64,000 nucleotides of DNA, taken from NCBI RefSeq assembly GCF_018271995.1, contig NZ_JAGUCO010000025.1:1-64000 (forward strand). The letters are read 5' to 3'. Shown one piece after another: positions 1 to 64,000 of this stretch. This DNA comes from Carboxylicivirga linearis (GTDB lineage: Bacteria; Bacteroidota; Bacteroidia; Bacteroidales; Marinilabiliaceae). Numbering within the stretch: the first letter of the stretch is position 1; each line of letters begins with the position of its first letter. The notes beneath the pieces are model-generated. The model was not told the origin of the DNA, made no database searches, and worked only from the letters and a program-made list of their open reading frames with translations. Both the position numbers and the translations under genes were made by a program.

Positions 1-347
1 TCCTGCGGGTGCCCCATCTGCGGAACCAAATGGACTAAGGCCTGTTAATTCCATTCCATTCATTAATAAAATCCATTGTAAACTTATTGATGGTTGAAAA
101 CCAAAAGTTAACCTATTGCTGGTGCGGCGGGTGTCCACGAATGGCGCGGGCTTTTGGAAATAGGGCCCTTGTTCGGGCCGGACTGTGGGTAGACTATTTC
201 GGAAAGGCAGCATTCGTGGTGAATTTTCTTTGCTACCTTTCTTTGTTTGGCAGACAAAGAAAATTGATTAAAAAGAAAAAAACCTTGTCCTTACACTCAT
301 TTTCGGCCTCATTAGGGATGATTATTAAATAGCAGTAGATCTTTAGT

Positions 348-497
348 AAGACCGGGAAGCTCGGAGCTTGCCTCCGAGATCACCCGGCCGCGCTTAAGAG
401 CTACAATAGTAAATGATCAGCGCTAATGCAGCCGCGGCCTTTTTTGTTTACTTTTTTTGACTGTTGAAAAAAAGTAAAAGCCCTGCCGGCTTGAGGC
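348..497 (+). repeat. dispersed ~150-bp intergenic element, copy A
   Basis: This block aligns along its whole length with the reverse complement of 38747-38894. Both copies share, in the same order, AAGACCGGGAAGCT, a variable short hairpin, a GATC-N-CCCGGCCGC block, an A-rich spacer, an A/T hairpin, and a GCCGGCTTGAGGC-like end. In this copy the A/T hairpin is a perfect 12-bp stem (447-458 with 467-478) around an 8-nt loop. A related T/A hairpin lies upstream at 238-262. No protein is evident. It could be a non-autonomous mobile element, a structured RNA, or a recombination remnant. Confidence 0.6.
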
Positions 498-732
498 ATA
501 AAAAAATCAAAAGAAGAGCTAAACATTATGATGGCCCTTAATGCGACACTTGAAAGAAAAAAGCAAAGCTATATGCTAGCATTGTGTGCATCGAACAATA
601 AAGCGTTAAAAGAGTAGCTCCTTACAGGAGAAGGTCGGGATAAGGTGTTTAATACGAAACGTTGTACCTGAAAAAGGAATCAATGGTGTACATTAATTAA
701 TTCATTTACTAGGTTATGCCATTGTTTACATG

Positions 733-827
733 CAACTCCGATGGAGTTGTAATGAAGAGGCCTATCTTTTAATATTCTATAGATATACAACTTCTCTGAA
801 GTTGATAAACTATCCCCAGAGGGGATA
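733..827. repeat. array of three 7-3-7 hairpins
   Basis: Three perfect 17-bp palindromes, each with 7-bp arms and a 3-nt centre: CAACTCC-GAT-GGAGTTG (733-749), CAACTTC-TCT-GAAGTTG (788-804) and TATCCCC-AGA-GGGGATA (811-827). The arm sequences differ but the geometry is identical. They lie just downstream of the histidine kinase gene and could stabilise or end its transcript, although no T-run follows on the minus strand. Confidence 0.6.
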
Positions 828-876
828 TATATTTATAGATCTGTTAATTAACATTGTAGATTGACAGGTGATTGCA

Positions 877-2784
877 CTATCCCTGGGAACCGGAATCTTG
901 ATCTTCCTCCAACGGTAGTTTAACAAAGAACTCAGAACCTAACCCCTGCTGCGATTCTACCCATATCTCACCTCCCATCATCTCAACAAAAGATTTAGAT
1001 ATCGACAGTCCAAGTCCCATTCCTTCTGTTCCGTTCTTTGAGCTACTTTCCACTTGTATAAAGCGATTAAAAATCACCTTTTGCATATCTTCGGTAATGC
1101 CTATACCCGTATCCTTAACTTTAAAAAAGATATATCCATCAGAAAGATAACTAATCAATGTAATGGATCCCTTACTGGTAAACTTAAACGAGTTACTTAA
1201 CAAATTGGTGAGTACCTGTTCTAACTTCATCTTATCAATATATGCCAACACCTCTCCTTCAAAGTTTTTCTCGCAGGTAAATGCAATTCCTTTTTGTTGT
1301 GCCAATGGCTTAAAAAAATAGTATACACCATCAAGTAACTCATTAATACTAACGTTAGCCCTGTTAATAATAATCTGATTTGCTTCAATCTTGGAAATGT
1401 AAACCAAATCATCAATCAGATGAAGCAGTCGATTGCCACTCTGATGTATAACATCCATAAACTGATTAACCTCATCGGGTGATAGATTACTGTTTCTAAC
1501 CAACTCGGTAAAACCAATAATTCCATTCATTGGGGTTCTTATCTCGTGACTTAGGTTAGCCAGAAAGGCTGTTTTCAAACGGTCGCTTTCTTCTGCCTTT
1601 GCCTTTGACAATTCAAGCTCTTTATTCTTATTCTTTATTTCTATTTCGGCCCTCTTACTCTTTCGATATAAATACCCCAGTGTAAGCACAACCAGCACCA
1701 GCGACACTATTATAACAAGTAATGTGGTGATAATTTTTTTGTGAGCCTGCCAAAATGAGTCAGGCTGATTTAACACAACACTTCCTTTGGGTATTTTATC
1801 TATTGATATCTGATGTTTAACTAATTGTGTGTAATCAAACTTATAAAACATCGGACTGCCCGAAACCGCTATATCTGATGCTTTTTCACCACCCAGTATT
1901 CGATTGGCAATATCTGCTGCTGTTGATCCCTGATAGAAAGGAGTTGTTATTTTACCACCTACAACACCCTGACCAACCACATCCCAAATACAATAGATAG
2001 GCAAAGAAGTAACAGAAGACACAAAACTGATACTTTCATCACTCGAAATAAATCTGCCATCAGGCAGTCGCAGGTAAATGGCCCATATCACAACCGTGTT
2101 TTCCTGTTTTTGAGTGAAGTATTCTTCTATTTCATCCGGTTCCTTATTAATTAAATAATCAATCGAAATTTTATCCTTATAATTGGGTTCGGCTCTTTTC
2201 ATCCTCGCAATTAAGGCTTTTCCCGATTCGGTTACATCAGATATAACTACCACCTTTTTTGTAGTAGGATGCAGTTTCATGATCATATCCAGGTTAGCCG
2301 GCACATCATATGTCTCATACACACCGGTAAAATGTTGTTTCCCTTCTATGCGGGAAGGATGAAAATCAACTACCCCACAAAACGAAACCGGCACCTCCGG
2401 GAAGATATCATCGCGATACATTAGCATGAAGTTTAAAGCATTATCATCACATGCCAATATCACATCAATCTTCACCTTTTTATATTTATACAGGTATATA
2501 TCTTTTAAATGGGTATAGTAGGTAGAATCTGAACATCGTTTGGTGTCCATATACTCAACATACAATTCGTACGATTCCTTATCGCCCATTTCGGAGAACA
2601 CTCCTCGCATTATTTCATCAGCCCAATGATAGTTTTGATGATAAGCATTTAGTATAAGAACATTCTTCTTTTGATGTTTTTGGTTTAAGCCGGAGAGATC
2701 GAAGCTTTTAGAAGCACTATTTGCCTGCCCTGTTTGTATAAATGCAAACAAACACAACAGTATTGTGAAACAAAAACTTCTCAT
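877..2784 (-). CDS. sensor histidine kinase with ABC substrate-binding-like sensor
   Basis: A membrane sensor kinase. Residues 1-22 are a signal peptide. Residues about 38-340 look like the periplasmic substrate-binding fold of the ABC-substrate-binding family (PF04392 type) and presumably sense a ligand. A single transmembrane helix (351-373) and a short coil follow. The HisKA motif FLANLSHEIRTPMNG has the phosphorylated His at about residue 413. The HATPase domain shows the N box (NLLSNSFKFT), DTGIGI and GMGLGLSIS. There is no receiver domain, so it is not a hybrid kinase, and no response regulator gene is adjacent, so its partner must be encoded elsewhere. The kinase call is firm; the ligand is unknown. 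Confidence 0.9.
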   Translation of the reverse strand: MRSFCFTILLCLFAFIQTGQANSASKSFDLSGLNQKHQKKNVLILNAYHQNYHWADEIMRGVFSEMGDKESYELYVEYMDTKRCSDSTYYTHLKDIYLYKYKKVKIDVILACDDNALNFMLMYRDDIFPEVPVSFCGVVDFHPSRIEGKQHFTGVYETYDVPANLDMIMKLHPTTKKVVVISDVTESGKALIARMKRAEPNYKDKISIDYLINKEPDEIEEYFTQKQENTVVIWAIYLRLPDGRFISSDESISFVSSVTSLPIYCIWDVVGQGVVGGKITTPFYQGSTAADIANRILGGEKASDIAVSGSPMFYKFDYTQLVKHQISIDKIPKGSVVLNQPDSFWQAHKKIITTLLVIIVSLVLVVLTLGYLYRKSKRAEIEIKNKNKELELSKAKAEESDRLKTAFLANLSHEIRTPMNGIIGFTELVRNSNLSPDEVNQFMDVIHQSGNRLLHLIDDLVYISKIEANQIIINRANVSINELLDGVYYFFKPLAQQKGIAFTCEKNFEGEVLAYIDKMKLEQVLTNLLSNSFKFTSKGSITLISYLSDGYIFFKVKDTGIGITEDMQKVIFNRFIQVESSSKNGTEGMGLGLSISKSFVEMMGGEIWVESQQGLGSEFFVKLPLEEDQDSGSQG

Positions 2785-3345
2785 TATTAGCTATTAAGAG
2801 TGTTATCTATCTGGGTTATCTTAATTAAAACAAATTTCGCGCACTTATAACCAACTAGCTACACTCCCTATACACAATTTTTTCAATGTATAATATGATG
2901 GTTGAAAAATGCTTAAAATGCCTTAATCATCGAAGTAATAAAAGTAACAAATAAACTACTAATGACCTATATATTTTGAGGGCAGGCTGTTTTCATTCCA
3001 TTAACGACTATAAATGCAACTAAAGGCAAAAAAAGGTTGGCAGAATAGTAATTACATGGTCATCCGATAAAAACTAAACACTAATGCAAATCAACAATTC
3101 AAATTGTTTTACTGCAAAGTTCAACCCACATTCGGGGTTGTATCATTAGTCAAATAGTCACCCCGTGCTCCGCACGAGGCTATTATTGTTAATGTCCTTC
3201 AGACATTTTCAAATCCAGAATGGATTTAATATAAATAGCCATGGGTGGAACCCGTGGAATATGAACGTATTATAAAGGAACCCCAAAGTGGGTTCAACTG
3301 TTGATTCGCACAACAAACCACTAACTACTGACTACTGACTACTGA
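2785..3345. other. intergenic region with hairpin array
   Basis: No gene is visible. The left part (2785-3110) is AT-rich and would hold the promoter of the minus-strand histidine kinase. The right part (3122-3295) is the hairpin array described separately. Just after it, 'actactgact'-type short tandem units occur at about 3320-3345. Confidence 0.5.
3122..3295. repeat. array of six short hairpins with different stems
   Basis: Six inverted repeats follow each other within 175 bp: CAACCC/GGGTTG (3122-3140), CC.CGTGC/GCACG.GG (3161-3179), AATGTC/GACATT (3191-3207), AAATCCA/TGGATTT (3211-3227), CCATGGGT/ACCCGTGG (3239-3257, one G-T pair) and GAACCC/GGGTTC (3278-3295). Loops are 3-7 nt, several of them GAA, TCC or GGA. 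Stem sequences differ while size is kept, the same design as at 733-827. Function is unknown. Confidence 0.65.
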
Positions 3346-4245
3346 CTATAAACTAAATATATAACCTAACGAAAACCGGATATATGAAGTGTTGGGGTAC
3401 GACTCACTGTCGCCAACTGTACGTGGAATATTATAGATATATGAAAGTTGCATATCAAAATTACCCCAGTTTAAACTTATTGGTAAGCGAAGCTGAGTAT
3501 TCAATAAGGTAAAAACATCGCGATAAAAAGTACCTACCTCTTCATTAGTTGAGGGATCGAAATAAGCCTCGTTCAACAAAAATTCAGCAGCCTCAGAACC
3601 AAAGAAAAGCGACACTTCGGGCTCTAATCGCAAATAATTATACTTGCCAAATTTTGTTAGATACACATATCCATAGGTATTCCACGAGAATTGTTGACCC
3701 ACTTCCTGACCAACCAATAACGATCCATCAAACCGAGTGCCCAACGATTGGTTTTTAATGGTGATACCGGCATTGAAACTGCTATTGTAGATGGGATCAA
3801 ATTCAGGATCATTAACATGAAATAAGAAATAATCGGCCGAAAAACGATACCTGAGAAAAGGATGTTTCTTTAATCCTTTGCCAAAGCCGACGGTAAGGAT
3901 GGTACTGCGGTAATTCGGATCCAGCTGACTATACCAGCTTCCCGATAAACCGGCAAAGAAACCGGACGAACTCATATAATAAAGTTGCCCGGACAGATTG
4001 GATTGATAATCTCCGTTCTCTCGCCCGGCATAATAAGTGCGGTTGCTCCATGAGCTGGATAAATACAAAAAATGAAAATTCTGCTTTACATCAAACAGAT
4101 CCATTAAGTCATCATCTTCAAACAAAATATCGCTTAAAAGAGAATCAACCCTTTCCACTCTTTCTTTATCCATAATATCGAGGCGTTGCGCATAGCTTTG
4201 AAAAGATAAAAATGCTAGTAATAGAAGAATGACAGCTTTTCTCAT
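3346..4245 (-). CDS. putative outer-membrane beta-barrel protein
   Basis: I do not recognise the family. The ATG at 4245 gives a clean signal peptide (MRKAVILLLLAFLSFQSYAQ); a TTG nine bases upstream would only add MLI. After an acidic helical stretch (about residues 20-50) the protein is rich in alternating aromatic and polar residues, with repeated strands such as FLRYRFSADYFLF and LRLEPEVSLFF, and ends in YIRFSLGYIFSL. That pattern fits an outer-membrane barrel of roughly 10-12 strands. It stands alone between the hairpin array and the Asp-rich repeat gene; a terminator-like hairpin lies immediately upstream at 4309-4343. Role unknown. Confidence 0.6.
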   Translation of the reverse strand: MRKAVILLLLAFLSFQSYAQRLDIMDKERVERVDSLLSDILFEDDDLMDLFDVKQNFHFLYLSSSWSNRTYYAGRENGDYQSNLSGQLYYMSSSGFFAGLSGSWYSQLDPNYRSTILTVGFGKGLKKHPFLRYRFSADYFLFHVNDPEFDPIYNSSFNAGITIKNQSLGTRFDGSLLVGQEVGQQFSWNTYGYVYLTKFGKYNYLRLEPEVSLFFGSEAAEFLLNEAYFDPSTNEEVGTFYRDVFTLLNTQLRLPISLNWGNFDMQLSYIYNIPRTVGDSESYPNTSYIRFSLGYIFSL

Positions 4246-4308
4246 GATAAGCAATTCAGTAATATATGTTGCAGATGTTGTTATTAATACATTTGTTTTT
4301 AAACGATA

Positions 4309-4343
4309 AAAGAAGAAGCTGCCTTACCGGTAGCCTCTTCTTT
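4309..4343 (-). terminator. terminator-like hairpin after the Asp-rich repeat gene
   Basis: An inverted repeat pairs AAAGAAGAAGCTGCC (4309-4323) with 4329-4343 around a 5-nt loop, with two imperfect pairs. On the minus strand it follows the stop codon at 4354 and is followed by a T-rich stretch. Confidence 0.55.
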
Positions 4344-4353
4344 ATATTACAGA

Positions 4354-5385
4354 TTATTTTCCACCGGTCCCATTCCCAGATCCTCCGTTTCCTGAACCAC
4401 CGGGTGTTTCTTGTCTTATTTCTTGTCTGCTTCTTTGACGAGTGCGTTCTTGAATAGCATTAGCTGTTTCGCTGTTTTCACCTTGTTGAATGCGCTGACG
4501 GGCTTGCTTTTTCTGTTCTGTTGTCAAGCTATTACGAAACTGTTGACGATTTTCTGCCTGCACCTGAGTCTGTGCCTGCATCATCTCTTTTTGTTCTTCC
4601 GACAAACTGGCTTTGATAGCTTCGCGCTTTTGTTCGCGAGTCATTTCACCATTTTCAAGAATGGCTAATTGTTCATCGCTAAGCGTTTTCATAAAAGTAT
4701 TTCTGAACTGACGGGCACTGGCCTGATTCTGTTTTAACATAGCTTGTTGACCTGAAGAAAGATTGGCATAGTTAGGATTACCAATGCGGTCTCTGTCCTG
4801 ATCCGGGTCTTGATCACCTATAGGACCATCATCACAAGATCCATCTCTTAGTCTGTCTTGATCCGGGGTGCCATCCTGATCACCTGTACCTGATTTCAAT
4901 GCTGCGGTTGTTTGATCGTCTTGACCAGAACCATCTTTCTTTTGATCTTTGTTTCGGTCTCTGTCCTGATCCGGGTCTTGGTCTCCTATCGGACCATCAT
5001 CACAAGATCCATCTTTAAGTCGGTCCCGATCCTGATCTGCAGTACCTGCTTTTAATGTTGCAGTGGCTTGATCGTCCTGTCCAGAACCATCTTTTTTCTG
5101 ATCTTTGTTTCGATCTCTGTCCTGATCCGGGTCTTGGTCTCCTATCGGACCATCATCACAAGATCCATCTTTAAGCCGGTCCCGATCCTGATCTCCAGCC
5201 TCAGCTGTTAATGTTGCTGTAGGATCAACTGTACAAGAACCATCTTTCTTTTGATCTTGTATCGGATCTTTAATCTGATCCTTTTTCTGATCTTTAGTTT
5301 GGGTTTTAGTTTGGGCGTTTACATTCGGTATAACTACTAAAACGGCCAAAATAAATACCGCGATCATCCGTTCAAGTGTTTTCAT
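4354..5385 (-). CDS. secreted Asp-rich repeat protein with LTxxQ-like C-terminal domain
   Basis: Residues 1-25 are a signal peptide ending NVNAQ. Residues about 26-215 are low complexity, highly charged and repetitive: a 52-residue unit containing DQDRDRLKDGSCDDGPIGDQ and DPDQDRDRNKDQKKDGSG occurs almost perfectly twice, with a third degenerate copy; each carries one Cys. At DNA level the unit is about 156 bp and nearly identical between copies, so it probably expands and contracts. Residues about 225-310 carry LSSGQQ, LSDEQ, LSEEQ and LTTEQ, which resemble the LTxxQ motifs of CpxP/Spy-type periplasmic proteins. The end is Gly/Ser/Asn-rich. Metal binding by the DxDxD runs and a stress or chaperone role are inferences. 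Confidence 0.65.
   Translation of the reverse strand: MKTLERMIAVFILAVLVVIPNVNAQTKTQTKDQKKDQIKDPIQDQKKDGSCTVDPTATLTAEAGDQDRDRLKDGSCDDGPIGDQDPDQDRDRNKDQKKDGSGQDDQATATLKAGTADQDRDRLKDGSCDDGPIGDQDPDQDRDRNKDQKKDGSGQDDQTTAALKSGTGDQDGTPDQDRLRDGSCDDGPIGDQDPDQDRDRIGNPNYANLSSGQQAMLKQNQASARQFRNTFMKTLSDEQLAILENGEMTREQKREAIKASLSEEQKEMMQAQTQVQAENRQQFRNSLTTEQKKQARQRIQQGENSETANAIQERTRQRSRQEIRQETPGGSGNGGSGNGTGGK
4780..5210 (-). repeat. in-frame tandem repeat (~156 bp unit)
   Basis: Two near-identical and one partial copy of a unit of about 156 bp inside the Asp-rich gene. The repeated DNA includes 'gtcctgatccgggtcttg' and 'ggaccatcatcacaagatcc' in each copy. The unit length is a multiple of three, so copy-number change keeps the frame. 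Confidence 0.75.
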
Positions 5386-5529
5386 AACTTTATATTTTTA
5401 ATGAGTGTTGAATTGAATTACATATACTAACCGAATGAAAACTTCAGCACCCTACCACTAAATTTCGTTTTTATCCATCACTTCTCTTTAGTATGCACAT
5501 TATCAACCACAAAAAGTTAACTTTTTAAC

Positions 5530-5563
5530 AAAAAAAATCCCCGACAGCACACATTGTCGGGGA
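5530..5563 (-). terminator. terminator of the RND efflux operon
   Basis: A perfect 9-bp stem (TCCCCGACA at 5538-5546 with TGTCGGGGA at 5555-5563) with an 8-nt loop is followed on the minus strand by eight T residues (5537-5530). It lies 60 bp after the stop codon of the outer-membrane factor gene. A classic Rho-independent terminator. Confidence 0.9.
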
Positions 5564-5622
5564 CAAAACCTACCTCAGTAGGTTACACTACATCAACTAT
5601 CAAAAAAAAAGACAATACGTCT

Positions 5623-7035
5623 TTACTTGGAGCCTCCACCAAGAGCTTTGTACAGACTCACGCAATAGTTTAACTGCTCCAATTTATCGCTTATCCGATT
5701 TAACTGTGCTGTTAATAAACTACGCTGAGCCGTCAACACTTCTAAATAATTTGCTTCTCCGGCCATTAACAGATCATTGGTAAAATCAACAGCTGTTGTT
5801 AAAGAAGCTATTTGCTTGCCGCGCAATTCGTTTTTAGCAAGCGATGCTTTAAAACCAAACAACACATCAGACACTTCCTGTCCTGCTGTTAGTAAAGTAT
5901 TTTCGAAAGTAAGGGCAGCCTCGCGCTGTTGCGATTTGGCTATTTCCAGATTACTTCGCAATTGTCGATTATTAAATATGGGTTGCGTGATACCGCCAAT
6001 AATGTTGGCCGCAATATTCTCAGGACTAAAAAGGTCAGAAAAGGTACTGTTGCTATACCCCAACGAACCACTGCTGATAGTAAAAGACGGATATAAGCTT
6101 GCCTGTGCTGCATTAGTTAGTTCATACGCCATTCGAAAGGAAAGTTCTGCCTGTTTTACATCTGGTCGTCGAGCCAACAACTGCGACGGAACTCCATATT
6201 GCATTTCATCAGGAACCTGTTGCATTCCTATGGTATTGCGTTGTACCTCTCTGGGTTTACGCCCCAGTAATACACACATAGCATTCTCCACCTCACGAAT
6301 CTGACTTTTCAGCTCAGGAACCGAAAGTTGCGTGCTATACAACAAGGCATTGCTTTGTTCTACAGCAGCACCATTTTGCATACCTGCTTCCTTTAAAGCC
6401 TGCATAGCAACAGCATTTTCGCTTAACAATTTGATGGTTTCTTCCGTAATCCTCAACTGCTCATCCAATGCAGTAAGGGTATAATAATAATTGGCAATAC
6501 CTGCCACCAGGTTAGTTTGCACCATCACAGCATATTCCTGACTGTTTAAATAGGCTGCCAATTGAGCTTTTTTCCGACTATTCAATTTCCCCCATACATC
6601 AATTTCCCATGAGGTAGATAAGCCTAGCGTAATATTATTAGCTTCATAACCCAGCACATCTTTCCCTCTGTCGCCAGCACTGAAACGGGTATATTCCATT
6701 TGTCCACCTGCGTTTAATGTCGGATACAGGGCTGCCTTGGCCATCTTTAAACCCGATTGCGACTGATTGATTCGCTCCATGGCCACCTTCATATCAAGGT
6801 TATTAGCCAGACCTTCCTCAATCAGACTTTTGAGCTGATCATCGCTAAAATATTCGCTCCACGAAAGATTAGCAATGGAGGTGGTATCGGTTATATCTTC
6901 TTCGGTGCGGTACAAACCGGAGGTATCGGTATTCAATCCCCCCAGGTTTTTACCGCTCTTACAACCGGTGTGTGCCAGACTAACCCAAACTAAAAAGCCC
7001 GGCAACACCATGTATTTATATATTTTATTTTGCAT
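5623..7035 (-). CDS. outer-membrane efflux lipoprotein (TolC/OprM/NodT family)
   Basis: The outer-membrane channel of the tripartite pump. The ATG at 7035 lies four bases after the pump gene's stop and gives a lipoprotein signal ending AHTGC; an upstream ATG at 7065 would overlap the pump gene and add MTIIMIKNNR. Two internally related halves of long helices follow (about residues 55-260 and 270-470), as in OEP proteins, with typical motifs SWEIDVWGKL, LARRPDV, AELSFRMAYE and LYKALGGG. The length of about 470 residues is normal. It is the last gene of the operon with the fusion protein and RND pump. Confidence 0.93.
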   Translation of the reverse strand: MQNKIYKYMVLPGFLVWVSLAHTGCKSGKNLGGLNTDTSGLYRTEEDITDTTSIANLSWSEYFSDDQLKSLIEEGLANNLDMKVAMERINQSQSGLKMAKAALYPTLNAGGQMEYTRFSAGDRGKDVLGYEANNITLGLSTSWEIDVWGKLNSRKKAQLAAYLNSQEYAVMVQTNLVAGIANYYYTLTALDEQLRITEETIKLLSENAVAMQALKEAGMQNGAAVEQSNALLYSTQLSVPELKSQIREVENAMCVLLGRKPREVQRNTIGMQQVPDEMQYGVPSQLLARRPDVKQAELSFRMAYELTNAAQASLYPSFTISSGSLGYSNSTFSDLFSPENIAANIIGGITQPIFNNRQLRSNLEIAKSQQREAALTFENTLLTAGQEVSDVLFGFKASLAKNELRGKQIASLTTAVDFTNDLLMAGEANYLEVLTAQRSLLTAQLNRISDKLEQLNYCVSLYKALGGGSK

Positions 7036-7039
7036 TCTG

Positions 7040-10000
7040 TTATTCTTTATCATGATTATCGTCACTTAGGTCAGTTGCAAATGCTTTTTTACTTACCTTT
7101 TCCTGAAGGCTCTGGAACAGGATAAACAAGGTTGGAATAACAATAATTCCAATGAGTGTTCCGATTAACATACCTCCGATTGCACTAATACCAATTGATT
7201 TATTACCAATAGCACCGGCCCCTTTAGCCACAGCTAACGGAAGCAAACCAAAGATAAATGCAAAGGAAGTCATCAGAATAGGTCGTAAACGAGCTACGGC
7301 ACCACTCACGGCTGCTTTAACAATATCCATTCCTTGTTTTCGTCGTTGCAAAGCATATTCCACAATCAGAATAGCATTCTTTGCCAGCAGGCCTATCAGC
7401 ATAATTAGCGATATTTGAACGTAGATGTTATTTACAATACCACTTCCGTTCATCATCGAAAGGAAGATGAAGATAAACACACCTGCCAAACCAAAAGGAA
7501 GTGAGAAGATAACTGCCAAAGGCAATAAATAACTTTCGTACAATGCCGATAATAACAGATACACAAACACCAAACACAGCAAGAAGATAATAGCTGTTTG
7601 ACTACTACTGTTCACTTCTTCACGCGTCATACCCGAGAAATCGTAACCATATCCGGTTGGCAAATCTGTTTCGCGTATAGCATTCAACACATCACCCGAA
7701 CTATATCCATCCATAAAATTAGGTATGATGGTTATATCCATACTGGTAAACAGGTTAAAACGGGTTAAGGCTTGCGGACCCGTTACATCGTTTATCTTGA
7801 TAAACTCTGTTATAGGTGCCATATCACCACTTCCGGTCTTCACCATCAGATGATTCAGATCTTCCAATTTGGTCCTATACTCTGGATGTGCCTGAACCAT
7901 TACCCGGAATTGCTTTCCATACAGGTTGAAATTAGATATATACATACTACCAACATAAGCCTGCATGGTAGTCATAACATCACTTAGCGTAATTCCGGCA
8001 TCTTTTATTTTTGCCACATTGGCCTCAATCTCTTTTTGTGGGAATCGTGGGTCGAACGTGGTCATGGCCATCATCACTTCCGGACGGGCACGTAGCTTTG
8101 CTAAAAATTCGTTGGTTACATTAAAGAAGGTATTTACATCACCTCCGGTACGGTCCTGCATCTTCAGCTCTACCCCACTACTTAAACCAAATCCCTGCAA
8201 GGTTGGTGTGCCAAAAAACAAGAAGGTAGCATTGTTTATGCTATCAGTGCGCTGCTTTAAGATAGCAGCCACATCACTGGTTGTAATTTCACGCTCGTTC
8301 CATGGATCCATTTTAATGATAAGTGAACCATATGAACTACCCGCTCCGCTTAAAAAGCTTATACCACTTAAGCTGGTTACTGTATGAACATGTGGGATTT
8401 CTTCAGCAATACGAGCTACTTCATTTACTACACTATCGGTACGCTCCAATGAAGCACCCGGGGCCAGGGTAACCATTCCCATTACACCTCCACTATCCTC
8501 CTGCGGCACAAAACCGGTTGGTATCATTCCAATAAGCATATAAAAGATACCTCCAAAAACAGCCACTAAAGCTACTGTCACCCATCGGTTTCTTTTGCGC
8601 CCCATAAAATTAAGGGTCTTACCATATTTATCGGTCATAGCATTAAAGCCCATATTGAAATAGTAGTAAAAACGCTGGATCAGATTTCTATCTTTCAATT
8701 CAGGCATATGATGTGCTTTCAGAAAAATGGCACACAATGCCGGACTTAATGTTAAGGCATTTACAGCGGAAATAACAATGGAAATTGCCAATGTCAAACC
8801 AAACTGTTTAAAGAAAACACCACTGGTACCGCCAATAAAACTTACCGGAATAAACACTGCCGACATTACCAAAGTAATAGAAACAATGGCAGGAGCAATC
8901 TCACTCAATGCCTTAATAGTAGCTTTGCGGGCATCTTTCTCACCAGCGTCCATGTGGGCATGCACCGCCTCTACTACCACAATGGCATCGTCTACCACAA
9001 TACCAATTGCCAATACCAGGGCAAAAAGAGTTAAAAGGTTAATTGAAAATCCGAAGATTAACAAGAAGAAGAAGGTTCCGATAATGGCAACCGGTACTGC
9101 AATAGCCGGTATAAGGGTTGCTCTGAAATTCTGTAGAAATAAAAACACTACAAAAAACACAAGTACAAAGGCTTCGAGCAAGGTATGCAATACTTTTTCG
9201 ATGGATGCATTTAAAAACTGACTAACATCCATTTGAAAAGTGTATTCGATGCCGGGAGGAAGATCCTGCTCAGCATCTTTCATTACAGCTTTAACTTCAT
9301 CGATTACATCCTGTGCATTAGAACCGGCAGTTTGACTAATACCAATCAACACAGCCGGCATTCCATCATTTAAGGTATTTACACTATATGATAATGATCC
9401 CAACTCAACATCCGATACATCTTTCAGCTTTAATACTTTCGCATCTGTTGATCGGATAATGATATTTTCAAATTCTTCTGCAGTTTTTAAGCGGCCGGTA
9501 TATCGTAATGCATATTGAAAAGACTGATTACTATTAGCACCCAGTTCTCCCGGTGCAGCTTCAATATTCTGATCACGCAAAGCAGCTATTACCTCCGTTG
9601 GAGTAATTTGATATGCTGCCATCTTACCCGGATTCAACCAGACACGCATAGAATAGTCTCTGGCACCAAATACACTGGCTTCACCTACACCGGCAACCCT
9701 TTTAATCTGAGGAATGATATTAATATTGGCATAGTTTTGAATAAACTCACCATCGTAATCGTCGCTATGTGAAGATACTGCCAGGAATAAGATACGGCTA
9801 CTTTGTCTTTTTTGTACTGTAACCCCCACTTGCGTTACTTCAGAAGGCAATAAACTGGTTGCCTGCGACACCCTGTTTTGTACGTTCACCGTTGCAATAT
9901 CAGGATCTACACCTTGTTTAAAATAAACATCAATACGAGCAGAACCTCCGTTAGAAGCTGTAGACGTCATGTAAGTCATTCCTTCCACACCATTTATTGA

Positions 10001-10201
10001 TTCTTCCAAAGGAATGATTACACTATTTAATACAGCATCGGCATTGGCTCCACTATAGGAGGTAGCAACCGATACCGTTGGTGGTGCAATATCGGGATAT
10101 TGCTCTACCGGGAGGGTATAAATACCAATTACTCCCAGCACCACAAAAAGTATGGATATGACCGTTGACAGAACCGGTCGTTCTATAAATGTCTTTAACA
10201 T
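7040..10201 (-). CDS. RND multidrug efflux transporter (AcrB/MexB, HAE1 type)
   Basis: The inner-membrane proton-driven pump. The length of 1053 residues is standard, with twelve transmembrane helices in two halves and two large periplasmic loops. The N-terminus MLKTFIERPVLSTVISI is typical of the family. TM4 carries the proton-relay Asp pair in GIVVDDAIVVVEAV, and TM10 carries GLLAKNAILIVEYA with the conserved Lys. Motifs such as PVEQYPDIAPPTV and GFVPQEDSG are family hallmarks. It starts 15 bp after the fusion protein gene and is followed almost directly by the channel gene, so the three are one transcript. Substrates cannot be read from sequence; hydrophobic drugs, bile salts or detergents are usual. 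Confidence 0.97.
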   Translation of the reverse strand: MLKTFIERPVLSTVISILFVVLGVIGIYTLPVEQYPDIAPPTVSVATSYSGANADAVLNSVIIPLEESINGVEGMTYMTSTASNGGSARIDVYFKQGVDPDIATVNVQNRVSQATSLLPSEVTQVGVTVQKRQSSRILFLAVSSHSDDYDGEFIQNYANINIIPQIKRVAGVGEASVFGARDYSMRVWLNPGKMAAYQITPTEVIAALRDQNIEAAPGELGANSNQSFQYALRYTGRLKTAEEFENIIIRSTDAKVLKLKDVSDVELGSLSYSVNTLNDGMPAVLIGISQTAGSNAQDVIDEVKAVMKDAEQDLPPGIEYTFQMDVSQFLNASIEKVLHTLLEAFVLVFFVVFLFLQNFRATLIPAIAVPVAIIGTFFFLLIFGFSINLLTLFALVLAIGIVVDDAIVVVEAVHAHMDAGEKDARKATIKALSEIAPAIVSITLVMSAVFIPVSFIGGTSGVFFKQFGLTLAISIVISAVNALTLSPALCAIFLKAHHMPELKDRNLIQRFYYYFNMGFNAMTDKYGKTLNFMGRKRNRWVTVALVAVFGGIFYMLIGMIPTGFVPQEDSGGVMGMVTLAPGASLERTDSVVNEVARIAEEIPHVHTVTSLSGISFLSGAGSSYGSLIIKMDPWNEREITTSDVAAILKQRTDSINNATFLFFGTPTLQGFGLSSGVELKMQDRTGGDVNTFFNVTNEFLAKLRARPEVMMAMTTFDPRFPQKEIEANVAKIKDAGITLSDVMTTMQAYVGSMYISNFNLYGKQFRVMVQAHPEYRTKLEDLNHLMVKTGSGDMAPITEFIKINDVTGPQALTRFNLFTSMDITIIPNFMDGYSSGDVLNAIRETDLPTGYGYDFSGMTREEVNSSSQTAIIFLLCLVFVYLLLSALYESYLLPLAVIFSLPFGLAGVFIFIFLSMMNGSGIVNNIYVQISLIMLIGLLAKNAILIVEYALQRRKQGMDIVKAAVSGAVARLRPILMTSFAFIFGLLPLAVAKGAGAIGNKSIGISAIGGMLIGTLIGIIVIPTLFILFQSLQEKVSKKAFATDLSDDNHDKE

Positions 10202-10216
10202 TATGTGCGATTTAGG

Positions 10217-11281
10217 TTATTGAATCTGTATTTCCATTCCATCTTTTAACGTACTTACACCGTCTGTTATAATCTGGTCGCCACCTTTAAGGCCGTCCAA
10301 AACAGCATAATATTGTCCGTTGGGAGTTGATTTTACAGATATTACTTTTTGCTTTGCTTTTCCATCTTCGTACTTAAACACCAACACTTTATTCTGCTGA
10401 CTGAAGGTTGATTTCTGAGGAATTAAGAAAACATCTTTCATGGTTCGGGGGATGATAACCTGACCACTGGTACCACTGCGCAGCAAGCCATTCGGATTAT
10501 CAAATACAGCTCTGAAGTTAACCGATCCGGTGTTTACATCTACCACGCCCGAAATGGTTTCAATTCGTCCTTCATGCTCATATTCACTACCATCGGCCAG
10601 CATTAACTTTACTGATGGCATGTTTTTGATTTTCTCAGCCTGTGTATCCCCTTCCCAGCTTCTCATGTACTGAAGCAACTCTTTTTCGTTCATCGAAAAG
10701 TAAGCTACCACATGTTGTGTATTAGCAACCGAAGTAAGCACGCTTGAACTGTTCACCAAACTACCTAAGCGGAAAGGTAAAGTGCCCACAATACCATCTA
10801 CCGGACTTTTTACTTTTGTCCAGCTTAAGGTTGCCTTTGCACTCTCATAAGCAGCTTCGGCAGAACTGAAAGCATTCTCGTAAGTTTGTAATAAAACATT
10901 ACTGATGATTCCTTTATCAGCTAAAGGGCGCATCCGTTCCACATCCAATCTTGCGGTATTATAATTAGCTTCAGCTGTTTCAAGGTTTTGTTCTGATACA
11001 GGAGAGTTTATTTCAAACAGTACCTGCCCCTTTTTTACAATCGAACCTTCGTCAACATACACAGCTTCAATAAATCCATCAATACGGGGTTTAATCTCAA
11101 TATCAATCTCACCCTGTAACACAGTGGGAAAAACAGTGTGTAACTCCACATCTTTGGCTGCCATTTTTTGCACCGGATATGTTTTCACACTAGATTGATT
11201 CATACTTTGAGTCGGTTTCTGCGAACATGAAACCATTATGAAAAACCCAAATACTCCAAGAGCTATCGTTTTCATTTTCAT
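10217..11281 (-). CDS. RND efflux periplasmic adaptor (membrane fusion) lipoprotein
   Basis: The adaptor linking pump and channel. The signal peptide ends in the lipobox MVSC, so it is probably lipid-anchored at about Cys19. The order of elements is that of AcrA/MexA: lipoyl halves (IKPRIDGFIEAVYVDEGSIVKKG near residues 62-85 and KVKSPVDGIVGTLPF near 150-165), a helical hairpin between them, then beta-barrel and membrane-proximal domains. First gene of the operon; 86 bp separate it from the MarR gene, which is read in the same direction. Confidence 0.95.
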   Translation of the reverse strand: MKMKTIALGVFGFFIMVSCSQKPTQSMNQSSVKTYPVQKMAAKDVELHTVFPTVLQGEIDIEIKPRIDGFIEAVYVDEGSIVKKGQVLFEINSPVSEQNLETAEANYNTARLDVERMRPLADKGIISNVLLQTYENAFSSAEAAYESAKATLSWTKVKSPVDGIVGTLPFRLGSLVNSSSVLTSVANTQHVVAYFSMNEKELLQYMRSWEGDTQAEKIKNMPSVKLMLADGSEYEHEGRIETISGVVDVNTGSVNFRAVFDNPNGLLRSGTSGQVIIPRTMKDVFLIPQKSTFSQQNKVLVFKYEDGKAKQKVISVKSTPNGQYYAVLDGLKGGDQIITDGVSTLKDGMEIQIQ

Positions 11282-11367
11282 GTCAATTATCTATTTATTT
11301 TTATTAAAAACACATAGTTGCACTTGTCGATAGTTTACTTTATCAACTTTTAGAGTAAAAAAAACTT

Positions 11368-11802
11368 TTATAACTCTTGAGCTCTGCTCTTAACGTGCGA
11401 AATAACCTTATAGAAACTATTAACCTCTTCTTCTGTGAGTCCTTCCAACAATTTTTCCGAAATTAATTGCTCTTCCTTATAAAATAGGTTAGTAAGATCT
11501 CTTCCTTTAGTTGTTAAATTAATAATATTTCTTCTTCGGTCGTTTAAATCTGTTGTTCTCGCAATTAATGCGTCTTTCTCTAACACATCAACTATTCTAA
11601 GTACTAGCGACTTATCTTTATTCATAAATTCAGCAATATCCTGCTGAACCATATCCTGCTTCTTTTTAAATGCTAATACCATTAAAACAACCCATTGATC
11701 AAAAGTATAATGAAATCCTAATTCATTCATCCTGGCAATCATTAACCGTGGAAATATTCCACGCATACTGCCAATTATCATTCCTAATGGGTGTATTTCC
11801 AT
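11368..11802 (-). CDS. MarR-family transcriptional regulator
   Basis: A 144-residue winged-helix protein. The recognition region DIAEFMNKDKSLVLRIVDVLEKDALI is followed by the wing TTDLNDRRRNIINLTTKG, the family signature DxRxxxxxLT in slightly altered form. It lies directly upstream of the RND operon on the same strand, so it is the likely repressor of the pump genes and of itself. A 6-7-6 inverted repeat in its upstream region (11837-11855) is the best candidate operator. Ligand unknown. Confidence 0.92.
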   Translation of the reverse strand: MEIHPLGMIIGSMRGIFPRLMIARMNELGFHYTFDQWVVLMVLAFKKKQDMVQQDIAEFMNKDKSLVLRIVDVLEKDALIARTTDLNDRRRNIINLTTKGRDLTNLFYKEEQLISEKLLEGLTEEEVNSFYKVISHVKSRAQEL

Positions 11803-11836
11803 TCTGATTTTATTAATAATACAAAGAAGTATATAT

Positions 11837-11855
11837 TAGTTGACATTTACAACTA
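11837..11855. promoter_or_regulatory. candidate MarR operator
   Basis: A perfect inverted repeat, TAGTTG-ACATTTA-CAACTA, lies 35 bp upstream of the marR-type start codon. The half-site TAGTTG recurs at 11315-11320 between marR and the efflux adaptor gene, with CAACT 21 bp further on. Size and placement fit autoregulation by a MarR dimer. The assignment is inference. Confidence 0.4.
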
Positions 11856-12118
11856 TTTACATTTTCATTTAATTTAAATTAACAAATATCTTTAAAGACT
11901 TACGAAACATCATTCTTTACAACCTACTATTATCCTGCTCATTAATCAACACTTACACCTACCTGAGATAAACTATACCAATTAAGGGTCAATCTAAATT
12001 TCAACTATAATTTAGAATTACACATTAAATTTTCAGCTATTTCGTTAAGGAAACCAATATATATTGAACTAATGCTCTTAAAGCCTTAGCTTTGCCGCTA
12101 AATATTAAACTTTTAGCA

Positions 12119-13309
12119 GTGAAATTATTAACAACAGCTTTGTTTCTATGTATTGTTATGTCTTCTGTTTTTGCCCAGAAGGATACTTTAAAAACTGAAG
12201 ACAAAAAGGAAGAAATTCAATTTGACGAGCATGGCCAACGCATTTTTGATGATGTTAAAGAAAGAAAAGGAATAAAATACCGGTTTATACCACTACCTTC
12301 TTATGAACCTTCAACTAAATGGGGGATTAATATTATAAATGTTTTAACCTATTATCCTTCTAAAGGAGATTTGGTGTCTCCACCATCATCATCAGCCATT
12401 TTTGGTAATATTACAACCAATGGTTCAATGCTGGGAGGAATAAATCAGCGTTTGTTTTTAAACGAAGATACCTGGCGTTTAACGGGAATGGCATTGTTTG
12501 GTAAGATCAATCAAAACATGACTTTATCGGAAAACCCGATTGCTGAAGATCCTGTATATGAAAACGCTCGTATCTCATCTAACATGACCTACATTAGTGT
12601 GATGGCAGAACGTAAAGTGTACGACCGATTGTACGCGGGAGTAGGTTACATATACTCTGGTCGTCGTATGGAAGGGCGCGACGACAGGTCAACTGAATTA
12701 CTACAGGCAAACAGTTTTAGTGAAGCTACTGAAGGTTTTAGCGGATTAAAATACGTTGCCACATGGGATAACCGCGACAATATTAACTATCCATACAAAG
12801 GTGTTAGAGCTCTGGTATCAATGGAACAGATGTTGGGCGATAATGCTCCTAACATATACTACGCCGATTATCGCCAGTTTTTTACCTTGGGAAACAATGT
12901 AAGCAATATACTGGCTATTCATGGAACCGGGCGTTTTATTTCATCTGATGCCCCTCGCAGCTTCTGGTCTAATTACGGAAGAAGTGGAGCCAATGTGCAA
13001 CGCGGATATGAAGTTGGTAAATATATGGATCGTAACCTGATAAGTATGGAAGCCGAATATCGTAAAGAAACCCCATGGTTAAATCATAAACTGGGATTTA
13101 TTGGTGCAGTTGGTATGGGTAAGGTTTTTGGTGACGGTAATGATGCAAATAACTTATCAAACAAGTTTAAAGATGCGCCATGGCTTCCTACGGTAGCAAT
13201 TGGTGCACGATATAGAGTAATGGCCTACGAACGCTTAAACGTGAAAGTTGATTATGCCGTGGGTAAAGATGGTGGTGTTGTTTATTTTGGTATAACCGAA
13301 GCTTTTTAA
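12119..13309 (+). CDS. Omp85/surface-antigen (D15)-type outer-membrane protein without POTRA domains
   Basis: The GTG at 12119 gives a clean signal peptide MKLLTTALFLCIVMSSVFAQ; a TTG at 12092 would add nine residues before it. After about 35 charged residues the protein is beta-rich. The second half matches the bacterial surface antigen barrel: GLKYVATWDNRDNINYPYKG, a QRGYEVGKY motif in the position of the (V)RGF/Y loop-6 motif, and the strand NVKVDYAVGKDGGVVYFGI ending in Phe. At about 396 residues there is no room for POTRA domains, so it is unlikely to be BamA itself. A strong terminator follows. Promoter elements were not clear. Confidence 0.75.
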   Translation: MKLLTTALFLCIVMSSVFAQKDTLKTEDKKEEIQFDEHGQRIFDDVKERKGIKYRFIPLPSYEPSTKWGINIINVLTYYPSKGDLVSPPSSSAIFGNITTNGSMLGGINQRLFLNEDTWRLTGMALFGKINQNMTLSENPIAEDPVYENARISSNMTYISVMAERKVYDRLYAGVGYIYSGRRMEGRDDRSTELLQANSFSEATEGFSGLKYVATWDNRDNINYPYKGVRALVSMEQMLGDNAPNIYYADYRQFFTLGNNVSNILAIHGTGRFISSDAPRSFWSNYGRSGANVQRGYEVGKYMDRNLISMEAEYRKETPWLNHKLGFIGAVGMGKVFGDGNDANNLSNKFKDAPWLPTVAIGARYRVMAYERLNVKVDYAVGKDGGVVYFGITEAF

Positions 13310-13331
13310 AGTCAGATACATTAAGATAAAC

Positions 13332-13370
13332 AAAGAGGTTGTCCCAAGACTAAGACAACCTCTTTTTTTT
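13332..13370 (+). terminator. terminator after the Omp85-type gene
   Basis: A perfect 12-bp stem AAAGAGGTTGTC/GACAACCTCTTT (13332-13343 with 13354-13365), a 10-nt loop, and a run of eight T. It also separates this gene from the convergent glycosidase gene ending at 13376. Confidence 0.92.
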
Positions 13371-13375
13371 GCATA

Positions 13376-14671
13376 CTAAAGTTTATTAACTGTAGTTGCT
13401 ACATCTGTTATAATAGTTATAGTTGTTGTATCTGTATCATAAACTCCATACCATCCTTGTAATTCATGTGGAGGATCACCAATAAACGGATCACCCAATT
13501 GCCAGTATTCTCCTGGTCGTGGTGGACGTCCTGATCCTGTATAACTCCAAAAGTTAACACCACATACCACATCTTCACTTTCTATTGAAGTCTCCACCTT
13601 CCCTAATAAATACTTATAAAACTGATCTCTGCTTGTAGTACTTGCTTTAACATCAAATGAAGCCCCATCGCGAGCTATCCCGAATTCTTCCAATACAAGA
13701 GGTTTATTTAACTCCTTAGCTGCTGCCACATGCGCATCCCAATAAGCTTCTGTTTTCTTAATAGCCTCCTGGTATACGCTGTCTGGTTGTCCGGGTGTGT
13801 ACCAACCCCAATTCTGAGCCCAAATATGCATGGTAATATAATCAACATCTTCTACCCTATTATCTTCCAACACATTAATACCATCCCATGGGCCGGTTGC
13901 ATTTCCTTCACTACCTATCGAAACCAAATGGTTTGAATCAAGCTGCTTAATCAACCTGGCTGTTTTACTGATCCACTGCTGATAAACCTCTACCTGATCG
14001 TACCCTCTTGGCTCGTTTGACAACTGCCAGGCCATAATGGTTGGATCATCAGTATAATTTATGCCATTAACCGTATTAGTCCTCGAAACAATAAATTCAA
14101 TATATTGATTCATCATTTCCTGCGCCTTAGCATTGGTGTAAAACTGTTTTGAATAATCTACAAACTCCGTCCAGCTATGCTCCTCATCCTGCGGGTATGG
14201 TATATCACCGGCACCAGCCCAGTTCAGATATTGTGGGAAACCGCCACTCCAGGTCCAGAAGTTACCTAACACCATTACCGCTTTCATATCACGTTTCGAC
14301 ATTTCATTGAGAAAGAAATCCAGCCCCTCTAAAACTTCTTCGTTATACACTCCCGGAGCTTGTTGCACTGCCGGATGAATGCAATAGCGACCTGCTGAAT
14401 CGGCCTCACTTGCTGCCAACACGCGCAGATTTTTAATACCCATGGCCTGCAGCTGATCCAGTTCTTTTATCAACCGTTCCCGGTCGCCACTCCGGGGAGC
14501 TCCCAGATTCATTCCCTGCCAGTAATTAGCTCCAACATATTGATAAGGTTGATCATTAATTACAAACGCAGTATTCTTTACTTTTACGAAGTAATTGTCA
14601 TCATTAGAAACTTGCTTACAGCCTGCTAATACATACATTGCAACAACTACAAGCCAAATATATTTTTTCAT
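13376..14671 (-). CDS. GH5 endo-beta-mannanase-like lipoprotein
   Basis: A glycoside hydrolase of family 5, closest in motif style to subfamily 7 mannanases. The signal peptide ends VLAGC, so it is a lipoprotein at Cys18. The TIM barrel shows QYVGANYWQGMNLG near the start, the acid/base Glu220 in WQLSNEPRG, and the nucleophile Glu329 in LVLEEFGIA; TMHIWAQNWGWY supplies the conserved active-site His and aromatics. It would cut beta-1,4-mannan or a related hemicellulose at the cell surface or in the periplasm. It stands alone, away from the SusCD locus, so regulation is not evident. Family firm, substrate inferred. Confidence 0.82.
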   Translation of the reverse strand: MKKYIWLVVVAMYVLAGCKQVSNDDNYFVKVKNTAFVINDQPYQYVGANYWQGMNLGAPRSGDRERLIKELDQLQAMGIKNLRVLAASEADSAGRYCIHPAVQQAPGVYNEEVLEGLDFFLNEMSKRDMKAVMVLGNFWTWSGGFPQYLNWAGAGDIPYPQDEEHSWTEFVDYSKQFYTNAKAQEMMNQYIEFIVSRTNTVNGINYTDDPTIMAWQLSNEPRGYDQVEVYQQWISKTARLIKQLDSNHLVSIGSEGNATGPWDGINVLEDNRVEDVDYITMHIWAQNWGWYTPGQPDSVYQEAIKKTEAYWDAHVAAAKELNKPLVLEEFGIARDGASFDVKASTTSRDQFYKYLLGKVETSIESEDVVCGVNFWSYTGSGRPPRPGEYWQLGDPFIGDPPHELQGWYGVYDTDTTTITIITDVATTVNKL

Positions 14672-15089
14672 ACTATCATAGATTTTGAACCATTACAAAA
14701 ATGCCAAATCTGAACTATATTAATTAATACAATCCAATCGATTAGATATATTATTCAGTACAAATATTGCTACCAACTGAAATATTCTAAGTATTCTTTT
14801 GTATCACTTCAATAATATTTTGTTATTCATATAACAATATGCCTTTAAAATATAAAGAGTGTCCTGCAATATTAATTAAACACACCATCAGACTGCATAA
14901 CATCAAATATTATAGAATACTCTCCTGTTATAAACAATAACTATTGAATATTCTTTTCTTTAATAAACCGCTTCTTTATTATGAATTTAAGAATTAAAGT
15001 GTTAAATTAATTTGTGATTTTTTGATGCTCCTTCAGATCCTTTGATCTGCGTTTAAGAATAAAATCCAAACACCCATTACCATTTAATT
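14672..15089. other. AT-rich intergenic region
   Basis: This 418-bp stretch lies between divergent genes and presumably contains both promoters. It is strongly AT-rich; I found no gene, terminator or clear operator. Confidence 0.5.
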
Positions 15090-15761
15090 ATGCACTCAAA
15101 CTCTGCCCCGCAATTCACCTTTTCTGCTACTGAATTAATACAGCACAGCCAAAAGTTATTACATCTCCTTCAGCGTGACAAAAAACACTTTAGAGAATAC
15201 GGTATAAAAGAAGTGACCTTTAAAAGAATCTCAGACTTATGTAACGATCTAAACACAATTCCACGTTTTGAATTGGATGAAAATTTACAAAAAGCAAAAG
15301 AAGAGCTCAGTTCCATTCGTAACCATTTATATACCATTCTTAAAGGATTGGAAAATTCAGTCAGACTTATATTTGGTGCCAAATCAATGGAATTCCGTTC
15401 ATTCAAATTCAGATGCCTTCACAACCCCACGGAATGCAATTTGGCAGAATATGCTCAATATGTTGTAAAAATAGCTAAACCACGATTACCCGAATTAGAA
15501 CGACGCCATATTACTGAAAAGAAGCTTGATAAAATTATGGATATTTCTGTTGAGTTGACTGATTCAATAAATACATACTCTCAACTTATTAGTGAGCAAG
15601 AAGAAACCAAAACTGAATATATTGAATCGGCCAACGAATTAATTTCAATATTAAACCAACTATGCAATATTGGCAAAAGAATATGGCACGATAGAGATGA
15701 ATCCCTATATCAGGAATATGATGAATACTCCTCCATTAAACCGACAACTACCTATGAATAA
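15090..15761 (+). CDS. helical cytoplasmic protein of unknown function
   Basis: I do not recognise this 223-residue protein. It has no signal peptide or membrane segment and is predicted to be almost entirely helical, with long amphipathic stretches. A conserved-looking centre, FGAKSMEFRSFKFRCLHNP, separates two helical halves. Size and composition resemble the helical protein at 37017-37733, but no direct alignment was evident by eye. It is a single-gene unit with a terminator hairpin 30 bp downstream. Confidence 0.6.
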   Translation: MHSNSAPQFTFSATELIQHSQKLLHLLQRDKKHFREYGIKEVTFKRISDLCNDLNTIPRFELDENLQKAKEELSSIRNHLYTILKGLENSVRLIFGAKSMEFRSFKFRCLHNPTECNLAEYAQYVVKIAKPRLPELERRHITEKKLDKIMDISVELTDSINTYSQLISEQEETKTEYIESANELISILNQLCNIGKRIWHDRDESLYQEYDEYSSIKPTTTYE

Positions 15762-15791
15762 AAACCATTTAATAGAGAAAAAGATACCTAC

Positions 15792-15822
15792 AAGCTCTGG
15801 TTCATAAGATCCGGAGCTTTTT
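15792..15822 (+). terminator. terminator after the helical protein gene
   Basis: AAGCTCTGG (15792-15800) pairs with CCGGAGCTT (15811-15819, one G-T pair) around a 10-nt loop and runs into TTTTT. Confidence 0.75.
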
Positions 15823-15906
15823 ACTACTATTAGTTATTATTTGGTATGATCTTACTTGACCTGTCTTATCATTATTTCGTAACTTATATGTACATAAGAC
15901 AGGCTC

Positions 15907-17673
15907 ATGAACGTTTTATTTATACATCTCCAAGGCAATAAAGCAGCCATATTTTCCCTCACCTTTCTTACTGCATTCATTGTGCTGGCTATCGTATATA
16001 TAGTAAGTGGCAGAAAAAGCAAACTTAATATACATTCAACAAACTTAATAGCATTAACCTTTATAACCTCCTTTATCATTGGCATGAAACTGGGTAGCGG
16101 TGAAAGCTTTACTGAATCTGTAAACATCTTTTTGTCACCACCTGAATCAGTCCTCAATGGAAAAAACGGAGCATTTGGCTTTCTCCTTACCATTCCAATA
16201 ATATTACTTGCACTATATGTACTTAAACTACCTAAAAATTACCTCGAACCATTTGCATATGCTTTACCATCAGCTGTAATTGTTCAACGATTCGGATGTT
16301 TGTTCGAAGGGTGTTGCCATGGAACTATTACTAATTTCCCTATTGCAATTCAATACGGTAGTAATAGTGCAGCCTTTCATTATCATCAAACAGAAAACCT
16401 AATCAACCAATATGCAGAATGCAGTCTCGCTATTCATCCGGTTCCCATATATTATATAATAGCTGGGATATTAACAATGGTAATAATTATCTCAATACGA
16501 AAAAGACTAAATAGAAACGGAAGTCTTTTGCTCACCTCCGCACTCAGCCTGATATTCTTTCGTTTTATTATTGAATTTTTTAGAGAACCATACACCAATG
16601 GATATACAGGTGAAATAGTATATGGTTTAAAAATAATACAATGGACCGCAATAGGCCTAACTATGATATTAGGTTCTGTTCTGTTTATAAGAGAATACAA
16701 AACTCCTCAAAAACACGAATTACCAATTAATATTTTCTATGCTTACCGAAGTTTCAGCTGGTTTGCTTTCTTACTTGTCGCAATTTTCTATTTTAATTCA
16801 ATATTCACTCCTCTTGAAAAATTGGTACTGCAAATATTCTTTACTTATGTAGGCATCTTATTATTTTTCAAGCTATCTACTATCATTGTACAACACAAGC
16901 TAAAGGTAGTTTACCTTTCCACCGTTTTCATTTTATTATTTACAATGGGACAAAGCTCTGAAGAAAATTCAAAGAAGCCTAAAAGAATGATCACTGACAA
17001 ATTTACTTCAACGGATTTATATCATGCCGGAGGAAACCTCGATTACACTTATTACATAGGTGGCTCTGAAGGTTGCATGGGCGATCCGGGGACAAAAATG
17101 AAAAGCCAATCAAAATTCTACGGAGGTGGTGTTAGATTTAATTTCAATACCCTTTATGAGGGTGACAGACGTAATGTTTTTCTTCTTCAGGCAAATATAT
17201 TACCAGCGAAAGAGAACCTTAATAATTCTTACAATAGCAAATTATTCTACAGCACATCTTTTGGTGGCAGATATCACTGGCCAAATTTTGGAATTGGTTA
17301 TGGTGCAACAATAGGCACAACAACCGGAGATGATGGATTGTCTACCGGAATAATGCCATATCTGGGATTACGCATTGGACCACAAAAAATATTTTATTTT
17401 GATACCGGAATTTCCGACTTCACAATAAATCCGTTCCCTTTACCAACCTATCATGCAGGAATTGGTTCTCATTTTGGCAGAAATGATGATGCGGGAATTA
17501 GAGTTGGCTACTACCCTGAGGGTTATTATAGTTTAATTAGCATTCCAATAAAAGACAAAATTGCATTCAATTTCCAATACCATAAGTTTTCGTTCGATAA
17601 TATTAGCAATGCTGATTTATATAAAGTAGGTATCTCAATAAAGCTACCTAACAAATCGATAAATGCCCGCTAA
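15907..17673 (+). CDS. Lgt-like membrane domain fused to a C-terminal beta-rich domain
   Basis: A 588-residue protein with two parts. Residues 1 to about 265 resemble prolipoprotein diacylglyceryl transferase (Lgt): several transmembrane helices, the core QRFGCLFEGCCHG, then HPVPIYY and RFIIEFFREP, which correspond to conserved Lgt regions. More helices follow (about 276-345), the last one (KVVYLSTVFILLFTMGQ) looking like an internal signal peptide. Residues about 360-588 are beta-rich with many Gly and aromatics and resemble a small outer-membrane barrel. Lgt is normally about 260-300 residues and lacks such an extension. The gene ends overlapping the convergent thioesterase gene by 4 bp. 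Acyltransferase activity is inferred and not assured; catalytic conservation needs an alignment. Confidence 0.65.
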   Translation: MNVLFIHLQGNKAAIFSLTFLTAFIVLAIVYIVSGRKSKLNIHSTNLIALTFITSFIIGMKLGSGESFTESVNIFLSPPESVLNGKNGAFGFLLTIPIILLALYVLKLPKNYLEPFAYALPSAVIVQRFGCLFEGCCHGTITNFPIAIQYGSNSAAFHYHQTENLINQYAECSLAIHPVPIYYIIAGILTMVIIISIRKRLNRNGSLLLTSALSLIFFRFIIEFFREPYTNGYTGEIVYGLKIIQWTAIGLTMILGSVLFIREYKTPQKHELPINIFYAYRSFSWFAFLLVAIFYFNSIFTPLEKLVLQIFFTYVGILLFFKLSTIIVQHKLKVVYLSTVFILLFTMGQSSEENSKKPKRMITDKFTSTDLYHAGGNLDYTYYIGGSEGCMGDPGTKMKSQSKFYGGGVRFNFNTLYEGDRRNVFLLQANILPAKENLNNSYNSKLFYSTSFGGRYHWPNFGIGYGATIGTTTGDDGLSTGIMPYLGLRIGPQKIFYFDTGISDFTINPFPLPTYHAGIGSHFGRNDDAGIRVGYYPEGYYSLISIPIKDKIAFNFQYHKFSFDNISNADLYKVGISIKLPNKSINAR

Positions 17674-18071
17674 TTAATTCTGAAAAGCTCAAATAATTCC
17701 TTAGGTACCCTTGCTATTCGTTTGGTTTGCATATCCATCATACACCATTTGGTTAATGACTTCATTAAAAGTTTGCCACTAGTTTTATCCTTTACTTCAA
17801 CTATACGATAAGAAAAGGCCTTTTCAAATTTTTCCACATAAGTTTCGATCAACACTGTCTCATTCAGTAAAGCGGAGGCCTTGTATTCAATATTATGCGA
17901 TGAAACAACCCAAAAATAACTAGTATCAAAACCAGTACCTTTCGTTACTTTATACCAGTGGGCTTTAGATATTTCCTGAATCCATTCAACATATTTGATA
18001 TTGCTAACATGATTAAGTTCATCTATATCAGATTCCTGAACCACATATTCTTCAATATAGTGTTCACTCAT
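17670..18071 (-). CDS. acyl-CoA thioesterase, hotdog (4HBT/YbgC-like) family
   Basis: A 133-residue hotdog-fold protein of usual length. The N-terminal motif VVQESDIDELNHVSNIKYVEWIQE matches the active-site segment of the YbgC/4HBT group, with the Asp of DIDELNHV in the catalytic position. The rest (HNIEYKASALLNETVLIETYVEKF) forms the expected central sheet. It would hydrolyse acyl-CoA or acyl-ACP thioesters in the cytoplasm. The 3' end overlaps the convergent Lgt-like gene by 4 bp. Confidence 0.88.
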   Translation of the reverse strand: MSEHYIEEYVVQESDIDELNHVSNIKYVEWIQEISKAHWYKVTKGTGFDTSYFWVVSSHNIEYKASALLNETVLIETYVEKFEKAFSYRIVEVKDKTSGKLLMKSLTKWCMMDMQTKRIARVPKELFELFRIN

Positions 18072-18191
18072 TTTATTATGTTTTTAGACAAACAAAAATA
18101 GGATTTAATTATGGTAATGAGTGCCAGTCTAATAAAATTGCAAAAAACTAAACTATAAATTATACTATTCCCTAAGACATTAATGAGAAAA

Positions 18192-18602
18192 TTAGGGCTT
18201 GTGCAATAACCATTTGAGAGCCGAGTCTTTGGTAGAAAAAACTTTAATAACAAACCCGGTTTTATCAAATACTTCCTTTTCAAAAATCATGGATGCTGCA
18301 ACGGAATACGGATCATCAACAATTAATGCCTGTTTCTTTTCTCTTATTATATTTTCAATTGCAGACATATATTCCATAATAAACGATATCTCGTCAACCA
18401 TTATATGAAATTTCCCATTTCTGTAGTCAGAAAGAAGATTGTAGCCTTGTTCAGTAAATTCAGGCAACTTCAGAAAATCATTCCAGGCCGATTCAATATC
18501 AGATGCTATAATAATTCCTGAATGTTTATAGCGTATAATTCTATTATCAGCATCAATTTGAATTGAGTAATTCATAGGTTTGGTTTTAATCTGAATAGTC
18601 AT
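18192..18602 (-). CDS. STAS/SpoIIAA-like small protein
   Basis: A 136-residue cytoplasmic protein with no signal or membrane segment. The alternating pattern (NRIIRYKHSGIIIASDIESAW, YNLLSDYRNGKFHI, KQALIVDDPYSVAASMIFE, FVIKVFSTKDSALKWL) fits the STAS or SpoIIAA-like fold found in many Bacteroidota proteins of this size, where it is thought to be a ligand or partner binding module. A second possible start is nine codons downstream (MNYSIQID). It is read in the same direction as the thioesterase gene 120 bp further on. Confidence 0.6.
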   Translation of the reverse strand: MTIQIKTKPMNYSIQIDADNRIIRYKHSGIIIASDIESAWNDFLKLPEFTEQGYNLLSDYRNGKFHIMVDEISFIMEYMSAIENIIREKKQALIVDDPYSVAASMIFEKEVFDKTGFVIKVFSTKDSALKWLLHKP

Positions 18603-18780
18603 ATCTCACAACACTTACCATCAACATTAAAATAATTATTTTAAAAGATAAAGTCAACCAAATAACACTAATTACCTAATTATCAATACGCATTCCTACA
18701 ATCAAACCTATTCACTTCACTTATTTCTTGATACATCCGTCCTCCACAAACCCATTTATACAAACAAATTACAACACCTG

Positions 18781-18826
18781 TGACATTTTGATGACAATTA
18801 ATGACAACAGGTGACATTAAGATGAC
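18781..18826 (+). promoter_or_regulatory. direct repeats TGACATTnnGATGAC upstream of secreted-protein gene
   Basis: TGACATTTTGATGAC (18781-18795) and TGACATTAAGATGAC (18812-18826) differ at two bases and start 31 bp apart, about three helical turns. Another ATGACA lies between them. The repeats end about 70 bp before the ATG at 18896. Spacing on one face of the helix is typical of response-regulator or activator sites; the binding protein is unknown. Confidence 0.5.
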
Positions 18827-18895
18827 TTAATGGTGTTATCACCGCCCTACTTTAGCTGATGTAAATAATACATTATTAATCTAAAACAAACAGTC

Positions 18896-19261
18896 ATGAA
18901 AAAATTAGTTTTAACATTAGTTGCAGCTTTAATGCTTGGATCATTATTCACAGAAGCATCAGCACGAAACACTCCGGAAAAAGAAATGAAAAAGTGTTGT
19001 CAGAAAATAAAAAAAGAAGTTCGTCGATCATTAAGAGGTCCGTCATTTGAATATCTGAAACCGGATTGTGAAGAAGAAGTAGTAGCTTACCTGGCAATAG
19101 ATGAAGACAACCATGTACAAGTTGTAAAAATTAAAGGTAATGATGAAAGATTATTGAAATATGTAAAAGAGACTATTAAGAAACAGAATATTGAAGCCAA
19201 CCCTAAGTTATCCGGCAAAATGTTTGTCATGAATCTAAAATTTATTCATCAACCTGCTTGA
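18896..19261 (+). CDS. small secreted protein of unknown function
   Basis: A 121-residue protein with a clear signal peptide (MKKLVLTLVAALMLGSLFTEASA). The mature part is basic near the start, has three Cys (KKCCQK and PDCEEE), and ends in a short alpha/beta pattern (VVAYLAIDEDNHVQVVKIKG, FVMNLKFIH) reminiscent of small TonB-C-like or periplasmic domains, though I cannot assign a family. It is preceded by paired direct repeats (18781-18826), suggesting regulated expression. The GH2-module genes begin 80 bp downstream on the same strand. Confidence 0.65.
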   Translation: MKKLVLTLVAALMLGSLFTEASARNTPEKEMKKCCQKIKKEVRRSLRGPSFEYLKPDCEEEVVAYLAIDEDNHVQVVKIKGNDERLLKYVKETIKKQNIEANPKLSGKMFVMNLKFIHQPA

Positions 19262-19343
19262 GGCTCTCAAAAACAAAGTTAAGGAATCGCCATTTCTTAT
19301 TTTGGGTAATAAACTCTAATTTAATGCGCATAAAATAAAAAAG

Positions 19344-20399
19344 ATGCTAAAGTTTATTTTTCAACGCCATATTTTACTTTTCAGTTTTATCCTTGGCTTA
19401 TACATTGCACAAAATAGCTCGGCCCAAATACTGACAAAAAAATATAATCTCGAAGGTTACTGGAACTTCTCTGTGGGCGATAAGCCTCAATGGAAAAATC
19501 CTTCTTTCGACGACAGCATGTGGGATAAGATCAGAACAGGTCAGGATTGGGAATCGCAAGGATACAACGACTATAACGGCTTTGCATGGTATCGGAAAAC
19601 CATTTTTATTAAATCAAAACCTAACAATAATCTTATTCTAAAAATTGGAGCCATCGATGATGCCGATCAGGTATTTCTGAATGGCTCTTTAATTGGCTCA
19701 ACAGGTGGTTTTCCTCCCCACCCCGAAACAGCATACGACCAGCAAAGAGAGTACATTATTCCACCCAACTTGTGGAAAGACGGTGACAATGTTATTGCCA
19801 TCAGAGTGTATGATTTCTACGCCAATGGAGGCATCAGAAGTCACCCACTGGCCATCTACGAAGATATTACAAGCGATTACCTCACTCTTGATTTATCAGG
19901 AACCTGGCATTTCAAAACAGGTAGCAATAACCGTTATAAGGAATCAGAATACAATCACTCCGACTGGGATAAAATTCAGGTTCCCGGAAGATGGGAAGAC
20001 CAGGGATGGCCTTATCTCGATGGAATAGCATGGTACAGAACCAACTTTTATCTTCCTTCGGGCACCAGCAATGAAAACATGTATTTAATACTGGGACGCA
20101 TTGACGATGAAGATGAAGTGTATTTGAATGGCAAAAAGATTGGTGAGACAAAAAATAGTCGTTCCAGCTGGAATAACTCGGCTTATCAACAAATACGCAT
20201 ATATCGAATCCCAAGTGATCTGCTGTCAAAAAACAATCTTAATAGTATTGCTGTAAAGGTTTATGATGATCAGTTGGATGGTGGTATCTACGAAGGACCT
20301 ATTGGTCTGGCAACCCGAGAACAAGCCGATGATATGCGAAATATGCTGAAAGAATACAAAAGTACCTGGGAAACATTCTTAGAATGGATATATGACTAA
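19344..20399 (+). CDS. secreted protein with two GH2-type sugar-binding (jelly-roll) modules
   Basis: After a signal peptide (to about residue 27, ending SSAQ) come two homologous modules of about 150 residues. Each has the landmarks W(N/H)F..G, D..WD.I, W...G(Y/W)...G.AWYR, then G.IDD.D.V(F/Y)LNG..IG, and a final I.VK/RVYD....GGI motif. This is the non-catalytic N-terminal domain of family 2 glycosidases and sialate esterases. No TIM barrel or esterase domain follows, so the protein probably binds rather than cuts sugar. It forms a tandem pair with the next gene, 15 bp away. The 'enzyme subunit' alternative cannot be excluded. Confidence 0.75.
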   Translation: MLKFIFQRHILLFSFILGLYIAQNSSAQILTKKYNLEGYWNFSVGDKPQWKNPSFDDSMWDKIRTGQDWESQGYNDYNGFAWYRKTIFIKSKPNNNLILKIGAIDDADQVFLNGSLIGSTGGFPPHPETAYDQQREYIIPPNLWKDGDNVIAIRVYDFYANGGIRSHPLAIYEDITSDYLTLDLSGTWHFKTGSNNRYKESEYNHSDWDKIQVPGRWEDQGWPYLDGIAWYRTNFYLPSGTSNENMYLILGRIDDEDEVYLNGKKIGETKNSRSSWNNSAYQQIRIYRIPSDLLSKNNLNSIAVKVYDDQLDGGIYEGPIGLATREQADDMRNMLKEYKSTWETFLEWIYD

Positions 20400-20414
20400 A
20401 TCAATTACCATAAA

Positions 20415-21440
20415 ATGAAACAACTAATAATATATATAAGCCTCATATTAATTGGATCTGCCAATATAATGACAGCTCAAAAAAGAGATTTAACAATTTA
20501 CGAACCCTTAAGAGGCGCATGGAAATTCAGTATAGGTGACAAACCGGAGTGGATGAGTTATGATTATGATGACTCTCACTGGGAAAGTATTTATGTACCT
20601 AGCCCCTGGGAACAACAAGGTTTTAACGGTTACGATGGATATGCCTGGTACCGAACCTCTTTTACCCTACCGGCCGATGCCACTGATAAAGAACTTTGGC
20701 TTGATTTAGGGTATATAGATGATGTAGATGAGTGTTTTTTAAATGGTAAATTAATCGGGAAAAGTGGTTCTTTTCCTCCTCAATTTAAAACTGCCTATAA
20801 TGCCCACCGTTTATATCTTTTAAAAAGAGAGGATCTTATTTTTGGATCAGAAAACATACTTGCCATTAGAATTTACGATACACAAAGCGAAGGTGGGATC
20901 GTTTCCGGAAAAATTGGAATCTGGGAAAATAAATATCCATTAATACCAGATGTAAACCTTTCAGGCAACTGGAAATTTAAAGTAGGTGACCAGCGGAATT
21001 ACAGCGACATAAATCTGGATGAATCTAATTGGGATATCATTTATGTTCCCTCTCCCTGGGAAGATCAAGGCTATGATCAATACGATGGCATAGCCTGGTA
21101 CCGAAAAACAATAACCGTACCTGATTATTTAACCAGTGACTCTCCTGTTCTATTACTTGGTAAAATAGATGATGTGGATGAAGTTTATGTGAATGGTGTT
21201 TTAATCGGCAATACCGGAAAAGTTGAGCCTTATAACTTTGGAACCTTTGATGATGCTTACAATAAACTCAGAGGGTATTATATTCCATTGGAAATTCTGG
21301 AGAAAAGCAAGCAAATAACTATTGCTGTACGGGTTTATGATGATCGTTTAACAGGTGGAATTTACGAAGGACCGATTGGATTAATATCGCAGGATAAATA
21401 CATAAAATATTGGCTTAAACAAAGAAAGGAACACTTCTAA
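20415..21440 (+). CDS. secreted protein with two GH2-type sugar-binding modules (paralogue)
   Basis: A paralogue of the preceding gene, with the same plan: signal peptide (ending MTAQ), module 1 (about residues 30-175) and module 2 (about 180-330). Shared landmarks include SIGDKPEWM, DGYAWYRTSF, LGYIDDVDECFLNG in module 1, and DGIAWYRKTI, LGKIDDVDEVYVNG, YDDRLTGGIYEGPIGL in module 2. The second modules of both proteins end in the same GGIYEGPIGL motif, so the two-module gene was duplicated as a unit. It ends the transcript, with a strong terminator 33 bp after the stop. Confidence 0.75.
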   Translation: MKQLIIYISLILIGSANIMTAQKRDLTIYEPLRGAWKFSIGDKPEWMSYDYDDSHWESIYVPSPWEQQGFNGYDGYAWYRTSFTLPADATDKELWLDLGYIDDVDECFLNGKLIGKSGSFPPQFKTAYNAHRLYLLKREDLIFGSENILAIRIYDTQSEGGIVSGKIGIWENKYPLIPDVNLSGNWKFKVGDQRNYSDINLDESNWDIIYVPSPWEDQGYDQYDGIAWYRKTITVPDYLTSDSPVLLLGKIDDVDEVYVNGVLIGNTGKVEPYNFGTFDDAYNKLRGYYIPLEILEKSKQITIAVRVYDDRLTGGIYEGPIGLISQDKYIKYWLKQRKEHF

Positions 21441-21472
21441 TGTCCCTTTCCTAATAACTTGGTTTTAATGAG

Positions 21473-21497
21473 AAAGTCCTCGAAAGAGGACTTTTTT
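21473..21497 (+). terminator. terminator after the GH2-module pair
   Basis: A perfect 9-bp stem AAAGTCCTC/GAGGACTTT closed by a GAAA tetraloop (21482-21485) and followed by six T. Confidence 0.92.
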
Positions 21498-21505
21498 CGT
21501 ATATC

Positions 21506-23866
21506 TTATTTATTTACTTGTTCGACTTTCAGGCTATAGTCCGGATCAAATTTTAACAGATATAATCCACTATTGTAATACCCACCCCAATTAGAAGTTC
21601 GTTCAAAATTTAAAGGTGACTGAACTGCATATGGATGATGTTTAGATATACAATACTCGAAGTTTTTACCATACTCTTTTAAGGCACTTAAAAAGTAATA
21701 GGTAATGTCAAATCCCCAAAGGCTATATCGACTAATATTTGATGTAACATTAGCATTCTGGAAATAAGGTGAAATAGCCATAGGCTCGGTGCGGAACCAT
21801 TTTCTATATTCACTAATCAATTCACTACTTTCCTTATTCTCATAATCAACAGAGTAATAACTGAACATATGCCCTTTTAACGAATGAATATCCTCAGGAT
21901 TGATAGTTTGGTATTTTAACCATTCAGGCAATCCCCATAATGTAACATCCGCTTTTGTTTTGCTTTGCGCCCCCTTTATGGTTGTAATAATTCTGTTTAC
22001 CTGAGCTTCTTCAATGGATGGAACAATCACCGTATTGGCCTTATCTTTAGCAAACATTTTTTCAAGGCTGGCTAAATCATCCTGTTTAAATTTGTATTCA
22101 ACAAAATCCGGAACTACTCCTTCTTTAAAACTCTCCCAATAAACTTTATTCCTGATTAATTCACTGAATTTGTTTTCAAACTCTGACTTTGCATCTTCCG
22201 TTCTGATAATCACAATACGCTTTCCAACGGACGATTCAAGCATTTTATCAGCCATTTTATCAAAGAGTAAAGTATCGATTGGCATAGCCTGGAACATATG
22301 AATATTGTCGGTCAGCTCATGATTTATGGTTGAGAATGGATACACCATCGGAATAGAGTGCTCTTTTGAAAAATCCGATACAAATGAAAGATGTTGCGGA
22401 TAGGCCGGTCCAATAATCAAATTCATATACGGCATTTCCGCATTGCTTAAAATCGATTTAACTTTATTAGAATCTGGCGCCGTATCATAAACAAACATCT
22501 CCACATTTACACCCTGCTCTTTCAATTTCTCCAGTCCCAGCAGTGCCCCCTGGTAAAACTCAACAAAAACTTTCGAATACCTTGAAACAACCTTCTCTTC
22601 TCTCTCGCGCTCAGTTATTTCACCCTCATCATCCTCTTCCTCAATAATATTAGCCTTTAAGGTAGCTTCCACATTAAAAGGAAGCATAATAGCTACTTTT
22701 AATGTTTGTTTTTCAAGATAATAATCATACGAATTACAATCCAATTCGGTCAAATCCATCACCTCTTCTCTTTCCTTTGCTGCATCTTCAGCCAACTCTT
22801 CTTCTTTCTCGTGAATGGCTTTAAACCAATAACGATTAGGCACTTTAATTTTATCACCTTTTCGTAAACGCGTAAGATCCTTATCGGAATTTACCGATTT
22901 AATAATTTCCACATCAACATTGTATTTCCTAGATATGGCAAATAAGGTCTCCTTTCGTTTTACCTTGTGATAAATAAACAGGTTATCACCCTTTTCAACC
23001 TCTTCCTTAGAAGCCTTTATTGAAGCCTTAGGTACTCTTACCAAATAACCTAATTTCAAATCACTGGCATCAGCCGAAGGGTTGGCTTCAACAACATCAT
23101 TGGGTTTTGCATTGTAATGTTGAGCAATGCTATATAAAGTTTCTCCTTCTTCAATGCTGTGATATATATACATATCATCTTCCAGCTCTTGCTTTTCATT
23201 TTTTACAACTGCAACTTCTTTCGCTTCTTGTGGGATACGAATAGAACTTCCTATCTCCAGAATTCCTGATTTTAAAGCCGGATTACTTTCAATTATCTTA
23301 GGAATAGAAACATTATACGTTTTCGAAAGAGCATACATGGTTTCCTTTGGCTGAACGATATGAATAATGTAATTCTCATTTTCGTTCTCCTCTGTAACTT
23401 GCTCTTTTGGTAATTCTTTCGGAATCTTTATGATGGTTCCTTTTATTAAAGTCTGATCACTGCCCGGATTATTATCATATATCACCTTAAGAGGAACATC
23501 GTATTTTTTGGAGATAAAATATACAGTTTGTCCTTGTTCCACCGTATGATAGATGTACGAAGTAGATTGAATTTCTTGCTTCGTACTATTTCGGCCTGAA
23601 ATAACAGGAATCTTCAGTAATTGTCCTTCTTTTAGTCCAAAAGCAGCATCCGGATTAGCCTCTAATAATTCTTTCTGTGATACACCATAGTTAACACTGA
23701 TTCTGTAAAGCCCCTCCGACTTTTTAACTTTATAGAGGTAATATACTTCACCATCAATAACAATTTTTTCCATACCGTCGTATTGCTGCGCCTGAGCAGT
23801 AAATACAACAAATAACATTGCAATTGATAATTTTAAAACAATATAATTGATTCGTTTCATGTTCAT
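21506..23866 (-). CDS. LysM-repeat protein with periplasmic-binding (PBP1-like) domain
   Basis: A cell-envelope protein. The signal peptide ends TAQAQQ. Five LysM repeats of about 47 residues follow (about 41-87, 104-150, 166-212, 233-280, 298-345), each with a pattern like Y.YH.V..GET.Y.IS..Y.V and ending in a (V/I)P motif; they should bind peptidoglycan. An acidic linker (about 345-385) leads to a type-1 periplasmic-binding fold (about 390-780; LKVAIMLPFNVEA, FYQGALLGLEKL, IIGPAYPQHLSFV). This combination is common in Bacteroidota and presumably ties ligand sensing to the wall, but no reaction is known. Single gene. Confidence 0.88.
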   Translation of the reverse strand: MNMKRINYIVLKLSIAMLFVVFTAQAQQYDGMEKIVIDGEVYYLYKVKKSEGLYRISVNYGVSQKELLEANPDAAFGLKEGQLLKIPVISGRNSTKQEIQSTSYIYHTVEQGQTVYFISKKYDVPLKVIYDNNPGSDQTLIKGTIIKIPKELPKEQVTEENENENYIIHIVQPKETMYALSKTYNVSIPKIIESNPALKSGILEIGSSIRIPQEAKEVAVVKNEKQELEDDMYIYHSIEEGETLYSIAQHYNAKPNDVVEANPSADASDLKLGYLVRVPKASIKASKEEVEKGDNLFIYHKVKRKETLFAISRKYNVDVEIIKSVNSDKDLTRLRKGDKIKVPNRYWFKAIHEKEEELAEDAAKEREEVMDLTELDCNSYDYYLEKQTLKVAIMLPFNVEATLKANIIEEEDDEGEITEREREEKVVSRYSKVFVEFYQGALLGLEKLKEQGVNVEMFVYDTAPDSNKVKSILSNAEMPYMNLIIGPAYPQHLSFVSDFSKEHSIPMVYPFSTINHELTDNIHMFQAMPIDTLLFDKMADKMLESSVGKRIVIIRTEDAKSEFENKFSELIRNKVYWESFKEGVVPDFVEYKFKQDDLASLEKMFAKDKANTVIVPSIEEAQVNRIITTIKGAQSKTKADVTLWGLPEWLKYQTINPEDIHSLKGHMFSYYSVDYENKESSELISEYRKWFRTEPMAISPYFQNANVTSNISRYSLWGFDITYYFLSALKEYGKNFEYCISKHHPYAVQSPLNFERTSNWGGYYNSGLYLLKFDPDYSLKVEQVNK

Positions 23867-23997
23867 TTTTTCAAAAGCATTTTTATGAACTCAATAGTAT
23901 AAACGTTGATCGTTTAAATCTATTTCACAAAAATCACTCCAGTTAATCAAGCTTTCAAAAGTAAGAAAAGCACCTCACCCGGCAAAGTCCTTGTATA

Positions 23998-26364
23998 TTA
24001 CTTTGCCTTAAAAATAACAGCTCCTGATTCCAACATCAAATAACCATCGTGTTTTTCGCTTGCTCCTTCCTCTACAACCCCTTTTATTAGAGGCGACTTA
24101 CCCTTCAACACTATTGCTTCTACTTGCTTATCGGTTAGTTTCTTACCTCCTATCTCAAAAGGTATTCTAACGCGGCACCCATTTCTGAAATTATCGCACC
24201 CATAGGCCGATTTTCCTTTAATAATAGTTCCTTTTCCACAAGAAGGACAAATCCATTCAGATGCTTCCTCCTTTTCTATTTCAACGGTAGCATCGGATTT
24301 TAATACAAGCTTACCGTCTATTTTATTGCCATCAATGGTAAAACCTTTAATCAGGTTGGTTTTTCCTTTCAGAATGAGTTGCTCAATTTGTTTGTCGGTT
24401 AGCTTCTTTCCAAAATTCTCAAATGTGATAACGGTTTTACATCCTTCTTTAAACCTTGAGCATCCCCAGGCAGCATGTCCTTTTAACATTTTACCTTCTT
24501 TACAAACCGGACAAACAAGCTCCTTTTCTTTTTTGGTTGAGGCTGGTTTAGACTTCTTTTTATCTTCTGCAACTTTTTCTTCATCAACCACAGCCAACTT
24601 TCGGGCACTTCTGTCGTGCTTAACATGAAATACTATGTCGGACACCATTTGTTTGAGTTCATTCATAAACTCACCGGCATCATACTCTCCTTTTTCTATT
24701 TCACGTAGTTTCTTCTCCCAAATACCAGTAAGCTCTGCCGACTTTAATAGGTCGTTTCTAATAGTATCAATCAACTGAGTTCCGGTTATTGTTGGATGAA
24801 GATTTTTTCTGACTTTAGAAATATATTTTCTTCGAAACAAAGTTTCAATAATAGCTGCCCGCGTTGATGGACGTCCAATGCCATTCTCTTTCATGGCATC
24901 ACGCAGCTCCTCATCATCCACCTGCTTACCAGCTGTTTCCATGGCGCGCAATAAAGTTGCCTCGGTATAAGGTTTAGGCGGCTGTGTTTCTTTCTCCAAA
25001 AGCTCTGGCTCATGTGGTCCAGATTCACCAACTGTGAACTCAGGCATTATTTCAGCATCCTTTTTCTCGCTTTCTTTATTATCCATAAAAACAACGCGCC
25101 AACCAGGCTCTAATAATTGTTTACCGGTAGCTTTAAATTCCACACCGCCTGCGTTACCCATCACAACTGTATTAGAAATGGTAGCATCCGGATAAAAAGC
25201 AGCAATAAACCGTCGGGTCACTAATTCATACACCAGTTTCTCATCTCTGCTTAAAGCATTGGCATATACACCCGTTGGTATAATGGCGTGGTGATCTGTT
25301 ACTTTCTTATCATCAAAGACTTTCTTTGACTTCTTCAGCTTACTCTTTAAAAGCGATTCGGTTAAACGATGATGATCTTTAAGTCCCTTTAAAATATTGG
25401 GTACTTTTGGATATATGTCATTACTCAAAAAGGTAGTATCCACCCTTGGATAAGTAGTTACCTTTTTTTCGTATAACGACTGTATTATTTTTAATGTCTC
25501 ATCAGCGGAAAAACCAAACTTTTTATTGCACTCAACCTGCAATGAAGTAAGGTCGAACAAACGCGGTGGTGCCTCCTTTCCTTTCTTTCGGGAGAAATCT
25601 TTTATTACAAACTCCGAATCTTTTATTTTTTCCATAAAAGATTCCCCTTCCTCCTTTTTCATAAAGCGCCCTTTGGTAGCCGAAAACAATACTTCTTTGT
25701 ATTTGGTCTTTAGTTCCCAATAAGGCTCAGGCTTAAAATCATCTATCGATTTCTGGCGTTCTACAATCAAGGCCAAAGTAGGTGTTTGCACTCTACCTAT
25801 GGAAAGTACCTGCCCTTGCTGGCCGTATTTTAATGTATACAAACGGGTTGCATTCATGCCCAGAAGCCAATCGCCTATAGCCCTTGAACTACCTGCTGCA
25901 TATAAGTTTTTAAACTCTTCGTTCGTTCTTAACTTCTCAAATCCCTCACGAATGGCTTCTTCTGTTAAGGATGATATCCATAAACGTTTGATCGGACATT
26001 TAGCTCCGGCCTTCAGTAAAACCCATTGCTGAATTAATTCTCCTTCCTGACCGGCATCACCACAGTTTACAATCTCAGTGGCAGTTCCCACCAGCTTTCT
26101 TATGGTATTAAACTGTTTTTCAATCCCTTTGTCATCAATTAATTTTATTCCAAAACGCGAAGGAATCATTGGCAAAGAACCTATTGTCCATCTTTTCCAA
26201 GCGGGTAAGTAATCGTGCGGTTCTTTAAGGGTACACAGATGACCAAATGTCCAGGTAACCTGATAGTTGTTACCTTCATAGTAACCATCACGCTTTGATT
26301 TGGCCCCAACAATCTGGGCTATTTCAAAAGCTACGCTCGGTTTCTCTGCTACACAAACTATCAT
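23998..26364 (-). CDS. topB: DNA topoisomerase III (type IA)
   Basis: Relaxes negative supercoils and decatenates single-stranded junctions. MIVCVAEKPS with Glu7 opens the Toprim domain. The active-site Tyr305 lies in TYPRVDT, and LSIGRVQTPTL and GIGRPSTRA are family signatures. The C-terminus has two zinc-ribbon-like modules, CPVCKEGKMLKGHAAWGCSR and CPSCGKGTIIKGKSAYGCDN, each followed by a GKKLTDKQ segment. The second Toprim motif reads CGDAGQEGEL (Asp103, Gly105, Glu107) where DxDxE is canonical, so one metal-binding Asp is replaced by Gly. Length 788 is normal for Bacteroidota homologues. Confidence 0.93.
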   Translation of the reverse strand: MIVCVAEKPSVAFEIAQIVGAKSKRDGYYEGNNYQVTWTFGHLCTLKEPHDYLPAWKRWTIGSLPMIPSRFGIKLIDDKGIEKQFNTIRKLVGTATEIVNCGDAGQEGELIQQWVLLKAGAKCPIKRLWISSLTEEAIREGFEKLRTNEEFKNLYAAGSSRAIGDWLLGMNATRLYTLKYGQQGQVLSIGRVQTPTLALIVERQKSIDDFKPEPYWELKTKYKEVLFSATKGRFMKKEEGESFMEKIKDSEFVIKDFSRKKGKEAPPRLFDLTSLQVECNKKFGFSADETLKIIQSLYEKKVTTYPRVDTTFLSNDIYPKVPNILKGLKDHHRLTESLLKSKLKKSKKVFDDKKVTDHHAIIPTGVYANALSRDEKLVYELVTRRFIAAFYPDATISNTVVMGNAGGVEFKATGKQLLEPGWRVVFMDNKESEKKDAEIMPEFTVGESGPHEPELLEKETQPPKPYTEATLLRAMETAGKQVDDEELRDAMKENGIGRPSTRAAIIETLFRRKYISKVRKNLHPTITGTQLIDTIRNDLLKSAELTGIWEKKLREIEKGEYDAGEFMNELKQMVSDIVFHVKHDRSARKLAVVDEEKVAEDKKKSKPASTKKEKELVCPVCKEGKMLKGHAAWGCSRFKEGCKTVITFENFGKKLTDKQIEQLILKGKTNLIKGFTIDGNKIDGKLVLKSDATVEIEKEEASEWICPSCGKGTIIKGKSAYGCDNFRNGCRVRIPFEIGGKKLTDKQVEAIVLKGKSPLIKGVVEEGASEKHDGYLMLESGAVIFKAK

Positions 26365-26673
26365 TTAAATGAATACTAAAACGTTAACCTATATATACTT
26401 CCTGTAAAACTTATCTGTGGCTAGCGAAGATAACACTTCCTGATTGAAAATACGGAAAGTTCTTCCAAGGAGTTTTTAACAACCAGCTTCATACCTTCAT
26501 ATATAAATTGTTAGTTTTAGATTTGAACAGTATTGTAAAAATGTTGTTAAATATTTATTAGAATATGGGTAAAAACTATTGTTATATAAAAATAGTTTCT
26601 ACATTTGTTTTAATTACATTTTTATAGTTATGAGATTGAACTAAGAACCTCGATCTCAACAAATTTTTTTATA
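26365..26673. other. divergent intergenic region, topB-cold shock gene
   Basis: No gene is seen. The right half contains the cold-shock promoter and leader (26579-26673). The left half must hold the topB promoter, but I could not pick out its boxes. Confidence 0.5.
26579..26607 (+). promoter_or_regulatory. Bacteroidota-type promoter of the cold-shock gene
   Basis: TTG (26579-26581) and TACATTTG (26600-26607) are separated by 18 nt, matching the -33/-7 consensus (TTTG, TAnnTTTG) of the primary sigma factor in Bacteroidota. Transcription would start near 26613, giving an untranslated leader of about 60 nt. Confidence 0.6.
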
Positions 26674-26865
26674 ATGAATAAAGGTATTGTTAAGTTCTTT
26701 AATGAGTCAAAAGGTTACGGGTTTATTAAAGATACAGAATCAAGCAAAGAGTACTTTGTACACGTAACTGGTCTAATCGACGAAATTAAAGAAAACGATG
26801 AAGTTGAATACGAACTTCAGGAAGGCCGCAAAGGATTGAACGCAGTAAATGTTAAATTAGCATAG
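26674..26865 (+). CDS. cold-shock-domain RNA chaperone
   Basis: A 63-residue single cold-shock domain. MNKGIVKFFNESKGYGFIKD holds the RNP1-like segment (KGYGFI), and EYFVHVTGL is the RNP2-like segment. It binds single-stranded RNA and DNA and melts RNA structure. A good promoter 70 bp upstream, a leader of about 60 nt and a strong terminator make it a monocistronic, probably highly expressed gene. Whether it is truly cold-induced cannot be read from sequence. Confidence 0.95.
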   Translation: MNKGIVKFFNESKGYGFIKDTESSKEYFVHVTGLIDEIKENDEVEYELQEGRKGLNAVNVKLA

Positions 26866-26888
26866 ATTTATCATTTTAAGAATGCATT

Positions 26889-26918
26889 AAAAGCTGTTTC
26901 ATGAGAAGCAGCTTTTTT
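26889..26918 (+). terminator. terminator after the cold-shock gene
   Basis: A 12-bp stem AAAAGCTGTTTC (26889-26900) with GAAGCAGCTTTT (26905-26916, one G-T pair), ATGA loop, and T tail. Confidence 0.92.
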
Positions 26919-27005
26919 TATGCTCAACAGTGTATGATCAATCTCATTGAATATCTGAACTCTTTTTATTTAAATCGCTTTTTATAGAACGATACAATTT
27001 AAGAT

Positions 27006-28307
27006 ATGTCACAGGAATTACAACTAGCTAACGAATTAATAGACTTTATACACCAAAGTCCAACCGCCTTTCATGTGGTAGAACAGGCAAAAACCATATT
27101 AAACAAAGCCGGTTTTATTGAGCTCAATATGGGTGAGAGCTGGAAACTTAAGAAAGGGGCCAAATACTATACCACCAAAAACGACTCTGCTTTATTTGCA
27201 TTTCAACTGGGTTCAACGCCCATTGAAGAGAATGGAATAAAATTAGTTAGTGCACACAGTGATTCGCCGGGATTTAAAATTAAACCAGATCCTGAAATGC
27301 TGGCTGATGGAAGACTCCTGAAACTTAATACAGAAGTATATGGGGGCCCTATACTTAGCACCTGGTTGGACAGACCATTATCCATTGCAGGTAGAGTACT
27401 GATAAAAAGCAAAAACATACTAAAGCCAATATCTAAACTCATCGTTTTCAAAAAACCTTTATTGGTTATTCCTAATATGGCCATACATTTAAACCGGTCA
27501 GTTAACGATGGTGTAGAACTAAATAAACAGGTTGATATGTTGCCATTAATGGCCAGCGTATCTAATACCTTTGAAAAAGATAATTACCTGTTAAAACTAA
27601 TTACGGAAGAATTAAAAGTAAAACAGGAAGACATACTCGACTTTGATTTATTTCTTTACGAATATGATAAAGGTTGTGTTATCGGGGCCAACCAGGAGTT
27701 TATATCATCCGGAAAATTAGATGATTTAGCTATGGTACATGCGGGATTAAAAGCTATTGCTGGCAGAACCAGTAAAACATCAACCCACTTCTTATGTATT
27801 TTTGATAACGAAGAGGTTGGAAGTCTTACCAAGCAAGGAGCAGGATCTCCCGTTTTACGCAACATTATTGAGCGAATAATGGAGAAGTTGGGAAAATCAC
27901 AAGAAGACTATCAGCGTACTATCTTTAATTCCTATATGATTTCAGCTGATATGGCACACGCTATTCATCCTAACCATCCTGAAAAGCACGACCCCGTCCT
28001 TCACCCAACCATTAATGGCGGACCTGTTATTAAAATACATGCAAACCAAAAATATACTTCCGATGGAGAAAGTACAGCCATATTTGAAAGTCTGTGCGAG
28101 AAGGCTGATATTCCTTACCAAAAGTTTGTAAACCGTTCAGACATGGTCGGTGGATCTACTCTTGGTAATATTTCAACTGGAAAGCTGGACATCAGAACAG
28201 TAGACATTGGCAATCCTATGCTGGCAATGCATTCTGTTCGCGAAATTGCAGGAGTAAAAGATCACAGCTATATTACCAAAGTATTTGAAACATTCTTTAA
28301 GTTATAA
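27006..28307 (+). CDS. M18-family aspartyl aminopeptidase
   Basis: A cytosolic metallopeptidase that removes N-terminal acidic residues from peptides. Length 433 and lack of a signal peptide fit the family. Zinc-site motifs are visible: VSAHSDSPGFKIKP (His84), FDNEEVGSLTKQGA, SADMAHAIHPN and the C-terminal GNPMLAMHSVRE with its His. GSTLGNIS is a further family signature. It follows the cold-shock terminator by about 90 bp with its own promoter region. Confidence 0.95.
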   Translation: MSQELQLANELIDFIHQSPTAFHVVEQAKTILNKAGFIELNMGESWKLKKGAKYYTTKNDSALFAFQLGSTPIEENGIKLVSAHSDSPGFKIKPDPEMLADGRLLKLNTEVYGGPILSTWLDRPLSIAGRVLIKSKNILKPISKLIVFKKPLLVIPNMAIHLNRSVNDGVELNKQVDMLPLMASVSNTFEKDNYLLKLITEELKVKQEDILDFDLFLYEYDKGCVIGANQEFISSGKLDDLAMVHAGLKAIAGRTSKTSTHFLCIFDNEEVGSLTKQGAGSPVLRNIIERIMEKLGKSQEDYQRTIFNSYMISADMAHAIHPNHPEKHDPVLHPTINGGPVIKIHANQKYTSDGESTAIFESLCEKADIPYQKFVNRSDMVGGSTLGNISTGKLDIRTVDIGNPMLAMHSVREIAGVKDHSYITKVFETFFKL

Positions 28308-28398
28308 TTTAACCTTACAAATTATTCAAAAGTAAAATCTAAATATTACTCCTTAAAAACATTAAAACTAAGTATCATTAAACTTTAATACCATTCCT

Positions 28399-28944
28399 AT
28401 GAATTTAAAAAACCTGCTTTTAGCTCTTACAACTATTCTCATATTATCGGGCTGTTCATCAACTAAAGTAATATCAAACGCCGATCATACTGTTGACTTT
28501 TCCAGCTATCAATCTTTTTTGATTATGGAACGACTTGAATCCGAGAAAATAAAACCAGAGGCTAAAAAATACATTGGCAAGGTGATAGCAGAAGAATTGA
28601 AAGAAAGAGGGTTGAAACAAAACCTATCACCGGATATAATTGTAAAAGTGATGATTATTTCAAAAGAAAAGCAAACTGCTTTGATTACGCGTAATAACGA
28701 TTTTTACTGGGGTAGCGAATACTACCCTTACGGTTGGGGAATTGGAACCAATGTTAACAAAGTAAGTTATGATACCTATACCGATGGAACCATGATTATT
28801 GATGTTATTGATAGAGAGAAGAAACAATTAATATGGCAAGGTATTTCAAGTGATGCATTTAAAGGATCTACTCAAAAAAAGCAATCAAAAATCAAGAAAA
28901 TGATTAGTAACATTTTTAAAGAATACCCTTTAGAAAAGAAATAA
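28399..28944 (+). CDS. DUF4136-family lipoprotein
   Basis: A lipoprotein (lipobox LSGC, Cys19) of 181 residues. The mature part matches the DUF4136 pattern: DFSSYQSFLIM, IGKVIAEELKERGL, SPDIIVKVMI and a late GTMIIDVIDREKKQLIWQG segment. DUF4136 proteins are envelope proteins of unknown function. Single gene with a terminator 25 bp downstream. Confidence 0.85.
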   Translation: MNLKNLLLALTTILILSGCSSTKVISNADHTVDFSSYQSFLIMERLESEKIKPEAKKYIGKVIAEELKERGLKQNLSPDIIVKVMIISKEKQTALITRNNDFYWGSEYYPYGWGIGTNVNKVSYDTYTDGTMIIDVIDREKKQLIWQGISSDAFKGSTQKKQSKIKKMISNIFKEYPLEKK

Positions 28945-28965
28945 GAAATTGAATAACCCCAATTT

Positions 28966-28994
28966 AAAAGCCGGCTTACTGCCGGTTTTTTTTT
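28966..28994 (+). terminator. terminator after the DUF4136 gene
   Basis: CCGGC (28971-28975) pairs with GCCGG (28981-28985) around TTACT; A/T pairs extend the stem past one bulged G, and nine T follow. Confidence 0.88.
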
Positions 28995-29141
28995 GCACTC
29001 TAAACACTACTTATAAGCACTTTACAGAACCAACTAAAAAAATATTACATTTTTTCTCTTTTTTGGTGTTACGTTTTTGAGTTTTTGCAATTAACCTACG
29101 AAAGCAGCTTAACATTAGGTGTGCACCCTAATATTTTTTTT

Positions 29142-29477
29142 ATGGCAACTGAGTATATAGTATTAGAATGTGATCAAAAGATTCTGAAACTTGCAGTTGA
29201 TGATATTTACTACATACATCATCAACAAGGGCTAACTACGTTTGTACTTAGCCAAAGTGATAAAATATGCCATAAAAGTTTATCAGAATTAGAGAATCTG
29301 CTTCCTTCCACATTTATTCGAATCAATCGAAATTGCATTGTTAATCACCTGGCTATTACTGAAATCAACAAAAAAGAAAGAAAGATTTTATTAGTCAATA
29401 ATGAGAGGCTTACTGTATCTCATCGAAACATTAAGTCCATAACAGAAGCTATCAGAACGATGGCAATAAACGCTTAA
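29142..29477 (+). CDS. stand-alone LytTR DNA-binding protein
   Basis: The ATG at 29142 gives a 111-residue protein consisting of a LytTR domain only: DDIYYIHHQQGLTTFVLSQ, KSLSELENLLPSTFIRINRNCIVNH and LLVNNERLTVSHRNIKSI. A TTG at 29085 would add 19 residues of no evident value. LytTR domains bind DNA through beta-strands and usually sit behind a receiver domain; none is present, so control must come by other means (expression level, partner or small ligand). No kinase gene is nearby. Targets unknown. Confidence 0.9.
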   Translation: MATEYIVLECDQKILKLAVDDIYYIHHQQGLTTFVLSQSDKICHKSLSELENLLPSTFIRINRNCIVNHLAITEINKKERKILLVNNERLTVSHRNIKSITEAIRTMAINA

Positions 29478-29624
29478 TTGCTTAAAGCATACACTTAGGC
29501 TGAATTTAATTACACTCACCTTTTTTTACACTTTCTCACTAAATTTTATAAATTATAATATATATTTTAGCAAACAATAATAGGTTTAAATTTTAATAGA
29601 CTAAGAAATTAAGTCATTATCCCC

Positions 29625-29679
29625 ACAACCGTCTGTATCCCTTACACAAACTTCACTCCTCAACAGGCGGTTGTTTTTT
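29625..29679 (+). terminator. long-loop terminator between LytTR and permease genes
   Basis: ACAACCGTCTGT (29625-29636) pairs with ACAGGCGGTTGT (29663-29674, one G-T pair) around a 26-nt loop, followed by six T. It lies 148 bp after the LytTR stop, so it may end that transcript or a short separate RNA. Confidence 0.75.
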
Positions 29680-29775
29680 CATAAAAAATGTTAGATACAT
29701 CATATTACGGTAGAAGAATACATGGAAAGTTGTTACTTTTAGCCTAATCAACAATAACTGTTTAATACCTCTAGT

Positions 29776-31995
29776 ATGTCGAATAAGCAAGGTTTTGGAA
29801 CTGCTCCCGTATTCTTCACAGCCATTTCCACCATATTGGGTGCTATATTATTTCTTCGTTTTGGTTATGCAGTTGGCACAACCGGATTGTTTGGAGGAAT
29901 ATTAATCATCATATTAGGTCATTTAATAACCATACCAACCGCTTTAGCTATTAGTGAAATAGCAACCAACCAAAGGGTTGAGGGAGGCGGAGAATATTTT
30001 ATTATTTCGCGTTCATTTGGATTAAATATTGGGGCAACAATAGGCATGGCTTTATTTATGTCGCAAGCCATCAGTGTGGCCTTTTATGTAATTGCATTCA
30101 CCGAAACATTTGAACCTTTATTTGAATGGTGGAGTCAGAATTTTGGTTGGGAATTACCTCGTCAGGCAATTAGCCTACCGGTTATGGCCATGCTGTCGTG
30201 GTTGATTTTAAAAAAAGGAGCTAACATGGGTGTAAAAGCACTTTATATTGTAGTGGTTTTACTGGCTATTTCATTAGCAGCGTTCTTTATTGGCAGCCCA
30301 AGCGAAACGGAAGCAGCTATCATTGGCAATCAAAACATTGGCTTTTTCAACCGTAAAGATTTCTTTAGTGTTTTTGCCATTTGTTTTCCGGCCTTCACAG
30401 GAATGACGGCAGGTGTTGGACTCAGTGGCGATTTAAAAAATCCGGGTAAGAGCATACCAAAAGGAACCATGTTTGCCACTCTGGCCGGCATGCTTTTTTA
30501 TGGTGCCGTGGTATACAAGCTGGCCATCTCTTCTCCTCAGGAAGATTTGTTAACTCAACAATTGGTAATGAAAAACATTGCCATTGGTGGATTTATCCTT
30601 ATTCCTATAGGATTGGCTGCGTCAACCATATCATCCGCTTTAGGGTCTATTCTGGTAGCACCACGAACCTTACAGGCCCTTGCGGGCGACCGCTCCTTTC
30701 CTACCACTAAAGTAAACGCCTTTTTGGCTAAGGGAAAAGGCAGCTCGCGCGAACCCGTTAATGCGTCTTTTATAGCCATAATCATCGCCTTCATATTTGT
30801 GGGTCTTGGAAATGTAGATTTTGTGGCCGAAATCATCTCCATGTTTTTTATGATTACCTATGGATCATTGTGTTTGATTTCTTTTCTGAATCATTTTGGA
30901 TCAGCCCCTTCCTATCGTCCACGCTTCAGATCAAAATGGTACATTAGTTTGGCCGGGTTTGTTTTATCCGTATGGATGATGTTTCAAATCAATGCATTGT
31001 ACACTATTATTGCTTACATCTTCATCACACTTTTATACCTTTATATCAATAGCTACCATAAAGACAGAAAAGGATTTGAGGCCATTTTCAAAGAAGCCAT
31101 CTTTCAGGTAAACAGAAAGCTTCAGGTATACATGCAACGCAATAAAGGTAAAAACGAAAAGGATGAATGGCGCCCTGCTGCTTTATGTATTTCATCACAC
31201 TCGTTTGAACGAGATAAGATTTTCAGGTTGATGAACTGGATATCTTATAAACACGGTTTTGGCACTTATTTTCATTTTATTGAAGGTTACTTTTCCAGAA
31301 AAAGCTATACCGAAGCAAAAGAAGAACTCAACCGCCTGATTAACATTCAAAGTGATGATGAGGATCATTCGGTATATATTGACACTATGATCTCGCCATC
31401 CTATACTACAGCCATTGCTCAGGCTATTCAGTCACCAAGTATATCAGGAATGGAAAATAACATGGTGATTTTTGAATACGATAAACAATATGCTGATGAA
31501 CTGAATCGCATTATTGAAAACATTAATCTAACACGAGCAGGAGCTTATGATGTTTGCGTGTTTGCTCAATCGAACAAAACCATCAAATATAAAAATGGCA
31601 TTCATGTGTGGATTCGTCCAACGGATCATACCAATGCCAACCTAATGATTTTATTGGGTTATATCATTCTTTCACATCCCGAATGGAAAAAAGGCCATAT
31701 AAAAATTTACAGTATGTGCCCAAAAGAAAAAATGGAAGAAACCCGACTAGATCTTCAAGAACTGGTGCAAGATGGAAGGTTACCTATTACGCTTTCTAAT
31801 ATTGAAATACTACCCGTAGAAGAAAACGTTTCGGTAAAATCATTAATCAATAAACACTCGGCTGATGCTGGATTAACCATTGTTGGATTCAGGGAGGAAC
31901 AATTAAAACACTCTCAGAACGAAGTTTTTAATGGATATGATGAATTGGGTGATATTTTGTTTGTTAATTCGCAGGAAGAAAAAGTTATTTCATAA
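29776..31995 (+). CDS. APC/cation-chloride-cotransporter-like permease
   Basis: A 739-residue membrane protein. About twelve transmembrane helices occupy residues 1-440, beginning with APVFFTAISTILGAILFLRFGYAVG, the SLC12-like start of the amino acid-polyamine-cation superfamily. A cytosolic C-terminal domain of about 300 residues follows (WRPAALCISSHSFERD, LMILLGYIILSHPEWKKGHIKI), the arrangement of Na-K-Cl cotransporter-like proteins. It probably moves ions or amino acids with cations; the substrate is not predictable. It heads an operon with two small genes 18 bp apart each. Confidence 0.85.
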   Translation: MSNKQGFGTAPVFFTAISTILGAILFLRFGYAVGTTGLFGGILIIILGHLITIPTALAISEIATNQRVEGGGEYFIISRSFGLNIGATIGMALFMSQAISVAFYVIAFTETFEPLFEWWSQNFGWELPRQAISLPVMAMLSWLILKKGANMGVKALYIVVVLLAISLAAFFIGSPSETEAAIIGNQNIGFFNRKDFFSVFAICFPAFTGMTAGVGLSGDLKNPGKSIPKGTMFATLAGMLFYGAVVYKLAISSPQEDLLTQQLVMKNIAIGGFILIPIGLAASTISSALGSILVAPRTLQALAGDRSFPTTKVNAFLAKGKGSSREPVNASFIAIIIAFIFVGLGNVDFVAEIISMFFMITYGSLCLISFLNHFGSAPSYRPRFRSKWYISLAGFVLSVWMMFQINALYTIIAYIFITLLYLYINSYHKDRKGFEAIFKEAIFQVNRKLQVYMQRNKGKNEKDEWRPAALCISSHSFERDKIFRLMNWISYKHGFGTYFHFIEGYFSRKSYTEAKEELNRLINIQSDDEDHSVYIDTMISPSYTTAIAQAIQSPSISGMENNMVIFEYDKQYADELNRIIENINLTRAGAYDVCVFAQSNKTIKYKNGIHVWIRPTDHTNANLMILLGYIILSHPEWKKGHIKIYSMCPKEKMEETRLDLQELVQDGRLPITLSNIEILPVEENVSVKSLINKHSADAGLTIVGFREEQLKHSQNEVFNGYDELGDILFVNSQEEKVIS

Positions 31996-32013
31996 CAGCT
32001 AATAAAATTAAGA

Positions 32014-32715
32014 ATGGAAGAAAGTCAAATGTCGGAGCACGAAAAAATATTTTTTAACGATGGCCTTAATCTTGTTAATGCCTCATTAGCTGACCATGCA
32101 GATAAGAAATCAATTTTACATACCACGCGCCAGGCACAAGATGCTATTGACGGATTAGTTGATGCTTTAAGCAATGAAGCCAAACGACAAAACATGCCGA
32201 TGGATTGCAAAAAAGGCTGCAGCTGGTGTTGCCATCAACCTGTTTTTACCACTTCGCATGAAGTATTGTTTATATGGGAATTCATGAAGTTAAACATGAA
32301 GCAGGAAGATCAAAAAGTGATACTGCAAAATGCTTTTAACAATTACCAAAAACGCGGCAGAATGGATAATAAAGAATTACTATCTTCCAAAATGCCATGT
32401 CCTTTGCTGGTGAATGGTTCATGCAGCATCTACCCTGCTCGTCCTATTGCTTGTAGAATTTATCTATCAATGTCGGAACCTAGTTGTAAAACTTATTTTG
32501 ATGAGCCAAATAAAGAAAACAGCTATCCACAACTCTTCGAATTCCCGCTACAAGCCGGACGAATGGTGAACGAAGGTATCAATAAAGGACTACAGGAGAA
32601 AGACATTAAAAACCGCGAGATGATAATAGAGGAAGGTCTTTTATTGGCTCATAACAATGGCGAACCTACAAGTGAAAACATAAATGAACTTCCTTTATTT
32701 GCAGATCCCGGCTAA
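32014..32715 (+). CDS. YkgJ-family cysteine-cluster protein
   Basis: A 233-residue cytoplasmic protein with the conserved Cys cluster of the YkgJ/CxxCxxCC family: CKKGCSWCCHQPV (near residues 67-79), then CPLLVNGSCSIYPARPIACR and a later EPSC. The cysteines probably hold a metal or iron-sulfur centre. The function of the family is unknown. Second gene of the permease operon; a second in-frame Met (MSEHEK) five codons in is a possible start. Confidence 0.85.
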   Translation: MEESQMSEHEKIFFNDGLNLVNASLADHADKKSILHTTRQAQDAIDGLVDALSNEAKRQNMPMDCKKGCSWCCHQPVFTTSHEVLFIWEFMKLNMKQEDQKVILQNAFNNYQKRGRMDNKELLSSKMPCPLLVNGSCSIYPARPIACRIYLSMSEPSCKTYFDEPNKENSYPQLFEFPLQAGRMVNEGINKGLQEKDIKNREMIIEEGLLLAHNNGEPTSENINELPLFADPG

Positions 32716-32732
32716 TTAACAAACCTAACAAA

Positions 32733-33470
32733 ATGAAAAACAAACCTAACTTTACTTACCTACTTCGAAAATACTCTTTTGGCATTGTTTTATTAATTCT
32801 TGCTCTATTGGTATACCTCATCTATTATGTATTAATATTTAACGATCATTGCCAGGGGAAAGTATATGGAGACCATGTTTCAGTGGGAGGCAACTACAAA
32901 ACACACTCTTTAAAATATTGCTATCAACATAAAGGCATTACCTATTTCGATCAGAAAGATGAAATTATAGTTGATGAATTAAAGGTGGGTGATTCAATTA
33001 TAGTGGATGCTTTAAGCTTCTACCCTGCCAAACATCGTATTAAGGAAATCAACAGAGATTTATCAAAATCAAGCGAATACAATCCCGAAGATGGTTTTAA
33101 CACCGAATACCATATGCACATCAATCAATTTGAGGATTATTATGGGGCCAACAATCAGGAGTATAAAAGTAAGGATGGAAAAGTATTCTACTATTCAGCT
33201 GTTAATACCCATCCTTCATCTAAACTAGTTGGAGATATACTTGACAAGATTAAGTTTAATCAAGGTAGCCTCATCGAAAAATCAATTATCAGACAGAATA
33301 AAGATTCGTTGATAGTGAAACAAATTTACTTTTACCTCAACAAATTTTCGTTGGATGCTGAACCTTTAAAAGTACTAAAGAAAGAGTTTACAGCGGCATT
33401 CCCTAACCAGGTTATTGTTTGTTCTGTGCTTGATAAATCCAATCCTAAACATGAACGTTTTTTGAAATAA
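32733..33470 (+). CDS. single-pass membrane protein of unknown function
   Basis: I do not recognise this 245-residue protein. A basic N-terminus and one transmembrane helix (about residues 16-37, FGIVLLILALLVYLIYYVLIF) anchor it, leaving a soluble outer domain. A short module (VSVGGNYKTHSLKYCYQHKG, DELKVGDSIIVDALSFYP) looks like a small beta-barrel domain; the rest is alpha/beta. It ends the permease operon, 17 bp after the YkgJ-type gene. Confidence 0.6.
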   Translation: MKNKPNFTYLLRKYSFGIVLLILALLVYLIYYVLIFNDHCQGKVYGDHVSVGGNYKTHSLKYCYQHKGITYFDQKDEIIVDELKVGDSIIVDALSFYPAKHRIKEINRDLSKSSEYNPEDGFNTEYHMHINQFEDYYGANNQEYKSKDGKVFYYSAVNTHPSSKLVGDILDKIKFNQGSLIEKSIIRQNKDSLIVKQIYFYLNKFSLDAEPLKVLKKEFTAAFPNQVIVCSVLDKSNPKHERFLK

Positions 33471-33499
33471 AGCTCATTTCTCTTCTTCTGGAAACAAAA

Positions 33500-33526
33500 A
33501 AACGCTGCCTTAAACTAGCAGCGTTT
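33500..33526. terminator. bidirectional terminator between convergent genes
   Basis: AAACGCTGC (33500-33508) pairs perfectly with GCAGCGTTT (33518-33526) around 9 nt. The minus strand has seven T after the stem, so it serves the S9 peptidase gene best; the plus strand has only a short T stretch. Confidence 0.82.
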
Positions 33527-33547
33527 GAATATTTAGTAATTAATCAT

Positions 33548-36439
33548 CTATTCAACTAAATCATACCCCAAATCATCACCTTTTTTAACTGCAGGAATTC
33601 CATTATGCATCCAAACAGGCACAGGTTCATCTTTCAGGTAATGATCGAAAAACTGCATCATTCGCCGACTTAAGTCTTTTTCATTGGCTCGACGAGTCAG
33701 GTTATGTTCTTCGTTGTTATACACCAACATCCAGGCGGGTTTATCCAACCGTCGTAAAGCCATAAAATACTCAATCCCCTGATACCAGGGCACAGCACCA
33801 TCATTATCGTTGTGCATTATCAACAAAGGAGTTTCCACCTGAGGGGCAAAAAACACCGGTGAATTTTCAATATACTTATTGGTCTTTTCCCAAAGAGTAC
33901 CACCTATTCTACTTTGTGTATGCTCGTACTGAAACATTCTGCTCATTCCCGATCCCCAACGAATACCGCCATAAGCACTGGTCATATTACTTACCGGAGC
34001 CCCGGCCATGGCTGCTTTAAACAGATTGGTTCTGGTAACCAGATGTGCCACCTGATATCCACCCCAACTTTGTCCCTGAATGCCCATATGCTCACGATCG
34101 ATAAAATCAAAACGATCAGCCATGGCCAAACAACCACTTACCACTGCCTCATAAGCACATAACCCGGGGTCGCCATCGCGATAATAGATATCAGGAATAA
34201 ACAACACATATCCGTTGGATGCATAAAACGACCAGTTAACGGTTGATCGGCTGGGTGCAGGACGATAGTAACTATGCAAACGATCAGATAATCGCTCATA
34301 GAAATAAGAGATCATCGGATACTTTTTATCCTTATCCATGTTCTCCGGAGTAACCAACAGCCCTTGATGTGTCAAACCATCTGAGGCAACCCATTCAACC
34401 AATTGTATATCACCCCAGCGGTAATCTTTTTGTTGTGGATTGGTGTTTGAAATTGTCTTCTCCCCCTTAAATGAATCATCACTTAGCAACAGTTCGGGGT
34501 ACTGCTTAAAGGTTGACTTACGCCACACATAAACATCGGCATTTTTAGCTTTAACAGGGTTGTAGATGTTGTAATCGCCTTCAATTGCCTTTTGCAAAAT
34601 TCCTTTCTTCAGTTTATAATAACCGCTTTGTTTGTTTACATCATTAAAGGCTTTTAACAACCACTCGGTATTTAAATCGATGTAATCTTCTTCACTGTCG
34701 AGTTTAATATATCGGAATCTGGTATTATTCTTCCTGCCTTCACCATTGGTCAAACAAACCGGAGACTTTTTACCTGACAAATCCAATTGCCAAATGTCGT
34801 AACGATCGTAGACTACAATACTTTTACCATCAGAAGTAAACTCAACAATACCATAGGCACCTGCATCACTTGGCGTATCGTGCAATTCGTTAACCCACAT
34901 CACACCGGCACCTTTACTAATATTGGTTTTATTTCCCGTAGCCACATTTATTGAAAAATAAGCACTGTCGGCAGCCTGATAAAAAACAACCCATTTACCA
35001 GATTCTGACAAAGCAGTTCTTCCACTAACATCTTTCTGAAGCAATTCTTTTTTACCAGTAATTAAATCTACTTTATAGTAATCGTTCGACCATTTAGCAC
35101 TCCACGATTGAGCTCTTTTATAAGGGGTATCAACAGCGCTAAAACCAATATTCAGATTACCTTTATCTGGTACCCGTACTGATCTATATTTGGATGATTC
35201 CAATGGCACAATCTTACCCGATTTTATGTGATAGACACATTTGTAAGCAGGATCTTTATCTCGTTTTACATTCTTCTTTTGCATTGGCTGAATTTCCTTA
35301 TCCTGCCAGTTCCAAATGTCGACATGCACTTTTTCATCAGCTGTTAAGGTATCCTTTGGCTCTTCCTGAGGACGCTTGCCGGCACCAAAATACAGCTTAC
35401 TTCCATCGCGCGAAAAATTCAGACTTCCTTTTGATAACACCGACCACTCTGCAGGTAATGAGGCATGAAGTGTATCCATTACCATAATCGGTTCTTTCAT
35501 CTTATTTTTGAAATGATACAATCTATCAACCTTCACTTTAGTAGTATCATCAGTAAATAAAAAGGCGCATTGCGAAGCTTTATAGTCTGAGGATATCTTA
35601 TTGATTTTACCAATCTGTTTGAAGATGGTATCTACTGTAAATGATACCGGATTAAAGCGCAGCACCTTCGACACCTCGGTTGTATCACCCACACTTTGCA
35701 CAATGTAGGCACCCGATCCATCATCAGCTAAATCATAGTGCGATACCTTTTCGATATACAGACTATCGCCTGTTGACGGACGGAAAAACACCAATGGCTT
35801 ACCCTTTGATTTAAACGACTTCTTCTTATCCTTCTTATCTTTTTTCTCTTCTTTTTCTTCCTTTTGCTGCCCTTCTTCTGTTGTTGATATTTCCTCAGTC
35901 ACCTCTGCAGTCTCAGTTTGCACTTGTGCTGTATCTTTAGCTTCTTCTTGTTTTTCAATTTCCTTTTCGAGCATATAGGCTAACCAGTCACCACCATCGC
36001 GCGGTACACTCCACGATTTTAAATTAGCTACTTTGGTTATTTTATTCGAAGAAAAAGACTGTATAAACAACGAATCCTTAGGGAATTTATCCTTCTTGGC
36101 TTTATCGAGTTTTAAGGCCCGTACAGTATCGGCCTGCGGCACTACTTTAAATGCTAAAAAGCTGTTTGAAAATGAGAATCTGGGTGTTTTACCACGTGAA
36201 ATAGAATCCAAAGCCCCGGTTGTTCGGTTGTAGATATATAAATATGAATCACCTTCCTGAGGTGAGATCACATATGATATATAATCACCATCGTTTGAAA
36301 TTACATAGCCTCTGTCAATTGATTTCCAAGAATCATAAACGGTATAATCAAGCGTCTTCTTTCCTTCGGCCCATACCGAAAAAGTTATCAGGAATGAAAG
36401 CACAGTCACTCCTATAGATTTGTTAATTTTTTTGCTCAT
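33548..36439 (-). CDS. S9-family prolyl oligopeptidase-like serine peptidase
   Basis: A secreted serine peptidase of 963 residues. The signal peptide (to about residue 24, ending VWAEG) precedes a long beta-propeller region interrupted by a Lys/Glu-rich segment (about 165-215, EKEEKKDKKDKKKS). The alpha/beta-hydrolase domain at the C-terminus has the nucleophile motif GQSWGGYQ, the Asp in HNDNDGAVPW and the His in NNEEHNL. It would cut peptides after Pro or other residues in the periplasm. The charged insert is likely a disordered propeller loop. Single gene. Confidence 0.9.
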   Translation of the reverse strand: MSKKINKSIGVTVLSFLITFSVWAEGKKTLDYTVYDSWKSIDRGYVISNDGDYISYVISPQEGDSYLYIYNRTTGALDSISRGKTPRFSFSNSFLAFKVVPQADTVRALKLDKAKKDKFPKDSLFIQSFSSNKITKVANLKSWSVPRDGGDWLAYMLEKEIEKQEEAKDTAQVQTETAEVTEEISTTEEGQQKEEKEEKKDKKDKKKSFKSKGKPLVFFRPSTGDSLYIEKVSHYDLADDGSGAYIVQSVGDTTEVSKVLRFNPVSFTVDTIFKQIGKINKISSDYKASQCAFLFTDDTTKVKVDRLYHFKNKMKEPIMVMDTLHASLPAEWSVLSKGSLNFSRDGSKLYFGAGKRPQEEPKDTLTADEKVHVDIWNWQDKEIQPMQKKNVKRDKDPAYKCVYHIKSGKIVPLESSKYRSVRVPDKGNLNIGFSAVDTPYKRAQSWSAKWSNDYYKVDLITGKKELLQKDVSGRTALSESGKWVVFYQAADSAYFSINVATGNKTNISKGAGVMWVNELHDTPSDAGAYGIVEFTSDGKSIVVYDRYDIWQLDLSGKKSPVCLTNGEGRKNNTRFRYIKLDSEEDYIDLNTEWLLKAFNDVNKQSGYYKLKKGILQKAIEGDYNIYNPVKAKNADVYVWRKSTFKQYPELLLSDDSFKGEKTISNTNPQQKDYRWGDIQLVEWVASDGLTHQGLLVTPENMDKDKKYPMISYFYERLSDRLHSYYRPAPSRSTVNWSFYASNGYVLFIPDIYYRDGDPGLCAYEAVVSGCLAMADRFDFIDREHMGIQGQSWGGYQVAHLVTRTNLFKAAMAGAPVSNMTSAYGGIRWGSGMSRMFQYEHTQSRIGGTLWEKTNKYIENSPVFFAPQVETPLLIMHNDNDGAVPWYQGIEYFMALRRLDKPAWMLVYNNEEHNLTRRANEKDLSRRMMQFFDHYLKDEPVPVWMHNGIPAVKKGDDLGYDLVE

Positions 36440-37016
36440 TAGGTTTAAATTTTAAGTGTTGAAGGTAATAATTGATAATTAGATATTAAAACACACCTTT
36501 ATTTTACACCCATTAACTAAGATTCATAAAAAACAGATTGCCTACACTTGCTGTTGCACGAATCTTATTCATGTCATACTACTTTAGAATAATTGCTTTT
36601 AATCAAAAAAAGAATTCGCACTCATAAAGCAGCAAAATAAAAACATATCTTAAAGCACCTAAATAATTACCTATCATAAATAATTATTATCATCTATGGG
36701 TAAATACTTTTATTGTAACATTAATAAAAGTACCTAATATGTATTTACCTCTTTTTAAAATTTTATCTTTCTAGTATTAATTATATACCTACATAAATTA
36801 TATTTTACTCGATCTATATTATTATTTACCTTTATATTAAATTTATATAAATTGTATAATGATTAAATAATTGAGATGATAATAGTAAAAGACTATAAGT
36901 AAATTATACATGTGGATTGTGAACCTGTAAAAATGAAGATATTTATTGAATATGCTTACTATAATCATTCAAAGCAAAGGGAAATTTGAATAAAGCATGG
37001 ACTAAATTACAGAACT
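36440..37016. other. long AT-rich intergenic region with nested inverted repeat
   Basis: This is 577 bp between divergent genes with no visible gene. It contains a nested inverted repeat at 36699-36749 and several scattered TACCT motifs (near 36668, 36732, 36746, 36786 and 36829). Promoters for both flanking genes must lie here. Confidence 0.5.
36699..36749. repeat. nested inverted repeat
   Basis: GGTAAATA (36699-36706) pairs with TATTTACC (36742-36749), and inside it ACTTTTATT (36706-36714) pairs with AATAAAAGT (36723-36731) around an 8-nt loop. All pairs are perfect apart from a 10-nt bulge on one side. No T-run follows; it may be a protein-binding site. Confidence 0.5.
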
Positions 37017-37733
37017 ATGATACCAAAGATATTATCACAAACCCGAGCCCTGGAAGCCTATTCGCTTTCAATTAAAATATGCGAACAGTTATCTGATTAT
37101 AACATTAATGATACATACTTAAATCAATTATCATCTTCTATTTTAGAAACCAGTAACCAACTGCTACAGGCGTCTAATAAAACAAAATACAAGTCGGAAC
37201 TAACTAACAAGGATCAGGAAAGAGATTACCGTTTTAGAGCCATTTATTATCTGGTTCAGGGTTACACTTATCATCCCGATCAATCCATCAAAACCCACGC
37301 TGAAACGCTCATGCAATTGTTTATACATTTTGGGTTGGAAACATTGAATAAAAACTTTAGTGCCGAATCAACTTATATACAAGCCATTCTTTTACGTTTA
37401 AAAAAAGATCCCTACTCCAAAGCTAGTGAGGAGTTGTCGGGAGTATTAGAAAACATCGAAAGACTAAAAATAGCTCAGGATGATTTTAAACAAACCGAAC
37501 AAGTATTAATGAAACAAAGAGTTAAAGAAGAGAAGGAACCCAAAACTACACAGTTAAAATTGAAACTATTAAAACAGGTCAACAGCCAGCTTATTGTTTA
37601 TCTCGAAGCAATGATATTAGCTAATAAAGAAACCTATGGCAGCTATGCTGATTTTATTAAAGTAGTTATTTTAAAAAACAATACCACTGTAAAAAAACGG
37701 CTTAAAAAATACCAGAGTCAGAATATTGAATAG
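37017..37733 (+). CDS. helical protein, DUF6261-like
   Basis: A 238-residue, nearly all-helical protein without signal peptide. The layout (conserved-looking RDYRFRAIYYLVQGYTYHPD in the middle, LKLLKQVNSQLIVYLEAMI, and a basic C-terminus KKRLKKYQ) resembles the DUF6261 group of Bacteroidota proteins, which have no known function and are often found near repeats. The assignment is from memory of the family layout and is tentative. It lies next to a RAYT gene and REP-like hairpins. Confidence 0.5.
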   Translation: MIPKILSQTRALEAYSLSIKICEQLSDYNINDTYLNQLSSSILETSNQLLQASNKTKYKSELTNKDQERDYRFRAIYYLVQGYTYHPDQSIKTHAETLMQLFIHFGLETLNKNFSAESTYIQAILLRLKKDPYSKASEELSGVLENIERLKIAQDDFKQTEQVLMKQRVKEEKEPKTTQLKLKLLKQVNSQLIVYLEAMILANKETYGSYADFIKVVILKNNTTVKKRLKKYQSQNIE

Positions 37734-37797
37734 TATTAAAAAAGATATACTCGAAACAGCGGAGCCATAATACAAAAGGCCTGTCTACCCACTCACT

Positions 37798-37828
37798 CGC
37801 TGCCGCACGATTACATCGTGTGGCATAT
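37798..37828. repeat. REP-like hairpin, copy 1
   Basis: GCCGCACGAT and ATCGTGTGGC form a 10-bp stem (one G-T pair) around TAC. The same roughly 30-bp block recurs at 38580-38609 in the same orientation, so the two copies flank the RAYT gene. Nearby AAAGGC(C/T)TGTCTACCC is also shared by both sides (near 37775 and 38621). Confidence 0.75.
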
Positions 37829-37853
37829 CTTATATAATCTTTGGTATGGCATA

Positions 37854-38405
37854 CTACTTGATCACAACAACTTTTAGAAGTCCTTCTTCCCCAGCATAAT
37901 CTTTGGCACTGCTATATAAATAATCTTCTGCCCGAAACACTAATCCACCCGAAACAGGATTTTGATTTATATAATTGAGTTTCTCATCAATCACCTTATT
38001 ACTCCATAGTTCAACTGGTTTATTATCATGGCGCCAAAATTGATATTCATTCACGTTTGAAGATTTCATACCTTCTTTTTTAAATTGTTCCAACAACCAC
38101 TTCTTCCTATTTTCACCTGGATTATCTTCAATGGCTTTTACAATAGCTTTACTTGTAAATCTTTTTAAATCGCCCAACAACTGCTCTGGCTTTCTTCCAC
38201 CTACACTTCTAAAAATCAGATGCACATGGTTTGTCATGATGCTCCATGCAAAAATCTCCATGCCTTTTTCTTTAATGCAATAACGTAAACTATCAACTAC
38301 AATATCTTTATAATCGTTGCATGTAAATACATCCAGCCACTCTATTACAGCAAAGCTAACAAAGTAAGTTCCTTCCGGATTATGGAATTTATAATTACGA
38401 CTCAT
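37854..38405 (-). CDS. REP-associated tyrosine transposase (RAYT, Y1/HUH family)
   Basis: A 183-residue HUH single-stranded-DNA transposase. The HUH motif is His60-Val-His62 in MTNHVHLIFR, preceded by a typical EIFAWSIM strand, and the catalytic Tyr145 lies in KLNYINQNPV. RAYTs are domesticated relatives of IS200/IS605 transposases that act on REP hairpins. Such hairpins flank this gene (37798-37828 and 38580-38609, plus a related one at 38504-38527), which supports the assignment. The frame is intact with all catalytic residues. Confidence 0.93.
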   Translation of the reverse strand: MSRNYKFHNPEGTYFVSFAVIEWLDVFTCNDYKDIVVDSLRYCIKEKGMEIFAWSIMTNHVHLIFRSVGGRKPEQLLGDLKRFTSKAIVKAIEDNPGENRKKWLLEQFKKEGMKSSNVNEYQFWRHDNKPVELWSNKVIDEKLNYINQNPVSGGLVFRAEDYLYSSAKDYAGEEGLLKVVVIK

Positions 38406-38503
38406 TACCCTACCTTAATTACTAATCATAGGTACATGTACTTTAAAGTTAACCTTTATTTACTAAAATACCGCAATAAGCTGTAGATGTGGTTATTTAA
38501 ATA

Positions 38504-38527
38504 CCACGCGAAAGATTCGCGCGGTAG
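38504..38527. repeat. REP-like hairpin near the RAYT gene
   Basis: ACCACGCGAA pairs with TTCGCGCGGT around AGA, 10 bp with one mismatch. Arms and loop sizes match the flanking REP-like copies though the sequence differs. Confidence 0.6.
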
Positions 38528-38579
38528 CGAGGAGAATCTTATAGGATATGGTAAGGATTTGTCTATTAGTTTTAGATAC

Positions 38580-38609
38580 CGCTGCCGCCGATTGCATCGT
38601 GTGGCATAT
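38580..38609. repeat. REP-like hairpin, copy 2
   Basis: A direct copy of 37798-37828 with a one-base deletion and one substitution. The left arm has lost one base, so its stem is weaker than in copy 1. Confidence 0.72.
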
Positions 38610-38746
38610 TAGATCTAAAAAAAGGCTTGTCTACCCTTTGGTAAACAAACCTTGATAATTAAATCTAAAATCTATCTCACAGTAAAGCCACTGTCATTAC
38701 AATAAAGAATACTTAATCCATTCAAGCATTCTAATCTATTTTCAAT

Positions 38747-38894
38747 GCTTAAGCCGCAAGGCTTTTCATTTCTTTTCTTGATAAAAGAAACGAAACAAAG
38801 AAAATCAAGGCTACACTAGTGATTATTGCTTCTTATTATTTAACTCAAGTGCGGCCGGGCGATCTTCGAACAAGTTCTCAGCTTCCCGGTCTTT
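38747..38894 (-). repeat. dispersed ~150-bp intergenic element, copy B
   Basis: Reverse-complement homologue of 348-497, of nearly the same length. It carries an A/T hairpin (TTTCTTTT 38769-38776 with AAAAGAAA 38783-38790) and the GC-rich block GCGGCCGGGCGATC ... AGCTTCCCGGTCTT. The hairpin arms differ from copy A while pairing is kept in both, which suggests structure matters. It lies between the REP-like cluster and the terminator of the glucan locus. Confidence 0.6.
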
Positions 38895-38954
38895 CTAGAG
38901 TTAAATTTCAAATCATTATAATCACTACTGATGCCCATACCATAAGAATTTAAT

Positions 38955-39042
38955 TAAAAAAGGGAGGACTTTTTCAAATGCGCAATCCCATTGCATTGCT
39001 TCAGTTTTCAGTTAATCTAATTTGAATTTTATAGCCCTCCCT
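38955..39042 (-). terminator. putative terminator of the glucan locus
   Basis: On the minus strand AGGGAGGGCT (39042-39033) pairs with the complement at 38970-38961 (one non-Watson-Crick pair) and is followed by six T (38960-38955). The loop is long, about 62 nt, so it is less certain than a compact hairpin. Confidence 0.5.
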
Positions 39043-39047
39043 AATAA

Positions 39048-41303
39048 TTATAATTCAAAGGATGTTTTTAAACCTTTATCAGAGCTGGTTCCCACCATCA
39101 CATCAAACTCACCGGGTTCAAATAAGAACTCTCCTGCTCCATTATAAAAACCAAGTTCTTTATCCGTCAATATGAAATTAACATCAGCCTTTTCTCCAGC
39201 TTTTATTAATACTTTATCAAATCCTTTTAGTTCTTTAACCGGGCGAACAATACTGGCCACTTTATCGTGTATATATAATTGCACCACTTCTTCGCCATCA
39301 ACATCACTATCGTTAATAACTGTTACACTTACTTCAACCTTCTCAGGTCCGGCAACATTCACTTTTAAATTGGAATAAGAAAAAGATGAATAGCTTAAGC
39401 CATAACCAAATGAATATAATGGTTTATGCGATTCCTCCATGTAATGAGGCCAGAATAATGCTCCTCCTTCACGTTCAGGACGACCGGTATTGAATTGATT
39501 GTAATATACCGGTATATGGGCTACATTCTTTGGAAATGTCATTGGTAATTTACCTGATGGATTATAGTCTCCGAAAAGAACCTCTGCAATGGCATTTCCG
39601 CTCTGAGTACCCAATTGCCATGCCTCTATAATGGCAGGCACATGCTCATCAGCCCAGTTGATTGTTAACGGACGACCATTCATCAAAACCAATACAATAT
39701 TTTGATTCACCTTGTACACCTCTTCCAGCATTTCTTGCTGCAATCCGGGTAGTCCCAAATCAGATCTTGATCGTCCTTCACCACTATGCAAACCATGTTC
39801 GCCTAGAACCATTACTACAACATCCGATTTTTTAGCTAATCGAACAGCTTCTTTTATGCCGGTTTTATCCGTTGTGTTAACCTCTAATTCAACAGCAAAT
39901 GCCGTTGGACCGGTTACCAATTTTACTCCTTGAGCAAACGTTACATCAGCATTGTATTTTTGTAATCCCTCTAAAACAGATACGGCAGTGTTATCCTCTC
40001 CTGCCATTCGCCAGTTACCAAGTGGACTATCTTTGTCATCAGCCAAATCACCAATAACAGCAATTTTCTTTTGACTTTTTGATAGTGGCAAAGTCTGATT
40101 TTCGTTTTTAAGCAGGACAATTGATTTCTTAGCCATTTCCAAGGCTGCAGCCATATGATCAGGATGATAAATCATCTCCTTCTCACGCTCTTCGTTGCAA
40201 TATTTATAAGGATCATCAAATAATCCTAATTCAAATTTTACACGTAAAATACGTCGAACCGCGTCATCAACCACCGATTCCTGTACTTTACCTGATTTAA
40301 CCAACGAAGCTAAATGCTTCACAAAAGAATACGATTCCATATCCATATCAGATCCAGCTTTGGCAGCTAATTCTGCTACATGTTCCAAATCTTTAGCATA
40401 CCCGTGAGCCATCATTTCAGCACCGCTACTCCAGTCAGAAATAACAAAACCATCAAATCCCCATTTGCCTTTCAGTATGTCGCGAAGAAGAAAATTATTG
40501 GCTGTAGATGGCACTCCGTTTACAATATTAAAAGCATTCATAAATGTTCTCACATTCGCTTCTTCCACCGCCGCTTTGAAAGGAGGTAAAATAACATTGT
40601 ATAAGGTAGATGAACTAACATCAACAGTGTTGTAATCCCTACCACCTTCAACAAAACCATAGGCAGCAAAATGCTTGGCACAGGCAGCTATTGTATTTTC
40701 AGCACTTAAATCATCTCCCTGAAAACCATTAACACGCGCAACGGCAATTCTACTTCCTAAATAAGTATCTTCTCCTGCACCTTCCATAACTCGTCCCCAA
40801 CGAGGATCGCGCGAGATATCAACCATCGGCGCAAAGGTCCAGTTTAAACCTTCGGCAGCTGCCTCAACAGCCGCTATTCGGGCTGATTTTTCAATGGCTT
40901 CCAAATCCCAGCTGGCAGATTCAGCCAATGGAATAGGTGAAAGTGTTTTATGACCGTGTATTACATCAAAGCCAAATATCATTGGAATGCCCAATCGGGA
41001 ACTATCAACCGCCAGTTGTTGCATTTTACGCACCTCGGCTACTCCACGCACATTTAACATCGATCCAACTAAACCACTTTTAATATGGTTATACTTATTT
41101 TTTGCATCTCCTTCTGATGGAGCCGGGCCTGTAACATCAAAAAAGCCGGTATACTGGTTCATCTGCCCCACCTTCTCTTCCAAGGTCATTTGTGCTAATA
41201 ATTCTTCAACTCTACTATCCATATCATTTTTTGGCTTGTTTGAAGATTGACAGGCTGCCAATAACATCAAAGTAAAAACTCCGAATAATACACTTTTAGT
41301 CAT
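39048..41303 (-). CDS. GH3 beta-glucosidase lipoprotein (BglX-like)
   Basis: Releases glucose from the non-reducing ends of oligosaccharides. The lipobox LLAAC puts the lipid at Cys18. The GH3 N-domain has TLEEKVGQMNQY and the nucleophile Asp in FDGFVISDW; the GH3 C-domain has GDLADDKDSPLGNW and LGEHGLHSGEGRSR, and a fibronectin III-like end (VTVINDSDVDGEEVVQLYI) completes the BglX layout. The length of 751 is normal. It is the last gene of the SusCD operon, 21 bp after the smaller GH16 gene, and would finish glucan breakdown in the periplasm. Confidence 0.94.
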   Translation of the reverse strand: MTKSVLFGVFTLMLLAACQSSNKPKNDMDSRVEELLAQMTLEEKVGQMNQYTGFFDVTGPAPSEGDAKNKYNHIKSGLVGSMLNVRGVAEVRKMQQLAVDSSRLGIPMIFGFDVIHGHKTLSPIPLAESASWDLEAIEKSARIAAVEAAAEGLNWTFAPMVDISRDPRWGRVMEGAGEDTYLGSRIAVARVNGFQGDDLSAENTIAACAKHFAAYGFVEGGRDYNTVDVSSSTLYNVILPPFKAAVEEANVRTFMNAFNIVNGVPSTANNFLLRDILKGKWGFDGFVISDWSSGAEMMAHGYAKDLEHVAELAAKAGSDMDMESYSFVKHLASLVKSGKVQESVVDDAVRRILRVKFELGLFDDPYKYCNEEREKEMIYHPDHMAAALEMAKKSIVLLKNENQTLPLSKSQKKIAVIGDLADDKDSPLGNWRMAGEDNTAVSVLEGLQKYNADVTFAQGVKLVTGPTAFAVELEVNTTDKTGIKEAVRLAKKSDVVVMVLGEHGLHSGEGRSRSDLGLPGLQQEMLEEVYKVNQNIVLVLMNGRPLTINWADEHVPAIIEAWQLGTQSGNAIAEVLFGDYNPSGKLPMTFPKNVAHIPVYYNQFNTGRPEREGGALFWPHYMEESHKPLYSFGYGLSYSSFSYSNLKVNVAGPEKVEVSVTVINDSDVDGEEVVQLYIHDKVASIVRPVKELKGFDKVLIKAGEKADVNFILTDKELGFYNGAGEFLFEPGEFDVMVGTSSDKGLKTSFEL

Positions 41304-41324
41304 ACTCTAAAATATTTCTATTTG

Positions 41325-42137
41325 TTATTTCTTCTGGTAAACACGTACATAATCAACAATCATTCTACATGGAAAAATGGAATTATCCACTCCATGTTTT
41401 CCACCCCAATTACCTCCTACAGCTACATTTAACAATAAGTGAAAGCGTTTATCAAAAGGCCATTCAGCCGATGTTTTCCCCTCATTTTTAAAAGTGAACA
41501 CTTTGTCATGGTCTAAAAAGAAATCTATTTTCTTGGGGGTCCATTCAATGCTGTATAAATGAAAGTTATGCTCGGTATCTGGTGCATATACAGGCTTTGA
41601 TTTTTGGGTTCCTATGCCATGATTATAAGCCTCGGTATGCACAGTAAAATAAACCGAATCAGGCTCATAGCCCACATGCTCCATTATATCAATCTCACCA
41701 CTTTCGGGCCACCCTCCGTATTCCCAATCGGTGGGTAGCATCCAAATGGCCGGCCATATTCCTTTGCCTCCCGGCACTTTTGCTTTTACCTCAATTCTGC
41801 CATATAACCAGTCTCCTTTTCCTTTACTAATTATGCGAGCTGAAGTATATGGTTGTCTTAAACTATCTTCCTTTAAGGCAGTTAAATATAATTTACCATT
41901 GATTACCTCTACATTTTTAGAAAGGTGGCTGGTATATGTCTGCAACTCATTATTACCCCAGCCCCAGGCATTACCTTCGGTATCGTAGCTCCACTTTGTT
42001 GAATCTGGCAGCCCGGTGTAATCAAATTCATCACTCCACACCAGCTCATATTTTTTACTATTATTACATCCCTGCAGTACACTTACTAAAACCAAAAGTG
42101 CTAATACTGAAACCTGAAATATTGTTTTCCCTTTCAT
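41325..42137 (-). CDS. GH16 endo-beta-1,3-glucanase (laminarinase-like) lipoprotein
   Basis: A single-domain GH16 enzyme of 270 residues with lipobox VLQGC (Cys24). The catalytic motif ESGEIDIMEHVG contains Glu148, Asp150 and Glu153, in the beta-bulge form (ExDxxE with Met) typical of laminarinases and related enzymes. Further hallmarks are LVWSDEFD, WGWGNNELQTYT, GIWPAIWMLP and the final FDKRFHLLLNVAVGGNWGG. It would cut internal beta-1,3 (or mixed 1,3/1,4) glucan links. Between the PKD-GH16 and GH3 genes in the operon. Confidence 0.93.
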   Translation of the reverse strand: MKGKTIFQVSVLALLVLVSVLQGCNNSKKYELVWSDEFDYTGLPDSTKWSYDTEGNAWGWGNNELQTYTSHLSKNVEVINGKLYLTALKEDSLRQPYTSARIISKGKGDWLYGRIEVKAKVPGGKGIWPAIWMLPTDWEYGGWPESGEIDIMEHVGYEPDSVYFTVHTEAYNHGIGTQKSKPVYAPDTEHNFHLYSIEWTPKKIDFFLDHDKVFTFKNEGKTSAEWPFDKRFHLLLNVAVGGNWGGKHGVDNSIFPCRMIVDYVRVYQKK

Positions 42138-42169
42138 AATTCAATGGTTTGATATAATTACCTAATGCA

Positions 42170-43546
42170 TTACTCTTCTGAATATTGATAAACCCTTACA
42201 TAATCTATTTCCATTGTGGCAGGAAAGATATTGTCATCCACTCCTTGCACTCCGCCATAATTTCCGCCCACAGCTACGTTTAGCAGAATATAAAACGGAT
42301 CATCAAAAGGCCAGTTTTGCTTGTTATATTCGTTAGGCCGGTTATAAGTTAGAAATACATTATCTACATCATCTCTATAAAACTTCAACCAACGCTCAGT
42401 CCATAATAAGCCATATACATGAAATTCTTCTTCTGCAGTTTCCAAAGCAACATGGCCTGAACCAATTGGGTTACCCGCTGCATGATTATTGCTTTCGGTA
42501 TGAATAGAACATGATACATGGTTAGGGTCGAAACTTACGTACTCCATAATATCTAACTCACCACATAAAGGCCACGATGTACCATTCTGAATACTTCTTC
42601 CGAGCATCCATATGGCAGGCCATATTCCTGGTCCTTTATCTTCCGGCATTTTTGCTCGAATTTCAAATTTTCCATAGGTAAAATCTTCGATGCTATTCAT
42701 TCTTGATGAAGTGTAATCACCCACTTGCTGACCTTCACCTATTAATTTTGCAGTTATGGATAGTAAGCCATTCTCTACTGTTGAATTATCACCCGATGTA
42801 TAGTTTTGCCATTCGTTATTACCCCATCCATGCATTCCTGTTTCGTGCACCCATTTACTATCATCAACCAATGTGCCATCAAACTCATCGGACCAAACCA
42901 ATTTAAATTGGTTAAAGTACTCAGGATCATCCTGCGCAATAGTAAAACTTTGTTCCACGGCAGCGGTATACTCTCCCTGTCCTATTTCCATTGATATACC
43001 GTACTTTCCTGCCAAAGGCATATACACTTCTACTTCATCACCGTTATCAGCAATCTCCTCTCCTTCTACTTTCCAACTTACATGATCATAAGAGCCTTCC
43101 GTTGTGTTTGTGAGTACGGCTACATTTTCCGCCCCCGGTTTTAATTGTACATTAAATGAGGCAGTAAAAACATCTTCATTAATAGTAATTGTTTTACTTA
43201 TTGTTTTATTCTCCGCTAAGTCACTCTGACTACCCCAAATAGTCATCTCAACTTTATAGTCACCTTTTTCAGGGTAGAACACCTCCATATTTTGACCTTC
43301 TGATACAGGCATTCGATCCGTACGTTCCCCGTTTCCAAAGATCCATCTCACATAGTAATATTCACCCTCGGATGTATTTTCAAATACAAGCGTGTTCCCT
43401 AAGGTTGTATGTTCAGAATACTCAAAATCGGGTTGATAGGAAGGTGTATTTTCTTCTTTTTCACATCCAGACAGAATAGATGCAGCCAACAAGAATATAC
43501 TTGTTTTAAAAAATAGTTTTTTATATGCTGAGTTTGTTTTAATCAT
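42170..43546 (-). CDS. PKD-GH16 endo-beta-glucanase lipoprotein
   Basis: Lipobox ILSGC (Cys28). Two PKD-like beta-sandwich domains span about residues 35-122 and 125-205 (GEYYYVRWIFGNGE and GSYDHVSWKVEGEE are equivalent points). The GH16 domain runs from about 213 to the end, with Glu330, Asp332 and Glu335 in GELDIMEYV, plus WGNNEWQNYT, GIWPAIWMLG and FYILLNVAVGGNYGG. The PKD units may serve as spacers or glycan contacts at the cell surface. It differs enough from the next GH16 to suggest a different cut site or location. Ten bp after the GH5-CBM6 gene. Confidence 0.92.
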   Translation of the reverse strand: MIKTNSAYKKLFFKTSIFLLAASILSGCEKEENTPSYQPDFEYSEHTTLGNTLVFENTSEGEYYYVRWIFGNGERTDRMPVSEGQNMEVFYPEKGDYKVEMTIWGSQSDLAENKTISKTITINEDVFTASFNVQLKPGAENVAVLTNTTEGSYDHVSWKVEGEEIADNGDEVEVYMPLAGKYGISMEIGQGEYTAAVEQSFTIAQDDPEYFNQFKLVWSDEFDGTLVDDSKWVHETGMHGWGNNEWQNYTSGDNSTVENGLLSITAKLIGEGQQVGDYTSSRMNSIEDFTYGKFEIRAKMPEDKGPGIWPAIWMLGRSIQNGTSWPLCGELDIMEYVSFDPNHVSCSIHTESNNHAAGNPIGSGHVALETAEEEFHVYGLLWTERWLKFYRDDVDNVFLTYNRPNEYNKQNWPFDDPFYILLNVAVGGNYGGVQGVDDNIFPATMEIDYVRVYQYSEE

Positions 43547-43556
43547 TGGGTTTAAT

Positions 43557-45329
43557 TTACATCGGTAACAATTTGAAGGATTTTACATTACATCCTCCAT
43601 TTTTAAAATAAATACGAAGCTGTACCTCACCTTCAGGCAGGTTAATATTATTAAATTCATTGATTGTCCATTCCGAAGAATCACCGGTTGCTGCCACATA
43701 AAAATTATCAGACTCAGTTTGACCGTTAACCAATATATTGACAGATCCTTCAGCTCCAGATGTTTTTAGTTGCATTTTATATACTCCAGCTTTAGAAATC
43801 TTTAAAGTATATTGAAGCCATTCATCATCTTCCGTCCATCCTACATAGTATTCATCTTCTATTTGTCCTATATCAACACCATCATTTCTATATTGATTAC
43901 CATTATTCCAGGTCGTCCATTTTGTTTCTCCCACATGGATATTTTCCGATATTTCATCATGGTAGGCAAAACCATCCTTTCCCAAATCATAATCAACAGA
44001 TTGAATCCATTGTCCATCTTTTTGTTCTTTAAAAGGTTTTGTGACCTCACTATTTCCATTATGCATCATAGCAAATATCACATCTTTACCTACGCTGCAA
44101 TTTTCGGTTTTGTGAGCCTCAGCATAAGCCATAACAGCTTCATACGTTTTATCAGGATCTAATGGAGTTTGACCATCTTCCCATGATTGAATTAAATCGA
44201 TATAACTATGGGGTGTTGTAACTCTCATTACGTTATTAAGCCGACTCTTTTTTACCGGCCACCACGACCAACCAATATTATTATCTTCAAATAATTGTAT
44301 GGCATCAGCAAACCATTGGTTAGAGTTTTCACCCGATTCACTCATCCAGATGGGTAGGTTATATTTTTTTCTCATCTCCAGCCATGAGGCTATTGAGTTA
44401 TAATGATTACTATTCCAGTATTTATGAAAGGTCAATGCAATATTCTCATTCTCTTTTAATAAAGAATGGTTATCAACACCAGCATAATTATTTCCCCAGC
44501 AATTGCCTGACAGGAATATAATGTGATTGGTATCTACTTTTCTTATGGCTGAAATTAATTGTTGATGTACATCCCAAAGCAGAGTATTCTCTTCACAACC
44601 ACATCCATTTTCGTTTCCGGTACCATCAACATTCCAATTGGGTTCATTAATTATATCATATCCCCCAACCCATTTTTCATTCTTGTATCGATTGGCAATT
44701 TTAGTCCACAATGCAACCAATTTTTTCTGATTATCTGCACTTTCCCACAATGAAGGGTATTTGGTATCATAGTCGCTAATATTAGCATCTTTTCCTTGAC
44801 CTCCGGGAGTGCCATGCATATCAAAAATGACATACATCTCATTTTTACTGCACCAGGCAACCAAACTATCTAACATCTCAAATCCTTGCGATAGCCAGGT
44901 ATTTTCCAATTCTCCTGATAAATTTCTTTTTTCCTGTTCGATGGGTAATGTAAACCATTTGTAGTGAAGAGCCGGGCGAACAGCATTAAAGCCCCAACTT
45001 TTCATTGAATCCAGATCTGATTCCTTAAACTGGTTGAGTAACCAGTAATTATAAAATTCTGTAGTTTTGTCTTCACCGATGATTTCATTCAGCTTTGCCC
45101 TAAACTGAGTATGAGTATTTACACTGGCATTTGTCGATTGCATCATATAACCTTCCTGAATCATCCAGTTACCTGTACCAATACTTCTCAAAAGTACGGG
45201 GCCATTATCGTTCACAATCTCTCTGTCATTGGTTCTCAAAAAACCCTGAGCGCTCGTTAGAAGAGAAGAAAGAAGTAAAGAAATAAGGAAGAAAATTTTT
45301 CTGGTTATAATCATTTTAGCAACAATCAT
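43557..45329 (-). CDS. secreted GH5 glycosidase with C-terminal CBM6-like module
   Basis: A signal peptide ends at about residue 29 (LTSAQG); a second Met five codons in (MIITRK) is an equally good start. The GH5 barrel has VIFDMHGTPGGQG, the acid/base Glu229 in YDIINEPNW and the nucleophile Glu331 in WMSESGENS. Residues about 455-590 look like a CBM6-type beta-sandwich (WLQYTLKISKAGVYKMQLK, VNILVNGQ, LPEGEVQLRIYFKNG). In this operon it most likely acts on a beta-glucan; the exact subfamily was not assigned. The 181-bp gap upstream, larger than other gaps in the operon, holds a hairpin (45439-45457). Confidence 0.85.
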   Translation of the reverse strand: MIVAKMIITRKIFFLISLLLSSLLTSAQGFLRTNDREIVNDNGPVLLRSIGTGNWMIQEGYMMQSTNASVNTHTQFRAKLNEIIGEDKTTEFYNYWLLNQFKESDLDSMKSWGFNAVRPALHYKWFTLPIEQEKRNLSGELENTWLSQGFEMLDSLVAWCSKNEMYVIFDMHGTPGGQGKDANISDYDTKYPSLWESADNQKKLVALWTKIANRYKNEKWVGGYDIINEPNWNVDGTGNENGCGCEENTLLWDVHQQLISAIRKVDTNHIIFLSGNCWGNNYAGVDNHSLLKENENIALTFHKYWNSNHYNSIASWLEMRKKYNLPIWMSESGENSNQWFADAIQLFEDNNIGWSWWPVKKSRLNNVMRVTTPHSYIDLIQSWEDGQTPLDPDKTYEAVMAYAEAHKTENCSVGKDVIFAMMHNGNSEVTKPFKEQKDGQWIQSVDYDLGKDGFAYHDEISENIHVGETKWTTWNNGNQYRNDGVDIGQIEDEYYVGWTEDDEWLQYTLKISKAGVYKMQLKTSGAEGSVNILVNGQTESDNFYVAATGDSSEWTINEFNNINLPEGEVQLRIYFKNGGCNVKSFKLLPM

Positions 45330-45438
45330 TTGGACAATAGAAACCCAATGTTATTTCAAGAGCTTTTAATTAAGCCAATGAAATAATGAGGTAAAACTAT
45401 TTTAGTCCGATAAAAAAGGTTGATGAAAGGTTATGTAC

Positions 45439-45457
45439 TTCCGGGCATATCCCGGAA
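45439..45457. promoter_or_regulatory. intercistronic hairpin in the glucan operon
   Basis: TTCCGGG and CCCGGAA form a perfect 7-bp stem around CATAT in the 181-bp gap between the surface-binding protein gene and the GH5 gene. No T-run follows on the minus strand, so an RNA stability or processing element fits better than a terminator. Confidence 0.5.
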
Positions 45458-45510
45458 ATACAATAACCTAAGTTTAAGTGTCAATTTAATGACGTGTATA
45501 TGAAAATCGT

Positions 45511-46338
45511 TTATTCTTGTGGCACAAACACCCAAGTCCAACCTGTTGCCCATTCAGCATCCGGAACATGCAGAACCAGCCTGTCTGATGAGAATTCTAC
45601 AATATTGTATACTCCGGCATTACCACCACCTGATCCTGCAATCGTTCCTAGTAGATTAGCATCACCTTGTATGTACAATTTAGAATAATCAGCATTAAAC
45701 TTAAATGAACTTCCAGTCACTGGATCTCCATCTGCGTTTGAATAATATGTATAGTTAGCTGCACCGTCCAGATCAAAAACCATCTTTCCGGCAGCATCAG
45801 CAGGAGGACAACAATCACCTGCCGCATTCCACCAAATACCCCATGGATTGGCCGGGTCTGACATAAACCACCATAATCCACCATCAGGATTTGGTCCTCC
45901 ATCAAAGACCCAGGTTTTTCCTGCTAAGTCATCACCTACTAAATAATAATAAGCATCTGGTAGTGGCTGATCTAACTGATCTATCTGAATAGTTATACTT
46001 TTTGAAATATACTCTTTTTCAGAAGGCTTGCCATCTGTCATATAAGGAGTAGTTACATGAAAAGTGAAAGTTTGTTCTCCCGGGATTGGGTAATTTACCT
46101 CAACCCGATCACTAAACTTTTTATCAATATTATAATCCCAATACCCAGCTATACCAGGTGTATTCATTCTAATAGACAAACCATTTCCAGTACCATCAGC
46201 CGTTTGAACAACCTCCAATTCTATCTCATCAGGGTTGAAGCTATTAGATAACACTTCCCTGTCTTCAATAGGCTCACATGCAATAAATAGTAAAACTATT
46301 GCACTCAAGAGCAAACTATATATTTTATTTATTTTCAT
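45511..46338 (-). CDS. surface glycan-binding lipoprotein (SusE/F-position)
   Basis: Lipobox LFIAC (Cys21). The N-terminal part (about 30-115) is an Ig/PKD-like sandwich (QTFTFHVTTPYMTDGK), and the C-terminal part (about 125-275) is rich in Trp and Gly (KTWVFDGGPN, GLWWFMSDPANPWGIWW, WATGWTWVFVP), as expected of a glucan-binding face. It sits directly after SusD, where these loci encode their surface glycan-binding protein. Non-catalytic; it would help capture glucan at the surface. Confidence 0.8.
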   Translation of the reverse strand: MKINKIYSLLLSAIVLLFIACEPIEDREVLSNSFNPDEIELEVVQTADGTGNGLSIRMNTPGIAGYWDYNIDKKFSDRVEVNYPIPGEQTFTFHVTTPYMTDGKPSEKEYISKSITIQIDQLDQPLPDAYYYLVGDDLAGKTWVFDGGPNPDGGLWWFMSDPANPWGIWWNAAGDCCPPADAAGKMVFDLDGAANYTYYSNADGDPVTGSSFKFNADYSKLYIQGDANLLGTIAGSGGGNAGVYNIVEFSSDRLVLHVPDAEWATGWTWVFVPQE

Positions 46339-46367
46339 TTTGCTTAAATTTTTACATTAAAAAATGC

Positions 46368-48131
46368 TTACCAACCCGGGTTCTGCTTATACACATCATC
46401 TGATAATCTAATTTCAGATTCAGGAATTGGAACAAGACCTTTTGTTTCTGAACGGTAATTCACGCTATAAGTAGCTGGAACACCCGAATTAACAACATCT
46501 ACTTCATTTGAATAAAAGTTCTTGCTATCATCTTCTACATCACCCCATCGAACCAAATCAAACCAGCGTAAACCTTCAAATGCAAATTCAAATTTACGTT
46601 CTTCCTTAAGCGCATCTAATGAATAAGCAATATCATCTAAACCAGCTCTGCGTCTAACCTCATTCATTCCATCTGCAGTTTCTGTCAACTCTGAATGCAT
46701 TAAAAGAACATCAGCATAACGTAAGTAGTAAAAATCCTGTGCAGCCCACAACTGCATTGGATCACCATTATCCATATCATACAGGTAATAAAACATACCT
46801 TTTACATCATCTGGTCCTCCATGCTGAATTGTAGTATATTTTTTATTGAACATACCTGTTTCATGGTCTCCTTTATTAGCCTGATAATCACCTGTTCCTT
46901 GTTCGGCATCCCCCATATCAAGAATGGAACCTTTTTTACGAAGATCATCATCGCTCCATTGAGCCTTTAGCAACGGATGTACCGTTCCCCATCCCCAACC
47001 TTGTCCGAAAGGAACCATAGAATTATCACGAATTCCAAAAAACAAACAAACTCGGTTATTATAGCTCTGACCTTTAGTCCAGCCCCAATTTCCAAATGCA
47101 TAGCGCAATGCGAACATTACTTCTGTATTTCCAGTTCCAATAGAAGATCGAGGTCCATCCTGACCAGCCCATGCCAAAGGAGTAGCAGGATCAGTATTAT
47201 CTGGATTTGCAGCCCAAGGCAAGACGGGATTAGTTCCATCTGGATTAAACTGACTGGCACTTTGATTCACATATGAATAAGGCCATAAATTTCTAAAATC
47301 ACTTAACAATTCATATCCACTTTCGCCAATTATATCATTAAGATATGCCACAACATTAGCTTTTGAAATTGTTCCTCCTTCTGGCAAAGCAATTTCTGTA
47401 GTAGCTGCCTTTTCAATATTAGTCATATAACCAGTATAGAATAGGAAAGCTCTGGCCATATATGCTTCTGCCACCCATTTATTGGCATGTCCATAAGTTG
47501 ATATATCTAAATCTGTTGCTTTTATTGCAGGCAAGGTTTCAATCGCCATTTTAAAATCTGATGCAATCTGTCCAAACGTCTCACCCATAGTAGAACGAGG
47601 CACATCCCTTGGTGCATCAGTTGTAGGAATAATAGGCATACCACCAAAAAACTTAGCAGCTCTAAATAAGTGGAATCCTCTCATGAAATAAGCTTCACCA
47701 ATAGCCTGATTTTTAAAATCATCAGCTTCTTCCTGAGTTTTAAAAAACGCAGAGTAATCAGCATCAACAGTTGCCTCAAGAATTGCATTACACCTATTAA
47801 TACCATTATATGTTTCTTTCCACAAATCTCTATAGGTATCTTCAGCAGGATCTTCAAAATTATCAACCCATTTGGCAGATTTATCATCAGGACCACCTCC
47901 ACCAAGCATTAAATCAGATAATAAATTGGCAGCGAGGTGTTCATTACTATGAGCTCCATTTACATAAAGTGCATTGTAGACACCGCCCATAGCTTCCTCT
48001 ATCTGTGCCGGTGTTTTATAATATGAATCCAAACTGGCTTCAAACAGGTTTTCTTGTTCGATGAAGCTATCATCACAACTATTAAGCCCCATCACCAACA
48101 ATAGACCAACGCTATATAATATTTTTTTCAT
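46368..48131 (-). CDS. SusD/RagB-family nutrient-binding lipoprotein
   Basis: The lid of the SusCD transporter. Lipobox GLNSC (Cys19). The helical TPR-containing N-terminal region includes YKTPAQIEEAMGGVYNAL and AYFMRGFHLFRAAKFFGGMPII; the C-terminal signatures are YYLRYADVLLMHSEL, NEVRRRAGLDD, ERKFEFAFEGLRWFDLVRW and the ending YKQNPGW. Length 587 is typical. It lies 16 bp after SusC, so both are co-translated from one transcript. Confidence 0.96.
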   Translation of the reverse strand: MKKILYSVGLLLVMGLNSCDDSFIEQENLFEASLDSYYKTPAQIEEAMGGVYNALYVNGAHSNEHLAANLLSDLMLGGGGPDDKSAKWVDNFEDPAEDTYRDLWKETYNGINRCNAILEATVDADYSAFFKTQEEADDFKNQAIGEAYFMRGFHLFRAAKFFGGMPIIPTTDAPRDVPRSTMGETFGQIASDFKMAIETLPAIKATDLDISTYGHANKWVAEAYMARAFLFYTGYMTNIEKAATTEIALPEGGTISKANVVAYLNDIIGESGYELLSDFRNLWPYSYVNQSASQFNPDGTNPVLPWAANPDNTDPATPLAWAGQDGPRSSIGTGNTEVMFALRYAFGNWGWTKGQSYNNRVCLFFGIRDNSMVPFGQGWGWGTVHPLLKAQWSDDDLRKKGSILDMGDAEQGTGDYQANKGDHETGMFNKKYTTIQHGGPDDVKGMFYYLYDMDNGDPMQLWAAQDFYYLRYADVLLMHSELTETADGMNEVRRRAGLDDIAYSLDALKEERKFEFAFEGLRWFDLVRWGDVEDDSKNFYSNEVDVVNSGVPATYSVNYRSETKGLVPIPESEIRLSDDVYKQNPGW

Positions 48132-48147
48132 TGTTATTTAGTTTAAA

Positions 48148-51100
48148 TTAGAAAGTAACATTTACACCTAACATAACTGTACGAGGTAATGGATATAAAC
48201 CTAAGTCTATTCCTGATGCCCAACTTGCATCATGTCCAAATCGAACTTCCGGATCCATACCACTATATTTTGTGAATGTATATAGGTTGTTAAACGCAAC
48301 ATAAAGTTTTGCACCTTGAACCCAGTCAACATCAGAAAGAAGTTTTCCAAACTTGTAACCAACAGTTAAATTGTTTATTCTTAAATAATCTGCATCATGA
48401 ACATAGATATCTGATACATAATTGGTATTTCTATTAGAACCCGATGTTAACCTTGGAATTCGATTTGAAGTACCCTCACCATGCCACCTTCCAAAAATTT
48501 CGGTTGTATAGTTTTGATCAAAACGGTCAGCAAAAGATCTGTATGATTGCATTACCTGCATTCCAAATTTACCTGCTAAAGTTGTACTTGCGTAGAACCC
48601 TTTAAATTCAGCATTTAATTGAATACCCAATTCAAAATCAGGATTTGGATCTCCTATTTTTACTTTATCATCCTCATTAATAACACCGTCTCCGTTCTGA
48701 TCTACAAATTTAACATCTCCAGGACGTAAATCTTCAAAATAAGGTTGTCCTGCATTAGCTGCTCCTTCAGGCGCAACATAGGCATCTACATCATCCTGAT
48801 TTTGCAACAATCCGTCGGTCTCATATCCATAGAAATAACCAATAGGTTCACCTACCATTACTCTTGACACATAAGATGTTCCTTGTGAGATCACACTACT
48901 TGGACCTTGAAATGTTTTTTCTGCATTATCAAGTTGTGTTACTTTATTCTTATTAAAAGCTCCGGTAACAGTAGCTCCATATTTAAATTCGCCTAAATTG
49001 TCATTCCAGCTTAACATTAATTCAAATCCTGAGTTTTCAACCGACCCGGCATTTCCCCAAGGTGCTTCTGCTCCTGCTGTTCCCAAAGAAGGAATTTCAA
49101 CCAGCCAGTCTTTTGTTGTCTTCTTATAATAATCTACTGTTAATCCCAATCGTGAGTTTATAAATCTTGCATCTAATCCAAAGTTTAACTGCTCTGATGT
49201 CTCCCATGTAACGTTAGGATTTGGAACTCTAGTAGGAATAGTAGTTAATCCAGAAACGGGTTTGGTATCACCAAAGAAATATCCAGGATTAATATAACTC
49301 ATATTTGCACTGTACTTAAAAGCTCCAATTCTCTCATTACCGTTTTGTCCCCAACTGGCTCTAAGTTTAGCAAAAGAGATGAAATCCAAAGTGCTCATAA
49401 AATCCTCTTCCGACATTATCCAACCAGCCGATACTGATGGGAAGGTTCCATATTTATTACCTTCAGAGAAATTGGATGATCCATCTCGACGTACGGTAAC
49501 ATCTAATAAATACTTTTCTTTAAAACCATATGAAACTCTACCAAAATAGGAAAGAATTCCACCACCTTGAGCTCCATAATTGGCACCCCAAGTATCAATA
49601 CCTTGCGATGTCTCACCTTTTTGTGCATTATCTAAATAGGCATATTCAGGAGATCCAAAAATAGTATTTGCAATACGACCACCTACATTCATATTATCAA
49701 CTTCTTTAATCATCTCAATACCTCCCAATGCAGAGATATCATGTTGATCGATGCGAAACTGATAATTAACAGTATTGGTATAGGTATGTCGAACACCTTG
49801 ATATGCATCCTGTTGCACAGCATCATTTGCATTTTGATATAAAGTACCTAAAGCATATGTTGGAGCCCATGACCTACTATTGCCATACCATGCATTTATA
49901 CCAAATGATGATCTGAAAACTAAACCATTTAATGGTTGAATCTCAGCGTAAACATTACCTACGATTGTATTATTTTTTCCCCAACCATAATTGCTTCTAT
50001 AAAACATAGTAGCTAAAGGATTGGTTTGATCATTTGCCAAACCATCTAAGGTTGGTGTAAAACCATTTGCGTCCGGTGATTCATCCCAATAAGCCGGCAT
50101 CAATGGATTCTGAACGAGAGCATTATGAAGATCATTCCAATAAATATTACCTGTTGCAACACTCCTGTTTTCAGTATTATTATAAGTGAAGTTTTCACCA
50201 ATCTTAACGATATCAAATCGATCATTCTTAAATAATACCATTTCTGAATTAAATCGGGTGGTTATACGCTTCATTCCTGCATCAGTAATATCACCTCCTA
50301 TTATTCCAGATTGATCAAAATAAGATACACCAATTGCATAAACCATATCTTTTTGTGATCCAGTAATGTTAATCGAATGGCTTTGAATGGGTGCATTTTT
50401 TTGAGTCATCTCATCTATCCAGTTGGTTCCTTCCCAACCTTCTTGAAGCATACTCCAAACATCTTCACCTAATTGAGTTCCCAATTCATTTGGATAATTG
50501 TTATTTAGCCAACTATTATTTAAAAGAATTGATTCCCAATCATATGGTTCCAAACCATCATTCGTGCGCCCTTCATCCATTATAAACATGTATTCTTGCG
50601 CATTAAGAGGAGTTAGGTTCTTATAAATATTCTGAACTCCGTAATAACCATCATATGTTACTCTGGTTTTAGCACCTTCTTTGGCCTTTTTAGTCGTAAC
50701 CAGAATAACACCATTAGCAGCACGAGAACCATAGATTGCAGATGAAGCTGCATCTTTAAGAACATCTATTGATTCAATATCCGATGGATTTAAATAATCA
50801 ATACCACCGTCAACTTGTATACCATCCACAACATATAATGGATTTGCATTATTAATGGTACCTAATCCACGGATTGTAACTTTTGTTCCTGCTCCGGGAG
50901 CACCATTATTCCGGGTAATACTAACTCCAGGTGTAATACCTTGCAATGCTTCCATCGCGGTTCCGGTATTCTTTTCAACAATTTCATCACCTTTAACATT
51001 AATATTTGCTCCGGTTACCAACGCCTTTTTCTTAACTCCATAACCAACAACTACAACCTCATCCAGGTCGGTTATGTCTGATTCCATGGCTACATTAATA

Positions 51101-51357
51101 ATTTCGCGATCTATCGTAATTTCTTGGTCGGTCATACCAACAAAAGAGAATAATAATAAATCGCCCTGATTGACCATTAAAGAGTAGGTACCTTCAACAG
51201 TTGTAATGGTTCCCGTTGTAGTACCTTTAACAATGACACTTACACCAGGTATTGGCATACCATCCGATGCATCTGTTACCGTACCGGTAACTGTCATTTC
51301 TTGTGCCTGACTAGTTATAGTCAGAAAGAGAAGGAAAATCCCTAACAGATGTTTCAT
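48148..51357 (-). CDS. SusC/RagA-family TonB-dependent outer-membrane transporter
   Basis: The TonB-dependent channel for oligosaccharide import. Signal peptide 1-18, carboxypeptidase-D regulatory-like domain about 22-105 (GTVTDASDGMPIPGVSVIVK), a TonB-box-like DEVVVVGYG, plug domain about 115-225 (NPLYVVDGIQVDGG, SSAIYGSRAANGVILVTTKK) and a 22-strand barrel ending NVTF. Length 1069 is normal. It starts the operon; a TATTTTTG box (51396-51389) lies just upstream. Confidence 0.96.
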   Translation of the reverse strand: MKHLLGIFLLFLTITSQAQEMTVTGTVTDASDGMPIPGVSVIVKGTTTGTITTVEGTYSLMVNQGDLLLFSFVGMTDQEITIDREIINVAMESDITDLDEVVVVGYGVKKKALVTGANINVKGDEIVEKNTGTAMEALQGITPGVSITRNNGAPGAGTKVTIRGLGTINNANPLYVVDGIQVDGGIDYLNPSDIESIDVLKDAASSAIYGSRAANGVILVTTKKAKEGAKTRVTYDGYYGVQNIYKNLTPLNAQEYMFIMDEGRTNDGLEPYDWESILLNNSWLNNNYPNELGTQLGEDVWSMLQEGWEGTNWIDEMTQKNAPIQSHSINITGSQKDMVYAIGVSYFDQSGIIGGDITDAGMKRITTRFNSEMVLFKNDRFDIVKIGENFTYNNTENRSVATGNIYWNDLHNALVQNPLMPAYWDESPDANGFTPTLDGLANDQTNPLATMFYRSNYGWGKNNTIVGNVYAEIQPLNGLVFRSSFGINAWYGNSRSWAPTYALGTLYQNANDAVQQDAYQGVRHTYTNTVNYQFRIDQHDISALGGIEMIKEVDNMNVGGRIANTIFGSPEYAYLDNAQKGETSQGIDTWGANYGAQGGGILSYFGRVSYGFKEKYLLDVTVRRDGSSNFSEGNKYGTFPSVSAGWIMSEEDFMSTLDFISFAKLRASWGQNGNERIGAFKYSANMSYINPGYFFGDTKPVSGLTTIPTRVPNPNVTWETSEQLNFGLDARFINSRLGLTVDYYKKTTKDWLVEIPSLGTAGAEAPWGNAGSVENSGFELMLSWNDNLGEFKYGATVTGAFNKNKVTQLDNAEKTFQGPSSVISQGTSYVSRVMVGEPIGYFYGYETDGLLQNQDDVDAYVAPEGAANAGQPYFEDLRPGDVKFVDQNGDGVINEDDKVKIGDPNPDFELGIQLNAEFKGFYASTTLAGKFGMQVMQSYRSFADRFDQNYTTEIFGRWHGEGTSNRIPRLTSGSNRNTNYVSDIYVHDADYLRINNLTVGYKFGKLLSDVDWVQGAKLYVAFNNLYTFTKYSGMDPEVRFGHDASWASGIDLGLYPLPRTVMLGVNVTF

Positions 51358-51388
51358 AATTACTTGGGTTTAATGATAAAAACTGAGT

Positions 51389-51396
51389 CAAAAATA
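51389..51396 (-). promoter_or_regulatory. possible -7 element of the SusC promoter
   Basis: On the minus strand TATTTTTG matches TAnnTTTG, 32 bp from the SusC start. No convincing -33 TTTG was found at the right distance, in line with an activator-dependent promoter. Confidence 0.35.
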
Positions 51397-51625
51397 GAAC
51401 TAAATGTTAACGTTCTATAATTTAATGACACACATTAATCTCACTCACACCCAACATTCACCTCACTAAAAACTCACATTTAAAATTATATAATGCTTTA
51501 TTTCAGCTTTTTATAATTTTTTAAATCAAATTTTTTACTCATACATACAACTCATTTCTACAAAAATAAAGCAAACTAAATTATTTACATTTATTAACTA
51601 ATAACACAACTTACGATTTGAAACC

Positions 51626-54541
51626 TCATTTTAAATTTGAAATATACCTTCCCAGATTCTCACCTTGTCCAATATTTAGTTTTTGACGTAGTTTATACCT
51701 GTTATTTTCAACTGCCCTTGATGTTATATTCATTAATGAAGCTATTTCTTTAGAAGACATCCCCATTCGTATATAGGCAGCTAACTTTTGCTCTCTCGGA
51801 GTCAGGTCGGGATGAACTTCTTTCAGACGATCAAGGAAAGACTCATGAACCTGCTCTAAATGCATTTCAAATACTTCCCAATAACTCTCACTATCCAAAT
51901 CTTTATCTATTTTTCTTATTAGGCCCTGTATTTTACTTTCCAATTCCGATTTATCACTAATTGATTTCAGTTTTTTTAATTGCAATTTCAGTGAACTTAA
52001 AAACTCATTCTTGCGAATAATATTCATCGTTGAATTAGCTAACTCCTTCTCTTTATGAACCATTTCATTACGTAACTTCTCATTTCGCATCTTAATCATT
52101 TCTTTTTCTGCTCTCAGGGCCTCTTTTTGCAATGCCTCTTCCTTCTCTTTAAAGAGTTCTCTTTGCTTCAACTTTTCCTTAGTTCTACTAATTTCTAATC
52201 TCTTATTAAATATCAAGAAAACTGTTAATGTTATTCCTAAAATGAGTACAAGGTATACTACTCTGGCGGTCAATGTTCTGTACCATGGAGGCAATACTAC
52301 AAATGAAAAAGTAATAGGACTTGTTTGAACACCATACCTGTTTTTAGCTTTAACAACAAAATCATAAGAACCTTCTTTTAGTTTGGTAAACTCCCTCATG
52401 GTTCTATTGGACCATTGAGTAAATGAAACATCCACTCCTTTTAAATAGGATGAATATACAACTTCATTATCCTCATAGTAACTTGCTGCATATTGAACTG
52501 TAAATGAATTGTTTTTAAATTCATAAACCGGAACGACTGACTGCTGAGCTTTATGATCATCTGTTTGATTTAATAAAAATGGTATCGTATCAGTAACTCC
52601 TTTAAAAGAACGTATGTTAATTTTAAATGGCCTACGATAGTTTTTCACCTCATCTACCAGGTAATGCGCAAAACCATCTTCAACACCGAAAAATGTTTCA
52701 TTATTATTAGGGACTAATATAGATTCAAAACTGTTAACCAGTTTATTGTGCAAAACTTTAAAGGGAAAATCAATCTTTTTATAAGTGGCATCCTCCATAT
52801 GCCTTAGCACCCCAACCATTCCATAATGGAAATACCATAAATTTTGAAAATCATCTAAATAAACAATTTTAGGAAACTCCCCCTTTTCAAAAAAATGATC
52901 CCATTTTACATATCGTTCAAAAGTTTTCGTCTTTAAATTATAATTATACATCCCTTGATTTCCAACGAATAAACAATCATCAGCAACTTTTGTAACAATC
53001 GCATCTTCTGAATTATTATCAACATCATCAAAAGAAAACTTTTTAGATAGGAGAACTTTTTTGAAATCAACATCAAAATTTAACTTGAAAATCCCTTCTG
53101 AGCCGTGCGTGATCCAAAGATTTCCTTCTTTATCCCACTCCATAAAACGCGACGATATTTCAAAACCTTCTATTTTCCATTTATACTTCCATCGTGAATC
53201 ACTCTTCTCTAGAAGCAACAAGCCGCTATATGTTCCCACAAGCATAAGGTTACTTCTATTGGGTACAGGTTTAAATAACCAGGCCCCCTTAATAACAGGA
53301 GGCGTTATCAGACGAGCGTTGTTACCTTCAACTTCAAAAACACCCAAATTATGTCCGCATAAAATTTGATTCCCTTCTTTATACAAACTCCACACCTGTC
53401 CCTCTGAGTTGGCAATCTTTTTAAAATCCTTTCTTGTTTTTAAAGGATTATGCAAAGTTTTCTCATCAATTGTAAACAGTGCCTGATTGGTACCCATATA
53501 ATACTCCCCTTCATAATTTTTTATGACATAACCAGTACCGATATCATAATACCCTTGCAAAAATGTAATACTTGAATTAAAATTTAAGCGGACAATTCCA
53601 TTATCTAAACCACCCCATATATTCCCTTCCTTATCCACAAAAACACTTAGTACTGTATTATTATTCAGCCCCTTATCTTTGTCGACATGCATTACGATGT
53701 CTCCTTTTTTATTTAGGATTACAATACCACTTTGTATGGTACCAAAAACCAGAAAATCATCTTTATAGCTGGTTCCACTAAAAATATTTGCATTGGTAAG
53801 CATTTCATTTGCAGGGATATTCCATGGTTTTATGGTATTCATATCCCAGATATAAAGACCATCTGTCATTGTGCCAATAACAATCTTATCATCAGAAAGT
53901 GACATAACTGAGTTAATCATCTTATCTTTAAACACGTCTCCTCCTGACACACGGTAAGCCTTGTCTCCTCTTACTTCCTTCAATCCATCACTTTCATCGT
54001 GAACCAATAATAAACCATTAACAATATAGGAAGAGGAGTAACGTGTCTTAGCCGAAATAGTATTAACCAGTTGATCATCTTCAAAAAAGCATAAATTATT
54101 CTCAGATTGAAAGACAACTTTATTATTCCATTGATGAATATTCCAGAAATCTCCGCTCTTCTGAAGTTCATCGTTTAAAGGATAGGAATGAAACACTAAA
54201 TGACGTAGAGAATCATCATATTGATAGTAACCTATTTTATTGAACAAGCCGACGTAAATTCTGTCATCAATACATTCGACACTTCTGATAACAAATGGTG
54301 ATTCTTCGCGATGAAGCTGCCAGCTTACACCATCAAACTCTACCACCCCATCGTTATTGGCAAAATAAAGAAAGTCATTATCATTCTGACTAATTCCCCA
54401 GTTCTGGGTTCCGGCGCCATATTGCCTTCTGTTAAAATATTCAATTTCAGGAAGTCCTACTTTTTGAGCAAAAGACAATTGCGAAAACAGAGAAAGTATA
54501 TAAAGGAAAAAGCTAAACCTATAAATGTTGGATCTTTTCAT
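51626..54541 (-). CDS. propeller/Y_Y_Y sensor with LuxR-type HTH, regulator of the glucan locus
   Basis: The ATG at 54541 gives a signal peptide (MKRSNIYRFSFFLYILSLFSQ); one 36 bp upstream adds twelve residues. The periplasmic part (to about residue 740) has repeated propeller blades (Reg_prop-like VFVDKEGNIWGGLDNGIVRL) and a Y_Y_Y domain (LKEGSYDFVVKAKNRYG). A transmembrane helix (ARVVYLVLILGITLTVFLIF) and a long coiled coil rich in Glu/Lys follow. The C-terminus is a LuxR/GerE HTH (LTPREQKLAAYIRMGMSSKE). There is no HisKA, HATPase or receiver, so this is a one-component relative of hybrid two-component regulators. It lies upstream of SusC on the same strand. Confidence 0.9.
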   Translation of the reverse strand: MKRSNIYRFSFFLYILSLFSQLSFAQKVGLPEIEYFNRRQYGAGTQNWGISQNDNDFLYFANNDGVVEFDGVSWQLHREESPFVIRSVECIDDRIYVGLFNKIGYYQYDDSLRHLVFHSYPLNDELQKSGDFWNIHQWNNKVVFQSENNLCFFEDDQLVNTISAKTRYSSSYIVNGLLLVHDESDGLKEVRGDKAYRVSGGDVFKDKMINSVMSLSDDKIVIGTMTDGLYIWDMNTIKPWNIPANEMLTNANIFSGTSYKDDFLVFGTIQSGIVILNKKGDIVMHVDKDKGLNNNTVLSVFVDKEGNIWGGLDNGIVRLNFNSSITFLQGYYDIGTGYVIKNYEGEYYMGTNQALFTIDEKTLHNPLKTRKDFKKIANSEGQVWSLYKEGNQILCGHNLGVFEVEGNNARLITPPVIKGAWLFKPVPNRSNLMLVGTYSGLLLLEKSDSRWKYKWKIEGFEISSRFMEWDKEGNLWITHGSEGIFKLNFDVDFKKVLLSKKFSFDDVDNNSEDAIVTKVADDCLFVGNQGMYNYNLKTKTFERYVKWDHFFEKGEFPKIVYLDDFQNLWYFHYGMVGVLRHMEDATYKKIDFPFKVLHNKLVNSFESILVPNNNETFFGVEDGFAHYLVDEVKNYRRPFKINIRSFKGVTDTIPFLLNQTDDHKAQQSVVPVYEFKNNSFTVQYAASYYEDNEVVYSSYLKGVDVSFTQWSNRTMREFTKLKEGSYDFVVKAKNRYGVQTSPITFSFVVLPPWYRTLTARVVYLVLILGITLTVFLIFNKRLEISRTKEKLKQRELFKEKEEALQKEALRAEKEMIKMRNEKLRNEMVHKEKELANSTMNIIRKNEFLSSLKLQLKKLKSISDKSELESKIQGLIRKIDKDLDSESYWEVFEMHLEQVHESFLDRLKEVHPDLTPREQKLAAYIRMGMSSKEIASLMNITSRAVENNRYKLRQKLNIGQGENLGRYISNLK

Positions 54542-54575
54542 AGAATCAGATGATTTAGGAGTTAGCAAAATAAAC

Positions 54576-54605
54576 AAAAGCTGCCTTTTAACAAAAGCAG
54601 CTTTT
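54576..54605 (-). terminator. terminator-like hairpin ending the surface-polysaccharide operon
   Basis: AAAAGCTGC (54576-54584) pairs perfectly with GCAGCTTTT (54597-54605) around 12 nt. On the minus strand it follows the sugar transferase stop by 28 bp and leads into a T-rich stretch. Confidence 0.75.
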
Positions 54606-54633
54606 AGATATCAGTTAATTTTATTTATTACTC

Positions 54634-55620
54634 CTATGAACTTAGAATTTTTCCGGATAAAACATTAAATATAGCTTTAAAAAAGTATTTAATATCGGTC
54701 CAATGTGGATATTTCTCTTTCTCTGATAAATAAATCCTCTCAGCCTCAATATTCCCCTTACTATCTGGCATTAAAAGTGCAACGTATGGAGGTATACAGC
54801 CCGGTTTATAATGAATTCTTCTTTCTCTTATATCTATAGGTAACTCCTTAAAACGAGCTTCACTCAATGGTCTTACTCCCACTAAGGCCAACTCTCCTCT
54901 TAACAGATTATAGACCTGAGGTAATTCATCAATCCAATATTTACGAATAAATCTACCCAATGGAGTCAATCTGAAGTCATTGTTTGGTTTCCCTTTGGTA
55001 TTATAACCATTCATTCCAACCACATACTCCTGTAAATACTCCGAAAAGGGATACATTGTACGAATTTTAAAAACTTTAAGCTTATTGCCGTTTTTACCAA
55101 TACGCATCATTGGTATGATATAACGCTGATGATAACCCGGCTCTAATTTGGGTAAAGCAGTCTTCATTACACAGATATGAAGTGCCCCATTGATATTCTT
55201 AAAATCAATAATTGAAAATCCTGAATTAACCAATCGCCCTAACACTTCCGCCTTTGATTTTCGTTTCTTAAATGTAAGACTTTGCTTTTTGATACCAGAT
55301 ACATTCACATTACAAAAGAAAATCCCACCATCAAGAAGCAGGTGATTAATCTGGTAAAGAAATCTCTGTCCATCTTCAAATGTTAGAGGATTTAAATCAA
55401 CCAGCACATTTAAACCGGATTGCGTTAAACTTGATTTTGATTGATTTAATTTACGGACGACAATTTTGTCCTGTGATAAAGATGCATTTTCGGTTATGAA
55501 ACGATAGACTTCTTTGCCTTGATTTTGTATAGTTGTATACCGAGCATCAAAAGTACTTTGTTTTTCAACAAGCCTTGCAGAAGAAAATCGTGATATGGTA
55601 GCCCCTCGTGAAGTCATCAC
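54634..55620 (-). CDS. polyprenyl-phosphate sugar phosphotransferase (bacterial sugar transferase)
   Basis: Starts a glycan chain by moving a sugar phosphate to a lipid carrier. The C-terminal half (about 185-328) is the bacterial sugar transferase domain: KVFKIRTMYPFSEYL, LTPLGRFIRKYWIDELPQVY and LLRGELALVGVRPLS. The N-terminal half (about 1-160) resembles the methyltransferase-like domain seen in some Bacteroidota homologues (VLVDLNPLTFEDGQRFLYQI, LLDGGIFFCN). No membrane hairpin is visible between the halves, and the protein is shorter than I would expect for this type, so an internal deletion is possible. Last gene of the cluster. Confidence 0.85.
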   Translation of the reverse strand: MMTSRGATISRFSSARLVEKQSTFDARYTTIQNQGKEVYRFITENASLSQDKIVVRKLNQSKSSLTQSGLNVLVDLNPLTFEDGQRFLYQINHLLLDGGIFFCNVNVSGIKKQSLTFKKRKSKAEVLGRLVNSGFSIIDFKNINGALHICVMKTALPKLEPGYHQRYIIPMMRIGKNGNKLKVFKIRTMYPFSEYLQEYVVGMNGYNTKGKPNNDFRLTPLGRFIRKYWIDELPQVYNLLRGELALVGVRPLSEARFKELPIDIRERRIHYKPGCIPPYVALLMPDSKGNIEAERIYLSEKEKYPHWTDIKYFFKAIFNVLSGKILSS

Positions 55621-55701
55621 CCAAACCTTTTTGTAAGTATACTCAAAAAAGAGTAACAGGTATAATTTATTTGACGACTAAAAGCTATTATTCCATGAGA
55701 G

Positions 55702-57162
55702 TTAGTTCTTTTTCACTTTTTTACCCGCTGCATTCACATCAACATTATCTTTAAATTCGATGACTCCAGGCACTTTGTAGGAAGCCAGTTTTGAAGCACA
55801 ATACTCTTTAATTGATATATCCGTCACCTCCTTATAATCTTTATTCATCACCACTATTGCTTTTATGGATTCACCCAAATATTCATCAGAAACTGCTTCA
55901 ATGGTACAATCAATAACCCCATTAATACCAACAATTACTTCTTCAATCTCCTTGGGACTCACTCTCCGTCCTCCAACTTTTATAATCTCCTTTTTACGGG
56001 CAGCGTGATAGATAAAACCATCATCATCAATTGTTGCTAAATCTCCTGTATGCAGCCAGCCATTATCAAGGGCATTCTTCGTCTCTTCCTCATCCTTAAA
56101 ATACCCTAACATCACATTATCTCCATGAGCCACAATTTCTCCAACCGCACCGGATTGAACACTCTCACCCTTATCATCCACAACTTTTAGTTCAACATCA
56201 GGAATACCTTTTCCTAAAGAGCCCAACTTAGTTTCTAATAAATCAGGCGAAAGATATGAAAGTCGTGCTGTTGCTTCTGTTTGCCCATACATCACATAAA
56301 ACTGAGTTTCAGGCTTTGATTCTCTAAATTCTTTAATAAAGGTAGTATGTAGTTTTCCTCCGGCCTGAGTCACATATCTCAGATTCGGAAATTCAGTATT
56401 TTTAAACGTTTCAGATTTTCTCAACAGTATTTGAAAATGACTTGGCACCCCTGCAAAACCCGTACATTTATACTTCTGCAAATCACTAATTACCGAACCT
56501 AAAAAGATAAAGGTATTATTAAGAACTATTTTTCCACCAACTTTTAGATGCGTGTGCAGCAAGGATAATCCATAACAATAAAAAAATGGTAAAACCACTT
56601 CCATTATATCACTTTCGTTCAACTTCAGGTAGGTGATTATAGATTGAGTATTGGCAATCAGGTTCTTATGTGACAACATAACTCCTTTAGGCAAAGAAGT
56701 TGATCCGGAAGTAAATATAATTTGAGCTAACTGATTCTCATTAATCGCATTATCTATCCATTCTGTTTCATTGCTAGTAGTTTTTATGTTATTTATGAAA
56801 TCTTCATTCCAAACATCATTTATATCAATTTGAAATCTTTTACAGACCTGTTTTACCATAAACACATGATCTGTTTCGCACAATTCTTTGATATAATCAA
56901 ATTGATCCTTTTCAATTCCGGGATTTAAAGGCACAACTACGTTTCCGGACTTCATTATAGCCAGATAGGCTGTGATAAAGAATGAATTATTGGGGGATAA
57001 CAACAAAATTTTATTATCCACCCCAATATTATTTTTCAACCAATCCGCTAATTTCGCAACCAATTGAGCCAATTCTTTAAAACTAACCTCTTCTGATCGC
57101 CCCAGTATAAATAGTTCTTCATTTATTATTTGTTCCGAAAGAAAATAATCAACACAGTTCAT
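55702..57162 (-). CDS. AMP-dependent acyl ligase (ANL superfamily)
   Basis: Activates a carboxylic acid with ATP to an acyl-adenylate and passes it to a thiol, here plausibly the acyl carrier protein upstream. Motifs: phosphate loop IIFTSGSTSLPKGVMLSH, YGQTEATAR, GWLHTGDLATIDDDG, the hinge KVGGRRVSPKEIEE, and the C-terminal Lys in AAGKKVKKN. Length of about 486 residues is normal. The ATG at 57162 (MNCVDYFLSE) starts at the usual family position; one at 57198 would add twelve residues. The substrate cannot be predicted. Confidence 0.88.
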   Translation of the reverse strand: MNCVDYFLSEQIINEELFILGRSEEVSFKELAQLVAKLADWLKNNIGVDNKILLLSPNNSFFITAYLAIMKSGNVVVPLNPGIEKDQFDYIKELCETDHVFMVKQVCKRFQIDINDVWNEDFINNIKTTSNETEWIDNAINENQLAQIIFTSGSTSLPKGVMLSHKNLIANTQSIITYLKLNESDIMEVVLPFFYCYGLSLLHTHLKVGGKIVLNNTFIFLGSVISDLQKYKCTGFAGVPSHFQILLRKSETFKNTEFPNLRYVTQAGGKLHTTFIKEFRESKPETQFYVMYGQTEATARLSYLSPDLLETKLGSLGKGIPDVELKVVDDKGESVQSGAVGEIVAHGDNVMLGYFKDEEETKNALDNGWLHTGDLATIDDDGFIYHAARKKEIIKVGGRRVSPKEIEEVIVGINGVIDCTIEAVSDEYLGESIKAIVVMNKDYKEVTDISIKEYCASKLASYKVPGVIEFKDNVDVNAAGKKVKKN

Positions 57163-57232
57163 TAAAACAAGTTTAAAGTTTAAAGGCAAAATCTTCATAG
57201 ATCATGTAGGCTAATCCGTTGTTATTAATTGA

Positions 57233-58216
57233 TTAGCATAGATAATCATGAATAGGAGGACGACGCAAATAATCAGTTGTCTTCTTTTTGCGCTCAAAAT
57301 TCTTAAAAATCTTTACAACAGCTTCTTCAGTCAAGTTCATTACAGGAGCCACTTCCGCTGCACTATATCCGTTTTCCCATCCATACCAAAGCAAATCCAT
57401 ATCTTCAAATGGCATTTGATAAAAGAATTCCTCCTGAGTCTGCTCAGCAGAGTAGGTATCAGTTGTCGGTGTGCGATCTATAATTTCCTGAGGAACTCCC
57501 AGATAACGTGCAATTTCATACACCTGGGTTTTGAACAGATTTCCTATAGGCATCACATCTGCACCTCCATCACCAAATTTTACAAAAAAGCCCTGCTCCA
57601 CTTCATGTTTATTTGGCGTACCAATAACAGCATAATGCAATGCCTCAGCATGATAATATAACATCGACATCCTACTGCGCTGCTTGAAGTTTGACGCAGC
57701 CACTATCTGCAGGTATTCATTCATTGGGAGTCGCTCACTTCGCTTTGTTCCATCTGCAAAAATAACCGTAACATGAAAGACAGGAGGAAGATTCTTACGA
57801 ATTAACTCTTCCGGAATAACAATCTTCATCTTATCTGCTAACGGATTAAATTCCGGTATCACTCTTTTTACAGCTTCATCACGCCTCTGATAACATTGGA
57901 AACCATCCAGAGCTCCACTGATATTTTCCTCTATCACCTTCACTCCAAATTTAGCAGTCAGTTTTTGAGCAAATTCTTTACTATCCGGACTGGAATCTTT
58001 CTCGGGTAACATCACTCCCAATAAGTTTTCTGCACCAAAAGCTTTGGTTGCCAAAGCCAATGTTACGGAAGAATCTATTCCTCCACTAACACCAATTACT
58101 CCACCTCGTCTTCTTAATTCCTGATGAACATCCTGCTTTAATTTTGTGCAAATATCATTAATGGTTTTATCAATATCTTTAAGCTTAATAATATCTCTTG
58201 AGAAATTTTCTTTCAT
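57233..58216 (-). CDS. NadE-type ATP-pyrophosphatase amide synthetase
   Basis: An N-type ATP-pyrophosphatase related to NAD synthetase. The P-loop SGGIDSS is at residues 44-50, and GTPNKHEVEQGFFVKFGDGG plus PIGNLFKTQVYEIARYLGVP are NadE-like. There is no N-terminal nitrilase domain, so it needs free ammonia or ammonia from a partner; the AsnB-type gene is 12 bp upstream. Compared with housekeeping NadE (about 275) it is longer at 327, with an insert around 115-165. Its place in a glycan cluster suggests amidation of a carboxylate other than NaAD, but plain NAD synthesis cannot be excluded. Confidence 0.8.
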   Translation of the reverse strand: MKENFSRDIIKLKDIDKTINDICTKLKQDVHQELRRRGGVIGVSGGIDSSVTLALATKAFGAENLLGVMLPEKDSSPDSKEFAQKLTAKFGVKVIEENISGALDGFQCYQRRDEAVKRVIPEFNPLADKMKIVIPEELIRKNLPPVFHVTVIFADGTKRSERLPMNEYLQIVAASNFKQRSRMSMLYYHAEALHYAVIGTPNKHEVEQGFFVKFGDGGADVMPIGNLFKTQVYEIARYLGVPQEIIDRTPTTDTYSAEQTQEEFFYQMPFEDMDLLWYGWENGYSAAEVAPVMNLTEEAVVKIFKNFERKKKTTDYLRRPPIHDYLC

Positions 58217-58228
58217 GTTTTATTGAGT

Positions 58229-60199
58229 TTAAAGTTTTCTATTACGTACTACTCCCCTTATCAACTTCGTCTCATCAAGGGGTTGATAATTCATTATGTA
58301 TTGGTTATATAATATTTGTGTCGATAGTATCCCGATCAAAGCCATATTATCTACTTCTGTAATCAATCCACTCTTATTTAGTTTATTCAATAAAGAAGTA
58401 ACCGTTTGTGCATTAAACAATCCAGTTTCCAAAAATGAAGCAGGATTCAGATATTTATCTAGTAGTTCTTTTCCATATGTCATTATTGCACTTGCTACGG
58501 GAGCCCGATATGCCTGCTTCGGTCTGTTTACAACTGATTCCGGCAACCTACCTTGCATCATCTTTTTGATGAGATATTTCTCATTCAATCCTTTCAACTT
58601 AAAATCATCAGGCAAGGATGCACAAAACTCAATCAACCGATGATCCAAAAACGGATATCTTCCTTCTACAGAATTAGCCATTGCCACTCTATCCCCCTGA
58701 GATGATAGTAGGTACCCTGACATAAAAACAGTTGATTCAATATATTGAGCTTTTTCCAGAGGGCTATAGCCTGCAACCAGATCAAGTATCTTTTCAGTAT
58801 ATTCATTGACAGGATCATATCCATTTAAAAGACTTTTAACACCATCAGAAAAATGAGCACTTAAATTCTGTCCGTTTCTCCATCTCAACAAATGAGAATA
58901 TATGGGTGAATCCGTTTCCTGAAGTTTATATCCAAAAAACATCTTCAGCATTGCCGGGGAAGCATTGCTGAGTTGTGGGATATAAGGATATAGTTTTTTC
59001 AACAATAAGGATCTGAATTTTGAATCCGGAAATTTGGCCCAAAACTGTCGAATAACAGCTTCCTTAAATATATTATACCCTCCCAGGTTTTCATCTGCTC
59101 CTTCTCCTGTAATAACTACTTTAATATCATTATCGCGAACCAATCCGGATAATTTCATCATAGGAATAGGAGATGTCCTGAATAATGGAGCCTCTGTATG
59201 CCAGATAGCTTTTTCTAATAAACCAGGTATATCTGAGTCATTGGTTGAAATAAAATGATGTTTCGTTTTAAAATACTCTGATACTTCTTTTTGATAGGAA
59301 GATTCATCAAAGGTACCATCCTGAAATCCTATGGAGAATGTATTTAAGTTATCCGGCTGAACCTGTCTGATAAAGGATGTGGTAACACTGGAATCCAGCC
59401 CTCCACTTAAATAAGCTGCCACAGGCACATCTGCTCTTAATCGCAGATCAACAGATTCTTTAAAAAGAGTCTCAAACTCTTCTATTGCCTCATTGATGCT
59501 TCCATTGTACTTTGGCTGATTAAAATCTAATTGCCAGTATTTTTTTATTTCAACTTTTCCTTGCGAATAGAGAAGAGTGTGTCCGGGAGAAAGTTCATTT
59601 ATACCCTCAAACACAGTATCGGGTGTAATGGTTGTCCAGTATGTAAAAGCTTGTTTTAGTGCTTTATAATTAATTGATCGATTTATACCCGGATATTCAA
59701 ATATAGATTTTATCTCAGAACCAAATACCAATCTATCTTCGGATAGATGGTAAAATAACGGCCGTATACCCACTCTGTCACGGGCCATAAACAACTCTTG
59801 CTTCTTCTCATCCCAAATTGCAAAAGCAAACTGGCCGTTCAAATGTTGCACACAGGATTCACCGTATTCTTCATACATATGAACCACTACTTCAGTATCA
59901 CAATTGGTTTTAAATCTGTGCCCTTTGTTCTTTAGTTGCTCACGGAGTTCGGGATAATTAAAAACCTCACCATTATAGGCAATCCATAAACTACCATCTT
60001 CGTTGGATAAGGGTTGCTGACCACTTTTTAAATCAACAATGCTCAACCTTACATTTCCAATACAACAATGGTCAGAGATATATAATCCCATTTCATCCGG
60101 ACCACGATGTATGATTCTATTAAGCATTCGATTTAACAGAAACTCTTGTTGATCTTTACTTTGATTTGAGTTGTTCGTAAATCCGGCAATTCCACACAT
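58229..60199 (-). CDS. AsnB-type glutamine-dependent amidotransferase
   Basis: A class II amidotransferase of 656 residues. Cys2 in MCGIAGF is the glutaminase nucleophile; RLSIVDLKSGQQPL and YNGEVFNYPELR follow. The synthetase half has the ATP-pyrophosphatase loop AAYLSGGLDSSVT, VVITGEGADENLGGYN, and GRYPFLDHRLIEFC. Such AsnB paralogues in surface-polysaccharide clusters often amidate sugar uronic acids or amino-acid decorations rather than making Asn. Between ACP and NadE-type genes. Confidence 0.9.
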   Translation of the reverse strand: MCGIAGFTNNSNQSKDQQEFLLNRMLNRIIHRGPDEMGLYISDHCCIGNVRLSIVDLKSGQQPLSNEDGSLWIAYNGEVFNYPELREQLKNKGHRFKTNCDTEVVVHMYEEYGESCVQHLNGQFAFAIWDEKKQELFMARDRVGIRPLFYHLSEDRLVFGSEIKSIFEYPGINRSINYKALKQAFTYWTTITPDTVFEGINELSPGHTLLYSQGKVEIKKYWQLDFNQPKYNGSINEAIEEFETLFKESVDLRLRADVPVAAYLSGGLDSSVTTSFIRQVQPDNLNTFSIGFQDGTFDESSYQKEVSEYFKTKHHFISTNDSDIPGLLEKAIWHTEAPLFRTSPIPMMKLSGLVRDNDIKVVITGEGADENLGGYNIFKEAVIRQFWAKFPDSKFRSLLLKKLYPYIPQLSNASPAMLKMFFGYKLQETDSPIYSHLLRWRNGQNLSAHFSDGVKSLLNGYDPVNEYTEKILDLVAGYSPLEKAQYIESTVFMSGYLLSSQGDRVAMANSVEGRYPFLDHRLIEFCASLPDDFKLKGLNEKYLIKKMMQGRLPESVVNRPKQAYRAPVASAIMTYGKELLDKYLNPASFLETGLFNAQTVTSLLNKLNKSGLITEVDNMALIGILSTQILYNQYIMNYQPLDETKLIRGVVRNRKL

Positions 60200-60223
60200 A
60201 GGCGGGTAAGGTTTAAAGAAAAC

Positions 60224-60252
60224 AATGAGCTAGTGAAATACACTAACTCATT
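60224..60252. promoter_or_regulatory. hairpin between ACP and amidotransferase genes
   Basis: AATGAGCTAGTG pairs with CACTAACTCATT around AAATA with one mismatch. It lies in the 73-bp gap inside the operon, with moderate T-richness after it on the minus strand, so it may attenuate or stabilise the transcript. Confidence 0.5.
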
Positions 60253-60272
60253 CTAAATATCTTTGTTTTAAC

Positions 60273-60536
60273 TTAACTGGCCAGAGCCATTTTGCGGCCT
60301 ACAAAGTCAGCTATCCGCTCCACGCTACCAAAATTTTCTTCCTGAAGTTCAGTATCATCTGTAACTACATTAAATTCTGATTCCAGAAAATTTATTAATC
60401 CCAATAATCCCATTGAGTCAAAGATTCCTTCATCAAAGATCATGGTATCATCACTAAATGAATTAATATCGGTAAAAGTAGTCTCAGCTATAAAACTTTT
60501 AATTTTATCCTTCATATCCCTTTTGGTTAATAACAT
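60273..60536 (-). CDS. acyl carrier protein
   Basis: An 87-residue carrier protein. The 4'-phosphopantetheine site is Ser41 in IFDEGIFDSMGLLGLINFLE, with the usual acidic helix after it. A second Met (MKDKIK) seven codons in may be the true start. It stands at the head of the operon with an AMP-dependent ligase and two amide synthetases, so it is probably specialised for this pathway rather than fatty-acid synthesis. Confidence 0.9.
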   Translation of the reverse strand: MLLTKRDMKDKIKSFIAETTFTDINSFSDDTMIFDEGIFDSMGLLGLINFLESEFNVVTDDTELQEENFGSVERIADFVGRKMALAS

Positions 60537-60657
60537 TTTTATTTATTAATTGTATGTTAAAATACTAATAAAGAAAATGAAACGATACAATTGTTTGTTT
60601 GATTACATAATTTATTCCATAATCAAACCTAATTCTAGGATAAAAATTTCCAAGACA

Positions 60658-61536
60658 TTACTTCTCAACATTAGCTATTGAATCATTATCAATGTATATA
60701 CCTTTTAAATTTGTTAAAGTTCCCTTTGTCTCAATTATATCAACTATTCTATTACAAAACAAAGGAGCCACTTTTGCACTAAATTCTTTATTAGGATGAC
60801 TATTACCTGGCGATACTGCATAATCATCTTTCAAATACAATCCTCCCTCTGTTTCCAGTTCATAAAAATCCCATATATATATATTATCCTCTTGCTCATC
60901 CCACTCTAGCTTTACCCAGGTAAAGAACTCTCGAGTTCTTTGTGCGCGCTCTTCACTATTATTCTTCTGCGTATGCACAGCACCAGTCCAAATAATAAAC
61001 TTTGTATTAGGATATTTATAAAATTCATTCTTCAGTGCCTCATATTGCAACTTATAGTTTGCTATCGTCTTTAAATCTGAATCAATATTTGGATTTCCAT
61101 CATCCAAAACCGAACTAACAGGGAAGCAATGTTTAATTATTATCACATCCCATAAGGGGGCTAGTGTTTTTAACGTAGGTTCGTATTTATAAGATTCCTT
61201 GTCTCCATTTTTAACCCAGATGTTATAATAGTCAAAGGGGTAATTATTCCAACCATATCCTGGGATATATCTCAACACTCTTGATTTTGGAAAAGCTTCT
61301 TCCACAATATTATAATTCACCTCTTTTTCCTGATTATATGTATTAAACCAAATCAACACGTCCGGCTCCCCATTCTTCATTTCACCATTGTAAATATTAT
61401 TACCGGTACTGTGATGAAGGAACAAAATATTTACAGCATTCTTTCCTACATCAAGCTTATCTTTATAACCATTATGCTCACATGAAACAAACACAAAGGA
61501 GATCAATAGTAAGATGTATATCTGATTTTTTTTCAT
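60658..61536 (-). CDS. lipoprotein, possible SGNH-hydrolase-like
   Basis: Lipobox FVSC (Cys19). After a short linker, NILFLHHSTGNNIYNG has a Ser in the place of a GDSL-type nucleophile; DVIIIKHCFP and TKFIIWTGAVHTQ resemble the central strands of the SGNH fold; and GNSHPNKEFSAKVAPLFC near the end could supply the catalytic His. Taken together this suggests an esterase or sugar-modifying SGNH-like protein, but I do not recognise the exact family and the catalytic Asp is not clear. It precedes the ACP gene by 121 bp on the same strand. Confidence 0.5.
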   Translation of the reverse strand: MKKNQIYILLLISFVFVSCEHNGYKDKLDVGKNAVNILFLHHSTGNNIYNGEMKNGEPDVLIWFNTYNQEKEVNYNIVEEAFPKSRVLRYIPGYGWNNYPFDYYNIWVKNGDKESYKYEPTLKTLAPLWDVIIIKHCFPVSSVLDDGNPNIDSDLKTIANYKLQYEALKNEFYKYPNTKFIIWTGAVHTQKNNSEERAQRTREFFTWVKLEWDEQEDNIYIWDFYELETEGGLYLKDDYAVSPGNSHPNKEFSAKVAPLFCNRIVDIIETKGTLTNLKGIYIDNDSIANVEK

Positions 61537-61610
61537 ATCTAATTAATTAACCGTTTTATTACTTTATTAATTTAAACCGTAATATAATATTAACTTAACA
61601 AATGTAAAAG

Positions 61611-62038
61611 ATGAATATCGATCATATTGGTGTAGTAACCAAATCTATTGATAAAAGTATTAATCAGTGGAAAGTTATTTTCGTCTTTAAGCAATTTAAA
61701 CATCTTGTTATAAATACTAAACAAAAAAAGTAGTCTTTCTCTTGAAAGAATGATCGGTCCATATCAAACTAATTGAACCAACCAATGAAACATCTCCTAT
61801 TTATAAATTTGCATTAAGAGGAGGAGGACTACATCATCTATGCTTTAAAACAGATGATATACATACGTCCATTCAAAATATGAATTCTCAAAAGTGCATG
61901 ACAATAAGTCTACCTCAACCCGGAGAAGCTTTTGAAAATGAAAATATCGCTTTCCTTTTAGCTCCCGGAAATCTAAATATTGAATTAATTGACACAGACA
62001 AAAGAGCTGGAATTATTAATACGGCAGATAACTTATAA
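61611..62038 (+). pseudogene. VOC-family (methylmalonyl-CoA epimerase-like) pseudogene
   Basis: The first frame, starting ATG at 61611, reads MNIDHIGVVTKSIDKSINQW and continues to NTKQKK before TAG at about 61732. The frame shifted by one base then reads VVFLLKE, a TGA stop, and goes on as SVHIKLIEPTNETSPIYKFA, LRGGGLHHLCFKTDDI and NLNIELIDTDKRAG to TAA at 62036. Both parts match one VOC domain (N-terminal HIGVV and central GGGLHHLCF metal-site motifs). One A lost from a run of seven A explains the frameshift, and GGA to TGA explains the stop. VOC proteins of this type are often found with carrier proteins in glycan clusters. Two lesions make function unlikely. Confidence 0.85.
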
Positions 62039-62283
62039 AAGCTCTCCTCAAGAGGGTGTACAAATAGTAGTTTGCAAACACGGAATCTTTCAATTTGTAA
62101 CTTTACTTACATTTTACCCCACCAAACCCTGCCTGCAGCAGGCAAGCTACCCTAAAAGGGAGGCTTAAGTCCTCTTCTGGGGAATCGAAGATCGGTAAAG
62201 CCAATTAGGGGTAACATAGAGTGATATATTATTACAAATTGAAACAAGCGTCGTTTTGATGTTTAGTTTTTGGACATCCTCAA

Positions 62284-62415
62284 CCAACACATCAATAACG
62301 TTAATCCAACCTAAAAGACTTAACCAGATTTAAAACTACTCCTCGGTTCCTAACGAGGATCTTATTATAAGGAATTTGCAATTCATATACTATTCTAATC
62401 CTAAAGGCATTTCAA
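62284..62415 (+). repeat. 132-bp direct repeat, copy 1
   Basis: Aligns without gaps to 62969-63100, with about 16 mismatches by eye. It includes an inverted repeat CCTCG...CGAGG and the shared run ATTTGCAATTCATATACTAT. Confidence 0.8.
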
Positions 62416-62968
62416 AATTTCTTTGAATCATCTCAATCCAGCTAAGTCAAGTTTCTAAATGTGCTAATTTACAAAGACCTCTTCTCAGTCCTCTCCTAAA
62501 GGAGAAGAGGCCTTTACTTGTAAAAGCTCTATCCCTCGTTTCCTAACGAGGGATAGTTGTCTTTGGATTTACAATTCATAAAGAAACACACATGAATGCC
62601 AATAATTCATTCAACCTAAGTTAAGAAACGAAAGGTAGGTTCAATAAATATCAAACAATACAAAAGACCTCATCCCAACCTTCTCCTTAAAATGAGAAGG
62701 AGACAATTACATAAAATTTCACTCCCCTCTCTTCCTAACAATTAAGGAATGAAGTTTATAGCTGTTAAATATGAAAGTACAGATGTCTAATGGAAGTTAG
62801 TGAAGAAATAAACACCTCTCCTCAATCCTGTATACTGCATGCAAAGAATCTCATGTTTATAATCTATTTTAGCAATTACTTTTCAAGCAAAATATCACAA
62901 AATCAGACAGCATATAAATGCGATTGTTTCTAATACTCTCCTCGGTCCTCTCCAAATTGGAGAGGAGG

Positions 62969-63100
62969 CCAACACATCACTCACATTTATCCAATCTAAA
63001 AGACTTAACTAGATCAAAAACTACTCCTCGGTTCTTAACGAGGAGCTTATTGCAATGAATTTGCAATTCATATACTATTCTAATCGTAAATACATTTCAA
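62969..63100 (+). repeat. 132-bp direct repeat, copy 2
   Basis: Second copy, 685 bp downstream of the first, in the same orientation and of equal length. A partial third unit (hairpin plus ACAATTCATAAAG) occurs near 62529-62583. Confidence 0.8.
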
Positions 63101-63461
63101 TATATCTGTGATTTTTTCTAATACACTTCCTTAGTTAGCTAATTTGTATTTATTTTAAATAAATATTTACTAACAACTTTTCAACAGGTGGATCGTATAA
63201 TTTCTCTCTTTATTCATTTCATCATTAATCTCACAATCATAAATCACACTACACAAAACAACTCCATACCACTATCTTACTGACACTTAACAAACCCACA
63301 ATCCATATTCCACAATTAAATTATCATCTTTGACAAACAAATCAAATTGTTATTTAAATATTATTTTAGAATGTTGTAATTGCTTAAAATTTTTGATTAG
63401 AGATAACTATTTTATTTTTACCGCGTACTAGAGCAGAAAAACACCCGATTTAGTATTTAGT

Positions 63462-64000
63462 ATGAGAATTGTTTTAGTTATAGTGACGGCTTTTATAGCA
63501 AGGATGGTTTGTGTTGATGCGCAAAACTTAAAACAGACACGGTTATATGAGGATAACAACTTTCAGGTATCTGAGAATATAACCTATCAGCTTGATTCTG
63601 TATATTCATATACAACATCTGATAATTATTGGAGTTTATACTCCAAAATTAACTATAGCTACAAGGACAGCTTCCTATTAAATGCTTTCACCAAGATTTA
63701 TAATGAATTAAACTGGCTAAACAAAAAACAGGAAATTTATTCTTATTCTGAAGATAATTCAAACTGGTCCAAAGAAGAGTTGAACTGGAATGAGGATGCA
63801 AATGAATGGAAACAAATCAGAAAAAGGGAATTCTCAGTCAATGAAGAAAGCGGTAAAATAGATATTCTATATTCAGAAAAAGATACCGATGAAAAATGGA
63901 ATAGCATCTGGCAACAATCTCAATTCTATAACCAGAGTGGTAAATTACTCTCCTATCAAACCATAAAATGGAATAGTGAAAATAGTAAATGGGAATCATA
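63462..64000 (+). CDS. secreted protein of unknown function, truncated by the right edge
   Basis: An ATG at 63462 opens a frame that stays open to the last base (179 codons), so the gene continues outside the window. The first 21 residues are a signal peptide (MRIVLVIVTAFIARMVCVDAQ). The mature part repeats a Trp-containing beta-hairpin-like unit (SKEELNWNEDANEWKQIRKRE, EKWNSIWQQSQFYNQSGKLL, IKWNSENSKW), as in large Bacteroidota secreted proteins that often end in a type IX sorting domain. The C-terminus is not visible, so that is inference. Confidence 0.7.
   Translation, partial: MRIVLVIVTAFIARMVCVDAQNLKQTRLYEDNNFQVSENITYQLDSVYSYTTSDNYWSLYSKINYSYKDSFLLNAFTKIYNELNWLNKKQEIYSYSEDNSNWSKEELNWNEDANEWKQIRKREFSVNEESGKIDILYSEKDTDEKWNSIWQQSQFYNQSGKLLSYQTIKWNSENSKWES

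Follow-up and report, generated by a model that had tools for sequence, protein, structure and literature searches.

An acyl or peptidyl carrier protein (ACP), an AsnB-type glutamine amidotransferase, a NadE-like protein and an AMP-forming (ANL) ligase are encoded together in a conserved and widespread cassette, described here from the window, a stretch of 64,000 nucleotides of Carboxylicivirga linearis DNA. Judging from sequence comparisons, we propose, with a probability of roughly 0.55, that the four genes build an amide-bearing acyl or aminoacyl group on the ACP and that this group is passed to a glycan or another acceptor, rather than serving NAD synthesis. No description of the gene set was found in the open-access literature. 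The five open reading frames (ORFs) reported in the initial annotation, these four and a sugar transferase, are all present on the minus strand at 54634-60536, with 12 to 81 nt between neighbors. A sixth gene on the same strand, located 121 nt upstream of the run, probably belongs with it (Table 1), and wza-, wzc- and capD-like genes lie on the same contig about 5.5 to 11 kb upstream of this sixth gene.

Table 1. Features of the gene run in the window.
Feature	Coordinates	Strand	Basis
SGNH-fold protein, predicted, secreted	60658..61536	-	AlphaFold2 model and VIA-align
Acyl/peptidyl carrier protein (ACP), Ser41	60273..60536	-	PF00550
Hairpin and T-rich tail between the ACP and AsnB genes, possible attenuator	60224..60252	-	Pattern scan only
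AsnB-type glutamine amidotransferase; MCG start, SGGLDSS and GEGADE motifs	58229..60199	-	TIGR01536
NadE-like protein, putative amide synthetase, NF002048/PRK00876 group	57233..58216	-	NF002048, AlphaFold2, trees
NadE-like family-specific insert, about residues 106-166	57719..57901	-	Alignment; model
AMP-forming (ANL) ligase, presumed ACP loader; motif type YCYG	55702..57198	-	PF00501/PF13193
Sugar transferase, last gene of the run, outside the core set	54634..55620	-	PF02397
14-pair hairpin and T-rich tail past the sugar transferase, possible transcription-unit end	54575..54606	-	Pattern scan only

That the ACP, AsnB-type, ligase and NadE-like genes are kept together in relatives was borne out by a genome-neighborhood check. 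Among the best 80 of 220 confirmed relatives, a selection that leans to close relatives because the best were taken, 48 loci were well flanked; 39 of these, from many phyla, had all three partners within 7 kb of the NadE-like gene, and one or more partners were missing in nine. As many loci are metagenome-assembled, the record titles may name the wrong organism. None of the three partners was found within 7 kb in five of the 80 (L054, L065, L068, L075 and L088). In an even sample of Bacteroidota, all three occurred within 7 kb in 10 of 12 loci, compared with none of 12 control stretches around housekeeping NadE, of which 9 had flanks of 5 kb or more at either end (G109, one of 13 genomes, was not included, and the middle of a control stretch unmatched by the NadE queries was taken as its center). 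The cassette is also carried by pSymB of Sinorhizobium meliloti, and phage records gave no relative at E 1e-20.

The carrier protein was recognized by PF00550 (27.2 bits, cut-off 20.8), with Ser41 placed within DSMG, and is weakly akin to DltC and further small ACPs, every score being below the cut-off. The AsnB-type enzyme exceeded the cut-off of TIGR01536 (515 versus 267 bits), which other amidotransferases also pass, so that the score does not imply asparagine making, and fell below that of TIGR03104 (366 versus 570 bits). Against TIGR03108, the window protein scored 477 and four relatives 446 to 487, all under the cut-off of 816.9. Of 70 AsnB rows, which include one second, non-cassette AsnB (L117, 431-2302), 68 show the glutaminase Cys at their N terminus (as MCG, VCG or MCA). 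The synthetase half looks largely intact, since SGG[LI]DS was present in 67 rows and [GS]EG[AS]DE in 69; the third synthetase-half pattern tried, EK[YHF][LI][LI], was found in 52. For the ligase, which matched PF00501 (239 bits) and PF13193, all 25 NCBIfam matches shown were below their own cut-offs; TIGR03098 gave 300 in the window and 343 to 504 in five relatives (cut-off 592.35). Two main ligase motif types accompany the same AsnB/NadE-like pair, which makes a single substrate for all cassettes doubtful.

The NadE-like protein scored above the curated cut-off of NCBIfam NF002048 ("NAD(+) synthase", PRK00876; 427.6 versus 313 bits). It shares with NAD synthetase the fold, matched over nearly its whole length in an AlphaFold2 model (pLDDT 94.1; Z 29.6, rmsd 2.0, 247 residues aligned to 1xng), the P-loop SGGIDSS, several NadE motif residues and a synthetase domain that stands alone, with no glutaminase domain attached. 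It differs, however, in many residues that are invariant within the NadE-like type only and in the insert noticed from the outset, which comprises about 60 residues (106 to 166 in the window), is 57 to 66 long in 56 aligned relatives and appears in the model as helices and strands. Tyr109 and Lys131 of the insert are invariant in the aligned relatives, and its conserved columns are gaps in 11 or 12 of 13 housekeeping rows, one of which (L128) is a misread ORF. The genome also encodes a second complete NadE of 549 aa, a glutamine-dependent length, and another NadE was present in 41 of 41 carrier genomes checked (13/13, 20/20 and 8/8, with the 21st item of the batch of 20, a plasmid record alone, uncounted); in G408 and G414 this match was just below the TIGR00552 cut-off.

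The phylogeny suggested by the initial annotation placed the NadE-like proteins apart from housekeeping NadE on one branch with support of 99/97 (56 versus 27 rows; L149 left out). With the insert removed, the separation was 100/100, with a long branch between the groups (56 versus 26 rows; housekeeping rows L149 and L175 left out). An earlier quick tree split the groups at only 87 and contained four very long rows. Two of these came from misread ORFs and were read anew for the 99/97 tree, to which L128 was also added. The housekeeping copies in all trees are those with a fetched locus, which excludes, for example, G406, G407, G408, G410 and G414.

At E 0.001, the gene at 60658-61536 matched nothing in Pfam or NCBIfam; it is predicted to encode a protein with an SGNH fold. 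By eye, a lipobox-like FVSC is located near its N terminus; Ser43 lies in FLHHSTG after the first strand and His247 in the C-terminal SHP. In VIA-align, its AlphaFold2 model (pLDDT 78.9, pTM 0.80, from 7 sequences) matched 4h08, a putative hydrolase (Z 14.4, rmsd 3.0, 180 aligned), and the 50 rows were mostly titled GDSL-type lipases, esterases and acylhydrolases, with OatA and PatB at ranks 49 and 50. Foldseek alone gave modest matches: E reached 2.5e-4 at best, and the rows with E < 0.001, an enoyl-ACP reductase among them, did not exceed a TM of 0.42. Relatives of this gene adjoin the cassette in L026, L038, L039, L043, L046 and L049, in some cases beside a DltB-like MBOAT. Only three of 395 genomes, counting that of the window, yielded such a relative, and the one in G132 is separated from the NadE-like gene by about 57 kb.

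Each of the MBOAT, SGNH, PrmC-like and GNAT-like genes accompanies a minority of loci only. An MBOAT lies near the cassette in eight loci; in the linkage count, one was near 7 of the best 80 of 220 and 1 of the even 12. The only NCBIfam match of the L039 protein was to DltB (168 bits, cut-off 375); on the window contig there was no MBOAT (PF03062) match, the three of this genome all being on other contigs. A PrmC-like gene was found in 10 loci and comes on top of a separate PrmC homologue in all 8 genomes checked. Both such proteins scanned at E 0.001 exceeded the TIGR00536 cut-off (158 and 167 versus 115.5 bits), and a third (L029), scanned at E 1e-60 only, had no match there; all six PDB matches at E 1e-10 were HemK/PrmC, and NPPYIS was present in 7 of 7 aligned sequences. 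The GNAT-like profile had only weak PDB matches (the best, at 0.0012, an N-myristoyltransferase); taken singly, GNAT-like proteins matched nothing in NCBIfam and reached the Pfam GNAT model, if at all, below its cut-off. The neighbor-family scans covered 127 of 147 ORFs from chosen loci (L120, L070, L083 and L090 were dropped, having no called nadE); exosortase accounted for 3 of the 127 ORFs and was absent from the 25 neighbor families listed. With kinship uncorrected, PrmC-like genes were associated with the D-type ligase motif (10/25 versus 0/49 other loci, p 4.6e-6), and GNAT-like genes were missing beside C-type ligases (0/32 versus 9/42 others, p 0.008); locus labels were entered by hand, and ten ligases missed by the pattern were typed by eye.

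From these family assignments, a pathway can be outlined in which the ligase would adenylate a carboxylic or amino acid and load it onto the ACP. The AsnB-type enzyme, using glutamine, and the NadE-like protein, using ammonia, would each form an acyl-AMP from a carboxylate and amidate it, the latter having presumably exchanged deamido-NAD for a carboxylate of the pathway. In some lineages, the HemK/PrmC-like methyltransferase may N-methylate the amide. Transfer of the carrier-bound group to its acceptor would proceed via the DltB-like MBOAT and the SGNH protein in some Bacteroidota, and could be performed by the GNAT-like enzyme in rhizobia. The acyl activation coupled to amidation proposed in the initial annotation remains the best-supported reading, and its surface glycan fits many loci. 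The rhizobial copies examined, however, lie outside glycan clusters, so that not every cassette can have a glycan as acceptor. For the cassette of the window, the most probable acceptor is the exopolysaccharide of the upstream wza-, wzc- and capD-like genes.

More tentatively, the loci may represent one multi-phylum pathway, with no description found in the open-access literature, in which a NAD synthetase relative acts as an amide synthetase on a carrier-linked, or soon to be linked, carboxylate beside a glutamine-fed AsnB, with optional PrmC-type N-methylation and interchangeable exits (GNAT-like, or DltB-like MBOAT with SGNH), placing amide decorations on surface glycans or other acceptors. 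If so, a protein group annotated as NAD(+) synthase has a different function, with consequences for metabolic models and for work on NadE inhibitors, and a conserved set on pSymB of the model symbiont S. meliloti, for which no assigned product turned up in our searches, can be put to the test. The amide-forming enzymes, the amide N-methyltransferase homologue and the exchangeable acyltransferases together yield a concrete prediction about chemistry in a strain that is tractable in the laboratory.

Other explanations have to be weighed against this one. An ordinary second NAD synthetase, co-inherited by chance, would agree with the NCBIfam name, the NadE fold and the retained P-loop and motif residues, but it is made highly improbable by the other NadE in every carrier genome checked, the separate clade, the conserved insert with the type-specific residues, and the linkage to ACP, ligase and AsnB genes that the control stretches lack. 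We therefore rejected ordinary NAD synthesis, and the NF002048 label appears to be wrong for this protein. We also regard as improbable the earlier idea that AsnB is a mere glutaminase of the NadE-like protein, both forming a two-part synthetase with one product amide. Across 53 loci, with shared species history left in, NadE-like and AsnB distances were the best correlated pair (0.73, versus 0.44 for NadE-like and ligase and a maximum of 0.17 in 300 permutations), and the frequent glutaminase Cys with the less frequent EK[YHF][LI][LI] pattern would fit such a role. These correlations equally speak for the dedicated cassette of our main reading. The synthetase half is nevertheless largely intact, nadE adjoins the ligase or ACP gene rather than AsnB in many loci, and L114, L058, L086 and L092 have the NadE-like, ACP and ligase genes and no AsnB within 7 kb. 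An apparent NadE-AsnB fusion in L120 (a 955-aa ORF) was discarded because tblastn placed the two matches in different frames. Two-component Gln-dependent NAD synthetases are described in PMC3376133, whose genome-context analysis of NAD synthetases is reported to have revealed no new type of glutaminase subunit.

A soluble small amide (a compatible solute, part of a siderophore or a signaling molecule), N-acylated by the GNAT-like and N-methylated by the PrmC-like enzyme, is a less likely product overall, although the copies in S. meliloti, M. ciceri and Nitratireductor plasmids point in this direction. There, the four genes have no glycan genes directly beside them; the GNAT-like gene adjoins the cassette in M. 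ciceri and Nitratireductor and is about 10 kb off in S. meliloti, and the PrmC-like gene adjoins it in M. ciceri and is likewise about 10 kb off in S. meliloti. The kinship of AsnB to the N-acetylglutaminylglutamine amidotransferase TIGR03104 also favors a soluble product. Many other loci, on the contrary, have polysaccharide genes, exosortase loci or DltB-like MBOATs around them, and it is not obvious what a secreted SGNH protein would do in the synthesis of a cytosolic solute.

Besides its tie to NAD synthetase, the cassette resembles three known systems without belonging to them. Like it, the XrtA/PEP-CTERM exosortase set has an AsnB-type amidotransferase (TIGR03108) and an ANL ligase (TIGR03098) in exopolysaccharide loci, and includes an ACP. 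TIGR03108 and TIGR03098 rank among the best named NCBIfam hits of the cassette AsnB and ligase, but membership was rejected because AsnB (5/5) and the ligases (6/6) scanned below the cut-offs; moreover, the cassette adds the NadE-like protein, and exosortase is near only some cassette loci. In D-alanylation, carried out by DltA, DltB, DltC and DltD, a small group is loaded on a carrier protein, as would happen in the cassette, whose relatives have a DltB-like MBOAT and an SGNH-fold partner. The cassette nonetheless adds two amide-forming enzymes, the window cluster has no MBOAT, and Dlt membership was dismissed since both the MBOAT and the ACP were below the family cut-offs (ACP 35 versus 68 bits for NF003464 and 23.5 versus 52 for TIGR01688). 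In the N-acetylglutaminylglutamine amide pathway, an AsnB-type enzyme amidates the terminus of a substrate other than aspartate; the window AsnB is akin to this enzyme yet under its cut-off, and that pathway is not known to include an ACP or a NadE-like protein.

The sugar transferase, at first counted within the set, turned out to be an occasional neighbor, present near 9 of the best 80 of 220 loci and 0 of 12 in the even sample, and was therefore excluded from the core. Its PF02397 match, from model position 36, lies in the C-terminal half, and the N-terminal half is without a family. Regarding the hairpins of Table 1, the pattern scan gave 12 terminator-like sites in 13 kb, compared with 5.9 expected from shuffles.

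The four genes that encode an ACP, an AsnB-type amidotransferase, a NadE-like protein and an AMP-forming (ANL) ligase form a conserved cassette. In a scan of relatives taking one genome per species, AsnB, ACP and ligase genes lay within 7 kb of nadE in 39 of the 48 well-flanked loci (flanks of 5 kb or more on each side) among the best 80 of at least 220 confirmed relatives, and in 38 of those 39 all three partners were on the nadE strand. When flank length was disregarded, all three were present in 53 of these best 80 loci. Within the even sample of 395 Bacteroidota genomes, the NadE-like protein was found in 13 (E 1e-60), and the 12 carriers besides the window had all three partners (10/12) or two (2/12). 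No partner gene was found around housekeeping NadE in any of 12 stretches, from the window's genome and 11 of the 12 carriers (9/12 well flanked). The initial annotation had placed the four genes in one operon with a sugar transferase, and these neighborhoods bear out that the four are kept together.

The record titles of the matches listed cover at least Bacteroidota, Planctomycetota, Pseudomonadota, other proteobacterial groups and Nitrospira, with Verrucomicrobia, Acidobacteria, myxobacteria, Gemmatimonas, Nocardioides and others as further groups, and the gene order of the cassette differs between groups. At E 1e-30, 116 plasmid records had a match, mostly from Sinorhizobium (76), followed by Azospirillum (12), Ensifer (9), Shinella (8) and Mesorhizobium (7); on pSymB of S. 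meliloti, asnB, ACP, ligase and nadE are consecutive, and in strain 1021 the four genes occupy 1450582-1455388 of NC_003078. Distance correlation was highest for the NadE-like/AsnB pair (0.73) and lower for the pairs with the ligase (0.44 and 0.38).

The NCBIfam name of the NadE-like group is NAD(+) synthase; the protein is nevertheless not the NAD synthetase of the window's genome, where the second nadE whose presence had been in question was found elsewhere, encoding 549 aa. A second NadE was likewise present in 13/13 even-sample genomes carrying the NadE-like protein (the window's genome included), in 20/20 genomes reached via other loci and in 8/8 further genomes, five of them without the cassette, with the match falling just below the family cut-off in 2 of 41 genomes. 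Phylogeny also separates the two groups: in the maximum-likelihood tree a single branch parts 56 NadE-like from 27 housekeeping rows (support 99/97), and without the insert 56 NadE-like are parted from 26 housekeeping rows (100/100), with a long branch between the groups as a warning. A first quick tree, which included two misread rows, gave a support of 87.

The predicted structure of the NadE-like protein (pLDDT 94.1) matches NadE chains over almost the full length (Z 29.6, rmsd 2.0, 247 residues aligned to 1xng), and the protein retains the P-loop and several NadE motif residues. Tyr109 and Lys131 are invariant residues within its insert. Many positions invariant in the NadE-like group differ in the 13 housekeeping rows compared, all from Bacteroidota; since these mix single-domain and long glutamine-dependent types and include one misread row, some of the differences are possibly general between NadE types. 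Five loci (L054, L065, L068, L075 and L088) carry a NadE-like gene without cassette partners, again in genomes with another NadE; by names read by eye, an Rrf2-type gene is near in L054 and L088 and a pta-like gene in L068, L075 and L088.

In the window, the proposed five-gene run, with a sugar transferase as its fifth gene, is present at 54634-60536 on the minus strand, and family models returned the gene names already assigned. The intergenic gaps are 73 nt (ACP-AsnB), 12 nt (AsnB-NadE), 34 nt (NadE-ligase) and 81 nt (ligase-sugar transferase). A protein with 46% identity to the sugar transferase adjoins the cassette in one relative (L046) and lies ~6 kb from the ligase in another (L119).

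Features in and around the gene run of the window and in loci of relatives
Feature	Location	Coordinates	Remarks
Sixth gene (SGNH gene)	window	60658-61536 (-)	121 nt upstream of ACP gene
Hairpin, 14 pairs, T-rich tail	window	54606-54575	after sugar transferase; pattern match only
Hairpin	window		between ACP and AsnB genes; pattern match only
Sugar transferase	window	54634-55620	PF02397 match from model position 36; no family assigned to N-terminal 165 residues
LuxR-type regulator	window	51626-54577	directly after run; sub-cut-off Y_Y_Y match
TonB-receptor (SusC-like) and SusD-like genes	window	46368-51357	adjoining LuxR-type regulator gene
Three similar palindromes (TCCTCG...CGAGGA type)	window	62340-63046	upstream of SGNH gene, in ~1.9 kb stretch without any ORF of at least 120 aa
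capD-, wzc-, wza-like exopolysaccharide genes	L099 (window's contig, beyond window)	13062-18482	~5.5-11 kb upstream of SGNH gene, same strand
Two ligases within one ORF	L072 (Nitrospira MAG)	6717-9854	
Two tandem ligases	L079 (planctomycete MAG)	6550-9790	
Second ACP and ligase, then Orn/DAP-type decarboxylase	L093	11755-14910	adjoining cassette
Multiple copies of HxSVG protein	L082	472-12728	around divergent cassette

The cassette would belong to an already known kind of system, carrier-protein acyl activation with amidation, and it probably constitutes an ACP-based pathway making an amide-bearing acyl or aminoacyl group. The analysis establishes which genes make up the cassette, how they are conserved, the phylogenetic separation of the NadE-like protein and the folds as predicted; what we infer concerns the substrate of this pathway, the order of the two amidations, any transfer of ammonia from AsnB to the NadE-like protein and the acceptor. 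Two findings count against a pure ammonia hand-over by AsnB: two motifs of its synthetase half are kept in 67/70 and 69/70 rows, though a third pattern is present in only 52/70, and some loci have no AsnB within 7 kb though the other three genes are present. The AsnB of L082 begins at the called start with MASIAGF, not MCG, and would lack the glutaminase cysteine. Models for relatives of the AsnB and ligase partners come from exosortase loci, and no description of the four-gene set was found in the open-access literature searched.

At the ligase motif position where an Asp is present in amino-acid adenylation enzymes, 25 of 74 loci were FDYG-type and 32 YCYG-type (labels partly by eye), the window ligase being YCYG. 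PrmC-like genes occurred with the D-type ligase only (10/10, kinship between loci uncorrected), and this confinement, together with the motif types, suggests that the loaded acid may differ between lineages.

Of the 84 sequences in the initial comparison, 10 had a HemK/PrmC-like protein nearby, and in S. meliloti such a gene lies ~11 kb from the cassette. Both copies scanned at E 0.001 (2/2) scored above the HemK-family cut-off and slightly below that of PrmC; in a whole-genome search the cassette-linked copies scored around the PrmC cut-off (6/8 just above, 2/8 below), rows being assigned to loci by contig positions for L029 and by score and order for the others. Another, higher-scoring PrmC homologue was present in all 8 genomes with a cassette-linked copy, and among PDB entries the PrmC-like profile matched nothing but HemK/PrmC chains (6/6 at E 1e-10). 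Known members of the HemK/PrmC family methylate glutamine side-chain amides, and by analogy such a companion would fit a cassette product bearing an amide.

The surface-glycan link suggested for the run is supported in part. Glycan genes are near the window cassette, where a DUF772 transposase remnant and another ORF separate the SGNH gene from the capD/wzc/wza-like genes, and near other loci. In Pfam scans of 117 and 127 neighbor ORFs from two sets of loci, the commonest families included hexapeptide transferases, chain-length proteins, polysaccharide deacetylases, glycosyltransferases, GNAT domains, exosortase and EpsI (DUF3485), each with at most 7 ORFs. No glycan genes were found directly beside the cassette in the rhizobial islands of S. 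meliloti, M. ciceri and Nitratireductor; therefore, the acceptor there may differ or not be a glycan.

Genes found near the cassette suggest a link with acyl transfer and amide chemistry, each accompanying a minority of the best 80 of at least 220 relatives: MBOAT in 7 loci, SGNH-type in 15, PrmC-like in 8 and GNAT-like in 7. The SGNH gene of the window had no Pfam match; its product is predicted (pLDDT 78.9) to be SGNH-like (Z 14.4 to 4h08); Ser43 follows strand 1, and His247 is part of an SHP motif. OatA and PatB ranked 49 and 50 in this structure comparison, and Foldseek alone gave modest matches: the best E was 2.5e-4, and no row with E below 0.001 exceeded a TM of 0.42. A second protein group, with the similar motif HxSVG, is near other cassettes. 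GNAT-like proteins occur in rhizobial and some other loci, never together with MBOAT or SGNH in any locus listed. In four loci (L026, L038, L039 and L049) the SGNH gene adjoins an MBOAT and a conserved ~315-residue protein, which had no Pfam match and is likened to DltD by position only; the single MBOAT scanned against NCBIfam matched only DltB, below the cut-off. MBOAT genes are near the cassette also in L029, L042, L043 and L122.
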